Shown here: piece after piece, positions 1 to 64,000 of the stretch
How the letters are laid out: each line of letters opens with the position of its first letter
Numbering within the stretch: position 1 is the stretch's first letter
Assembly: GCA_006384855.1 (NCBI GenBank)
Contig: VCJN01001373.1
Coordinates: 62,001 to 126,000, forward strand
DNA: 64,000 nt
Source of the DNA: Tetraselmis striata
Taxonomy: Eukaryota > Chlorophyta > Chlorodendrophyceae > Chlorodendrales > Chlorodendraceae
Reading direction: 5' to 3'
Notes under the pieces: model-generated
What the model was told of the DNA's origin: nothing
Seen by the model: the letters and a program-made list of their open reading frames with translations, nothing else
Databases searched by the model: none
Translations under genes and position numbers: made by a program

Positions 1-1382
1 TAGGATTATTTGGGCGGTGGGTGCGCATGGCATCTATCAAAATCATCAGCCGCGCCGGAGCGAAATTGCTGGGCAACATTAGTCCGGCGTCCGGGTTCGG
101 TACACGCGGCGGGCTTTGGCGCTTCGCACCATATGCCCGTCCCGTAGACCTGACGACGAACGGCGACGACCGGCCCCTCCGGCGGCGGCGGGGCGGCCAA
201 ATAGTCTACGGCGCGCCGGGCGGCCGGCGACCGGTACCCGTACCGTTAAATGGATGGGTTGTAAGCAGCGCAGGTACAGGTAAGCGCGACGGCTATTTAG
301 GCCTGCGCGGAATTATCACGGAAGTTACAACGGATAAATTTATTATCTATATCATAATCTATGCGAAAACGTTCCGAAACTCGGTGACAGACAGACACAC
401 ATACAGACAAACACACACACAGACTCACAGACTCACCTCGGAATTAATTTGGTAGGATGGTAAGATATTTACGTGAGCTAGAAGCATAAGGCGATATCGG
501 AAATCACCAAAAAAAAAGGAAATCAGAAAGGTTGGTTTTAGGATGGTAAGATGGCCGTCGTAGAGACGCTGCAAGGGTTTCACTGGTGCCGGTCCTGTCC
601 CGGGGGCGAAAAAAACAAAAAGATGGTACATGATCGTATACCCGTCGGAGTGACGGGAACGAATAACCGTATAATAACGTATACAGCAGCCGCGGCCACG
701 GCCAGGTAGTCGCAGATCTTGTGTACGTCACTCAATAGGCACGCAGGTGTGCTTTTGTACGCGAAGTGAAATCGCATTAATCTAATTTTCATTCACGGCG
801 GTGGTTAGCTGGGCTTTGAGGGTACAAGGTAGAGATATGTTATTTAATATAATTACATGAGCTAGCAGCAGAAGGATTATGTTATTTAATGCAGTGACGA
901 CGAAGGATGACGATCAGTACCAATGTACCATAGCTAGCTCATGATGTAAGTATTATAACTACCCCATCGGGCATGCTGGCGGCCGCGCTTTGGATTACGC
1001 GCACGTGAGTAATCCTTTATATCTCATACAATACAGGTATGCTGGCAGGCGGCGGTGCGGCAGGCGGCGAGGCCCGCGGGGTGAGAGGCTCGCGGCGGTC
1101 CCGGTAGACTCCTACAGGCCACCTGCAGCGGATCGCAGCCCCCATCAGGCACTCGAGTGACACACGTGCCCCAGTATTCGCGAGGAACGGGACAGCAGCA
1201 GCAGGAATCAAGCATATTCACACACTTGTGCAATACTTTTTGGGAACGGCCAACTAAAGTCCAAGTGCCAGGATCGGCCACCGACTGGCTCCTGTTGGCG
1301 TTCCCAACTGCCGGATCGCCGTGCGGCGCGTCGCGACCGGCAGTCCGCAGTAATTTGTTGCCACCTCCTTAGCACGATCTCC
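1..1382. other. No host gene supported; repeat fragments
   Basis: No open frame here resembles a known protein. The stretch holds short pieces of interspersed repeats that recur in the window. A segment at about 469-530 (with a run of A after a GAAATCACC motif) matches the arm of the inverted repeat at 8916-9105. A second small piece of the same sequence lies near 853-878. A retroelement tail lies at 553-622. An AC-rich patch at 390-430 is simple sequence. The 5' untranslated region and promoter of the aspartate kinase should lie in the last few hundred bases, but I see no clear core-promoter motif. Confidence 0.5.
553..622 (+). repeat. 3' tail of a non-LTR retroelement, copy 1
   Basis: The core reads GCCGTCGTAGAGACGCTGCA, continues through GGTTTCACTGGTGCC and CCTGTCCCGGGGGCG, and ends in an A-rich tract. 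The same sequence occurs at 8337-8450 (minus strand) and 59510-59636 (plus strand). All three end in A runs at the same point, as expected for the 3' end of a LINE or SINE. Confidence 0.7.
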
Positions 1383-1944
1383 ATGGCGGTCTCCCCTACA
1401 CCCTCGGGCAGGCCAGTCCAGTCGGGTGGCTCCGCCAGCAGCGGTTCAACGCCCCAGAACGGCCACCACCTCCGGCATGCCCACCGCCACCGCCAGATTG
1501 CGGCACACAAGCTGCCGGCTGCCGGCCGCGGGGCTGTCGGCGCCGCCGCGGCGCTGGGCGGCGCTGCTCGCCGGCCGGTCCCGCTATCCGGGCACGCGGC
1601 TTTCCCTGGCGGCATGCGAGAGGCGGCCGTCATGGTGACCGATCTGCCGTCGCCCAGCCAAAGGCGCTCTACCTGCATGCACTCGGTGGCCGACAGTCAC
1701 ACTGATGTGGCGACCAACGGCCGCGCCGACTGGTTTGAGGGTATGGCGCAGCCAGGCGTCGGCCTCACACAGGTATATCCCCCCCCCCCCCCCCCCCCGG
1801 CCCCCAGCCCCATCCCCCCCCCCCCCCCCCCCCAGCACTCCCAGACCCTGCTCAACCGCTGGTCCGTATACCCATATCAGCGACTGCTGTAGCACCACTC
1901 CATGGATTGTCAGTCTGGGGGAACGCCGTCTGTCTTTCAGCTCA

Positions 1945-1979
<35 letters not shown>

Positions 1980-4718
1980 AACATTTAAAGATCTCCATAT
2001 ACCTGTCATTATATTAGCATATATATGTGCATCCGCGTGTGTGCATCATGGGGGCCTCAGCAAGCAAGGGCGCCGCCACTGCTGCCAGCCGGGGTCCTAA
2101 CATGCCTAAGCAGAGCTGATAGCCGCTTCCTCCGCCTCTGAGCCGCATGACCCCGGCCGTTTCTGCCCGCAGCTCAATGTCACCTACAAGTTTGGCGGAG
2201 CTGCGGTGGCGGATGCAGAGCGCATGGTGGAAGTGGCGCGTCTCGTCTGCCGCTTTCCAGAGAATGCGCCTGTGGTGGTAATGTCTGCGATGGGCAAGGT
2301 ATGCTGCCAGCTCCTGAATCATATGTGTCGGTGGCTATATCCCCCCCCACACACACACACACACCTCCTCGGGGCCCTCTTCTTTCTCATGCGCATGGTG
2401 TGCTACCATTCCAGACTACCAACCTGCTCATCGAGGCAGGCATGATGAGCCTGGACTCTCACGCCTTCGACATCCCTGATCTGGCACCCCTGATGGAGAT
2501 CAAGGAGCTGCACTATGAGGCAATGGATCTGTTACAAGTCGATGAGCAGGCTCGTGAGGAAGTACGGCGCCCGTCCGACCCGCAGCTCCCATGTGCGCCC
2601 CCAATGCTGAGGGACAGAGGCTCAAACAACATCGCATCTTTTTCTGGCAGGTGACTAAGCTGCTGAAGGACCTGGAGCAGCTGCTGGTGGGGATTGCCAT
2701 GCTGCAGGTACGGGTTGCATTTGGTAATGGCTGGCGGCTGGCGGCTTACCCCAATGATATCCAGCTCGTCACTCACATGGCACCCGCCCGCCACGTGTTC
2801 AGGAAGTCACAAAACGTGCCAAGGACAACCTGGTGTCTTTTGGAGAGCGCATGTCAACACGCATCTTTGCTGCATACCTGCGCCGGTGCGCCCCCTTTCC
2901 CAGGGCCGCCACATGCTCTGTCACGTTGGGCTGCATGAAGTGGTGCTTGGTGCGGCCATGCGAGGAATTACTTCGGCTCGCTGACAGCTGGCGGGGTCCA
3001 GGTGTGGGGTCAAGGCTAAGCAGTTCGACGCATGGAAGGTCGGGTTCCTCAGCGATGACAACTTCACCTCTGCGGAGCTGGACTACCCCAAGACCATGGC
3101 GGCCTGCAAGTCGGTGCGTGCCCCCCTCCACCCTGCAAGCTCTACGCATACCCTGCCGCATGGAGCATTGCCTATGCACTCCCTGCTGCACACCCATTGC
3201 CGCCCTGGACACGTTGCTGACCTGGGCCGAATGGCTGGATGGGCAGGCACTCACGCTGGACGAGGGCGAGGAGATGTACGTGCCCGTGGTGACGGGGTTC
3301 CTGGCGCGGGGCAGGGAGACGCGGGCAGTGACCACGCTGGGCCGCGGCGGCAGCGACCTCACCGCAACAGTCATCGGCGCAGCTCTGGGGCACGCGGAGG
3401 TGCAGGTGAGTGCGGCCTGCGACGCACGCGGTGGGCACAAGGCAGGCACCGCAGGCTGATGCACGCTGACCTGGACTATGCGCCAAGCTATCTGCTGCTG
3501 GATATGCCGGCACTGATGTGTCCCTGTGCCTCCCCTCCCCCCCTCTTCCCCCGCCATCCGTTTGCCAGGTGTGGAAGGACGTGGATGGGGTCCTCACAAC
3601 GGACCCGCGCCTCGTGTCCTCCGCCATTCCGGTGCCTGAGCTGACGTATCATGAGGTAAGTTGCTTTGTTGGCAGGTCCCGTGTGCCGCTGTCTGGGGAG
3701 GCGGTTTTTGTTTGGGGGGGGGGGGGGGGGGGGTCCGTTGCTGAGCTGCTGCTGAGCACTGGGATGCCGCTTGCCTCCTTTTCCTTGCCACTGCAGGCCA
3801 CCGAGCTCGCGTACTTTGGTGCCACGGTGCTGCACCCCAAGTCGATGACGCCCGCAGACTACTGCCCCGAGATGGCGGTGCGCGTGAAGAATGCGTACAA
3901 CCCTGATGCGCCTGGCACTGTCATTGTCAAGGACCGCGACATGAGCTCCACACTGCTCACGAGCGTGGTGCTGAAGGAGAACGTGACCATCATTGACATC
4001 CAGTCGAACACCATGCTGGGCCAGTTTGGCTTCATGTCGCGCGTCTTTGATGCCTTTGCGCGGCACCAGGTGCCCCGCAAGCCCCCCGCCCAATCACCCT
4101 GCTGAACCCCCCCCCCCCCCACCCGCCCATCTGCTACCCCTTCTCCTCCTTCAATGCTGCCCATTCCATACCAGGGCCCAGGCCTGTCGGGTGCACAAAG
4201 CATCCACCACTGATACCGCAATCCTTGCCGGCTAGGTGAGCGTGGACGTAGTGGCCACCAGCGAAGTCAGCATCTCTGTGACGCTAGACCCCACAAAGTA
4301 CTGGACGCGCGACCTGTTTGACCACGAGCTCCAGCTTCTAAAAGATGACATCAAGGACATTGGCAAGGTGGGGCGGGTGCACTGCGCCCTGCCCAGGTTC
4401 GATGCTAGTCTCAGTTCTGCCATTCTCATTCCCCGTGCCTCCTGCATACGTGTGCCCCGCCAGGTGACTGTCCAGCGCGGCTACTCCATCATCAGCCTCA
4501 TCTGCAACGTGAAGCGCAGCAGCGAGGTGCTGGAAAAGGTCTTCCGCTGCCTGAAGGGCATGGACGTCAACGTGGAGATGATCAGCCAGGGCGCCAGCAA
4601 GACGAACATCGCGCTGGTGATGGGCCAGGCTGCTGCGCCAGGGGCGGTCCAGGCGCTGCATCTCGAGTTTTACGGTGAGACAAAGGGCTCCGGCAAGTAC
4701 AGCAAGATCAGCAAGTAG
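1383..4718 (+). CDS. AK: Aspartate kinase (monofunctional, plastid type)
   Basis: Aspartate kinase phosphorylates L-aspartate with ATP, the first step to lysine, threonine and methionine, normally in the plastid. Exons read as 1383-1772, 2173-2298, 2415-2561, 2651-2707, 2803-2885, 3002-3113, 3247-3405, 3569-3655, 3797-4069, 4236-4367 and 4464-4718. All internal phases agree, giving about 606 residues. The kinase domain opens with YKFGG (residues ~135-139), followed by VSFGERMSTRIFAAYL, VTTLGRGGSDLTA (~333-345) and VWKDVDGVLTTDP. Two C-terminal ACT regulatory domains follow (from ~445), including SVDVVATSEVSISVTLD and VEMISQGASKTNIALV; in plants these domains bind lysine. There is no homoserine dehydrogenase part, so it is the monofunctional type. 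Exon 1 (ATG in CCATGG context) is less certain: it is Ser/Pro/Arg/Ala-rich and poor in acidic residues near the start, like a transit peptide, and its donor is in phase. A TGTAA signal follows the stop. Confidence 0.93.
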
Positions 4719-4763
4719 GCAAGCGGTGTGACATTCGATGCGCACAGATTAATAAGAAAGCGC

Positions 4764-4768
4764 TGTAA
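4764..4768 (+). terminator. TGTAA 3'-end (polyadenylation) signal of the aspartate kinase gene
   Basis: TGTAA lies about 46 bases after the TAG stop. This pentamer is the usual polyadenylation signal in chlorophyte nuclear genes. Confidence 0.5.
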
Positions 4769-5199
4769 TTCGAGTCGGCACTACTACCTTCACCTTCAGA
4801 CTGGCGCGGTCTATTGATACTCAGCTTGCGTCAACAATAACCGGTGCTGCCACGGAAAGCGCAGCGAAGGTGATGCGGACGACGCGGTCACTGCAACGCA
4901 GTCAATTGCAGCCGCCGTGCAAATGAACTGTAGCCCTTTTCGGGTAGCCGCAAATGATTGCAAGCGAAACCCTGTGATTGCTGCATCACACGCACCGCAT
5001 CTCGGTACCTTGTGCGCCTGCAACAGGAAGCGCGCGGTGTGGTGGCTATCATGTTGTGTACTGGCATGCCTACACAAAATCGGGACTGCGCACGCCGCGG
5101 AGCACGGCATTCGGTGCGGCACAAATGATGGCTTCGTCCCGGGCATGCATATACACGACGGTCTCTCCACAATCTTGACCGCGTACGCTGACGCACATG
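4769..5199. other. Intergenic, nothing recognised
   Basis: Neither strand shows a convincing open frame or a repeat found elsewhere in the window. It separates the aspartate kinase 3' end from the LINE fragment. Confidence 0.4.
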
Positions 5200-5965
5200 A
5201 GCACCACAAGGACATACACGGTATATGTTGACTTCAAAGGCGCCTTTGACTCCACCGACCACGACATACTTTATTTTCAAAACCATGACGAACATGGGCA
5301 TGCCCACGGAGGACATCGCCATGTGTAAGGACATATATTCCAAAACGGCAACGTCGTATCACATCCCATCATGAGGGGAAACAACGAAGGTCCAAGTGAA
5401 CACATGCACTCTACAAGGAGACTCGCTATCCCCCTTCATGTTCACCCTCATTATGAAACCCATCATGCAGTGGCTCCATGTCTATAGCCGGGGCTACCCT
5501 CTCCACTGCATGCGAGAGGACACCTACCCCCAATCGACGAACTTACGCCGGCCACGCGGCTTAGCGGACGACATAAGCACTACCACATCCATTTTAGTAG
5601 CGGACATGAAACTCCGACAAACCGAATTCTCCGAAATCAGCAAATACCCATACATGTCGGTGGAAGCCTCCAAATGGAAGGCCATAGGAGCCCTATGGAG
5701 CAAGCCAAAACCCCTCTCCCCCGCGACCCGGGAAGCCATCTCCCAACGACTATCCCATCTGCGCTTCCTTGGAGGCCCATGCTATCTCGAGCCCATACAC
5801 CGCCTCCTCCCGAACCAACCGTATATAATATGGGTCCCCACCACAATGACCTTTAACTTCGTGGCACAACAGCACTTCGCTCTGCTCCGCGAACTTCGAC
5901 CCATCGGCCGGGCTTTCTCCACACTGCATCCCTCCTCCAACATGAAACCCGTATACTTAAGTTGA
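5200..5965 (+). mobile_element. LINE (non-LTR retrotransposon) reverse-transcriptase fragment
   Basis: The translation carries reverse-transcriptase landmarks in order. VYVDFKGAFDSTDHDIL lies at about 5221-5271. LQGDSLSPFMFTLIMKPI lies near 5408-5462. A LADDI version of the YADD catalytic box lies near 5556-5570. The QGDSLSP box and the spacing are typical of LINE enzymes rather than LTR elements. The first motif and the later motifs are in different frames, and a stop codon interrupts the segment between them. The region 5396-5965 is then open for 189 codons. No endonuclease domain, 5' end or A-tail was found, so this is a truncated, dead copy. The LINE clade cannot be decided from this piece. 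Confidence 0.8.
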
Positions 5966-6112
5966 CTAAGTGGTCAACCCGGTTGTAGCTCCGCGTGGAC
6001 GCCCGGCCGGATTCCGGGAGCATCATCCGATGACAAGCCTCGCTACCTCCCAACCCTTGTTAAAAATCATAGCTTCCCCATCACCTCCCGTATAGCACTT
6101 CAAAGTAGAAGT

Positions 6113-8090
6113 ATGCTGGAGCTACCGTGCCGGCCTCTCACCCTCCCTCCCGAGTGCTCCCCCTGCGAGCCCCTCGCTCCGCAGTCATCACTACACGTCA
6201 CAACATATCATGGGCGACCGACCTCAGTTCAGCGGAGGAGCGTCTCTCCGAGGAGCGAGACGACGCCTCGCCATGAGCGCTTCGCTGGCGAAACTTCAAT
6301 TTGGCCGGAATGGTTCAACTCCTTCAATGCCAACGTGCCTGTGCCGTATGCTATACACAAAGCAATGTTACGGCTAGCAGCACGGGAGGATGGAGCTGCG
6401 CCATCGGATGGAGAGAACATCGGGGAGGAGTGGGCACTCAGCCCCATGGACTCGCTTAAACTCATGCAAGAGTACGTGGAGGTCAATGCCGCCACCAAGC
6501 CCGTCATTGATCAGTGGCAGAAGGACACCCAGCGATACCAACAACATACTATCCGCTTTGACCCGCTGTCCGGGCGCGTGCGTATCCCATCACGCGCGGA
6601 GGCGGACGATTTCCATGATTTCCGGTACCGGCGGTATGTTGAGCTATTCGAGACCACGTTCAACGAGGCGCCCAAGATGCGCCCAAAGTATGACTCCTAT
6701 TCGCGCGAGGGTTTCCGTGAAAAACCGGCCAACTTGACGATGACTGTCCAGGAGCTCAAGGCGCATCTGCCGGACCTCACATGGGACAAGGGCGACCAGA
6801 AGGCCTTCGACGTCATGACTGATGTGTGGCGGTCTGTACCAACGCTCAAGCAGTCACTCGACGCGGGTTTTCATGAGCTTAAAGACATCGCGGTGCTGCG
6901 TCAGTCACGTGAAGACCGCCTAGACGAGCTGGTTGCTGAGATAGAGCGTTGTGAGGACATCGTGCGGCGGGGTGAGATCCGGATGGCCGAGGCGATGACA
7001 GCCGCCCAAGCTTTTGCGGAACTGGCGAGATCGCTGGCGCCAGCTGTCGGCGGTGGAGGACAACATCAATAACAACACAGCGCCAGCGCACGGGAACCAT
7101 GGTCAACGGACGTCGTTTTCGAGCTCAACTTGTCATCGTGCGCGACACCCATCAGATCCGCCCGTTGTGCGAGCCATGCACTGCGGCAACGGGACGCGAT
7201 GTCTTTCATAGCGCCAACTACCGGAGTGCGTTATCAAGTTCGGCTCGACCTTGTACGTCAACGACGCCGGTGGCGGCCATGGAGGCGGCCGAGGCGGAGG
7301 ACGAGGCCGTTGCCGTGATGGTCGCGGAGGCGGACGAAGCGATGGCGGAGGAGCACCCGGAGGCGGACGGGGACCGTGCTCGAACACTGGGTGCGACGGC
7401 GCTCACAACTTCATTGAGTGCGACAAGCCAATCACTGACCTTACGCTCATTGCGCGACTGGAGCGCAACCATCGGGAGCGAGAGCGTCGTCTTGCCTATA
7501 TATGGACATCAACGTGGGTGGACTATGGACGTGAAGACCGGACAGTAGTCCCAGTTGGAGATGGACTTGGCGAGGAACGCCGAGCGCATGCTCACCAGGC
7601 AACACGACATCCATGCCGACCGAGCAGCGACGTCAACGACCATGGCAGACCTAGAGGCCATGTGCTCTCGCATCCTCGAGAAGTCTCAAGCTGCCCACGG
7701 TGCTGGGGGTGCCATGCGCTTGGCCATCGAGGTGCCGGACCCCTTCCTGGATTGCGTCGACACCGACGATCACGGCACTTTGCTACATAGAGCGTCGTGC
7801 GTGGAGCTGCACGTGCGTGAGCTGCGTGAGGTCTTCCTTGGAGCTCATGGCAGTCAGTGAGCGACCTCTGGGGGCTGACCGGACACTGGAGTCGACTGTA
7901 CCAAGGCAGCGAGGACGCTCTGCAGTGCTGTCCCCAAGATCGGCGCGGAACTCTGAACTTCGCATGCGCAAACCCGAATGGGACGCGCCCAACGCGAGCA
8001 ACTGCTCGCCAAGCAGTGGCCCTAAGGCTTTGAGCTGGAAGCCCAACAGAGCCGCGCCGTCAGCTTACAACTGCCCGTTCCTCATTTTTC
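6113..8090 (+). mobile_element. LTR-retrotransposon gag-region fossil
   Basis: The first part (6113-7072) is a 319-codon open frame, hydrophilic and helical, with no recognised domain; size and composition suit a Gag protein. A short Cys/His knuckle-like motif (CSNTGCDGAHNFIEC) is encoded near 7378-7422 in another frame. The end of the region (about 7938-8060) is closely related in DNA to 22119-22230, where the same sequence leads into a retropepsin-like segment, so both belong to one element family. No flanking LTRs were recognised. The copy looks broken, with several interruptions after the first frame. The Gag assignment is an inference from context. Confidence 0.55.
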
Positions 8091-8140
8091 CTACGACATA
8101 GCAGTACATATATGCAGCACACGGCGGGGGCTGTTGCAGC

Positions 8141-8337
8141 GGGTCTCGGCTTGCGTGCATGGTACCATGGGCGGCATTCTCTCTGCCAGTGTGCAGATGG
8201 CCAAGTATGATGCGTGGGCTCGTGCCCATTATTCTGCGTCATCTCATGTTACTGCTTCCACCTCGCAGTCGCTGTATGTAGAGGACCTTTCTGATTGTCT
8301 CTTTTTTGGTGATTTCCTGAAGTCGCCTTCTGCTGCT
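8141..8337 (+). repeat. Left arm of a ~190-bp inverted repeat
   Basis: This segment (starting GGGTCTCGGCTTGCGTGCAT) is the imperfect reverse complement of 8916-9105, with most positions matching. The arms enclose about 580 bases that include a retroelement tail. Long terminal inverted repeats without a transposase suggest a MITE-like or foldback element, or two opposed copies of one repeat. Confidence 0.75.
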
Positions 8338-8450
8338 TTTTTTTTTCGCCCCCGGGACAGGACTGGCACCAGTGAAACCCTTGCAGCGTCTCTATGACGG
8401 CCGTTTAGGCAGGAATCTAGTCACGGAAAGCCCTGGGTAGGCGACGCTCC
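8337..8450 (-). repeat. 3' tail of a non-LTR retroelement, copy 2
   Basis: Read on the minus strand it starts near GCGTCGCCTACCCAGGGCTT, runs through the shared GCCGTCATAGAGACGCTGCA core and ends in an A run exactly where the left inverted-repeat arm ends. The upstream part (CCTACCCAGGGCTTTCCG) is shared with the copy at 59510-59636, so these two copies extend further 5' than copy 1. Confidence 0.7.
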
Positions 8451-8915
8451 GTTATAGTCATCAAGCAAATTGCCGAAGCATGTCGCAAGACTAATTGGAG
8501 GCCAGTGACGGAATTTCCAACACTGTTGGATCACCGTCTAAAACACTGCCATCAAAATACCCGGCACTGACCACGAAAGGTCCGCCCTACCCGTTTGGGC
8601 GTCGGCCCATTCGAGTAATGCGAGTTGGGGCAAGCCCCAACCCGCGGAGCAAAGCATTTCGGGAGTGCGATACATGTGCAACAAAAAAGGAAATGTGAGG
8701 GAGGGCCCGACGCCATAGCTGGAAAAATTTCCCATTCCCTAGTAAAATCCAGGGCGCCGTGAAGGGAGGTGGGGACCCCGTCACGTCATAACATATATGC
8801 AGCATGGTATCCGCATACAAAAACGTACCACCGCTGATGACCGATGACCATGGTGACGATGGCAACGAAGATATTTTACATACTGATACCAGTATACAGT
8901 TGATTACATGAGCTA

Positions 8916-9105
8916 GCAGCAGAAGGCGATATTGAAAATCACCAAAAAAAAAGGGCAATCAGAAAGGTCCTCTACAGCGACTGCGGGGTGGAAGCAGTAA
9001 CATGAGAAGACGTGGAGTGGGCACGAGCACACGCATCAGACTTGGCCATCTGCACACCGGCAGAGAGAATGCCGCCCAGGGTACCATGCACGCAAGCCGA
9101 GACCC
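8916..9105 (-). repeat. Right arm of the ~190-bp inverted repeat
   Basis: Imperfect reverse complement of 8141-8337. Its inner end (AGCAGAAGGCGATATTG then an A-rich stretch) also recurs at about 469-530, showing that the arm sequence is a dispersed repeat in its own right. Confidence 0.75.
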
Positions 9106-9994
9106 ACTGCAAGCCGAGACCAGTATACAGTAGTCGCTACCGTTAATCGTCGTGGCGCGGCGCGCGCGGGATTATGACGAGAGGCGCGCGGCTTGAATAA
9201 CGTAGTACAGTACGGTATCTGTACCTGTACTGTACATATACCCTGTAGTCGTCGCGCCGCCAGTAGTCATCGCCGTATCGCCAATCAGTACGCAGTAAGC
9301 AGTACGCGGCGGGTAACGTAGTCGGCTACCCGTCCTCGTACGGGTAGTAGAGACGATGCGCGCGCAGCCAGCGCTGTAAATACTGCTGTAATATACGGGC
9401 TTATTCATCGCTGTTGAGTAGTAGTACCAGGGTAGTACAGGGTATGCCGGGGCGGGGTTAGCGGGAAAAAACCGCCACCAGTCATTATCCGTTGAGAAGA
9501 AGACACAATGACGCATTATCACGGAACTGCCATTTCTGAACCGACGAATGCCCGTAGTGTACCCGTGACCCGCAGCTTCTTCCACCTGTCGGCACTGGGC
9601 GGAGGTGTGCCTCTATCCGCGGGCTCCCCCCCCCTCACACCGCGGCCACCAATCATCCAACTTCGCTCCTCTTAGCCAGCACTCCACAATAACCTCGCGC
9701 CGCGCACTTCTCACCTACCGTTACAAGTAGCCTGCCCTTTTCCTTCTCGACGTCAGGGACAAACTCTCCGCACAGTCTACCGCGCTACGGTGACTAATTA
9801 ACGCGGCTGCTAGTATTCGTAGTGCCAGCCAGCAGCTAGTGACGAGCACCACAGCATCTTACCCTGTCGACCTCTCGTATAACGAGGCAAAAAGACGCAA
9901 ACAACGAGCGCACGCGACCGTCGCGGGCAGCGCTGGAAACTGTCGCCCTCCGTGAGCGTGCTGAAGCTCTCGGGAGGTTTCTGACAAACCAGAG

Positions 9995-10028
<34 letters not shown>

Positions 10029-10062
10029 GCGGTACCCGCACATCACCAGCGCAACCTGCGAT
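9106..10062. other. Non-coding; GTAC-rich patch and long C tract
   Basis: Around 9195-9440 the DNA is dense in GTAC and CGTAC steps (for example TACCTGTACTGTACATATAC). Open frames over it are low-complexity and not believed. A C homopolymer of about 30 bases lies at 9996-10026, just before the small ORF at 10063. No gene is supported. Confidence 0.4.
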
Positions 10063-10326
10063 ATGGTGTGTCCGCTGCGCTTCGTGCTGGTGGGCGTGTC
10101 CGCAGCCGTGGCGCTCCTGGTGGCATTCAATACCTCCTGGGCCAGCGCGGAGCCGGATCCAGCGCATGACCTTCCGTCAGACTGCGACACCCGGTGCAAG
10201 AAGGCGGGCAGCGGGGCGGCGGGGGCGGAGGTTGGGGGCGGCAGCTACCTCCGGCTGCTGCTGGATATGGCCACCGGGCGCTACATTTACGACCTCTGGC
10301 AGGCAAGCCGCATCAAGGCCGCTTGA
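10063..10326 (+). CDS. Small single-pass or secreted protein, unknown function
   Basis: An 87-residue ATG-started frame. Residues about 6-28 form one hydrophobic stretch (FVLVGVSAAVALLVAF) ending in small residues before ASAEPDP, which looks like a signal peptide or a membrane anchor. The rest is short, has two nearby Cys (CDTRC) and ends in an aromatic/basic segment (GRYIYDLWQASRIKAA). It is GC-rich like the host genes and unlike the AT-richer repeats around it. I do not recognise a family. A C tract ends about 36 bases before the ATG; such tracts often sit in introns in this window, so an upstream non-coding exon is possible. No clear TGTAA follows nearby. Confidence 0.45.
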   Translation: MVCPLRFVLVGVSAAVALLVAFNTSWASAEPDPAHDLPSDCDTRCKKAGSGAAGAEVGGGSYLRLLLDMATGRYIYDLWQASRIKAA

Positions 10327-11929
10327 AGGCGGGTCTGGCCAGGAGGTTGGCTGCAGGCGAAGTGCTGGATTTTGAGTTGGAGCTGCAGCGCTCTGATCCT
10401 TAGCACAGAAGATCGGCCACTTCTTACATGTCCTGGAAGGCTTCAAGAGGGGCAGCATATCGGCAGCAGGGGGGCACCTCGCAGCGTTCTAATAAAAATA
10501 CATATAGAGGGCATCCATGGCAACACTATGGAACGCTCATGGCTTCGAGATCCAGGCACAGCACATGTCCCTGTGCTTTCCGAAGCTGCCGCAACGTGCA
10601 ACTGCCTGCTAGATAGACACCAACCCACTCCATAGCGTATGGTTATCTTCACTGAGATGGTGTGCCTCACTCTGCCGCGCCCCGGGGAGACAGCCTTGGG
10701 GAGCGCTGTTACTTGTATACATATCTTAACTACTTCACCAGCACGCTCTCGCATGGTGTGGAGGAACCCTTTCCGCCGCAGAGCACCTCAGAATGTTCGA
10801 TGGGATGCATTGATGTGTGCAAGACGCTCCAAGTGCACTATGCATGCGCTTCCGTGAAACGCTGCAGCTGCCGGAGACTTACTACATTGTACGGGTAGCG
10901 GGCACATGCTGCACTCCAACAGGCCTGTGTGTGGGGTCAGGGTAGACAGTAAATAATGGATACATCTGCTCATCTATGGTGGGGAAGTTGTGTTTGTGTT
11001 CGGGCCATCTCAAGTATAGATTCACAGAGCAATGACCCACCGCGGTAACTAGTCGTGAATCTATTGATGCTTCGAATACTGAGGGACACTGAAATACTTA
11101 TTCCGATCCACGCCATCACAGAGCCTGTCTGGGTTTGCGGGCGGGTTTCATACATGGGGAATGATGTCTTAATAATGGAGGTGAGAGTTTTTTCTTGCTG
11201 GCTACATCTCATCTTGCTGGTGCAAGACCCGCTCTCATATACATGGAAAGAGCCGAAATCGTCATAGTAAACTTATTCAAGTCTTGGTCTTCCCATATGT
11301 ATGAGCGCATGGCGTGCTCTGGGATCAATATGCTGCCAGGGCAAGCAATACGGGTCATTTTACTAAGCACTGTTAAGGCACTGTACAAAGCAGCTGACCA
11401 AGCCGTATCCATGATGGCGCATTAAATGCGGTCCAACATGGGATGGCCAAGAGCTCTGCCCCCTTTCAGTAGGGATATCCACTCACTCCAATACTGGCGT
11501 GTGATACACGACAACCAAAGTTGCCAACATATTAAATGTAACAACGTAATAAATAGACAATAACATAGTAAGTAATTAAGATAAACACCGGTGTGCGAAT
11601 ATACTCACGAATAATCATAACACGGCCTAATCCAAGCGCGTGTCTGGCTGCTGTATCTACGACGTTTAGACGTATTTCTATTTTAGTGATGTTGATCCAG
11701 CAGTTGAGACGATGGTTGGCGCAAATGATTGAAAACCCGAGATATTTACATATAGGTCTCGCAGCCACTTATACCTGGACTATACATAGTCGCTACGACT
11801 ATACAAGCATGCTGCATGAATACGTAATAAGATATGACTTGCTAATAGCGCAGCTACAGAAAAGAGGTCTAACTTAGAGTTTAGGGTCGGCAATGGGACT
11901 GATAGCTAATCTTAATGCCGGTTGGTTCA
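10327..11929. other. Intergenic, no recognised gene
   Basis: Several frames of 60-95 codons exist but none has recognisable motifs, splice-supported extension or consistent composition. From about 11500 the DNA is visibly AT-richer. No repeat seen elsewhere in the window was found here. Confidence 0.35.
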
Positions 11930-12721
11930 TTTGTGCCAAGAGGGGATAGAAATTCCGTCCAATAAGCAGGGACAAAACGTAATAAAAGGGTGAGGGGAAC
12001 GTGATGGTTGCAAGTAGTTCGTGCCGTCGGGGGCTGAAACTCCCTCCAAGCTGGGACTAAATATACGAGCGGCTCGACAATGGTAGTTTTGTGAAAAAGT
12101 GTACCAGGGAATATCTACATTGTGGTCGACCACATAGTAATCCCCTCGGTGCTCTGCCGCCTCAAGTCTCTTTTGCTCCGCCGCTACAAACTCTTCTCAC
12201 GCCTCCTCCACGGTCATTGGTAGGTCTAAACCCGGCCACTTCTCGAAGTAATTTGGATGCAGTCTCTGAGTCTCGTCCCATGGCTTCTCATTTTCGAACC
12301 ATGACTCCATCCTAGATTATTTCACCCCAGCGATTTGCGTCTTATGGTTGTCAATGAGGACCGTCTTCAAGTTTCTGTGTTTGAACGAGTGGCTCGGATG
12401 CATTATCTCGTCCCACCACACACATAAGGCAGCAGCGATCTGAAGGCGTGGCAAACCGCACGAAGAGTTCATTTGTATGTTGATCGCATTGTTATGTCAC
12501 TCAGCACCCGCGTTGCACCCCTCACATACCGCGGTTGTCCCGGTTCCGGGTGTGACGTCGACAATTATTGCCCCGTCTGTTGCAGCCATTAGGAGCTTGG
12601 AGAAGAGAGCGATAGACTTTTGGTACTTGTTCACTGCATGTCTGCTCTCGTCATCCTTCGACTCTGCAGTGTCTTTGAAATGGCCAAGCATGATGGATGT
12701 AGAGAACCTCGACATGCACAT
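11930..12721 (-). pseudogene. Decayed coding region with a DNA-methyltransferase-like motif
   Basis: On the minus strand the segment 12500-12660 encodes NKYQKSIALFSKLLMAATDG followed by IIVDVTPGTGTTAV. The order of a 'xxKP/S-L' helix and then a D-hydrophobic-GTGTT loop resembles the S-adenosylmethionine-binding region of N4/N6 amino-methyltransferases (for example GSGTTAVAA). Further along (12315-11930) is a hydrophilic segment starting MESWFENEKPWDETQRLHPN, which reads like a real protein but has no family I know. The pieces lie in different frames without convincing splice sites. A relic of a methyltransferase-like gene, possibly from a mobile element or transferred DNA, is the best guess; the assignment rests on one motif. 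Confidence 0.3.
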
Positions 12722-12871
12722 ACAATAACCGGCTCAGCGAGTGACGCTAAACACAAGCTGGCTACTGTACTTTCCACGAATCAAATCTCACACTCGAGGA
12801 CGATCAAATCATCAGCACGGATGTTATTGCCAACTATGATGCTAGGTGGAGGCTTCCGAACGCAGAGGTAG

Positions 12872-13700
12872 TACTCAGCGTCGTGACGCAGAGATTTGCC
12901 CATCGTCATCCTACTATCTTTGTCCCAAGTCGTCAAGACGCGATAATAGACAAGGCCCTTTGTAGAGCGCGGAATTGACGCTGGCTCTTGTGCTTGTGTG
13001 CGTGAGTGCAGAGGCGGAGGGCGAGGCGATCAGTTGCTGGAAATAAAGAAGTGGTTACAAGCGCTGAGGCTCTCCGCGACAAGCGTGCCCCGAGCTCCGT
13101 GCTCACTGCGTGCCCCGATCTCCAGGCTCCGACCTCCGGCGCGCGCAGCACGCTAATGACACTCATATGCGCGAAGAGCGCATAACTATATCTAGTCAGG
13201 AATACTACAGCTGCATTGCGAGTCTGCCACCAACACTCCCCCCCAATGCTGCAATAGGAGACATGTAACAACGCTGCAAGGCAAGCATGTTCTAGTAAGC
13301 ATACGTACGTTGTCTCAGTTCCTGATCCTGCCCATGGCAGTCCTTGCATGTTTAGCTAGTGTCGCTGCGAGGCTGGCTCCGGTTTGTCAACCGTTGTCTA
13401 GCTCGCATTGGCTATGCATGGCTGAATTATTGTATGGTGGCTTGTTGCCTCCGATAGTCTCGTCGCGAGGCCAGGGCGGCTGTCCGACCTGACGACCGTC
13501 CCCGAACGCCGTCCTCGCGGTTGGACGTCCTTGGTCGGACGACCATGTATTGGACGAGTGCGCCCATGTCCTACCCCCGAGCGGGGTTAAGTCGCTGAAG
13601 CAAAAAGCCGTGCGAGACGCAGTGGCAGCAGCGGGTTCCCTACATGTTCAGACAGTATCACCTCAGGCGTGTCCTGAGGAAAGTAACGTGCTGCCTATGT
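12872..13700. other. Intergenic, nothing recognised
   Basis: No supported gene. Two adjacent lines near 13070-13130 repeat CGTGCCCCGA/GCGTGCCCCGAT-type words, a minor local duplication. Confidence 0.3.
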
Positions 13701-13729
13701 GGTCAGATATTTGCGCTTTTGATTCGCGC

Positions 13730-14280
13730 ACATGTTCCGTGAACCGAGCGCGAGTAAGGGTGGCACATGCTCCCGCGGCAAGCGGATGTTGGAGGCCTCC
13801 TCAGATGACGAAACAACCAATCCTACACTTGTCCCTACTCGGCAGAAAACGAGACATACCACGCACCGTGGAGGTGTGGGAATGGAGGCCGACACGCGCT
13901 CGCGTGGAAAGCGCGTTTATTTTCGAGTCCGTCCACGACGAGTGACGAGGTACCTACACCCACACCGCCCACACCCGGCTATGCACGGCAGAAGCGCTTC
14001 CGGTATACTTAGACGTGCCTTCGCGAGGCCTTCACGTTTCCCCGGCGGGAGGATATGCAAGGGAAGCCGTATAGTGGCTGCCCGACGTGTGATACTTTCG
14101 ACGAGGTTGCCATTTGCCAAACCGACGCGAGCTCGCGTGGAAAGCGCGTGTTAGAGTCCATTTGTGCCGATGAGGTACCTGCACCTACAACCCCTACTAC
14201 ACCCGACTCGGGGCGGCCTCTACCCAATGCCAACTTGTATAACGACGGCACGGAGTTTCCGAGGGTTACAAAGAAGCCGT
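13730..14280 (+). other. Region encoding a repeated Ser-Arg-Gly-Lys-Arg unit
   Basis: Three related units occur: TCSRGKRMLEASSDDETTNP (about 13761-13820), DTRSRGKRV (about 13891-13917) and DASSRGKRVLESICADEVPA (about 14125-14184). The DNA word CTCGCGTGGAAAGCGCG is shared by the last two. The downstream parts are also alike at DNA level (GAGGTACCTACACC and GAGGTACCTGCACC). This looks like an old internal duplication of a basic/acidic low-complexity protein. No domain is recognised and one continuous gene is not clear. Confidence 0.35.
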
Positions 14281-14819
14281 GACAGAATTTACCGTGATCT
14301 ACCGCCGAAGACGGAGATCCGCTCCCCGGATTCCACATGTAGTCCTTGCGTTCGCTTCGCATGGGGGTGCCACTCCCTTCACCAAGTCGCAACCAAAGAT
14401 GGAGTGCTAATTTGCGACTGCAAGGTATTTTCGAGGTAGGGCATTGGCGGCAATCCTATCGTTTGGGCCATGTTATTAAGGTCCACCACCGACGTGGCGA
14501 GATTGCGGAAGCTCTCCGATGAAGATCTAGGCGATCGAAAAATGCCAGCGGGCTGACTCCGCCACGCTACCCTTCCTCGTCAACCCGACGATGGCGTTCG
14601 CAGTCACGGGCGTGGAGGAGGCCGTGAAAGAGACCCTGGCACAGGCCAACGGGGAAGATACAGAGGTAGAGGGCGCGGTTATACATGATAACATGACCCC
14701 ACTCCCCAAAAATCAAATTACAAAGCCCCCCTTTTGAAGTCAACAATTCGGAGATAGCATTGTGGACCGCAGATATGAAATCAATCCCATCGTAACCGTT
14801 GATGTCGCTAACCGCAATT

Positions 14820-14935
14820 TCGGTGCTCCCGCGGCTGGGGCAGCGGGGCGGCAACAACGTGCGGCCGGGGCAACGGGGCGGCAACGGCGAGCGGCCGGGG
14901 CAGCGGTGCGGGCACGTCGCGCTGCCGGGGCAACC
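14820..14935. repeat. GC-rich minisatellite, ~30-33 bp unit
   Basis: Three to four imperfect copies of a unit containing GCGGCCGGGGCAACGGGGCG. On the minus strand it encodes CPGR-x-x-LPPR type repeats. Confidence 0.7.
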
Positions 14936-14939
14936 ATAT

Positions 14940-16200
14940 AAGATTGCTACATACATTATCGACGGCTGACAATCTGGCCACGTGGGTCGCTTATATAGCT
15001 ACGTATATGCTTCATACAACTGCGATAATGCCACGCACGGCGGGAACTTCACCGTAAGGGTATGGTACCCTTGATGATGGTGGCGGCCTGCGGCGCTCAT
15101 ACTTGCGGCTTTGTGGACATCCCTTCACATACATCTTACGACTCCTTCGCTTATATTTTGCAAGACCCGCGTTGTCGCCCGGGTAATCTTGCTATATGTA
15201 AGCATATATGGGGGTCGGCAGATGGGAATTTGGTCGTCGGCAATATGAGATTCATATATACGGTGGTCGACAGCTACATTCTAATAGCCAGACGGGTATA
15301 GCATGCAGCTCCGTTCTGGAGTTTGTCAAGGTTGCTGCGGCATCACTACCACATACACCGCAGTATTTTTAGCAAAAAAGGCACGATGCCCTTGGTGGTG
15401 GCGGCCCGCCGCCGCGCTCATACTTGCGGTTTCGCGGACCCCCTCCATGTATCACAAGGCGTCTCGGCTTTTACTTTGTAAGTCACGCATCATGCCCGTC
15501 GACCGTGTAATATTGCTATATGTGTAAACATATGTGGGGTTCGGCAGTTGAGAATCTGGTCGCAGGCCATGTAAGATTCATATATACTGGGGGTCGACAA
15601 GTTACAATATAGCATGACGGGTGTGTTACACGGCTCTGTATATTCGCTTTACGACTGCGGCACTGCCACATTCACCGCCGTAACTATCGTACGGGCAGAA
15701 TAGGTGCCCTGATTGGCGGCAGCCCGCCGCTCATACTCGCGGCCTTGCTGACGCATTCGTGATATATGTCACACAATATGACCCTCCGCTTTATCTATTT
15801 TGCAAGTCCCGTATTATCATGGCCGGCACCCGTGTAATCTTGCTGTATACAAGCATATATGGGGATCGGCAGCTGAGAATCTGGTCGTCGGCCATATTAG
15901 ATTCATGTGTACGGGCGGGTCGACAACTGACAATCTAGCCGGACGGGTGTGTTATACGGCTCCGTATATGCCTTATTCGACTGCGGCACTACCATATATT
16001 TACACCGCAGTGACTTCATCGTACGGGCATAGTGCCCTTGTTGGCGGCTGGCCGCCACTCACAGTTGCGGATCTGTGGACGTATTCTTGATTTACATGCC
16101 ACGCGACGACTCCTCCGCTTTATCTATTTTGCAAGTCCCGCATCATGGCCGTCGCCCGTGCTGTACTCTTGCCACATATAACCATATATGGGGATCGGCC
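14940..16200. repeat. Satellite-like tandem array, ~320-bp unit
   Basis: A unit recurs with anchors near 15098, 15418, 15732 and 16058 (CTCATACTTGCGGCTTTGTG and variants), so steps of about 314-326 bases. Each unit holds TTTTGCAAG(T/A)CCCGC, then TAATCTTGCTATATGTAAGC, then CATATATGGGGNTCGGCAG, then GTCGACA. A partial unit precedes the first anchor and the last unit is truncated. Units differ at many positions, so the array is not recent. Open frames inside it are by-products. Confidence 0.85.
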
Positions 16201-16249
16201 TGCGTTGGCACGGGCTTGGAATCTTGCTTGACACGCGCAGATCTAGATG

Positions 16250-16885
16250 CCGAATGAGGCCGCCGTCGCATGCTACTGCCGCCTCGCGAGGCGCGGGTGA
16301 TCCGAAGATCCGGCATGCTACGCTAGAGTTTTCAGTCAAGAGAGCGCGATGAAAGGGGCGGCATGTGGCAAGCAGGGATGTGCACCGCATGCAGAGTAGG
16401 TGAGCCCGTGGGGGCGGACGCATCTGCCGCTGGCGCCGCAAGATTGCGGCGGTAAGGTTACAGCTAGGGTGAGCACATACCAAACGTAGTACATCGTACA
16501 TACTACAACGTCACCTATTAGTACACTCGTACAGTTAGATATGCACAACGTCTTCTTATCTTTGACGAAACCGGTTTTTTCCGCAGTACATTCGTACGGC
16601 GGACATAAATCACACTCGGACAAATGACGCGACCATTTTCGCGCGGTTTTTATCCCCCAAAGTTGGGTACGTATGTATTTTCCAGGTAGCGTACTTGGAC
16701 TAATTTCGCTGGATATTGCACCCTGTCCCCGGACACTCAAGATTCAAACGTGGAATCAAAATGTTGATAACCGTACTGTCGAGACTCAGAACGGACTCAG
16801 AAAACGTTGAAATGCCGGCTGAAGATGTTAATACTGTATGAGTATCTGCTATTGTGGCCTCATTTAGTAATTGGGATGACCCCAA
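16250..16885. other. Intergenic, nothing recognised
   Basis: Frames on the minus strand here have no known motif. The composition changes from GC-rich to AT-richer at about 16480-16700, marking the approach to the Ty3/gypsy fossil. Confidence 0.3.
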
Positions 16886-16889
16886 GCCA

Positions 16890-19800
16890 ATATTAAAGGT
16901 TCAAATCAGCCTAAACGCCGGTGCTAACGTGGATGCATTGGTAGATAATGCACCATCATTTACTCTATTTCCGAGGATGTTGTCCGTAAAAATAATGTTG
17001 AATTGAGAAACTTCCGAAAAAAATATGCCGGTCGTCCGTCTTACTACTGGTCAACGAGTGACTTGTACACATATCGTTACCATTACGTATGATGTAGCAT
17101 GCATGACACTCTTTTGAGAACCGAGTATTTTATGTTCTTCGAGAACTCAATGTTGCTGATGTTGTGTTGGGATTAACTTGATGAAACTGAAGTATCTATT
17201 CAATATGGGGAAATCGTGTGATAAGCCTAGTTGACAGTACATAAATTATAATTGAAACAATGAAACGCCGACCCGAATGTAGTGCTATTTCTGTAATTAA
17301 ACTGATGAATCTAATTCGGAAAACGCGAGGGGAGGGAAAGCAAAGCCTCGTGTGGCTGAGTTCTTCTCTAACAAAATAACTGTGATTAAGGATGATCCCG
17401 ATCTGCATTTGGTCGATAAGATGCTACTCGAACATAAGGAGGTTGGTTGTAAAAATCTTTATGAGGAATTTCCGGATATTTTGAAACCGGTTGATAGTGC
17501 TCCACAGCATCGACCATGGACCATAAGATTGATCTTACTAGTGTTATGTAGAAATAACCTCTCAATCGGTTGTCCCCGACTGAACGTGCCGAATTATATC
17601 GCCAATTCAAATCAGCTATTGATGCCGGACTTGTTCGTCCTAGTCAGTCTGAGTTTGGCTCGCCTATTCTTTTTTGTTAGAAAGGCGGATGGATCTCTTC
17701 CGTCATGTGTTGACTTTTGTGATCTCAATGATGTTACTCGGAAGCATGCATATCTCTTACGTATCGATGAAACTCTTGATGAGTTGAGGGAAGGTCGATG
17801 CTTTACCCACTAAACCTAGCCTCTGGTTATTATTGGCCGGTTGCTACAACGGGAAGATATACAAAAAACTGCATTTCAAACACCGGATGGAATATTAGAA
17901 TGAACGGTGTGCCATTTCGTTCGTGCTATGCTCCTCCAACTTTCTAACCTATGTTGAATGATGATCATGCGTCCCTTTCTGCGTAATTTTTTGTTGTATA
18001 TCTGATTATATCTGTATTTATCTAGAAAATTATACTGATCATCTGGAACATATTCGTATGGTTTAAGCAAAATTATCCGAGCATAACTTGCATACATAGA
18101 GAAATATTTCTTTGGGACGACGTCCATGGGATATTTGGGTCATATTGTAATCTAATGGCAAAATACATGTATCAAAGTCGAAAATTGTTTGCAGTTAAAG
18201 ATTGTCCGGTCCCAAAAACTCAAAGAGAGGTACGATGTCTTGTAAAATTTTGTAATTTCTACTCAAAATCATCCATCATTTCAGTGATTTGACTACCACA
18301 TTGACTGATTTGTTGCGTAAGTCAAAACCATCCGTTGTAGAGTAGAGTCTTGCCTGCCACGAAGCTTTATTTCGAGACTCTCGTCCGTCTACATTCGATT
18401 TATATACCTTGTCCGACCATACCATATGTGGGCATTGACGTGACGTTCACCGTAGTAACATATGCGTCCAACGTAGGGCTAGCAGTTGCAGTTGTATTGC
18501 AAGACCAGGGAGCAGGAGGCTCTCAACCAGTGGCGTACTGGGCGCAGAAGATGAATGCAGCTGAGGGTGGGAATAATTATTATGCGTATGACTTCGAGGC
18601 TTTAGCCATGTGTGAGTATATTAAGCATTGAAGGCTGCCGTGTTACCGTGAAGGCTGCCGTTGATTCCTTCTTGCTTCAGACAATGCCACCCTATAGCAT
18701 TTGCTCCGGCAAGCAACATACTGAACGGACAAATAGGAGCCAAGTTCGCTATGTACGCGACTTACGGCCTTATGTCGGTTCAATATCTCTTGCGTACAGA
18801 AAAGGCAAGTCAAATGAGGCGGATCCGATGTCACGTAGACCGGATTTTAAACCGTCATGTCATGGTGGCCTTTATTGGACCGGGGATGTGCTGGATGAGG
18901 CCGAGACACTTGATGGTGTAGACAGCGCACCATTTATTGCTACCATCGCTTCCATGAGCGTGAGTGTTGTATAGTTGAATGATGACATAATGAACGAAAT
19001 AAAATCGGGGTATGAGGCGGACGATTTCTATTCCGAATGGAAGAAGGGGCTGGCTAAAGTCGGGACATGTGTCCAAACATGATGACGGATTTTTGCTTGG
19101 AGACATAAATGTCTAGGTATTCCGAATAACCGTCAGCTCGTCAGTGACACAGTACTGTATGAGCTACATGATACTATTGGGCACCGGCTTGTTCAGAGTA
19201 CCTTGGCACGTGCGTGCCTTACTTGGATCGGTTTTGGTAGACACATATACATCAGGTGAAAGCCTATTGCGATCGATGTCCAATTTGTATACTCTTACGT
19301 TCTGAATCATTTCTGAAGGAAGTATACATGTTGCATGGTTTACCACGTATAATGATTTCAGATCAAGATCCTCGATTTGGCAGACTTTGTGGCGACGCCT
19401 TATTGGCACTAAATTTATATGTCTAGTGGCCACATCATGAAATATATATATGGTTTCACCGAATGTCGAATAAATGGCATTGTCTGAGAACTGGCTCGAG
19501 CGTTTAATTGCTTTGATGGCACAAACCAGGTTGACCATTACCGCTGATGAAATTTTCGCATAATTCTCACAGGGTCTTGGTATTGAGCATACACCGTTTG
19601 AGGTCGATTACGGATTTATTCCCGAAACACATCCATACTTGTTGTTTGCCATGAGGCCAACAAATATTTGTGTCTGACCGTGCTCAACAGAAAATCCAAA
19701 ATATGAAAGGCATTCATGACTTGGTCAAATCCATTTTGGCAATTTATAAGGATGAGTTGAATGTTCGTCCTACAGAAAGGCAACAAAGGGATGTTTCCGC

Positions 19801-20593
19801 TTTCAATGTTGGAGATAAAGTGAGTATTGTAACTCGCTTGCTGAAAATCAAATGCCAACCTGAACGGAAGTTTATGGATAGACACAGTTGGGTCCTTTTT
19901 CTGATTATTGAGAAAATCTGCAACTACAGTTTCCGGGTACAATTACCTGCTCCGGGAATGAAGTTGCATCCAGCAACTTTCATGTGAATAGTTTGCAGCC
20001 TTGTCCGACTGCACCTATTCGACCGTCCGGCTTTTGCCAATTGTCACAGGTTTCGAGGAAGATCTTGACAGACATAAATTTGAGATCGGGAAGATATCCG
20101 CCGTCAAGATTGACTTGATGCCATGACGCAAGTTATCTGAATTACATTTGTGGTGCACTCTGCAGATGAAACTATTGCACATGTGTGGCATCGTTTGATT
20201 GATGTAAAACGGAGTGTAGCTTTGCAAAATGTTCTAGATACGCTGCGATGTGGCTGCAGTGTGTTGAGGCAGATGAGTTTCTGCAGCATGCGGCTAAGTA
20301 TCCGGCTAGAATTCCAACTGCAAATTGTATAGTTACTGCTTAATGTTGTTCAAGGGGGAGAGATGTAGGGTGACATTTAGACTTGTGTAGCCTGTCATGC
20401 GCTATCTTTGGCATAATACAACACGAGCGCAAGTAGTATTACCACTACGGCAACATTCCACGAGTACAACGGAAACTGGTACCGTACGAGTGCGCGCATG
20501 TCACATCACACACGAGTACTACTCGTATCTCGGCATGTATCATATATGATATAAAATGTCTGCCTCTTGTCAAACATATATTCTTTATTCACA
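16890..20593 (+). mobile_element. Ty3/gypsy LTR-retrotransposon fossil
   Basis: Parts appear in the canonical Ty3/gypsy order: an aspartic-protease-like segment (about 16900-17240), reverse transcriptase (about 17440-18230, with a stretch resembling the FFV-x-K-x-DGS-x-R-x-C-V-D-(Y/F)-x-x-LN box), RNase H (about 18340-18870), integrase (about 18940-20030), then a purine-rich tract at 20351-20363 followed at once by an LTR-like segment at 20364-20593. Protease before RT and integrase after RNase H separate it from Ty1/copia. No matching 5' LTR was found. It is broken many times over and clearly AT-richer than the host genes; it looks old. The last ~560 bases belong to the duplicated block described separately. 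Confidence 0.8.
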
Positions 20594-22102
20594 GTGGGGG
20601 ACATATATCATGTATCGCCCTACAAGTGCGGGACGAGGCTGGCGTTTTGGCTTCTGTCCGACTCTCCGCGGTGACGCCCTTCATGGGAATGGGCGGCGCT
20701 GAAAGCAATACAAAAGATCCGAGCACGTCGTATAATTGCGGGCAGCCGCAAATGTATAGCCATATTACGCCGGAACACGGGCAGCCGAGAACCGGTGTAT
20801 CGCGTTGTACTCGTATCGATAGCGGGCAGCCGAGAATTGGTACGAGTACAGCTGACACTCCGTCCTGTCCCATCCATGGACGACTAATCCGATTTCCGGA
20901 TAGGGAAATCCACGGCTGCTCCTGGATCGCAGCCAAGGCTCCGAGAAAGCAATATAAAAGGTCCGAGCATATACCATATATCATATACCATTTTTTGATT
21001 ACATATAAGGGCTTTCACAAAAGCGCACTACAAACAGAACTAACAGCAACTATGAAAGGTTGCCAGCAAAAGAGAGACACAAGCCTGAAACCAAGGTCGA
21101 GCAGGAGGACAGGGAGCCAAGAACCAAGAAGGAGACAAGGGAACCACGAAGTCACTTAGTTGCCAGGAACCAAAGGAACCCCCGCCCCGGGGTAGGCTAT
21201 CAGCCGCGGCGAGGACGCTTGCAGCCAATGACTTCTACCATATATCATATACCTGCGGAAAGCCGCATATATAGCCATACAGCCGGTACACGGGCAGCCT
21301 TGTACCGGTATATCGCCATGTACTCGTATCGATAACGGGCTGCCGAGTATCGGTATGAGTATAGTTAGCATGCGTGCTGCTAGAGGTCGGTATGGCCTGA
21401 CGACCACTGCCGACGATAGCAATAATATTTGTAGCATTGGGATGGGTGGTAACAACTTGCTGTAATGTTTTCTGTATTCTGAAAAACATTGCAGGCTCTC
21501 GTCTCAGAACCACCACTGCACAACACCAATTGTATTTATTTTGATGTGTCGCGACTGATGAAATTGTCGCAGTCAGAATTATTGTCAGCCACAACGTCGC
21601 AACGCTGAACGTCGTCAAGTTCAACGCCGCCACAAAGGGCTTGCTTGAGTTGGGCGGGGTGATGAACGACTAAATTGAATAGCAACACTTTTTTGGGCTA
21701 GGCGATGAATGCAATCATAGTTATTACTGACCTCCCTCAAATTTGTCTCGCTTTCGACAAAATACTTTAAAAACCCTAAATGGAGTGTTGGATATGCGTC
21801 GCGACCGGTGTGCACGATGTTGAATGCCGCCCTACACCTATCTAGTTCTACAAACCTAAGCTACAATACGCAGGAGGTTTAAGTACTGATAGTACCCCAT
21901 GGACTAGAGGGTACAAACCCTATGGTGCAACACGAAATGCGCGGTGCAAAATATGTTAATTTACTGTTATTCATCTTTCATAGAGGCGCAACAACATAGT
22001 ACTAACAATAACCGGCCTCGTTCCGGCCTTTGATCCGGTGGAACTGCGTGCAGTTCCGCCGGAATGTTGTCAGTTATTCCGCCGTTTCTCGCACTCGCTG
22101 TG
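20034..22102 (+). repeat. 2.07-kb direct duplication, copy A
   Basis: Starts at TTGCCAATTGTCACAGG and ends at CGCACTCGCTGTG. It matches 22863-24923 along its whole length, with about 16 substitutions and a few small indels seen by eye, so roughly 99% identical. It contains the 3' end of the Ty3/gypsy fossil with one LTR, plus unrelated repeat sequence. Within it, 20740-20850 and 21250-21362 are diverged copies of each other (GGGCAGCCGAGAA.. and GGGCTGCCGAGTA.. units). Confidence 0.95.
20364..20593 (+). repeat. LTR of the Ty3/gypsy fossil (copy A)
   Basis: A 230-bp segment from TGTAGGGTGACA to TTTATTCACA, preceded by a purine tract (CAAGGGGGAGAGA). It contains a TATA-like GATATAAAATG. The TG..CA ends and the preceding polypurine tract are typical of a 3' LTR. 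Confidence 0.6.
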
Positions 22103-22862
22103 ATATCATGATATATGGATCGGCGCGGAACCCTGAACTTCGCATGCGCCAACCCGGGTTGGACGCCCAACGCGAGCAACTCACCAAGCAGCGGCCCAAA
22201 GGCTTTGAGCCGGCAGTCGAGCAGGAGGCTCCTGCGTCCTACGAGGGCCGCCGTGCAGGAGGAGCGATCACCTCGGACATGTTGGACATCCGCAATCAGC
22301 AGCTCTTGCAGCACCTGCGCACAGCGCTACAGCACGCCAAGTTCCCTAGTCTACCAGTTGCTGTGGTATCGGACATGACACCCGAGCATGCTGCAAGGTG
22401 GTTGGAGGCACGCAACACTGCACTGCGAGGAGGACTTGAAACTCGTGACCACATGGCCGTAGCATGGGAGACGGTGCTTCAGCAAGCCGTCCGACAGCGC
22501 GGCTCACCTGGGTTGACTACACGCACCTCGACTTGACGCGCGTCTTTGCCGCAGCCGTGCAGAGCGTCTATGGTCTGTCTCTCCCACGCGTCAGTGTCCA
22601 GCCACTGTCCTCGCCATCAGCGGAGCCCCAAGCCAACATTCATCCAGTGGACGTGGTGCAACATGGCGTCAAGCCTCTGGAGTCTCGGCGCCCGCTGTCA
22701 GCGACATCTTCGGAACTTCAGCAACTGCGAGAGGTGCAGCGCAGCGCATACCCTGACTACCCGGAGTATGACCGCCACAGTGCTTTCTACGTGGACTGCA
22801 AGTTGACAGTCATCGTCATCGGCGGCGTGCGCATCCGGATGGCCTTGTTAGACACCGGTCAA
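22103..22862 (+). mobile_element. LTR-retrotransposon gag-protease fossil
   Basis: The 760 bases between the two duplication copies encode Gag-like sequence and end in a retropepsin-like segment containing RMALLDTG, which resembles the aspartic protease active-site loop. The start is closely related in DNA to 7938-8060, so it belongs to the same family as the fossil at 6113-8090. The element is incomplete, and its 3' side is cut by the start of copy B. Confidence 0.6.
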
Positions 22863-24923
22863 TTGCCAATTGTCACAGGTTTCGAGGAAGATCTTGACAG
22901 ACATAAATTTGAGATCGGGATATATCCGCCGTCAAGATTGACTTGATGCCATGACGCAAGTTATCTGAATTACATTTGTGCACTCTGCAGATGAAACTAT
23001 TGCACATGTGTGGCATCGTTTGATTGATGTAAAACGGAGTGTAGCTTTGCAAAATGTTCTAGATACGCTGCGATGTGGCTGCAGTGTGTTGAGGCAGATG
23101 AGTTTCTGCAGCATGCGGCTAAGTATCCGGCTAGAATTCCAACTGCAAATTGTATAGTTACTGCTTAATGTTGTTCAAGGGGGAGAGATGTAGGGTGACA
23201 TTTAGACTTGTGTAGCCTGTCATGCGCTATCTTTGGCATAATACAACACGAGCGCAAGTAGTATTACCACTACGGCAACATTCCACGAGTACAACGGAAA
23301 CTGGTACCGTACGAGTGCGCGCATGTCACATCACACACGAGTACTACTCGTATCTCGGCATGTATCATATATGATATAAAATGTCCGCCTCTTGTCAAAC
23401 ATATATTCTTTATTCACAGTGGGGGACATATATCATGTATCGCCCTACAAGTGCGGGACGAGGCTGGCGTTTTGGCTTCTGTCCGACTCTCCGCGGTGAC
23501 GCCCTTCATGGGAATGGGCGGCGCTGAAAGCAATGCAAAAGATCCGAGCACGTCGTATAATTGCGGGCAGCCGCAAATGTATAGCCATATTACGCCGGAA
23601 CACGGGCAGCCGAGAACCGGTGTATCGCGTTGTACTCGTATCGATAGCGGGCAGCCGAGAATTGGTACGAGTACAGCTGACACTCCGTCCTGTCCCATCC
23701 ATGGACGACTAATCCGATTTCCGGATAGGGAAATCCACGGCTGCTCCTGGATCGCAGCCAAGGCTCCGAGAAAGCAATATAAAAGGTCCGAGCATATACC
23801 ATATATCATATACCATTTTTTGATTACATATAAGGGCTTTCACAAAAGCGCACTACAAACAGAACTAACAGCAACTATGAAAGGTTGCCAGCAAAAGAGA
23901 GACACAAGCCTGAAACCAAGGTCGAGCAGGAGGACAGGGAGCCAAGAACCAAGAAGGAGACATGGGAACCACGAAGTCACTTAGTTGCCAGGAACCAAAG
24001 GAACCCCCGCCCCGGGGTAGGCTATCAGCCGCAGCGAGGACGCTTGCAGCCAATGACGTCTACCATATATCATATACCTGCGGAAAGTCGCATATATAGC
24101 CATACAGCCGGTACACGGGCAGCCTTGTACCGGTATATCGCCATGTACTCGTATCGATAACGGGCTGCCGAGTATCGGTATGAGTATAGCTAGCATGCGT
24201 GCTGCTAGAGGTCGGTATGGCCTGACGACCACTGCCGACGATAGCAATAATATTTGTAGCATTGGGATGGGTGGTAACAACTTGCTGTAATGTTTTCTGT
24301 ATTCTGAAAAACATTGCAGCCTCTCGTCTCAGAACCACCACTGCACAACACCAATTGTATTTATTTTGATGTGTCGCGACTGATGAAATTGTCGAAGTCA
24401 GAATTATTGTCATCCACAACGTCGCAACGCTGAACGTCGTCAAGTTCAACGCCGCCACAAAGGGCTTGCTTGAGTTGGGCGGGGTGATGAACGACTAAAT
24501 TGAATAGCAACACTTTTTTGGGCTAGGCGATGAATGTAATCATAGTTATTACTGACCTCCCTCAAATTTGTCTCGCTTTCGACAAAATACTTTAAAAACC
24601 CTAAATGGAGTGTTGGATATGCGTCGCGACCGGTGTGCACGATGTTGAATGCCGCCCTACACCTAGTTCTACAAACCTAAGCTACAATACGCAGGAGGTT
24701 TAAGTACTGATAGTACCCCATGGACTAGAGGGTACAAACCCTATGGTGCAAAACGAAATGCGCGGTGCAAAATATGTTAATTTACTGTTATTCATCTTTC
24801 ATAGAGGCGCAACAACATAGTACTAACAATAACCGGCCTCGTTCCGGCCTTTGATCCGGTGGAACTGCGTGCAGTTCCGCCGGAATGTTGTCAGTTATTC
24901 AGCCGTTTCTCGCACTCGCTGTG
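22863..24923 (+). repeat. 2.06-kb direct duplication, copy B
   Basis: Near-identical to 20034-22102, in the same orientation. It joins the gag-protease fossil at its 5' side and unrelated CTCGTACTCGTACT-rich DNA at its 3' side. The near identity means a recent duplication. Confidence 0.95.
23189..23418 (+). repeat. LTR copy inside duplication copy B
   Basis: The same 230-bp TG..CA segment as 20364-20593, duplicated with its surroundings rather than by its own transposition. Confidence 0.6.
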
Positions 24924-25427
24924 CTCGTACTCGTACTTTGCTTGGGTTGTACTCGTTCTCGTTCTCGTTCCCAGTCGCCAGTTCTTCGCTCCTTTATCGG
25001 CTCCAGCTGTACATAGTATACAACAGTGTAGAGTACACAACAATGTAGTATGTACTTCTTCACATCTGGCCCGCAGTTTGCCGCATCCTATTTGTCAATG
25101 TTGTCGTAGCTTTCAGGATTGCGCCGATGTGGGTTCCGGGGCGCTGAATAGTCGCCTTCGCTGGTGTTGTATGAGGTACCCGCCGACTCTCGTTCCATGC
25201 GCTCTTGCCGCTCCTTAGCGGGCAGCTCACGCGCACGCTTTGAGATATCTTGAGAACTGAGATATCTGAGATTTGAAGGTATGATATCATGGTATCCCCT
25301 ACCATACACGCTCTGTGTCCGAAACGCCGCCGGCATGCTTCGCTTTGTTCCTTTCGCCGTCTCCGAGTTAGGCTCGCTGGCCTCGCACGCTAAGGCCTTC
25401 TTGATGGAGCTCGCGAAAGCTAGCCAC

Positions 25428-25430
<3 letters not shown>

Positions 25431-25512
<82 letters not shown>
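25431..25512. repeat. (CA)n microsatellite, ~41 units
   Basis: An uninterrupted CA dinucleotide run of about 82 bases. Frames over it translate to His-Thr or Val-Cys repeats and are not genes. Confidence 0.98.
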
Positions 25513-25514
<2 letters not shown>

Positions 25515-25663
25515 CCAGAAAATCGGCCAGCTCTTGTCCGCGTGGCGCCGCCATTTCTCCTTGCTCATCAAGACGGCACATTGAGACAATGTTGGCGGGG
25601 TCGCGGCGGCGCGCGCGGCACGTGATGGTCGCGTCGTCGGCATGTGTTACTATGCACCGGGCG

Positions 25664-25965
25664 GGTCATCGGATGCAAGCGTACTCGCCGCGGCCGATGG
25701 CCTACCCCGGGGCGATGGTCCCCATTGGTTTCATGTTTCCCTTTCGGTCTTGCTGGTCATTCCTTGGCTTCGGTGCTTCCTGTAACCCATTGGTTCCTTG
25801 GCAGCTTGGCGACTTCGTGGTTCCCTTGGCTTTTCCTTGGTTCTTGCTTGGCTCCATGGCCTCCTGCTTGACCTTGGTTTCATGCTTATGTCTCTTGCTG
25901 GCAACCTTTCATAGATGCTTTTACTTATGTTTGTAGTGCGCGTGTGTTAATAAGCAAAGCACTGC
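25664..25965 (+). repeat. Interspersed repeat M, inverted relative to the duplicated block
   Basis: Reverse complement of about 20995-21230 and 23825-24055, diverged. Shared words include GCTGGCAACCTTTCATAG, ACCTTGGTTTCATGCTTATG and TAGTGCGCGTGTGTTAATAA. Shorter members are at 30866-30958 and 31376-31475. Confidence 0.8.
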
Positions 25966-26638
25966 TGATGTAAATAATGCACGGAAGCAGAGACTACCCG
26001 CTACAGGGTACAACAACCCCCGCCGCGTGCGCGACAGGTGGTGGCTCCGCAGGCTGGGCGGCGACAAAGCTCCGAAGAGCTTGAACTGAATTACAAATAA
26101 TGAATCACGCATTCGTGACGGAACAACCGCCAGGGGAGCGATGGACGACACACTGGACCCCACCTGGGCGTACGGCACAGGTACTCGTCGTCGTTGTTTT
26201 ATTCAAAGACGATCAGATTTACCGCGTGCACAGCCGCGTACATGATATAGCGCTGGGTCTATGCCGATTCTGCTGTGGATCCTCATCACCTGATTGTAAA
26301 TTATCGCGCCCCGCGCCAACGATCACCAGTGCGGGTACCCGTACTCGCATTATTTTATCATGATACTGAAAATCCTTGTACGCGTAGTGGATTGTACCGT
26401 AGTACCGGAGGTACCGTAGTGGATTTACGCCGCCAGTGTGCCAGTCGTTCGGGTGTTGCTATTTATATTCATCGCCTTTGCCGCCACCTCCGCAAAACGC
26501 CACCGCCACCACTCCACCAGCCCACCACCTTCTGCACGCCGCCCCTACCCGTACCCATCACTGATCCGAAGTGAAGGCGTAAATCAATCTCCCTGCTTCA
26601 TTCGACGTGGTAACTCCTTAGCAGACTCCGACCGATCC

Positions 26639-27601
26639 ATGGCGTCGCCCCCGACAGACATCCGGCAGAACTTAGCCAGCAAAAGCGGCGAAGACCCACG
26701 AGGATCCCAGAGAGGCACCCGCATCCGCGGGTGGTCTTTCAATACCGGGACAGCCAGGCCCACCGTCCGCTCATCGAGGGTTCGCAAGTCCCTAGATTTG
26801 CCCCCCGCAACTCAGCGCTACCATCTAGAGGACGTCCTGGGCTCCGGGAAGTATGGTACTGTCTACCGCGCATTCGAACTGGTAACGGGCAAGGAGTGGG
26901 CCTGCAAGGTTGTGACCGGCGCCGCTCACCGGGCTCTGCAGCTAAAGGAAATCGAGCTCCTCCGGCGGATTGACCACCCCAGCGTCGTCCGGTACCGAGA
27001 GCACTTCATCCTCAACGACAAGTTGTACATGGTGACCGAACTGGTGCGGGGGAAGGAGCTATCCGTGGCAATTCGGGAGAGGGGTTCCTATTCAGAGGAG
27101 GACGCCCGGCTGGTGGTGGTCCAGCTGCTGGAGGCGCTGGAGTACCTCGGCAGCAAAGGAATTGCGCACCGAGACATCAAACCCGGCAATTTAATGCTCG
27201 CCAGCAACGAGGAGCACACAAAGATCAAGATCATCGACTTTGGCTTCGGGGGGCAGCTGACGGCGGCTCACCCGCATTTCATCAATCCGTGCGGCACGCC
27301 GAGCCACGTCGCACCGGAGGTAGTAGCACAGGGTGTGCCCAAATACGGCACCATGTGCGACGTGTGGTCTGTGGGCGTTCTGCTGTACAAGCTGCTATCA
27401 GGCGACGACGCTTTCAGGGGTTCCAGCATGCACAGTCTTATCAATAGTGTTCGTGGCGGCGAGGTGTTCTACGACGACCCTATGTGGGAGCTTGTATCAC
27501 CTGAGGCGCGCGAACTCGTTCAGAGCCTCCTCACCCCCGACCCGGCGAAGCGACCGACGCCCGCACAGGCACTGAAGCACAAGTGGCTGCAAGATGCCTG
27601 A
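26639..27601 (+). CDS. Ser/Thr protein kinase (intronless)
   Basis: A 320-residue protein that is almost all kinase domain. The glycine loop is GSGKYG (68-73), the ATP-anchoring lysine is in ACK (Lys90), the helix-C glutamate is in KEIELL (Glu104), the catalytic loop is HRDIKPGN (178-185), the metal-binding loop is DFG (200-202), the activation segment ends in GTPSHVAPE (219-227), and DVWSVGVLLYKLL follows. All catalytic residues are present, so it should be active. HRDIKP and the general pattern suit a CAMK-like or calcium-independent Ser/Thr kinase; I cannot name the subfamily or substrate. The first ~60 residues are basic, Ser/Arg-rich and probably disordered. The frame stays open upstream of this ATG, but there is no earlier ATG in it. 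It is the only clear intronless gene among multi-exon neighbours. Confidence 0.93.
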   Translation: MASPPTDIRQNLASKSGEDPRGSQRGTRIRGWSFNTGTARPTVRSSRVRKSLDLPPATQRYHLEDVLGSGKYGTVYRAFELVTGKEWACKVVTGAAHRALQLKEIELLRRIDHPSVVRYREHFILNDKLYMVTELVRGKELSVAIRERGSYSEEDARLVVVQLLEALEYLGSKGIAHRDIKPGNLMLASNEEHTKIKIIDFGFGGQLTAAHPHFINPCGTPSHVAPEVVAQGVPKYGTMCDVWSVGVLLYKLLSGDDAFRGSSMHSLINSVRGGEVFYDDPMWELVSPEARELVQSLLTPDPAKRPTPAQALKHKWLQDA

Positions 27602-27904
27602 GCACCACATGCCGCACGTCGCAAGAGAGGCGCTTCATTTCGCGACTCTGCACGTGCCGAAGACCGTCCGATTTCACGGTTACTGGAGCATGTCCGATGC
27701 CATCTACCATCTTCTCCACGAAATATCGTCACGACTTTGAAACTGCAGGCTAGGTGCACGCACATTCGCTAGATATCGCTGCAAAGCGCGATGCCCTTCA
27801 TATACTGATTGGCGTTTACCATAGAGCTAGTGTCTTTCCGTTAGGCAACTTTTAACCCCGAAATCTGAACGTGCACCATTTACGGAGCGCTGTAACACGC
27901 ACCC

Positions 27905-27909
27905 TGTAA
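27905..27909 (+). terminator. TGTAA signal, candidate 3' end of the kinase gene
   Basis: TGTAA about 304 bases after the TGA stop, a normal distance for a green-algal 3' untranslated region. Confidence 0.35.
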
Positions 27910-28126
27910 AGATATCCAATGACAATGTACCGTGACCAAGGCGTTACAGCCGAGCCGCACTGGTGCGGCGATGTTGACATTGGCGGCCGATGCTCTCGGC
28001 TAAAGCTGGCACATGCCGTGACGCCATTTGATGTCAGTTCATGCCAAATCAGTTCTCTAGAATAAAATTGCGCCGTTCAACTCCTACCATGAATAATAAC
28101 TATAAATTGTTGTAATTGCAGCAGCG

Positions 28127-28157
<31 letters not shown>

Positions 28158-28657
28158 GCTCCAATACCACGAATAGACACGCGCACATGTATATAATATA
28201 TATATACAGATAAATATGTATGTACGTGTAGGTTGCATATACATGTACATACATGTATATACGTGTACACATCTATATATGTATATATACCTGTATAGCC
28301 ATTTACAGCAATTTTACAATTTTGCGCCAGTGGCAGGTGGCGAAAATGGCGCGATTGGGTATCCTCGCTCTCCTGTGCTCCTGCGCCCGATTTATTGCAT
28401 ACGGCCAGCAAGGGAGCAGCGACTGCGGCTGAGGGCGGTCATCCTTGCCGGGCGGCTCTGCCTAGAACATCGCAATAAAACATGTCTGTTTTAAATTGGA
28501 ACAAGCGGACTCAGCACTTCCCCGGGCGAGAAACCAAGCTTCAGAGTGGCACTGACTGGTCTGCTTTGGCTAGTTGGGGAGGAGGGCGTGATGATCATCG
28601 CCGTTTTCATCGCCGCCCGGGGGGGGGGGGGGGGGGGGGGGGGTGTTGCCAGCGTGC
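27910..28657. other. Spacer between kinase and ValRS 3' ends
   Basis: Contains a CAG/GCA trinucleotide run (about 28124-28157), TA/GTACAT-rich low-complexity DNA (28185-28290) and a G tract (28620-28643). On the minus strand this is the 3' untranslated region of ValRS. Two minus-strand TGTAA words (28303-28307 and 28314-28318) could serve as its 3'-end signal. No gene is seen. Confidence 0.4.
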
Positions 28658-31600
28658 TTAATTGAGCATGGCGCGGAAGCCCCTCCAGCGCTGCCGAGGC
28701 CGCTGCCTGCTCCACTGCGTTCTTCTCCAGTGCCGCCATGTCCGCCTCCTTCACGTGCTCCGGCGTCTTCTCCTCATAGCTTGGCATTCCCATCTTCTTC
28801 TGCAGCGCTGCGGCCTTGTTGGCCAGCTCCGACTGCTTCTTCTCCAGACGCTTGATCTCGATCTCCGGATCCAGCACGCCCTGTCATTGCGCAAACAAAC
28901 AGCAGCGGAGGGATAGAGGGGCGGGCAGGGTATAAGCAAAAAATGGCCATGACAAATGGCCATGACACTTCAGGCCGCAAATGGCGAGCCCCTCAAAATT
29001 TTGAAAGCTGCCAATGTGTGACGGCGCACCTTCAGCAGCATGTGCACAGTGGTAGCCTCATCACAGATCTTGATGCCGCAGGAGCTGGGCGCGGGGCGCC
29101 GTGTGCGAGGACCTCGGCGGCGGAGGAGGTCGTCAGGGTCGCAATCTCCGCGGACAACGCCGTAAGCGAGGCGGCGCGCTCGGGGCTGCTGCAGGCGATG
29201 TACACGTGCGGCTTCTGCTTGGTGAGGTTGTAGTCGGAGCGCAGGCCACGGATCTGGCAGTGGGTAAGCGGACAAAGGAACTTGAGAATACAGAGGGGCT
29301 GAGCGCTGTACCAGGGTTAGCATGGCAAGGACATGAGCTCATATAAAAGTAAGCCCTAACGTCTGACAATTGTTATTGCGCGATTGGGGCGGTTGCTCAT
29401 TTGTCACCTTGCCGACAATGTCCTGCGCGTACGCCATCTCAGCCTCAACAGCCCCGTCCTTCCAGGCGTCCATTGGCTTGGGGTAGTCCGCGATCATGAT
29501 GGAGGCAGGCACCGACGCACCCGCCGGCTGCGGCAGCCGCTGCCAGAGCTCCTCCGTGACGAAGGGCATGAAGGGGTGCAGCAGCTTGAGGCCGTAGTCG
29601 AGGCAGAGCCACAGCGTGGTGCGCGTGGCAAACTTCTCGGCTTCCGCCTCGGGGCCCTTGGCCATCACCGGCTTCATCAGCTCGATGAACACGTCGCAGA
29701 CCTCATACTGCCAGAAGGCGTACACCGCGGTGGTGGCGTCTGAAAAGTTGTACACCTCCATGGCCGAAACAGTGGTGCTCACCGCAGCGTTCAGCCGGCT
29801 GACAACCCACCTGAGCAGCACACCAGCACGCCAACCAGTCAGCGGAGCACGAGTCCAGCACAGCAAAAGATCAAGTGTAATAACAGTGACTGCCTCCTTG
29901 CGTAAACGTTAGGGAGCGGGTGAGGGGGAGAGGGGGTTGCACAGTCGGACGTTACGTCCGTTATTGTCAGGATGTGACATGGTTGCTTCTGTTATACAGC
30001 ATGATACTTATATACATAATAAACTATATTGTTATCAATACTTATGGTGCACATTGCGCCCCCTTACCGGCATGCAAATGGTAGCGATTTGACGTCCAGG
30101 GACTCTGGCGACTGCGGCACAAAAGCGTCATCCAGGTTGAGCATGGCAAACTTGATGGCGTTCCACAGCTTGTTGCACCAGTAGCGGTACGCAACCACGC
30201 GCTTGATGTCCAGGTTGATGTCGCGCGCCTGCAAGCGGTAGGGGAAGGGTGGGCGGTGAGCAGAATTGGTCCGAAATAAACTTTCTAGCAAATGATGGCT
30301 AGCATTAAAAGAAAGAATGATTCGAGATCAATGCTTACGGACAGTTCACCCTTTCTGCTGTGTACTTACTCGTACATGGTACCGTAAATATAACATGTAT
30401 GAGGAGTACAGGTCGGTCGTACCATGAGGTAGTACAGGTAATACAGGTACTGCACGTATCCGTACGACTGAATTGAGAATTTATTTGGTAGCGCCTGGTA
30501 TCTCAGTACCTGTAGCTGGTACCTGGTACAGGTACGAGTATACAATAATTATTATTATCCAAGTATTACTTTATTATTGGTAGCAATAATCAACTGTATA
30601 CTAACAGGTACAGGTAGTATTCTATCTTGCTTCGCCATTGTGTGATTGTTTTTACACTACGAAATTGACCGGTGGGGCTTTTTTAGCTGCGGAAGATTCC
30701 GAATAACACGTCCAGCTTTTTTAGTCGCTAAGGATCAACCCGAGCTGAAGGCCAAAGCACTTTACAGCGACTATCGTCCTTGTCAGCATCAACTTTACGG
30801 CACGACTATACTTTATCCTGAAAAGTAGTCTGTGACTTTGTCAATGTGGACATTTAGCGCTATGTACAGGCGTATGTCTCTTTTGCTGGCAACCTTTCAT
30901 CGTTGCTGTTAGTTCTCCTTGATGTAGTGCGCATATGTTAAAGCCCTGATATTAAAAATACTACAGGTATATGTACGGATTCGTCACGTAGTGGTAGGTG
31001 ACCGTAGCTACTTGCCCAAAGCCCGAGCCACCTTCAATAAACTAGAGTATCAGCATGCACGCGGCGGATAGTCGCTACATCAATCGGGTATGTTCAGGGA
31101 TACGCATGCTCGTATGTACCCTGCATTACAGGGTATGTATCGATACCGGGATACGCGTACTCGTGTGTTGATTATTTAAGGTCGATACAATTTATGCGGA
31201 TGCATCAATATATGTCATATCCTGCTGCAGAGATTATCAACCACTCCGATCATCCTAGACAGGTCGTATCAGCTGTCCTGCTGCACGATACTACGGTACA
31301 TACTCGTACGTACGGATAGTCTTAATGTGGCTGCTGCAGCGGCAGGTGCATAAATAGTCGCTATAGCGCTGCTAGACCTTGGTTTCAGGCTTATGTTTCT
31401 CTTTTGCTGGCAACCTTTCATAGTTGCTGTTGGTTCTGTTTGTAGTGCGCATTTGTAGTGAAAGCCCTGATGTAATAAATAACTATGCTGTCATATACCG
31501 TAGAATTAACACGGTCCGCGGGGCCGGAAATGATGAATTGTTATTTTGTACCCTTACCTTCGCATCGAAAGCTCGTGCTGTATCCGTAGATTCCTATTGT

Positions 31601-34600
31601 TTCTCCGTTACAATAGTTTTCCCCTCTTCGCCGGGGTCCAAAAACGATATTTATCCGCAGACCGTTTCCACGGTACTATCCTGCTACTCGTACGACTGCT
31701 GCACAGTACAACGGGTACGGGCAGAAGTCGCCACCTGTCAGGGAAGGTGCGCGTGGTGGAGGGAGAGTGCTATTCAACTATCTGTCACACCACCAGTACA
31801 TACTGCGTCAGGTCAACTCGTACTGGGTAGTGGGTGCGAGTAGTAATACAGTACGTTGTACGTTGATTATAACGGCCGGTGCATGTGCCGTATATTTTGC
31901 GTGGAGATGTTACTAAACCAAAAAGAATCATGTTACTACTGGACGAATACCAGCATGTTCTCCCAGCATGTACGTCCTTTTTTTTTTAACATCCCTTGTA
32001 CATCCCTTGTCCGCTCGGTAGAGCGGTCGTCTCGTATGCGAGATCCCGGGTTCGATTCCTGGTCGATGTATTACGGCAATATCGTGTGCTGGGGCGGCTT
32101 CGGCCGATGTCCCGGGGCGAACTTTACTTTACGGCAATATCGGCCCGGCGTGTCCCGGGTTTACCCGGCTGATGCATTAGCCCTTCGGGTTTCGAATGGT
32201 AATGGTCTACGGGCTATGCTAGACCTACGACTGCAGTTGGCGCATGAGTTCAAGTGCTGGGGCGGCTTCGGTCGATGTCCCGGGGCGAACTTTACTTTTA
32301 TCTTACTTTTACCAGCATGTTCGCTACCAGTCCCGTACCTGTACCACTGACTGGTTCAACGGGGGACAGAGAGAAAAACCGGTGATACTACAGGCGTCAA
32401 AAGTAATGTACGAGTGGGTGTCAATGCCTGCGCACGCTGCATGCCACATGTCGCCATACCGATTGCTGCCCTGTGGGCATATACCTGGTACAAATATTTG
32501 CTCGAGAAATAAATGTACGCAAAGTCTAGGGTTATCAAGGATATTCCTATTTCCCTGCTCTGAGAACATGCGGGGTGATCTTGCGTCGTCGCGAGCGCAT
32601 GGCCGCGCTTGCTGGCGTATGGGCTTCAAAAATCACCGATACCCGCCCGCTAGTGCGCGCCGGAAAAGTGGAAATTACCGGTCAGCACTAAAACGCGCAT
32701 CATGGGCGGTCAGCAAAAATCGTAAAATAAGCCGCATTATATAAGGTCATAGTGTGGCTGCAAACTTTATCCGGTACTTGGTCGCACCCGCACCCGCGCC
32801 CGCGAAGTCGGCTCCCAGTCCGCGCTACACGAGCTTCGCTCGGGACCGATTAACTATATACGAGGGAATATGCCGACCGCGAGACTCGAACACGTGTTCA
32901 CTCTGAACACTCAAAAAGTGCGTCGCTTAAACGCTCCGGACGCAGCCTGAAATAAAACAATGAATGATGGTTTGTTTGTTTTAATATGCGACTGTATACC
33001 CGGTACCGAACGGCTCGCTGTAACACGTGGGGCGCGCCGATTATTTAAGGTTGTTGAACTTTGAAAACCCGTTAATTATTCTTGACGCCTGTAGTAACAG
33101 TTCGTCCTGGGACATCGACATAAGCCGCCCCAGCACTTGACCTCTTGCGCCAACTGCAGCCAAGTGTCTGGCATAGCCATTAGACCATTGCCACATTCGA
33201 ACCGCGGCTAATCGAAGGGCTAATGCATCAACCAGGTAAACCCAGGACACATCACAATATCGGGAGTTGCTATAACTACAGCTATAAACAGAAGGGGCAG
33301 AAAATTCTGACAAATTGTGAAAACTGGCGTGATTGTTATTGTATTGTATTATATTCTTGTGGATGGGAACCCCCCCCCCAGCCCCCCAAACAGAAGTGAA
33401 GTAAAATAAAATATTACTCTGGGTGTAGCTACCAAGCCGCACCTGGGAGGTGTAGGCGCATAGCGCAAAGCGCAGAGCGTCGGTGCCACACTCCTCAATG
33501 CCGTCGGGGAAGTCGACCTTCTGCCCAGCCTTAGCCTTGGCCACCTGCCAATGGGTTACAGACACGAGAGTGAGTTGGTGTTCAGCACACACGCGCGACG
33601 TCATTGCTGCCCTTTGGGCGGCAATGATGTGATGTTGGTTCGGGGGTAGTTGCAAAGGGGGGGGGGGGGGGGGGGGGGGGGCTACCTCCTTCTGGTCGAG
33701 GTTGCCGCCCTCCAGTGTCTCCCCCAGGCCCTCCAGGGAGATGCCCTCAATGACGTGGATGGGATCGATGACATTGCCAAGCGACTTGGACATCTTGCGG
33801 CCGTGCGCGTCGCGCACCATGGAGTGCAGGTACACCTGCTTGAAGGGCACCTGGTCTGAATGGCCAGTCACGAATGCACCACAGGAAACAAACAGCGTGA
33901 AGCGTCAGCCACGGGTTCAGAGATTGATTTTCGAAGTTGACCGGAGGGGTAGTAACTGTCTCAGTGATGCCAAAATATGAACAACAATTCTAGCGAAATG
34001 GGAGATCGGTCACAGGGCAGAGCGTGCAGCCCACACATGCCAGGGAGGGCAATTCGTGGCGTAGGTTCGGGAGGGGAGAAGGTAGGGGCGGACCGGTGAG
34101 CGCCATGCCCATCATCACCATGCGCGCGACCCAGAAGAACAGGATGTCATGGCCCGTCTCCAGCAGCGAGGTGGGGTAAAACTTGGCCAGGTCGGCAGTC
34201 TGATTGGGCCAGTTGAACACGCTGAAGGGGAACAGGCCGGAGGAGAACCTGCAGCCAGGAAGGGGGGGGGAGGGGTTATTACCGCATGATGGCGTAAAAA
34301 CCCCCATTCACCTCCGTGATCCTCTGGGAGGAACATTGAGCTGGGGTTCCACAACAGTTCATTGAAGCTGTCAACTTGCGCAAACAACTTGGATTTCACA
34401 TCCTTGCCGCGGATAAAGTATTAAATAATGTTTATTCAATAAAGTATTAAACCCGAGCAGGTGGCGCGCCGAACTTGATTTATCGAGTGTCAGGGTAGAG
34501 ACACCAGCGCCTGCGGTGTGTTTATTTTCGACAAAAGCCTTATTGTGGGGGCTTGTACCAGGTGTCCAACACATCCTCATCCTGCACCAGCGTGACCTTC

Positions 34601-36860
34601 TTGCCGGGGAACTTCTTGGCGGCGTTGGCCTCCGCCTCCTCAGGCGTCCGTCCCACCACCCACTGCGCCATCTCCTCCGTCGTGGAGCCCGGCTCGCTGG
34701 CGTCGCCGTCCAGCTGGCAGTAGTACGCCGGGATGCGGTGGCCCCACCATAGCTGGCGGCTCACGCACCAGTCGCGGATGTTCTGCACGGCACATCAGCA
34801 GAAATCAAATGTCACCTTTATACCCCCTCCCCCCGCCCCCGCCCCACCTACCCATCTCTCGCAGAGTACGCATATCTGGGCTTGCCATGCTATAAAAGCC
34901 ATGCCATACAAGGGACAATGCATGCATCGAGCTTCCCTATTCTGACATGTAATACTGCAGGCACCAAGGGGCTGCAAAACATACTTTGCTTAACTCACTG
35001 CATCATTATTAGCACACGCGCGGGAGGACATGGATGCAGCTGTACATAGATGCACATTAGCTGGTCACAGTGATATCTACTTCAGCTGATTCAGGTGGGC
35101 GTGCCGCGGTGTGCATCAAAGCAGGTAGATAGGACGAAGGGAGGCGGGGGGGGGGGGGACGGGGCTGACCTCCAGCCACCTGAACCACGTGGACTCAAAC
35201 TCCGCAGGGATGATCTCCAGGCGGCCGTCGCGCACCGCCTCGCAGCCGTCTGCTGCCATCTGCTTGCAGTCCACCCACCACTGTGGCTTGAGCAGCGGCT
35301 CGATCACGTCCTGCATGTCATTTCACGCACACGGCCAGGTGAGAGCCTACTCACTGCCCTTCCAGCGCCATTTGGTGGCTGGACACACAGATATCTACGG
35401 TCTGAGGAGCCATCCGCTTGGGCCTCACCTTGGAGCGGGAGCACAGCCCAAGGCGCATGGTGTTGGGCTCCGTGCCGCGGTACAGCCCCTTCTCCTTCAG
35501 GAACTCGGTCACGGTGCGGCGCGCCTAAGGGACCGTGACAAAGGAGGGGAGGGGCCGAGTAGTCAAGGTCTCGCGGCAATCATGCACTGGGCTCGGGGTG
35601 AAGAAAGAACAGAAAGTAAGGGGCAAGAGAAGGGCATCGCATTGTGAGGCTGACTAGACATGGTGATAATTAATTAAGGGCTCCACCAACTTGTAGGTGG
35701 GTCATTGCGCAGGGGCCATGTCAATGTCAGCGGGGGGGAACCTCAAAGCGGGCCTGCCCCTCAAAGGGGCCGCCGCGGGCATTGATCTTGCCGACGTCAT
35801 CAAAGATGTTGATGAACTCGAGGCTGTGACGCTTGCCGGTGGCGAAATCGTTGGGGTCGTGCGCGGGCGTGATCTTGACGCAGCCAGTGCCAAAGGCCAT
35901 GTCCACCAGCTCCGCGTCGCAGATGATGGGGATCTTGCGGCCGTCCACAGGGTGCACCACAAACTTCCCGTGCAGGTGCTTGTACCTGAGGCAGGGCATG
36001 CCACCGGACTCTTCTCAGGCAGTTGTTCCTCTGGGAGGCAGCACAGGGGTGCCGCAAGGCTAGACTGCAGGGACAGAATGCCCTTGCGCTGCCTCACCTG
36101 TCGTCCTCCGGGTGGATGGCGACACCAGTGTCACCCAGCATGGTCTCAATGCGCGTTGTCGCCACCACTACCTCCCCCTCCTCGCCGTCAAGCGGGTAAG
36201 CAAAGCTGAGCAGCACGCCAAACTCCACAGGCTCTTTGTACCTGCCGCGCAGCAAAACGAGTGTGTTGTGGCTTGGTCCACACCGACCTCAACGCAAAGG
36301 TACTTTCACCAAGGGTACACGCTCAGGAGGGGGCAAGGCAGTGAACAGGGAAGGAGAGAGCGCGCAGAGGGGGGGGGGGGGGGGGGAGGGGGGGTACCCA
36401 GGCACACTGATCATGGTGCGGCCAGGCACGTCAATGTAGTCCACCTCGATGTCCGAGACTGCAGTCTTGAGCGTGCAGCACCAGTTGACGAGGCGGTTGT
36501 CGCGGTAGATCTTGCCGCTCTCGTACATGCGCACAAAGGCCTCGAGCACTGCCGCGGAGCGGTTCTCATCCATGGTGAACGTTTTGCGGTCCCAGTCCAC
36601 AGAGGAGCCGATGCGGCGCAGCTGGTCGCAGATGCGGCCGCCGTAGATGTCCACCCACTTGTACACCTGTCCAAACACAGCGCACAGTTTCACACCCAGT
36701 GCTCATGCCTTTGGATTTGAGATGGCGAGATTTGAGCGAGCACGTGCCATTATATGACATCAACAATCGCACATTTGATATCAATGGTATGCGTACAATG
36801 TAATACACGCACATATATATGCGACCCCTGGGCCCCCCGCGATTAACCACACGGGTAACC

Positions 36861-36897
<37 letters not shown>

Positions 36898-38192
36898 GTA
36901 TATAAACATATACATATTATATATACATATATAGTACATATACATATATAGTGCATATACAGATATATTTTTTATTTTGTTTTATCTATGTATATGCTAA
37001 TACATTAAGGTCCAGTTGTTGGTCATGGCTTTGATTTCAAACAGTATTGGCTAATTTGCATACCTCCTCGAGAAACTTCTCGCGGCCGAGGTCGTGGCGC
37101 GTGATGCCCTGCTCGCGCTGCAGCTTCTTCTCTACAACTGTCTGCGTGGCGATACCGGCGTGGTCGGTGCCGGGCACCCACAGCGCGTTGTAGCCGCTCA
37201 TGCGGCGCCAGCGCACGAGTGTGTCCTGGATGGCGTTGGTCAGCGCGTGGCCCAGGTGCAGCGTGCCGGTCACGTTGGGCGGCGGAATGACAACCACAAA
37301 CGGCGGCTTGTCCGAGTCCATGTCGGGCTTGAAGAAGCCGCTCTTCTCCCACCACTCGTACCTGCGGGAGGGGCAGCAAGGCTCAACACCATTGCATGCT
37401 GGGGAAATGTGGCTGCAGCATCTTTATCTACATCTGCAGGTGCCAATGCACCAATCAGAGCCCGTAACATGAGCCTCGAAACGGGGTTGCGTGCCAACTA
37501 TAGCAACATTTGCTATGTTTTGTCTTTCATCACGTAGGGTAGATTGATATTTGCAGTATGCTCATCACTGCGTCGACACTTGAACACATATAGATACATG
37601 CAAGTAAATATACACGCCGCGGACCTAGTTCTACCAAAAGCGGCAATGCAAACAGGCGGATAATGAATGAAGTGAGGGTGAAGAGCCTCACCATGCCGCC
37701 TCGACAGCTGGTGGGCAGTACGCCTTGGGCATGTCGGCCTTGATGTCCTTCTTGGCGCCCGCCGGCGTGGCGCGCGCCGCGTCAACGATGCGCTGCACTT
37801 CTGCCGCCTCCGCTGCCTGGCCGGCAGGGAAGCATGCGGGCTCAGCGTTCCTCCAAGTCCCCCCCCCCCCCCTGCCCCCTGTCAAGCCCGCTCCAATAAC
37901 CTTAGCCACCGGCCGCGGCACCTTCTTTGCCTCCGCCTCCTCCTTGGCCTTGGCCTTCTTGCCACCGTCGCCTGCGGCAGCCTTTTCCTTGGCAGCGGCA
38001 GCAGCGGCCGCCTTGGCCGCCGCCTTGGCCTTCTTGGCCTCCTTCTCCGCCAGCTTGGCCGCCTGGCAACCAGCCCCCAATGTTGGGCCAAGGTAAGATT
38101 GTTGTCTACAGTCCACAGAACAATAATAATAATAATAATGATAATTTCCAATAATAATAATGTTACCATAATAACCGCATATACAAAATGAA

Positions 38193-38228
<36 letters not shown>

Positions 38229-40219
38229 TTTGTTTTCCCTGGGGGGGGGGGGGGGGGGGGGGGGGGTAAGTTGCTCCGGCATGCGGGCGGTGTGGTGCCC
38301 ACCTTCCGCGCCGCCTTCTCGGGGTCGTCCTCCTCCTGGGCTGTCGGCTGGCCCGCAGGCTGCGCCTCGCCGCCGGCACCGCCCTTGCCCTTCTTCTTCT
38401 TGCCGGCGTCGCCGCCGGGCACGACCCACCCCGCCCCGGCGTTCAGGCTCACGGGGCCTGGAAACAGCCCAGTGGTAAGCGCGCCAGCGGTCAGCTAAGA
38501 GTCGGCCATGGCGGCACGCGCCCACACTTTTTGGGTAGCAGATTCTCACACACTGCTGCCATCGCCCAGCGACCTTCACTATCACTCGACCCCCCTCCCC
38601 GCCCTTAGTGCCGGGAATGTCGGTGGGTGGGTGGCCGGAGCAGGCCCCTGTACCGAGGATTGCAGCCACCGCCTCCTGGCCGGCCAGCCTCTGGAGGTAC
38701 TCCTGGGTCTTCGGCGCGGCGGCGATGTCGGCGGCGCCCACCACGGATGGCAGGAGACGCGCCAGGTGGGCCACCACCTGCACGTCCGCCATGCTCATGC
38801 TGTCCCCCACCTGGGAAGACCAAGCAAGGGAGTGAGACGGGGGGGAGGGGAGGGGGCTCAGGGATTGCAGCAGCAAAGAAAGGGCAAGGGGGCTGAGCGG
38901 TCAAGATAAGGGTATCATATAATGGTTAAGGAGGCTGAGAAGGCGACATTCAAGGCGGCCGCAGTGGTCGCTGCCAGGGGAAAGGCTGCCATGGGTGGCA
39001 GCTGTAAGAAGGAATATGGAGTGGGGTTAGCAGCCAAGATAAGGGGGATGCAGAGGCGGGGTGGGTGTATTGGGGGTGGGGGGGAGGGGGGGGGGGGGGG
39101 GGGGGGGGGATCGCACGAGGTAAGCGCCAGAGCCGAGCGCGGTCTCGACCATCCCGAGCGCGGCGAGGATGCTCTTCTTGGCATCATCGCGAACCTGGGG
39201 AGAGGCAGGGGAGGCTTCAGGTGGCCGAAACAAGGAGATCGGGTGTGGAGAGGGGTGGGGGGGAGGGGGGCGCACTGCGTCGGTGTACTCTGGGGCGGCG
39301 CAGGTGGGCGGCAGCCAGGAGTTGCCCGCTAGCTCCAGCTCCCCGGCGGCTTGGATCCACACATCAATCTGCGCCTAGTCACAGCAGCCATGGAAGCGTG
39401 GTGCCATCAGGTGGAGCTGCGCTGCATAGCGAAGACGGCGTGGGCGGCGGGCGATAGGGGGAGGCAGATGGAGCGGCGGAATGCGCACCTGCGCGGCGCT
39501 GTCGCCCTCCGGGTACAGAGCGCCCGACCAGGCCTTGGCAACTGCAGCCCAAACGCAGTCGCGGGCGTTAACGACAGCGTCGGGTGTGCCCAGCGCCTTG
39601 ATCACACCCTCTGCCCCTTTATGAAAGCTCTCGCCCGCCGTTGAGCCAGGAGGAGGGGAAGGGAGCAACGCATAATGGCATGTGTGTATGTACTGCCGAT
39701 GCCGATGCCAGCCCCATTCCGGCCAAGTACCCACGCGTGCAGCTCTCGCCAAGACAAATTCCCCCTCTTTAGGCGTGGTCGCACGGCAGCACATTACTCC
39801 CGCAGCCTAGGAACCTAGCCCGCGAAGGCGAGGTGGAGGAGGAATGGGGCACGAAGGGGGGCGGGGGGGGGCGTACGGTGCTCGGCGATCTGCGCGCCGC
39901 CCACCACCTTGGCTCCCCCGGCCTCCAGCACAGGGGCCTGCGAGTCGACAGCGCATATAGCTCAGCGTCTGGCATCCAACCAGAATAGCGGCACGCCGGT
40001 ACCTTCCCCGGATGAAGTGGGCGACCAGTCGGGTGAGCGAGCGGGCCGGCGGGAGCTGGCAGAGGGGGGGGGGGGGGGGGGGGGGGGGTTTATGCCCACC
40101 GCGAGGTCGGCGTCCGGCGCGTCCAGGCTCACGGCAATGCCGGCCAGGCGTGCCGCCAGCAGGGTCGCCACCTGTGACGGGTGGCCCGGAGGGCCCTGGA
40201 ATCGCGGATTGGAAGCCAT
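28658..40219 (-). CDS. VARS: Valyl-tRNA synthetase with N-terminal GST-like domain
   Basis: Charges tRNA-Val with valine. Exons on the minus strand: 40219-40100, 39937-39877, 39610-39489, 39374-39276, 39194-39117, 38810-38654, 38457-38303, 38062-37901, 37816-37692, 37361-37064, 36666-36398, 36241-36098, 35985-35742, 35524-35429, 35310-35170, 34782-34559, 34248-34094, 33855-33686, 33544-33443, 30228-30068, 29810-29408, 29253-29030, 28880-28658; about 1,310 residues. Residues 1-210 form a GST-like fold ending in [21 protein letters not shown] Lys/Ala-rich linker follows, then the class I core with HLGH (395-398), the editing domain, [16 protein letters not shown] (904-908), the anticodon-binding domain and a C-terminal coiled coil ([20 protein letters not shown]). 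Phases agree except for two one-base slips, near 29085-29105 and 28676-28684; the second frame ends GFRAMLN-stop. A GST-like N-terminus is known in animal ValRS. Confidence 0.95.
30365..30620. repeat. GTAC-rich palindromic tract in a ValRS intron
   Basis: Dense in GGTAC, GTACAG and CGTAC words (for example GTAGCTGGTACCTGGTACAG), many of them self-complementary. Similar patches occur near 9195-9440 and 26330-26425. Confidence 0.6.
30866..30958 (+). repeat. Interspersed repeat M, short copy
   Basis: Shares TGTCTCTTTTGCTGGCAACC, TTTCATCGTTGCTGTTAG and GTAGTGCGCATATGTTAAAG with the copies at 25664-25965, 31376-31475 and the duplicated block. It ends at AAAGCCCTGATATTAA. Confidence 0.8.
31376..31475 (+). 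repeat. Interspersed repeat M, short copy
   Basis: Starts at ACCTTGGTTTCAGGCTTATG and ends near AAAGCCCTGATGTAATAA, collinear with the copy 500 bases upstream. The shared 3' border suggests a true element end. Confidence 0.8.
32000..32070 (+). tRNA. tRNA-Thr(CGU)-like sequence, probably a SINE head
   Basis: A 71-base cloverleaf can be drawn. The T arm is perfect (CCGGG / CCTGG around TTCGATT, with one G-T pair). The anticodon loop CTCGTAT gives anticodon CGU with 4 of 5 stem pairs. The D arm has the canonical GGTAGAGCG end but a weak stem. The acceptor stem pairs at 5 of 7 positions. The variable loop is short. The weak arms, the location in a host intron and the adjoining repeated sequence favour a tRNA-derived SINE head or tRNA pseudogene over a working tRNA. 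Confidence 0.5.
32071..32306 (+). repeat. SINE-like body following the tRNA-like head
   Basis: Contains a 45-base unit (GTGCTGGGGCGGCTTCGGCC to GCGAACTTTACTTT) at 32086-32130 and again at 32255-32299. The central part (GGTTTACCCGGCTGATGCAT, CTGCAGTTGGCGCATGAG) is repeated, inverted, at 33106-33266. Confidence 0.7.
33106..33266 (-). repeat. Second SINE-like body, inverted
   Basis: On the minus strand it reads GGTTTACCTGGTTGATGCAT, then a GGTTCGAAT box-B-like word, then CTGCAGTTGGCGCAAGAGG and GTGCTGGGGCGGCTTATGTC. It is collinear with 32130-32290 at roughly three quarters identity by eye, so this is an old copy of the same family. Confidence 0.7.
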
Positions 40220-41243
40220 TGCGGTGCGATCAGCGGCGATCTAGTGAACTAAGGGACTAGTGAACGCGCCGTGGCGGCGGTGGCGGCCGGGATGGTGAGA
40301 GTGATGATGCTCGAGCAGATTGGCTGGGCTGACTCGGCTGTCGACCAGCGCTGGCGGGGCGGCGCGTGTGCTCCGCGGAGGCGTAGCACGACCCAGGTAC
40401 CAGTATCGGAACGGTACCGTGCGACAAGCTACCAGCTACCCTGTTTAGGGTTATATACATATATAGCTACCCTGTAGGTCGAGCCGCTTTGCTCAGGCGC
40501 GGCTTCATATTTATTTTTGTACTGTACCTGTACTGCTTCTAGCGATGGATTTGTTACTGGCTTTTTTGTAATTCACACCAGTGTCTGGACTTGCTGATGC
40601 ACCGTATTTTTGGTTAGGCGTTATTAGGATTATATGTTGTGGTTTGGGAGACAACGCCCACTGATTTTCGCTGCCCACCGACTTCGTTAGACCATCAGTT
40701 ATATCACTGGTTTGGGCATTTACATGGCTGCAAATGCCCTGGGAGCGGCTAAGCATGCTTAAAATATTATAAGAGATACATATATGCAATAATATCCAAA
40801 GGGCATATGCATTCACGGCAAAACATCCCATTGATGGATTTGACCCCCCCTCACCCCCTCCGGGGGCCGCAGAAAATCGGTGGGCAACACTTGGTATGTG
40901 GTACAATAGGTCGGAAATCACTGCATCATGGCTTCTTACATGTCCTATGCTGCCCTCGCACGCTTCCTACGTGCAGTGCTGCTTGTTGCAGCCTTGTGGG
41001 CAACCCTATTGGCTGCATGTTCTGCCGCTGCCGCCTTGCCCGCAGCCATCCTTGTGGCAGACCTGACAGGGTATTTGCCCCCCCCCCCCCCCCCTGCCTT
41101 GCATTGCTTGCATAGAGGCAACGCAGTGCTGAATGGAATGCCACACTCTACGATGCCAGCCTCACGAGTGATTCCAGCACAGTTGGCTCAAAGTGTGTCA
41201 TCAGCCCAAGAGGCCACAAGAGAATGCCTTCCTCGCTTAGCAG
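40220..41243. other. Spacer upstream of ValRS; remains of a minus-strand ORF tail
   Basis: The first ~300 bases are the likely ValRS promoter and 5' untranslated region. Around 40920-41070 the minus strand encodes a short basic Ala/Arg-rich tail (MAAGKAAAAEHAANRVAHKA) that could be the last exon of the Cys-rich ORF at 41244-42877. A C tract (41079-41094) lies between them. Confidence 0.35.
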
Positions 41244-42877
41244 TTAGCATGGTATTGCGCCTCTACATGCATGCATGTGGCATTCTAGGTCATCAGCACA
41301 ATAGAATACCTTGTGGTAGGGGTGGTCCTCTGGAAGGGGCTGGCCTCCACATATGTAATCAAGACCGTCTTGCGCCTCCTGAAACGCGTCCTTGTCTGCC
41401 TGGCAGCATGCCCTCAGTGGCGCCACGCTGTGTGGCTCGCCATCCGCGCGGTCTAGAGGCGTCATGTTGCTGGGAGCGCGCGCTGAGTAGATAAATCGGG
41501 GCTTGCAACAGTCCTTGCATTCCACAATCCCTCTAGACAATTGCTGAAGAAGATGCCTACCGCCAGGCGTGATGATCTCCGTACCGTGCTCCGGCAGCAA
41601 CTAACGTTGGTACTGCAGCGCCTCTGCCTCGTCCTTGGTCGCCCCTGCCGCCCCTGCCACCTCTGCCACCTCGGCCGCCTCTGCCGCTGGTGCTGCAGTA
41701 GGAGTGCCAGCAGCGAGCTTGCCCTTGCGGGCTGTGTCTCTCAGGATCTTGCTCGATTGGTGCTCTGCAGTGAAAGGCTGATGTATCGCCTCAACATACG
41801 GCATGTAGTGCAACTTGGATGCCTTGTCCTTGGGGTCCACACGCTTCGGGATGGGAGCAGGCGTGCGCATCGCTTGGATCTTCCAGTACATATCTTGATC
41901 AGTGACACAGCTTGCCGGCCAAATGCCTTTCTTGCACGCGGTGCAATCGCAGGGCTGATTGATGCCAGCTTTCAGGAACTGCACCATGTATGGTGTGCTG
42001 ACAGTGTGATTCAGCAACACCTTCTCCAGCGCAGTGTACAGCTCACGCCGGGTGACAGACACGTCCTAGAGTGTGGGATCCAGCAGCTGCAAAGTCTTGA
42101 GCACTTGGCCGATCTCGCTATCTACGGCAGGCGGCACAACGCGGTATTGCTCCCCTCCCCATGTCGTCTGCTCGATCCTTTCCTCCACGTATGTCTGCAC
42201 ATGCTTCACGTTGTCCGCAAACATCTGCTTGAACGTCGCAACCGGAGGGACATCCTCATTATCATGCAAAAGATCCATACATGACGTCCTCTTCATGCGC
42301 ATCAATGTCCTCACATAGGTCAACCGCCTCATCTCGCTCCGGAGGGGCCGATAACACAATCTCCGCAATGTCGTCGTCAACGGCTGATCCCTCCGCCACG
42401 AAGTCAGAGTCGTATTCATCGCTGAGGGGCATGTCCTCTTCATCGCTCTGCGGTTGCTCCTGCGCCGCCTCCTCTGCGGGCAGCTCCTCGCCCGCCCAAT
42501 GCCCAGCTTGATGCTGCTCCACCGCCGCCTCTTGTGCAGGCAGCTCCTCGCCTGCTTGTTGCCTAGCTTGCTTCCGCTCCACCGCCGCCTCCTAAGCTCA
42601 GCAACCCACCATGTGAGCGCTCATGAAGGAGTCGCGACCTCCAACCGCACCTCACATGCACTGAGCAGGCCAGCCAATTCCGCGAGCTTGACTTGTGCTC
42701 TTCCAACACCTCCTTCAGTAAGGCAGCGCTGTTGTTGTCATGCAGCCACGTCGAGTTGCGGATGGTCCACTTGTTGTTCACCACAATCTCGCCTCGCCAT
42801 GTAGCAGCTGAGATCTTGCGAACGCTGACCTATCTAACCATTGAGGCCGCAATTTCGGGCCGTATGACGGCCGCCAT
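41244..42877 (-). pseudogene. Decayed Cys-rich protein gene of unknown, element-like family
   Basis: The minus strand starts at an ATG (MAAVIRPEIAAS) and passes a short candidate intron after a Leu/Lys-rich segment (LLKEVLEEHKSSSRNWLACS). It then encodes an acidic Glu/Gln-rich region (EELPAEEAAQEQPQSDEEDM), a CDCTACKKG motif, then KRVDPKDKASKLHYMPYVEA, a CKDCCKPRFIYSA motif and finally DYICGGQPLPEDHPYHKVFY. The layout C-x2-C, PxPIPxR..HY, C-x2-C-KPR-(I/V)-YS, Y-(I/T)-CG recalls uncharacterised repetitive proteins I remember from cnidarian and algal genomes; I cannot name the family. The Cys pairs suggest a zinc site. The coding sequence is interrupted about three times, so it is probably dead. 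Confidence 0.4.
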
Positions 42878-42949
42878 GGTTGCCTGGTGGTGGCGACACG
42901 TCTGGAGGTTACAGGCTGGTTGTGGCTCCCGGGATGCGCTACCGGCAGA

Positions 42950-43635
42950 GTAGCTCCGCGCCGTTTGCCGCGCCGCCCAAGGTTCGGGCGCGGCGCGGCG
43001 TCTGCTTGCTTTGAGTGCTCGGTTGGGTTGAGATCAGTACATTACACAGTACTATAGGTGATACACTGAATATACAGGGGTGGATTAAACGGTGCCCGCC
43101 CGCCCACCGATTTCCCGGAGATCCTGGTAGTTCCCAAACCACACTCTATAATTGAACTTTTTGGTTAATACAGGGAGTTGGTTAATACACACTCTATAAT
43201 CCTTCACGCCTTACAGGGAGAGCGTCAAGAGAATGCACGGAAAGTACTAGGGAAGGAAAATGCAGCGTATTCGCTACAGGTACGGGTACGACTGATGCTA
43301 CTGCTGCTTTGCGCAGCAGGTAGGTTATCTATCTCGCTTTCGGGGCTTGGCATGCCAGGTGGAAGGTCTTTGTGAGCGCGCGTCCCATCTTTTCCGCCAG
43401 GCTGGCAAATCTAAATCGCCGACGTCCGGGGAGGAATGCCAGCATCATCATCCTGCGCTGCATCAGCAGTCGGTCTGGCGGGGCCGCCGGGCGGGTCCTG
43501 CTGGGGCCGCTCGCTCGGATTGCCTCCCCCTGAATTCATCTCGTCCTCGTTCCCCCGGTGATTGTCTTCCGCGATTTCGCCTGCCGAAACAGGGGCAGAC
43601 TATCATACGCGCCCAACCCCGCAACGAGTGCAAGC
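42950..43635. other. Spacer upstream of IspD
   Basis: Includes a repeat piece at 43152-43262 shared with 59820-59884. The last ~250 bases are GC-rich and should hold the IspD promoter and 5' untranslated region. Confidence 0.4.
43152..43262 (+). repeat. Interspersed repeat Z, copy 1
   Basis: Contains TTGAACTTTTTGGTTA and, after an inserted stretch, ACAGGGAGAGCGTCAAGAG then ATGCACGGAAAGTACTAGGG. Related copies are at 59820-59884 and 60229-60271. Confidence 0.75.
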
Positions 43636-43946
43636 ATGTCAGCCGTTGCTGCCGTCAGGCTCGCGGCGTGCGCAGTCGGCACGCCAGGCAGCCCCACCAC
43701 CCCCGCCGCCCGGCGACCCGCGTGCGTCAACCTGCGCCTCGCCCCGGTCCCGCGATCCACCGGCACGGGAGCTCTCACAGCGCAAGTAGCGGGTACGTTT
43801 CATCCGACCCTCAAAGCTATCCAGGGAGCGCTTGCATTTTGACCGGGTTCCCAGAGCATGCGGCGCCTGTGCAGCCGTTGCCAGTGACGAACAGCAAATA
43901 ATGATAAATTATTTTAGAATTGCTACTCGGGACCTTAATAAATACG

Positions 43947-43980
<34 letters not shown>

Positions 43981-45688
43981 CGGCTACAGGTCGCCCTCTT
44001 CGGACTGCGCCAGCCCGGCGGAGCAGGCAGCTTCGCGTCGCAACAGCAGCATCGGCCGAGGTGAAGGGTCATCTAGGGTACACAGCTTCTGTGCTGCAGA
44101 TGGGAGCGGTATTGCACTCGCGGCTTGACGACTGTTGCCCGCTGCTCAGCAGGGCGCGAGTATCCCCAAGGATGCGGTCAGCATCGTTCTGCTGTCTGGA
44201 GGCGTGGGCAAGCGCATGGGGGTACGGTTGGATCCCTGCTCACCTGCCAGCCAATCAGCATCCAATCCCGTGGCCGCAATACCAGCCTGCAGGGGTGTCC
44301 TCGCTGGAGCTGTTGAACGCAGCGCTGGAAGCTCATGGGCTGTGGTGCTGTGGTGTAGGCAGCCATCCCCAAGCAGTACCTGGAGCTGCGGGGCAAGCCG
44401 ATTGCCACCTGGAGCCTGGAGACCTTTCTCGGAATGGATGAGGTGGCAGAGGTTGTCATCGTCTGCGATCCCTCCTGGAAGTGAGCGCCGTGCTAACCGG
44501 CTCCTGCGTGCAGCGGCCACAGGGAGCCCCCATGCCGCCGGCCTGTCGCCCCTGAGTGCTCACATCGCGCCTGTGCGGGTCCATCGGTCAGGTACATCTT
44601 CGAGGAGGCTCTGCAGAAGGCAGGCTCCAGCAAGCCAGTGAAGTTTGCACTGCCGGGGGCGGAGCGTCAGGACAGCATGACGAATGGCTTCAAGGTACAT
44701 ACCCGCGTAGTGATGAGGTTGGTGTGTGAGTTGCCGCCGTGCCCGTGCAGGTCGCTGGGGTACGCGTAACCTGTGCGCACCCCCTTGGGGTACACGCCTG
44801 GAGACATGCATGGTACATGTGGCCAAGCGCGATGCTGCCGAGCGACGCAGTGATGCCGATGCCGTGACTTGGGCCCGCAGGAAATCCGGCAAGAGGCATC
44901 GCTGGTCGCCATCCATGACTCTGCTAGGCCGATGGTAACAGCAGAGGAGTGCCGGCTGTGCTTCAAGGTGCCCACCGATGCCATGCCCCCCGTTACTTCC
45001 GCCTCCCGTTGGAAAAGGGGATTCATAACAACCATGTGCCAGGCAATGGCTACCAGAGAATCGCCAGAATGACTGTGGTATCGCATCGTTCAGGATGCGA
45101 TGGCGACCGGCGCGGCGGTGCTTGGCGTCCCGGTCAAGCCCACCATCAAGGAGATCGGCCCGGACGGGTACGTGGTGAAGACCCTGCAGAGGGCTGCGTT
45201 GTGGGAGGTTCAGACGCCTCAGGTGAGAGCAACAAGCGGCCAGGCTGGTTCATCTGTGGGCTGAACGTGTCCAGGATGCCAATGTGCCTCCACCGCTCAG
45301 GAATACGTCCGGTTCCTGACTCCCAATCTGCCCTCGGCGGCTTTTACTTGGCAGGTAATCGCCCCGGCACTGCTTCCAGGAAGGCATCGAGCTGGTGGCC
45401 CGCAACAACCTGGAAGTCACAGACGATGTCTCGATAATCGAGGCTCTGGGCAAGCCGGTGAAGATCACCAAGGGGCAGTATACCAACATCAAGGCGCGCC
45501 TCCCGCACTAATGCGCATCAATGACCCGATGTGCAGGTGCCCGAGCGTTCGTTTGCCGATAGCCAATTCCCACGTCATCGCTCGCATTTGACGGGTGCCA
45601 TTGCCGCCGCCCACAGGTAACTACACCCGACGACATGTCAGTGGCAGAGCGCTTCCTGGACGAGCGCAAGGAGAAGGTGCCGGCATAG
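43636..45688 (+). CDS. ISPD: 2-C-methyl-D-erythritol 4-phosphate cytidylyltransferase (IspD), plastid
   Basis: Joins CTP and MEP to give CDP-methylerythritol, the third step of the plastid MEP route to isoprenoids. Exons: 43636-43792, 43990-44060, 44153-44221, 44359-44480, 44592-44694, 44881-44967, 45094-45222, 45355-45493, 45617-45688; about 315 residues. The first ~75 residues are Ala/Arg/Thr-rich with almost no acid, a transit peptide. The CTP-binding loop [12 protein letters not shown] is at about 88-99, followed by PKQYLEL, then [47 protein letters not shown] and [14 protein letters not shown], all in family order and position. Exon 8 has one extra base near 45372-45378: VIAPALL is in one frame and [16 protein letters not shown] in the next. 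The last intron begins AAG|GCGCGC, so it would be a GC-AG intron. Confidence 0.93.
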
Positions 45689-45746
45689 GCTGGCCACGCG
45701 GGCTGTACTGCTTATATATTTTTGCGCGACGCGGCCGTTCGGATTG

Positions 45747-45751
45747 TGTAA
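45747..45751 (+). terminator. TGTAA 3'-end signal of IspD
   Basis: TGTAA 59 bases after the TAG stop. Confidence 0.5.
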
Positions 45752-45993
45752 CGCCGACAATGCCACGTGACTCCTTTGCCGTCACTCCGCTTTGGGTTTG
45801 CTATACATTGGACCAATGAAGAAGGGAAACCTACATGCATGCATCTGGAAAGCCGTCCGAATGAACCCACGGATGAAAGAATACAAAAAGTCCGAGTCGG
45901 TGGTGCCAAACAATTCGTATTTTTTGCGGCCCAATTTCAAAAGATTGTAGCAATGTGTAGTAGGCGAGCATGGGGGGGTCCGGGTTCACGCAA

Positions 45994-45998
45994 TTACA
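45994..45998 (-). terminator. TGTAA 3'-end signal of the prominin-like gene (minus strand)
   Basis: TTACA on the plus strand, so TGTAA about 90 bases after the TAG stop at 46088. IspD and this gene converge with about 400 bases between stops. Confidence 0.5.
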
Positions 45999-46087
45999 CG
46001 GTGGCAATATGTACAATGGTCCCCCTTCTCTAACTACCGCATATCGCGTGACACCGGCCAACTGTTGCCCGGGGCGCAGGGTGCCGC

Positions 46088-48010
46088 CTACACGCGGGTC
46101 ATGTCCATGTGGTTGCGCGGGTACGCGGGGTCGTCCTGCGCGGAGCCACCGCCGCCAGTGAGACACGCGGGTCAGTCGCGGTGGGTGACACGGAACCGCC
46201 GCGGGGGGAGGGGGGCATGTGTGTGGTGAGTGGTGGGGCGGTCGGGAGCCTCACCTCCGCCGGGCCGTACATGTTGTCGAACTCCTGCCGCTGCGCGCCC
46301 GTCATGATGAACTGGCTGAAGTCCACCTTGTCGCTGCTGCGGTGCCTGTAGCAGCCACAGCATGCGCAGGGCACGCTGCATGTGGCGGGCGGTGCAGTGC
46401 GTCAGGGGCTGGCCGCAACAGCGGGGGGTCCAAGATCTTCGATTACTGATCAGAGGGCCTTCATCATCCATTCGAGGGAGATGGGTGCTACTCGTGACAG
46501 TCAACATAACGAGGATGGCGGGCACGGCATGAGTATACCAAATGACATGCCGGTGGCACATGACATACCAAGCACATCATCTAACGTGCATCCAGTCATT
46601 TGCATACAAAGTACAAATTTGTCGTAAGCATGATCAATAAATAAATAACACGTGTGTAGATAGAGCCAGCAAGATATTGGGGGGCGGGGGGGGGGGGGGG
46701 GGGGGGGGGGGGGAACCTCTTGTTCGGCAGCTTGTCGATGCGCCCCATGAACAGGAAGATGAAAACCGCCGCGCCGACAATGAAGGAGCCCGCGAGCAGC
46801 ATGGCCAGCCATTGGTAACCGGCGGTCCCGATCACCGTGCAGCAGAAGGTGCCCTTCACCGCTACGTAAATCGGGCTGAGCACCCGGGCCTCCACCTGCG
46901 CGCGCCGGCAGCCGCGGTGGCGCAGTCAGAGAACTTCATCGCGGCGCGTAGTTCATATGTTCGCTCGTTGGTTCGGCCTCCACAACATTGGAGAACTTTG
47001 CCCAACACCATGATTGGTTTGCATTTCCTTTACTCGCGCAGTAGACTGCTGAGTACATGGAATGTGGATCGACTGGATCCCAAGCACGGGGCAGACGCCT
47101 CACCGTGGCAATGCCAGTCTTGATGATGTCCAAGGTGTCTGCGACCGTGGTGGAGATGCGATCCACGAGGCGCTGGGCAGGCGGCCGCAGACCAGCCGCC
47201 ACCAGCTGCTTTTGCACCTCAGACGTGACACTCTCCACTGTGCGCAGCATCTGCACGCGCGCCGTAAGCAGGGGGTGGGGGTCAGGGCGTGCATCCATAC
47301 ATACGTAGCTGGATCATACGTACGACTAGAGGTACCTACGGGCCACCAGACAACAGACATGATGAGGCTGGTGATTGCTCCAGAATTTTACGAGGTGCCA
47401 CCGCACAAACAGCAGCGACCGCAATCAACAAATACAGTGGCAGATCAGGCACGGCATCGGCACTCGTCTCAAAGACTGTAAAATGATACTGTAAAAAGTG
47501 TGAGCAGCTAACTTCGCGGGGGGTGTGACAGTCCCACGACTTGTACGTGTACATAATAACGGGCGCGTCGAGTAAATATGTCACATACAACGCCGCGGTG
47601 GCACGCAAAGCGGAAGCTGATAGCTGGCGTGCAGACAGAATACTCCAGGTATACTTGTGTCATGTGCATGTGTGTGTGGGTGGGTGCCCCCCCGGGGGCA
47701 GGGCGGGGGGGGGGAGGGGGGAGGGGGGGCTGATGGTATGGTTTCGGATCATTGAAACTCTGTGGCATGGCAGCGCACCTGGTCCACGTCAAAGCCCACC
47801 ACCTCGCTGATGGCTTGCGTGACGTTGGACAGGGTGCGGCCGAGCGTCCAATACTCCCACAGGTTGACCATCACCATGCGCTGGTCGGGCGTGAGGGAGT
47901 CCATGTTGCGAATGGCCAGCGACACCTTCTCCTCCACGAGGACGCACCTGCCAGTGTGTGTCAGAGCAATGCCGCCACGCTTATCAGTGGTGGCATCAGG
48001 TGCGCAAGGG

Positions 48011-48068
<58 letters not shown>

Positions 48069-51000
48069 AGGGGGGGAGGGGGGGGGGGGGGGGGGGGGGG
48101 GGTAGTTCATATTTTGTTAGAGCCTTTGCCGCGTGTGGACTCAAGTAGGATGTGTGGACGCTGGGTTGCTTGTACATGCACAAAGGGCGGCTGGCGCGTT
48201 GCTTGTGTTATGGCGCGTACTGTCAATCGAGGAGCATGAGCACCGGCGCATGGACACACAGGCCCTGATCAAACGGGCGGCCATGCCGGCACCCGCATAG
48301 GCATTGAGCAGGGCGAGGCTGGCGGGGGCGGGGGCGCACGAGTCCGTCCCCACGGTGGTGACCGCGCCGTACGGGATGAAGAGGATGAAAAAGAACAGGA
48401 GGCAGACGAGCAGCACAAACGTGAAGAAGCTGTACATGAAGGGGACGACCACCCACTGCGCGCGCAACACGGGTGGCGGTCAAGAGCGGGCGGGGCTTTT
48501 AGAAAGGGATCAGGCACTCGGTGGTGGTTCCTCAGCCATTCGGAACGTAAGGCACAGAGACGGTGACCGCGAAGGTGCCGCTCACCACGCCGATGATGAT
48601 CATGAGGGAGGAGAAGATGGCCAGCGCGAACAGCGCGTACGACACGTACACGCGCGTGTCGTCCAGGGTGATGGTGAGCTCGCGGTACTGTTGGACCTCC
48701 GCGTACTGCTCCTCCACGGCGTCCTCCAGGTCCTGCAGCGTGTTCTCCACTCCCGCCAGGGCCTCCGGGCTGAGGTACGTCTCTTGCACTCCCTGCTCGC
48801 CAAGCAACCAGGCAGCAGGGGGGGGGGGACCCGGCCAGTGGGCTCAGGCGGGGCAGCAACGCACGGTGGCAACGCGCCCGAGACGCAATGGGGCGCTGGT
48901 GGCGGGCGACCCACCCGCACGGTTGCATCCAAGCTGTAGATGGAGCTGTTCAGGCTCTCCAAGAAGCTTACAGCGTCCTGCATCCCAGTCTGCGCACAGG
49001 GGAAAAGGGGCAGGAAGGTTGTATGATGATCTGGGCATGATGCGGGCGCCAAAAGCCACTGCCGCGCAATGGCTGCCAACCGGTACGATCATGCTGCGTT
49101 CACAGAACTGGTGTCTTCACATATACATAGATAGCGCGGGTTTGTACTCCCCCACCCACCAAGAGGGAAATGGTGTGATGTACCAGTCGGAATACATGAA
49201 GATGCACTACAAAAACACCACGGATTACCCAATGCGTTGTCGAAAGGCAAACCAGTGGATTATTTTGACGGTGTGCGCAGCCGATCCAATCCTACGCGGC
49301 GTGCATGGCTGGCGCAGCACCTCAAAGTTGGCGGACGCCACCTCCCTGGCTTCGCGCAGTGTGGCGTTGACGGTGCCGGCCGCGTCTTGGAGGCCGGGCA
49401 GGCTGTTGGGGGTGTTGAGGGCAATATGGGGGGGGGGGGGTGGGGGGGGGGGGGGGTCAGCCACCGGGTTGCAACACGTGTGTGTGTGTGTGTTAGGGGG
49501 GGGGGGGGGGGGGGGGGGTTCACCTGTTCTGGATCTGCTGCTGGAGGCTCTGGATGCTCGCCTCCAGCGTGGGCAGCCCCAGCGCCTGCCCATATGATTC
49601 CGCAAGCGCCCAGGGCAGGACGGCGAGTCAGCAATGGACAAGTCAAGATCAATGAGCGCCGCGTGCGTGGCGGCACGCACCTGGAGAGCAGCGCTCGCGG
49701 CGTCTAGTTTGTCCAGCACCGCCTGCGGAAGCTGCAGCGAGGACTCCAACTGCGACTCCAGAGCGCTGAGTTGCGGCACACGCGAAAGGGGGCGAAGGTC
49801 AGCCATACGGGCCGGAGCAGGAGGGTTAAATTGAAAGGGAATGAAACACATCAGGACAAGCATCACAGACAAAACAAACTTGTTCGAGGGGTGGCAACAG
49901 AAACGGTATTTACGACTCACGTCAGCGCGCCCACCGCCGCCGCCACTGTGCCGTTGTACTGGTTTGCAAGCTCTGGAGTGGGCGCGGCGGTGAAGGCCTG
50001 CGCGGCGGCGGTGCTGGCATCCACCGGCTGCTGTGCCTCCTGCAGAGCGCCCTTCATCCCTCCATTCTGAAGAGCCGATGGGGTGCGGCGCAGTTAGGTA
50101 CGCGTGATGCATCGGGGGGGGGGGGGGGGGGGGTTAGCTAGGGACAACAGTGATGACAGGAAAAGGCAAAGCGAAGCTCGCAACAACGCCATATTGATAT
50201 ATACGCCATATTGATACAACGCAATGTGGCAGTCCGGATAAGCAGAACGGTGCGGTGCACTTCAGGGGCGGGGGGCGTCAGCAAGCCCTCACCCCATCAC
50301 CGCCCTCGATGTAGGTAGTCAGCGCGGCTATCTCCACGGCGCTGATGCCCTGCAGAGAGGTCTGCGCCCCCTGGAGCGTGGAGAGGGCGTCCGTGTACGG
50401 GGGGCCCACCAGCGCGTCCAGGGTGGTCCGGAGCTGCGCCGCGGTGGCGCTGGCGTCGCTCAGGGCTGAGGAGCTCAGGGCGCTGAGGTCCAGGTTGGTG
50501 AGGGCGGCGCTCGCCTCTGGCGGCAACCTGGCGCAAGCAGGTCACAGGAGGGCAGCTACGGTGAGCGTGGTGATGTGTGATCGATATCATAGCACAAGCC
50601 GGGTGCCCAATCCAGGCGTCGAGTAGCGCGCCTGCTCTGTGGTGAACCGCAAGTGTAGGCTGCCGTGTGGAGGAACTGATGCATCACGCCCATGCAAAAA
50701 CAAAATACAATGCTGATGCATTGTTAGACGTGTACGCACTGACCCATCCATAACAGCTTGGAGTTTGAGCTCCAAGCTGAGGTCGCATGCACTGTGCAAA
50801 TTTTAGCTATGTAAAAAATATTGCACATCCTCCGCATCGTCGTGAATATTGACATCTACAGGGGTTAGGAGGGGGGAGGGGTCTTATTTGCAGTGTCCAT
50901 ATAACAAACCGCCTGTGCACCCGTACACTCTCCTTGAATAGCACGGAAAATAAAGGTGCGGCTGTCATACACAGGCCGGCAGGCAGCATAGGCAGTGGTG

Positions 51001-53854
51001 TGCGACAGCCATAAGGAGTGTGCGTCAGTGTCGCCCGGGGGGAAGGGGAGTAGCAGACCTGATGATTGTGGCGTTGATTTCCTGGATGTTTTCAAGAGAA
51101 TCGTCCGCGCACCGCGCAAGGCCCTGCAGCAGCTCCTGCAGCGGCTCGACCATGGGGGTGAACCTGCTGACCTGCTGGCTCAGACTCTGCAGGGCGCTCA
51201 GCAGGCGCTGCGACTCGCCGATGGAGGTGCTCAGGGTGCCGTTGGTCAGGGCGGACCTGGAGGCCCTGCAGCTGCAGCACAATGCTGTCCAGCTGGGGAC
51301 AGGGAAGGGAAACGCGTCGTCAGCCGGTGGTCCTCTTGCTTGCCCAGGTGGACGGTCGTAAATTCAGAAGAAGGGGGGGGGGGGGGGGGGGGGGGGGGAC
51401 CTCCTGTATCTTTCCGCCCAAGTCAAGATTGGTGTTGGCGGCAATGACAGGCTGCAAGTCCGGTGCGGAGAAGTTGCTGCGGGCAGATAAGAGGGGGCGT
51501 CAGTACCGCCCCCGGCTTGCCTCCCGGGCTGAGTGCCAGGAGGGGCGAGCAGGTGAGCGGGCTGCGGGGGGGGGGGGGCACCTGGGCACCGCTGCGTAGG
51601 CAGCTAGACTGGCACGCGCTTGCTGCACCATGTCCCCCCGGAGCTGCGTGATGGAAGCGCCGGCGCCCGTGGCGCTTGTCAGGGTGGTAAGGAAGCCTCC
51701 CTGCAGTGCGTGAGGCAGTACGTGATCAGCCTCAGGACGTGATAGGCACAATTCCAGCGCAGCAATTCCGATGGGTGTCTCTGTGCGCCACTGTCTCTGA
51801 TTGGATGTGTGTCTGTTTCACACGACCGCATACTCTGCAAATTGCAAATTTCCGCCTTTGGTGGCGGCCGGCTCATGTGACAATGACTACACCACTGGTC
51901 ATCATTATTCAATTGCCAAGGAAGTCCATTGGTTCCGACCATCCCGGCAGGTCACCTTGTGTGCAAGTGCGGTATCTTCATAATTACTGTAGAATTGTTA
52001 AATACGGATATCATAGACTTGACACCTTGATTCACACCACGTCCGGTGTTCGCCAAATATACATATACATACGTATGTAATGCACAACAGCATATATGCA
52101 GTATCTCCTGGTCGCTTTTCCATATATCAATCACGAAATATATGGACATGACCTTTTTCTTTGGTTTCTCTTCTTTCCTCACAGAGTTTGACTAGTTCAC
52201 ACAGAAGTGGGAGAACGCGAGAGGGGGCGCCTGTTGATGGGGGGGGGGGGGGGGGGGGGGGCGCTGGGGCGCTCACCGTGATTCTGCCGAGCCCGGCTGT
52301 GGCTGCCCCCGCAGCGGCAACGACCTCGGCCAGCGCGACGGCCACCTCAGCCAGGTAGCCCGCCGCGGTGCGAGCCAGCTCCGTCAGCTGCTGCCCTTGA
52401 CCGATAAGGCACTGCGCAGCGCGGCGCCCAGCGAAGGCAGCCTCAGCCGGCCACATTAAAGGTTGGATCCCCCCCCCGCCCCCCGCCCCTCAATGCTCCC
52501 CTCTTGGCCCACCTTCCCACACCTCTGCTGCGCGGCACGCACCTGGCTGAGAGTGTCGAAAAACGAGGGCCCAAAGTTGGCACGCAGAAAGTCCAGCAGC
52601 GCGTTGGTGTCCGTGATCAGCGCCTTGCCCAGGTCCACGAGGGACCCGCCAAGCGCGCGCACCCGTTGCACGTACGCCTGCGCAGCGGCAGGGTGGGGAT
52701 GAAACATACATGTATAGATATGCACGCATGTACAGCTGGCAGCCACTGCCCCCCCCCCCCAAACACCCGCCCACAACCAATTATGGATGTTGATTTTTAT
52801 GTTCTCCTGTTTGCATATGTCTCTTTCTTTCCGCCTGTTAGCCAGTATCTCCTTCTCTATTTGGTTTATCCATGTGCATGTCGTAGGAATGTCAAGGGGG
52901 CGGAGGATGGATGGATGTGATTCGCACCACCAACCGCGTCGACAGTCTCCCAGGTCTGCGAGACGACCTGCGGGCCGGCCGTGAAGCAGCCCCACACGCA
53001 GCAGGCCATCACGCAGAGCAGCAGCAGCGTAATGATGCACTGGAGGCTGCGGTGCCAGCAGCCCTTCAGCACTTCGAAGGGGGCCGCGCTGGGCTTGCAT
53101 GAGTTGCAGGCGCCGCTGGTGGGGCAGCAGCAGCGCACGGAGGAGATGATGGCGCGCCTGGAGTGGCGAGGAGGCCCGGGGTGGGTGGGGGGGGCTCAGT
53201 GGCCGGCAGACTGGCCCCCAACGGCGACACGCCGTAGCGTCACCGCGTCACCCACACAGCAGCATGGAATAGGGCTCACCACAGGATGAAAGACAGGAGG
53301 AAGACGAAGGCCACGCCGAAGAAGGCAGCTGCCCAAGGCAGCACGCGCGGCAGGACGTAGTCCATGTAGTAGTTGAGCTCGACGGGGTTGTACGCGCTCA
53401 CGTTGCGCAGGAACTCGCTCGAGACGAAGGTGCCCTGCGCAGCGCGCCCATGCCACCGCCAGTGGGTCAGCGCCTTGCCTTGTCGCTGTGGCCAGCACCC
53501 TCCTCAGTTGCTGAAACCAACACAGGCGTTGCGCTTGGGGACTAAAGCACTCCACACGCCACCAGCACCAACGCCCTCCCCCCCCTCCCCCCTTGCGTGC
53601 AAACCTCTCCCTGCCCGCCGCCACCACCTCCCATCCTAGGATACCAGGGCGGGTTGACTCGCCTCGATGGCGCCATCGGTGGGGCATACATCCAGCGTCT
53701 CCAGCCTGGCGGCCACGTCGCCTGTGAGCGTGCCATCGAAGTCCACCACGTTCGAGTCCACCCCCCAGGTTGCGATACGCGGCAGCCCCATAGTCGGCGC
53801 TGTAGCCAGCTCCTTCAGCGCCGCCGTCACGTTGCTCAGCGCGCTGCCCGCCAT
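46088..53854 (-). CDS. Prominin-like five-pass membrane protein (paralog 1, complete)
   Basis: Exons: 53854-53645, 53434-53280, 53157-52935, 52677-52543, 52411-52277, 51700-51582, 51476-51401, 51292-51059, 50527-50293, 50066-49921, 49765-49681, 49585-49524, 49402-49321, 48989-48915, 48792-48586, 48455-~48293, 47947-47779, 47250-47104, 46895-46717, 46345-46255, 46135-46088; about 990 residues. TM1 is LPRVLPWAAAFFGVAFVFLL; the next loop is Cys-rich (CCCPTSGACNSC); TM2 is LQCIITLLLLCVMACCVWGC. A long helical loop with N-x-T sites follows. TM3 is YALFALAIFSSLMIIIGV, TM4 is FFTFVLLVCLLFFFILFIPY, then a second long loop and TM5 (WLAMLLAGSFIVGAAVFIFL) before a ~60-residue tail ending DMTRV. This order and the Cys-rich first loop match the prominin family of membrane-protrusion proteins. 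Function here is inferred. One extra base near 51254-51258 shifts the frame in exon 8. The end of exon 16 is uncertain. Confidence 0.8.
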
Positions 53855-54465
53855 GCCGCTTGTTCGCCGAGGGCCGGCCGGTCGGCGCTGCTCGCCAGCT
53901 CTCGCTGGACGACCACCCCCCACCCCGGTTGTCGCGGAGCTGCTCGCTTCAGCTGACGAGCACCGTGAGCTGGACCCCTGCGGGGTGACGGCGCGACTCC
54001 AGGAGCGTGCTGTTGCGCCGGGAAGCTGCGGGCTGCGGTGCGGTGCTGAGCCTGGATTGTCTCGCGGCGAGGTTGGTCAAGGGCACTCGTCAAGTGCCTC
54101 GTCTATTACGAGCAAGCGGTCAAGTGGGCGCTGCAGGCGCGCGGCCGTGGCCTGCTGGCGTGGCGGGCGCCGATGAATCAAGCGCAGCGCGCTGCGTCGC
54201 ACGCGGCACGATGTGTTCTCGTACGCCTACCTATAATGATCCGTTATACTTATTGTTGAATTCCGTGAATCATTATTGCTGCCAGCGGTGCCAGAGGTTT
54301 CAAAGTTGAGTCTTTTATGCCAAAAAGGTTGCGCAGGCTCGATTACACAGACAAGAGCCGAAATTGGCAGGAAGGTTGATAAGTGAAAGCGTAGAGGGCG
54401 GAAAACGGAGTCAGGTGGGGTGCTGCGTGTGAAGTGAATATCGATCCTATATGGGGGGGAACGCA
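53855..54465. other. Upstream region of the minus-strand prominin-like gene
   Basis: GC-rich near the start codon, then AT-richer from about 54220. No core-promoter motif is clear. The YR-element direct repeat begins at 54466. Confidence 0.35.
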
Positions 54466-54626
54466 GCGAAACTGGAAGATAGCAGGCTCAGCGGCTATGG
54501 CTGCTTTAATGTCAACTCGTGCTGCACCCAAAAAGGGCGCAACGACAGGTGCCTAGAAACCCGTAGTAACACGCACTTTTTAGCAGCACGGTAGCCGGAA
54601 AAACGGTTTGGGAAAGGAGGAAACCC
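54466..54626. repeat. Direct repeat, left end of the YR element
   Basis: Begins GCGAAACTGGAAGATAGCAG and ends GGGAAAGGAGGAAACCCC. It matches 57470-57630 at about 80% by eye. Confidence 0.85.
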
Positions 54627-55420
54627 CATTAACAAGTTTAGAACATTTCAAAGTTGAGTCTGGTTTTGCCAGTGATGAGCGAACGGAGAGAGCGGTAGAT
54701 TGACGGAGAAGGGGTAGCGCCAGGTCATGAAGGGGGCACCGGGAAGGCCACCGGTGCGGAGTCTTGTTGGACTTACTTGGAAGTGGCGTGGGGGGGGGCG
54801 ATGTGGCCAAAGAAGAACCATGAGCCAGGTGAAGGAAGAACGTTGGGGTCGATGTAGTCCAGAACGACGTCGGAGTTGGTGGCCCAGCCGCCTTGGTAGC
54901 GGCTGTGGGACAGTGGAGCTCCAATGGCGTTAGCGGCAGATGCTGCTCCTTGGCGAAGGCTGTTTGAGCTTGGGAAGTGCCGGCTTGGGGGGGGGGGGGG
55001 GGGGGGGGGACCGGGGCCAGTCCGACAGTGTAGCGGCAGTCCAAGACTTGAAATGCTCGCTCAGGGTGACCGCCCAGAAGTTTGTTTCGGCCAAGGCGAT
55101 AGGAGTTAGGGGAAAAGATTGTACGTGGTCGATGCAGTGGTGCATGCGGAGACGCGCAATGCGAGGGTGCTCCGACACTGGAAGGAGCAGTACGCGCAGG
55201 TCGTCGGGGCCGCGTCGACTGGCGCGTCCCTTCTCGCGGTACTCCTGCAGGGTAATGTTGTAGTCGTCGACATGCACGTCCCGCACTCGGCAGGACACGC
55301 CAGTAAGTCCATCCCTTGGCCAAAAACATGAACTTGACAACCGAGGCCAGTAGCATGACGAGGGCTTGGAGGTCGTCGTACTGGTACTCGGGCGGGGGGG
55401 GGGGGGGGGGGGGGTTAAGG

Positions 55421-55473
55421 GGTTTTAGGGATATAACCCTAAAACTCTAAACCCTAAACTCCAAACCCTAAAC
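55421..55473. repeat. Interstitial telomere-like tract with inverted junction
   Basis: Contains GGTTTTAGGG, a short ATATAA spacer, then CCCTAAAAC and several degenerate CCCTAAA units (CTAAACCCTAAACTCCAAAC). It is flanked on both sides by G homopolymers (55393-55414 and 55486-55513). The plant/green-algal telomere unit is TTTAGGG or TTTTAGGG. Confidence 0.75.
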
Positions 55474-55519
55474 GGCGGGGGTGCGGGGGGGGGGGGGGGG
55501 GGGGGGGGGGGGGATTGGC

Positions 55520-56700
55520 AGCCATACATTTACCAGCGCAGAGCAGCAACGGAGCGCGCCCCCGGAACAGCCCACCCAGCCCATGCACCTACATCCACAG
55601 CCCCACCACCAGCTGCCATGCCTGGAGCGCAGGCGGACGATGAGGAAGACCACGAGGAGAACGACAGCGCCATGGAGGTGGACACCGCCCAACGTGCGGC
55701 AGTAGAGACACCAGGTATGGCTGACATATCCCTCGATTCCCCCCAACGCTCAACAATGCACCGCACATTCCGGGAGGGGACACCCACTGGCACCACGGAA
55801 CGACTGGCAGAAACTCCACCACCTCACCACCGCAACCACAGAGCTGCTTGCAAAGTCCTCTCCTGCCAGCCAACCCGCAATAGCCTCCGAACTGGCCAGC
55901 CTCGCAGCGGAGTCACACAAGCCGCGCAACCCACCGCGCTTCTCCATCCAGCTGGAACGCCACCCCAGCCAGCCCACCCCAGCATGCAAGGGCAAGGCAG
56001 CCACATCAGCCAAACATAAGAAGAAGCAGCCCAGGGGCCGTAGCCGCTCGGACGGCGCCACCCGCAACCGCAGCAGGAGCAAGCCACGCCTCTCTGGCAC
56101 CCGCGGCTCAGACAGCGAGTGGGAAACGGACGATGATGCAGCCCACCCGTCTAGGTGCTCGCACCAGTAAGCTGCTGAGCGAGCCACCGCAGCAACAACC
56201 AAGCCAGCTGACTCAAGACCACCGCCCACCACTAACCTTGTGCCCGGTGCAGCCCATACACCAACACACACCCAGAAACTCACCACACACACAGAACACC
56301 CACCGCTGATTCCCACAACCACCACAGGCAACACCTACATACCCAAAATTAATTACATGTCGGAGGGCATCGCAGCCCCCACCAATCATACTAGCCGGCG
56401 CAGCGGTGGATAAATACTGAGCACCACATAGCTATTCCGGTCAGCCCCCTTCCCCCATCTCACCTTGGTAGGTGCAGGCGGGACGCTTCGGCGGCCTAAG
56501 CTTGCATGCTGAGGTCTGAATGGGATATGCCTGAATTAGGTAGGGACAGCAGGGGGGCGCTGCTGTTGTCCTAGCTTCAGCCCGCTGGCATGAGGAGGGG
56601 TTTGGGCACACTGGAGGAAGGCCGTTAGCTTGAGATGTAATTACACCTAGTGTTCCCTATCATGGTCAGAGATAGCATGTCCTAAGAACAACTCAGTCCG
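55520..56700 (+). mobile_element. LINE-like fragment: ORF1-type coding plus 3' untranslated sequence
   Basis: From about 55618 the plus strand encodes MPGAQADDEEDHEENDSAME and further hydrophilic sequence. A one-base frame change near 55800-55820 leads into DWQKLHHLTTATTELLAKS and a long Lys/Arg/Ser tail (SAKHKKKQPRGRSRSDGATR) to about 56170. A basic, low-complexity protein without enzyme motifs suits a LINE ORF1 or another nucleic-acid-binding protein. At 56530-56640 is a GC-rich, T-rich 3'-UTR-like stretch (GGGGCGCTGCTGTTGTCCTA). No reverse transcriptase lies between, so ORF2 would have to be deleted. The assignment is tentative. Confidence 0.35.
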
Positions 56701-57469
56701 GGCCAGTGGATGCAGCAGACTAGCAGTTGCAATCAGTTTCAATTTCAATTTCGATGGCCTCGGCGTGATTCCGAGCGCGCGAGAGGTATCAGGGGGTGAA
56801 ATCGTGGATGGTTGCATGGACGTAAGGTAGCAGCTCGTCGAAAGCTACGAAGAGAGCGGCCATGTGGGCTCCGAAACACGACATCCTAGTACCCCTATTG
56901 GGCCGGCAGACGCACGCTGGTCATCCTGCTTGCGGTACTATTCGTTCGTCATGTTGGTGCGTTGGGGAAAGAGCCCAATAAGCACTCGGCTGACCGGTCG
57001 AACGGCCTCGAAACCAGACTATGCTCGCTGCCTTAGCTATGGCACCGCGAGGTACTCGTCCTCGTCACTCACGGATTTGGCTCCGACACGGCCGCTATGG
57101 GCTAGCTCTAGCAAGTCGGGCCGCTTTATTGCGGCTCCCCCGCTGCATGTCGGCTATCCCGCGACGCGATGCCCGGAACCAGAGCCATGTAATCCGTCTC
57201 CATCAACAACACGGTCACGAGCTGTCAATGGAGCTAACGTTGTTGCAAGCTCGCGCAGCTATGTAGACTGCTGGGCCTTCATGTCTGCTTGTATCGATTG
57301 GAGCGTCGGCTCAGCGGGTTCTTCTCTATATCTGACATGGTGACCCACAGACGTACGGATGAGAATTTCACACACGGGTGGTGAGCCGGGTGTGGTCATC
57401 TTGAACAACCTGGGGTGACCTTGCTCGCAACAGTTTGTGAGACAGTCCATCACTGCATGTACTAACGCG

Positions 57470-57630
57470 GCGAAACTGGAAGATGGGAGGCTTAACGGTT
57501 ATGGCTGCTAACCCTTTTATTTCTACTTGTGCTGCACCCCAAAAGGGCGCAACGACATGTGTCTAGAAAGCCGTACCACTTATTAGCAGCACGGTCGCCG
57601 GAAAAGCGGTCTGGGAAAGGAGGAAACCCC
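57470..57630. repeat. Direct repeat, right end of the YR element
   Basis: Begins GCGAAACTGGAAGATGGGAG and ends GGGAAAGGAGGAAACCCC. Same orientation as 54466-54626. Confidence 0.85.
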
Positions 57631-59509
57631 CGAACCCGACTTATCTAGCTATGAGCAAGTTGAAAGAGGGGTAATACATTTTGGAGGACTGAACCTTTGT
57701 CTGTGGCAAAAGACTAGGATGACTTGTGGCTAGGGGGGGGACATATGTATCAGTAGGTAGCTCCAGCTTCGAGCTGGCCCCGGAGTAGGAGGAACTTCCC
57801 TCCTCATGTCCGTAGTTCTTTGCCTATCGCTCTTTCACGTGTAGCCAGGGATACTAACCCCGTCACCGCGCGGCGTGCGGTGTAATACTCTGACGACGAG
57901 AAAGTAGGCCGTAAAAATGGTACAATCAGTTCGAATACGCGCGTTTAAAAAGCAGCGACTAGTCGCTAGTCGCTACTACGCGTAGAGAACAGAAGGGTAA
58001 TAATAATAATATTCAGTACGCGCGTGCTAGAGACGAGTACAGGCTGCGGATCGGGGTGCCCTCTTATCGCGGGGCACTCGGTGCACCACCTAGGCTCACC
58101 AGGAGGCCTTGCTCGCAAGAGATTTCCTCGGGGTCCTGAGCTGGGTGGCCGCTCGAGAGCGCGCTCGCCGCCTCATCAGACGGCTCAGATTCGTCTGCCA
58201 TCCCGTTGCTGAAGCTGCACAGCACGTCCGAGGATCACCCACACACACACACGTGCATGCGTGGCCCGGACTCTGATGAACCGTGTGCGCATCACTCATC
58301 CATCCCGCCTCATCATGCGGGATGCGGGCCGCTTTTAGGCGGCTTGCTGTGTTGATTTTCTAGTACTACTTTTTGTAGCATGTGGATTTGTTACTGCCGT
58401 TTTTGAACTTCACACGAGTACAGGTACTGTAGTCGCTACGTGGACAGTAACATGGATATACCTTGGCCTAGTAATTTATGGTATTTTTTGTTATTTTAAT
58501 TAATATTAAATTTCTATTAATTAAAACTCCCAAATAAAAAATACCCCCTGTGTTAAGAGTAATATAAAGTAATATATTGCTGGAGCTCATGTTGTGGCAC
58601 GTTTGACTCGCAAACACATCGGCGATGGCAGCCAAATGGTTTGTTACATTGCATGTTGCACACCATATCTACTCGTGTGAGGATATATCCTATACCCTCA
58701 CTAACCCTAATCAACAATAGCACACATTAAGGCGCGTAGCGCGCGCAACACTCGTAGCGGCTGCGCCTGCGCCCTGTCGTCCGCACTGCGCCTGCTGATA
58801 TATCAGCACGGCGCCCTGCCGGACTGTAATCAGATCATCATACACCATCACTCAGTGGAATGGCACTCACCTTCTCCACCACGCGCACCTTGCCTCACAA
58901 GCAACTCGCTACATGCGTACATTAGTCAAAAAATAATCATATCATCATCAGCAGGGGGTGCTAGGGGTTCTTTGGGTGTTGCTTGACCCTGCTCAGCTAG
59001 CAGCATGTCGTTAGCCTCTACATCAGTCAGCGCGTCCTCATCAACCATGTTCAGCACATCATTAACGTAGTTCTCTAGCAAGCGCAAATTCACATAGCAA
59101 TACTACAACTTCACCACATTCTCATGTTTGAGAGAAGCGCGGGTCTTGGTGGCCACGCGCATGTGGACGATATTCGTGCGCTCCACAGGGCATGCGGCGG
59201 GCGAGCATGATTGTCAAGATGCGGAGAGCAACCTCTCTCCGAAGGCATGGCTTGACGCGATTACTCCACCACAACAGTGCACATGCCGCGGCCTGGCACC
59301 GACTGTGCCAATCGGCTGCGTACCGACGGGGTGCTAGCCGGTTCGCCCGCCATGACGCCTGCTAGTGGCACAAACAGTCGCCTCCTCGCCTGCCCGGGAC
59401 GTGGCGCCTAGCTCTATCTGCTGGGCGGGAGGACGGCAGTGCGCAGTTTCCTTCACTCTTTACTGGTAAAAATCCTTACCGGTGCTCAAAATAACACTGT
59501 CGCATCCAG

Positions 59510-59636
59510 GTGTCGCATCGCCTACCCAGGGCTTTCCGGAACTGGATTGCTGCCTAAACGGCCGTCGTAGAGACGCTGCAAGGGTTTCACTGATGCCAGT
59601 CCTGTCCCGGGGGCGGAAAAAAAAAGAAAAAAAAAC
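59510..59636 (+). repeat. 3' tail of a non-LTR retroelement, copy 3
   Basis: Runs from TCGCATCGCCTACCCAGGGC through GCCGTCGTAGAGACGCTGCA to CCCGGGGGCGGAAAAAAAAA. Same family as 553-622 and 8337-8450, ending in an A tail. Confidence 0.75.
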
Positions 59637-59819
59637 ACTGTCGCATCGAGCGTGTCTGGCGCGCAGCGGGGCCCGGTGTGCGCCGCGCGCTCGGGCAATT
59701 TCTTACTACAGTAAAATACCAGTAACGGTAATTAATAGTAAACTACTATTAATTGGAACCCCCAGCAAAACAAAAAATACCGGTAATGGTCCAGGTATGA
59801 ACATGGATGAGGATTAGCA

Positions 59820-59884
59820 GTTGAACTTTTTGGTTACAGGGAGAGCGTCCGGAGAATGCACGCAAAGTACTGGGGGAGGAAAAA
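59820..59884 (+). repeat. Interspersed repeat Z, copy 2
   Basis: TTGAACTTTTTGGTTACAGG followed by GAGAGCGTCCGGAGAATGCA and a GGAGGAAAAA end. It matches 43152-43262 without the extra stretch inside the first copy. Confidence 0.75.
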
Positions 59885-60157
59885 GCAGTATTAGCAGTAC
59901 TCTGTGCCTTTACGATATTCGTTCCCGTATGTAGCGACTATGTACCGGTATATACATCAGCCCGGGGACGGTTCCGGTACGGCTGGTCGCTCTAGCGGAC
60001 GAGTGCAACAGCAAGCACGCCGGCGGATGCCGTCGCTTCGGCTTCGCCGGATGGTTTTTTTTAGCACGCCGGCCGGTCGTCAATTTTTTAGCTGCCACCG
60101 CCTCGTCGGGCCCCGCGGCCCGGCCGGCGCTAAGTGTTCTGCTTAAATGTACGGACT

Positions 60158-60271
60158 TTTCCTTCCCCAATACTTTCCGTGCATTCTCTAGAGACGCTAT
60201 CCTTCACCTGCGCTTTTGAGTTTTTACAGGGAGAGCGTGAAGAAACTACACGGAAAGTACTGGGGAAGGAA
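60158..60271. repeat. Hairpin made of two opposed repeat Z pieces
   Basis: The left arm 60158-60188 (TTTTCCTTCCCCAATACTTT then CCGTGCATTCTC) is the reverse complement of the right arm 60240-60271 (CACGGAAAGTACTGGGGAAG), with a ~50-base loop. The right arm plus ACAGGGAGAGCGTGAAG is the third repeat Z copy. Confidence 0.75.
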
Positions 60272-60668
60272 CTGCTTATAACCAACTTTACGGCAACAAG
60301 CTACACGCCAGCATCCTGGCGCATCATCAGGCAATGTCAACTTGTCGTCACGCTCACGCCTCGTCGCTCTGCGTCAATACCCGGCCCGACTCCTGCACGA
60401 CAACCTGCAGACGGCAACCAGCAGTACCTTGTGACCTCAGGCGAGACACTGACCCTGCAGATTTACGCTATGTACTGATCAAGTCGCCCTTGCAGCGGGG
60501 CCAAACAGGCGAAGCTTAGTCGCAGCCGTGCTTCAGCGTGCGGCGCTATGATTGCGACAAGTGGCGGCCGTTAAACGAACTTTTCGCGGACTAATATAGG
60601 CACCCCGCGCGACGCAACGCGGCAAACCCTTCGCACACCAGCCCAAGTGGACGCCAGAGACAAGCACC

Positions 60669-63600
60669 ATGGTGACCTTGTTCCCAGAAATCCCGATCGA
60701 GGCTGTTGATTCGGAGACAGTCAGGTACAGCGGAGCGGTGGGTGAGAACGGAAGTCTGCTCTCGACGGTGGAGGTCTGCGAGGATGGCGGGGGTGGTGGT
60801 TGGAAGGTGCGGCGGAATGCCGCGGACACCCCGAGAGTAAAACTAACAGTGCAGCAAATCGCCACACACATCACATCACATCACAGCGTCAACAAACAGC
60901 GAGTGGCCGTGGTTTGGCTGATAGATTCCACTGCAGCATTTGGTTAACCAAACTGCGCGTCCTCTCAATGCAGAGTCTGCTCGAATCGGAGGCGTGGCTG
61001 CGCAACGTGTCGGAATTCAACCCGCAGGACGGTGGATACTATGCGGATCACGTGCTCCCGCGGGTACTGCCGTGGGCTGCCGCGCTGCTGGCCGTCGGGC
61101 TGCTCTTCTTCCTCTTATTCGCCGTCTGGTGCGCCACCGCCCCCCCCCCCTTCCGCCCTACCCCGTCCTCCTCCCTAGGGGTATAGCCGTGGTTCCTCGG
61201 TATTGGTATGCGTGCATGCAAGAAGGTGGCTTCTCGGTGCGGCAGGCGGCGAGGCACTAGTGGCATATTGCGATGGGGTCAAATGTGCGACAAAAAAACG
61301 AGAACAGCAAGCTTCATATAGACAGGTCCAAAAACCACGAGGGGTTAATATTTGTTGAGGGGGGGGGGGGGGGGGGGTGCATACTTAAATGAGAGTTCTT
61401 TTAGTATTTACATCCTCAGGCGGTGTAAAGTTGAACGGCAGCATGCCGCCCTCTAAACTGCCAGTTCAGCTAGTTTCAGCTAGTCTCACTGCTGTGCAGT
61501 TTGTCATTTATAATTGTCTCAACAACGGGGGAGCATGTACCGGCTGCATGACGTCTGTCAACTTATTGCAGGCGGGTGGTGCTGTGGGCGCTGCGGTACG
61601 GCTGCTGGAAGCGCGCCGGCAGCCGCTACCAGCCAACCGGATCCCCCAGCAAGGTGCTGTCCGGCAGTGACATCCTGCCGCTGCGGGTGATCATCACGCT
61701 GGGCCTCGTGGCCGTCATCGCCGCCAGCATTTGGGGCTGCGTCGTGGCGGGCCCGAAGTTCGTTCATCAGTTTTGGGACTATGTTGGCCAGTGGGCGGTG
61801 AGTGCCCGCCATGTCTCTGCCCCGGGTCGACTGGGTTGGCAAGCCACGGCGTCCAACTGATGCCTGTGTGCACGCCAGGGCTACGCGGGTGGGGTGCTGG
61901 GCCTCTGGGAGTCGGTGGTGCGGCAGAGCGCGACGCTCTTTGATGCCAGCGAGGAGCTGGAGCGCTACCTGCAAACCAATGCCGATGCGCTGAGTGTGGA
62001 TGGGCTCCTGGAGGTGAGGCACACTCCTGACTTTGTTGTGGGGGGGGGGGGGGGGGGGGGGGTTCATAAGCGAGGCGCACTGTCAGCTCAGTTTACAGCT
62101 CAGAAAGGGAGGGTTTGCCCCTCGAGCCCGCATTCGCAAGCGCCCCGGCAGCTACTAAACATGGCAGTGCTTTCTGTGGCAGTGCGTGGACCGGGTGACG
62201 GACCGCGTGCCGGCGGCCTCTGCGTACCTGGCAGCGCACTTGGAGCGGGTGGCGGTGCTAGTGCCGCAGGTCTCCATAGCCAGCTCAGCTGCGCTCAGCT
62301 CTCTTGCATACTTCCAGGTGCGCCGCTGCGCTCATCCTGAACATTTGCCATGCAGTTTGGTGGCAGCCGCCGCCGTACATAGCAGCCCCGGATAAATTCC
62401 CGCATGGACGGCGTTATGCGTGTCTCCTGAAGCATGCGGGCGTTTGGCTGCGTAGGAAACGAGCATGCCCTTCCTGAGCGACATGACGGACACTGTGACG
62501 GAGATGCTGGTACAGCAGAATGAAGTCCGCCGGCTGGCGCGCGTCAGTCAGGAATCATACAGGGAGCTGCCAAGGTGAGCCAGCCGTGCACGCCGCCTGA
62601 GCCTCACACTGAGTGACTCTCTCACAAGCATACACCTAGATGCGCACATGCGCATGAGACCAAGCGTGCTGAACTCTCGGGTCCGCTTGGAAACGAAATT
62701 GGTGCAGTCTGGCCGGAGACGCGTTTGATGCCGTCGCCCAAATCATCACCACCAACGTGCAGCTGGACCCTGTGGGCCGCCTGGGTGTGATTGCCGGCGT
62801 GTCGGACCAGCTGGTGGAGCTGAACGCCACCATCAGCCGCGTGCCTGAACTGGTGGCCGGCGTGCGTGCGCTCGGCACATTTGTCCGGAACCTGGAGGAG
62901 CTGCGCGCAGGGCTCCCGGAGTTTAGCGGCCGCTCGCGCCCGCTGGCGGAGCTGCTGGACCAGGCGTCGGAGTGTGCGGTGGACTCTGTGGGCTTTGCAA
63001 CGCATGTCAACGCCACCATTGCTCAGTGAGTGCGCCGCCGTAGCCAGCCACAACGCCGTGCTCCCCAGCTGCATGCGAAACAGGACAGTGGCGCGTGCCT
63101 AAGGAATGCGGCTGGATGGGCGCTGGCTTTTGTTGATGTTCTGGTTCGGACTGGGCAGCGTTGTGAGGGTGGTGGATGGCGGTGTGTGACCGTTGCACCT
63201 GCCCCCACGCGGCAGGCTGCCTGCCAACGCGAGTTTTGCAATCAACAACCTCAACAACAACACGCAGAGCGGCTTCTCCATGCTGCGGGATGCTCCGCAG
63301 ACGAAGGCGTTGCTGGAGGCCCTGCTGGAGGGCGTGGTGGTGCCCGAATACTTCCGGGTGCGTGCCTGGGCAGGATCCCCTATATGGTGTACTTCCATGA
63401 GACGGCATGCGCCTCCCTGCTTGAGAGCCCGGAGCCCCCATGATCCGCAAGCCCCTGGGCCCCGGGCGCTGTGCCGCCCCATCCCAAGCGCCCACTCACC
63501 TCACCCTGTGCATTACTGCCTGATGGGTAGGAGCTGCTGGGGCAGCTGGAGCAGCTGGAGCTGCAGGTGCGCGGGTTTTCAGGCCAGGACATCAACGGCG

Positions 63601-63878
63601 TGTACCGCTACCTCAACGGCGGGAGCTTGGTGAGCCCTGTTCTTGCCGAATTGTGGCCCTTGCGCAAGTCCCCCCAAACCCGAAATCCCCCATGCCAGCG
63701 CAGGCGTGTCTGACGTTTTCTGCGGCACGCAGTCCGGCGGGCTGCGGGAGGCGCTGGAAGCCACGGCGGCGCCCCTGCGGCGGAGCACCAACGCGGCGGT
63801 GCTGTTTGCTCAGGCGGGAGGGGAGCTCGCCTACACGCGCTTCTTCAGCACCACATTAGAATCCTCCGCCGTGCTCAC
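60669..63878 (+). CDS. Prominin-like membrane protein (paralog 2, 3' end outside window)
   Basis: Exons: 60669-60806, 60974-61128, 61572-61797, 61879-62013, 62183-62317, 62456-62574, 62708-63025, 63216-63357, 63531-63629, 63733-63878, all in phase; the last donor (AC|GTGAGC) leads past the window. The start is CACCATGG. The ~538 residues seen cover an N-terminal ectodomain, TM1 (LPRVLPWAAALLAVGLLFFL, ~75-98), a basic loop, TM2 (IITLGLVAVIAASIWGCVVA, ~136-158) and most of the first long loop, which has N-x-S/T sites. It aligns from end to end with paralog 1: LRNVS-x(2)-NP, YY-x-D, LPRVLPWAAA, WGC-x(2)-AGP. Five exon lengths (155, 135, 135, 119, 146) are identical in both genes. The Cys cluster of the first loop in paralog 1 is mostly absent here. 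No signal peptide is evident. Confidence 0.8.
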
Positions 63879-64000
63879 GTGAGCGCCCGGGTGCCAACTG
63901 ATGCACCTTCGCCTGCTAGACACGCTTGCCAGGGCAGCGCCACTGCAGGCTCCGGCTTGACACACGTCGCGCTGAGCTTGCTCCACTGAGGTGCGCCTGC

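Follow-up and report, generated by a model that had tools for sequence, protein, structure and literature searches.

The window analysed here, 64,000 nt of the Tetraselmis striata genome (GCA_006384855.1, contig VCJN01001373.1, positions 62,001 to 126,000 of the forward strand), contains a head-to-head pair of paralogous genes for pentaspan membrane proteins (Table 1). Our leading interpretation, in which we have about as much confidence as doubt, is that the two proteins are related, at a very great distance, to the prominin/Tweety superfamily and may act at curved membranes; we placed them nearer to prominin because of a Cys-x10-Trp motif at the fifth membrane segment (TM5). The initial annotation had called the pair prominin-like, and our analysis supports that description in part: judged from sequence, these would be divergent prominin-like pentaspan proteins, the similarity being too faint to prove them true prominins. 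The 2+2+1 topology and a motif of the Cys784/Trp795 type favor the identity, whereas the missing PF05478 match and loop sizes that fit neither prominin nor Tweety do not.

The gene models bear out the head-to-head placement: the minus gene occupies 53854..46088, the plus gene begins at 60669, and the two starts are 6.8 kb apart. The outer limits originally given for the pair also held, 46088 being the minus-gene stop codon and 63878 the end of plus exon 10. A compact promoter common to both genes was considered and rejected, because the starts are separated by 6.8 kb in the window and by ~9.2 kb in a second copy of the locus (contig C1068). The minus gene, modelled with 21 exons, had been described as complete; however, exon 8 carries a one-base frame break near 51257, and the first ATG does not lie in a frame that is conserved in the second copy. 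All of the other exons (20/21) are open. A version of minus exon 16 that runs on into CAPAPASL... was rejected; plus exon 16 has the same length as minus exons 16 and 17 together (116 + 169 = 285 bases) without it, and the earlier end of minus exon 16 was therefore adopted. The plus gene, for which we modelled 18 exons, is "partial" only inside the window; the contig continues beyond the window end, and TM3, TM4, and TM5 are encoded there.

Table 1. Features of the divergent gene pair, in window coordinates
Feature	Position	Strand	Basis or remark
Whole minus gene (21 exons; ~978 aa; 2+2+1 membrane segments)	46088..53854	-	exon model, GT/GC-AG sites
Minus exons 20-21, cytoplasmic tail and stop	46088..46345	-	exon model
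Minus exon 19, Cys-x10-Trp motif (C891, W902) and TM5	46717..46895	-	exon model, hydropathy, motif
Minus exons 17-18, bulk of TM4-TM5 extracellular loop (segments about 146 aa apart)	47104..47947	-	exon model and hydropathy
Minus exon 16, TM4 and beginning of conserved post-TM4 Asp-x-Cys	48340..48455	-	donor placed by paralog
Minus exon 15, last part of long loop and TM3	48556..48792	-	exon model and hydropathy
Minus exons 4-14, bulk of TM2-TM3 extracellular loop (about 530 aa)	48921..52677	-	helical periodicity exceeds shuffles
Minus exon 8, reading frame broken by one base near 51257	51059..51292	-	paralog unbroken at same place
Minus exon 3, TM2 and the Cys-rich loop leading to it from TM1	52935..53157	-	exon model and hydropathy
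Minus exon 2, TM1, running on into exon 3	53280..53434	-	exon model and hydropathy
Minus exon 1, extracellular N-terminal region, GC-AG donor	53663..53854	-	exon model
Intergenic region between starts	53855..60668	.	6.8 kb; ~9.2 kb in second copy (contig C1068)
Plus gene, exons 1-10: N-terminus, TM1, TM2, bulk of long loop	60669..63878	+	continues beyond window
Plus exon 2, TM1	60974..61128	+	155 bases, as in minus exon 2
Plus exon 3, TM1-TM2 loop (one Cys) and TM2	61572..61797	+	exon model and hydropathy

The two genes are ancient paralogs. As the initial annotation had proposed, they encode homologous membrane proteins, which are 30% identical over 934 columns (E 2e-106); of the 17 plus introns, 15 occur at the same position and phase in the minus gene, and many exon lengths are equal. 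No family members other than these two were found in the genome. In the second copy of the locus, where the minus gene is represented by its first exon only, the plus gene differs at 10 synonymous and 5 nonsynonymous codons (dN/dS about 0.17), which shows that the plus gene is under purifying selection. The host had been described as a flagellate or formerly flagellate green alga, and the genome agrees with this, as it encodes light-harvesting proteins, which we take to be of the green type, and one intraflagellar-transport gene (IFT46).

Hydropathy analysis identified five membrane segments in the order 2+2+1 in each protein, so that the prominin order claimed at the outset, including the TM3-TM4 pair, is seen in both. 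An additional, weaker segment within the TM2-TM3 loop of each (peaks of 1.87 and 1.62) was judged to be a loop helix. Between segments, the loops measure 34-35 aa (TM1-TM2), 528-538 aa (TM2-TM3), 7-16 aa (TM3-TM4), and 146-147 aa (TM4-TM5) in the two proteins. Of the two helical loops described as long, only the TM2-TM3 loop is; the TM4-TM5 loop has about 146 aa. A Cys-rich TM1-TM2 loop is seen in the minus protein, with six Cys as against one in the plus protein. When helical periodicity was compared with 500 shuffles, the observed count was reached by 5 (first loop) and 0 (second loop) for the minus protein, by 0 and 36 for the plus protein, and by 2 and 28 for the human prominin-1 loops used as a control. 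All 19 N-glycosylation sequons (9 minus, 10 plus) fall in predicted outside regions. A search for a signal-peptide exon gave no candidate upstream of the plus gene and one doubtful candidate upstream of the minus gene; the first exon of either gene is compatible with a further upstream exon.

A match to the Pfam Prominin profile (PF05478), one of the checks proposed beforehand, was absent from both proteins at E≤10 (cut-off 34.3 bits), and the genome, searched exon by exon, gave no matches either; the human prominin-1 sequence scored 1028 bits as a positive control. The Tweety profile (PF04906) likewise matched neither protein (E≤10) nor the genome. Segment-by-segment shuffle tests against human prominin-1 gave weak scores for the minus protein and scores close to null for the plus protein. 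The best BLAST segment of the minus protein is collinear at TM1-TM2 (human 103-226 to minus 115-220, E 0.045), that of the plus protein lies off any membrane pair (E 3.2), and the best hhalign segment, in register from TM2 onward (158-225 to 160-219), has an E of 0.0096 with a probability of only 4.3%. In whole-protein shuffle tests, z was 2.9 for the minus protein (score reached by 3/200 shuffles) and 2.3 for the plus protein (7/200). By segment, the minus and plus values were 3.3 and 0.9 for the N-terminus to TM2, -0.6 and 0.3 for TM3-TM4, and 2.1 and 0.3 for TM5. Sequence searches of the PDB returned five chains for the first minus model (E 0.38-7) and five for the pair profile (E 0.41-5), none of which was judged to be related; human prominin itself returned a single chain, a viral coiled-coil protein (E 0.0013), also judged unrelated. 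A scan of the viral and prokaryote contig collections IMG/VR and GTDB with the pair alignment gave 28 and 73 pattern matches, respectively, and no confirmed relatives.

Human prominin-1 has Cys784 and Trp795 ahead of TM5, with the spacing of Cys-x10-Trp. The same motif lies directly before TM5 in both algal proteins (C891 and W902 in the minus protein, C872 and W883 in the plus protein). In an unforced local alignment of the minus TM5 with human prominin-1, C891 pairs with C784 and W902 with W795 without gaps; in the corresponding plus alignment, Trp does not pair with Trp. The motif turns up by chance in 2.9% (minus) and 5.5% (plus) of shuffled TM5 regions, and a second match occurs at 700 in the plus protein. 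Trp-795 is described as almost invariant among prominins, with no equivalent in metazoan Tweety proteins (eLife 2024, PMC11405016).

An alternative is a green-lineage pentaspan family with no common descent with prominin, in which the 2+2+1 order and the pre-TM5 Trp arose by convergence or chance. The missing Pfam match, the near-null segment scores of the plus protein, the asymmetry of the extracellular loops, and a motif expected by chance in 3-6% of cases per protein are all consistent with such an origin, which we nevertheless think somewhat unlikely, given that what weak similarity the minus protein shows is collinear, at TM1-TM2 and at TM5, and that the motif is kept in both paralogs despite 30% identity. 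It is less probable still that the pair is of the Tweety type (TTYH/plant Tweety-like), with a role in lipid handling or volume regulation rather than in organizing protrusions. The 2+2+1 order is common to both, TTYH is reported in plants (PMC8273234), and the TM4-TM5 loop of about 146 aa is close to the ~120 aa of TTYH, but a first loop of ~530 aa, the pre-TM5 Trp, absent from metazoan TTYH, and the lack of a PF04906 match in the proteins and genome argue against it. A comparably small probability attaches to the minus gene being a pseudogene, with only the plus gene working. The frame break in exon 8 and the first ATG, shifted in the second copy, could be signs of decay, yet 20 of the 21 exons are open, many exon lengths and intron places are the same as in the paralog, and the draft sequence is homopolymer-rich, in which errors in base count are likely.

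Each protein is a predicted pentaspan rich in N-glycosylation sequons: its N-terminus lies outside, the TM1-TM2 pair leads into a long helical loop on the extracellular side, the TM3-TM4 pair into a shorter one, and TM5 is followed by a cytoplasmic tail. By analogy with prominin, it may sit in curved membrane, such as that of the flagellum, of protrusions of the plasma membrane, or of shed vesicles, and could stabilize the curvature there by means of its rigid stalk of helices and by touching sterol at TM5. We infer from this analogy a possible role in flagellar or plasma-membrane curvature. A more specific proposal, which we regard as improbable, is that the prominin/Tweety superfamily has a third branch, found in green algae alone, whose first extracellular loop is twice as long and whose second is half as long, and which has been retained as a divergent head-to-head pair acting as a two-subunit curvature organizer for the flagellar membrane or ectosome shedding. 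Were the prominin link true, green algae would offer a route to the pre-animal role of prominin, in cells that have neither microvilli nor photoreceptor outer segments, yet have vesicle-shedding cilia; were it false, the pair would still represent an uncharacterised family of large pentaspans, encoded by an alga whose genome has retained a gene for ciliary transport.

In comparison with prominins (CD133/PROM1, PROM2; PF05478), the algal pair has the same 2+2+1 segments, a predicted extracellular N-terminus, sequons on the outside, a Cys-rich TM1-TM2 loop (minus protein only), Cys after TM4, and Cys-x10-Trp before TM5. Unlike prominins, it gives no HMM match and has no signal peptide in the models. 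The eLife 2024 paper (PMC11405016) sets two extracellular loops of >300 aa as a curation criterion for prominins; here, only the first loop exceeds that size. By the same hydropathy count, human prominin-1 has loops of 263 aa (TM2-TM3) and 285 aa (TM4-TM5), and the limit is therefore strict; even so, the first algal loop is twice, and the second half, the human size. The count also overshoots the limit of <25 aa for small intracellular loops, as it gives 30 and 31 aa for the human protein. TTYH resembles the pair in its 2+2+1 order and short second loop, but its extracellular domains are ~120 aa (PMC11405016), as opposed to about 530 aa for the first algal loop, and metazoan TTYH has no equivalent of Trp-795. 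In literature on prominin or TTYH in green algae, Chlamydomonas, protists, plants, and flagellates, no such algal pair appears in the titles and abstract beginnings of the matches listed. Putative prominins in green plants have already been published (PMC11405016). Remote protist and plant prominins are known by their topology, cysteines, and weak profile similarity (PMC8115857, PMC10967083, PMC11405016); the protist and plant examples given there include Plasmodium PF3D7_0104100, which was confirmed via an intermediate Toxoplasma sequence, together with Naegleria, SAR, excavate, fungal, and green-plant sequences. Going by these published descriptions, the algal pair is remote in a similar way.

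Both genes are real and the initial description of them was good. Their exon models were assembled manually, with splice sites and the comparison of the paralogs as guides, on the contig of the window (C1104:62001-126000; assembly of 224 Mb in 2903 contigs). The minus gene, taken as complete, does run through 21 exons to a stop codon, but has a frame break in exon 8; its protein of 978 aa carries one X at that break and is otherwise stop-free. The plus gene is partial within the window, as described, but the contig continues just beyond the window end with exons 11-18, encoding membrane segments TM3, TM4, and TM5, and the resulting model of 913 aa ends just after TM5, without the last tail exons. 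The two proteins share 30% identity over 934 columns (E 2e-106), and 15 of the 17 plus-model introns match one of the 20 minus introns in place and phase, which bears out a homologous head-to-head pair. Exons of 155, 135, 135, 119, 146, 62, 82, 147, and 179 bases are equal in length in the paralogs. The sole GC-AG intron in both models is minus intron 1 (donor GAG|GCGAGT). In both genes an AG, by eye, precedes a homologous ATG by 8 to 11 bases and in the same phase; the ATG concerned is the plus gene's first and the minus gene's second. This arrangement would fit an upstream signal-peptide exon; a scan for one gave no candidate upstream of the plus gene and one doubtful candidate upstream of the minus gene.

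Another copy of the plus gene sits on contig C1068 (20431 bases), head to head with minus exon 1, where that contig ends. This copy includes all 18 modelled plus exons (98.3-100% identical), and the 17 introns between them retain GT and AG ends (97.0% identity over aligned columns). On C1068 the stretch immediately following the minus ATG has a different length, placing that ATG out of frame. The plus copies differ at 15 codons, 10 synonymously and 5 nonsynonymously, and the resulting dN/dS of about 0.17 means that the plus gene, the one gene for which this was measured, is under purifying selection. C1068 may represent the alternative haplotype, or it may be a duplicate of recent origin. Genome searches gave 40 matches with the plus protein (E<=0.01) and 32 with the minus protein (E<=1), all of those listed lying on C1104 or C1068, although a more distant third member could escape such searches, because only the best candidates were scored.

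Hydropathy places TM1 to TM5 in both proteins, and likewise in a human prominin-1 sequence written out for comparison, so that the proposed five segments in prominin order are upheld; in each algal protein the long loop also contains one weaker hydrophobic stretch. Of the "two long helical loops" in the initial annotation, TM2-TM3 is indeed long, but TM4-TM5 is short. The observed count for helical periodicity is reached by 5 of 500 (minus) and 0 of 500 (plus) shuffles of the long loop and by 0 of 500 for the minus second loop; the plus second loop is not clearly above shuffles (36 of 500), and the human loops give 2 and 28 of 500. All 19 N-glycosylation sequons (minus 9, plus 10) fall in predicted outside parts, which is mild support for the topology, since little of either protein lies inside. 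As in human, a Cys follows TM4 in both.

Loop sizes, counted between hydropathy segments in all three proteins, and z scores from class-preserving shuffles against human prominin-1
Measure	Minus	Plus	Human
TM1-TM2 loop (aa)	35	34	30
TM2-TM3 loop (aa)	528	538	263
TM3-TM4 loop (aa)	16	7	31
TM4-TM5 loop (aa)	146	147	285
z, whole protein	2.9	2.3	
z, N-term-TM2	3.3	0.9	
z, first loop	2.7	0.4	
z, TM3-TM4	-0.6	0.3	
z, second loop	0.8	-0.6	
z, TM5	2.1	0.3	

The most specific prominin-like point is a C-x10-W motif before TM5 in both paralogs. In the minus protein it aligns gap-free to Cys784 and Trp795 of the human sequence; the best alignment of plus TM5 does not pair its Trp with the human one. An eLife 2024 paper (PMC11405016) describes Trp-795 as almost perfectly conserved across its curated eukaryotic prominins, with no counterpart in metazoan Tweety. 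The motif is suggestive of prominin, but is not proof, because 2.9% and 5.5% of shuffled TM5 regions carry it.

The Pfam search proposed at the outset was negative: neither protein matched Prominin (PF05478) or Tweety (PF04906) at E<=10, whereas the human control scored 1028 bits, also reaching Tweety at 7e-6. Searches of the genome with both profiles gave 0 matches, exon by exon and weakened by short exons. BLAST similarity to human prominin-1 was faint for minus (E 0.045; a collinear segment at TM1-TM2) and plus (E 3.2), and hhalign of the pair gave E 0.0096 at 4.3% probability, in register at TM2.

Two of the membership features tested failed outright, the Pfam match and second-loop size, so we stop short of classing the pair as prominins; that family name is plausible, but unproven. 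Our leading guess is nevertheless that the two proteins work in the manner of prominin. The long helical loop would stand outside the membrane as a rigid stalk, sterol could bind to the five helices close to the TM5 Trp, and both proteins may gather at curved membrane, for example that of a flagellum; the divergent paralogs might combine in a mixed complex. The genome contains 63 stretches matching the chlorophyll-binding family (two ORFs examined presumably resemble green LHCII proteins) and IFT46 (2 matches, best 8.8e-64), and is therefore photosynthetic, probably green, with at least one intraflagellar-transport gene, which by itself does not prove a flagellated cell.

Homopolymer runs of at least 12 bases occur in the window 22 times as G and 8 times as C, but never as A or T, and no such G/C run falls in modelled coding exons. 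Coding-strand C-runs of this length occur in 7 of the 20 minus introns; in four of these the run begins no more than 5 bases from the donor, and in a fifth it begins at 15. The G/C runs may be linked to splicing or may be a trait of the assembly. In C1068 the gene starts are separated by about 2.3 kb more DNA, and repeats in this gap look like mobile-element debris. Among the neighbours, one ORF piece of the gene beside the minus gene resembles, we assume, IspD (MEP pathway), but that single ORF gave no Pfam match. We take the tRNA synthetase to be of valyl type and the ACT-domain exon to belong to an aspartokinase-like gene. The twin frames are probably a repeated element.

Features of the window
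Feature	Position	Strand	Basis
Minus gene	53854-46088	minus	
Minus intron 1 GC donor	53663	minus	
Plus gene start	60669	plus	
Gap between gene starts	53855-60668		
Gap piece similar to reversed extra DNA in C1068	58042-58368		
Gap segments alike, about 80%	54460-54627, 57467-57629		seen through second copy
Gene apparently convergent with minus gene	44129-45688	plus	
Class I tRNA synthetase exons (tRNA-synt_1 + anticodon domain)	29342-33904	minus	Pfam
Protein kinase	26420-27598	plus	Pfam
ACT-domain exon	4236-4715	plus	Pfam
Two near-identical open frames of 240 codons each, spaced about 2.8 kb	20437-21156, 23262-23981		

Putative prominins are described in PMC11405016 from fungi, excavates, SAR, and green plants, curated on five helices in 2+2+1 order, with extracellular loops longer than 300 aa and intracellular ones shorter than 25 aa. 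Two other papers report a Plasmodium prominin identified via barely significant profile similarity and confirmed through Toxoplasma (PMC8115857), and prominin-like proteins in Naegleria (PMC10967083). Given these published remote and green-plant prominins, the algal genes are no new kind of find as far as their likeness to prominin goes. What sets the algal pair apart from both prominin and Tweety is its unequal extracellular loops and its old head-to-head duplication.
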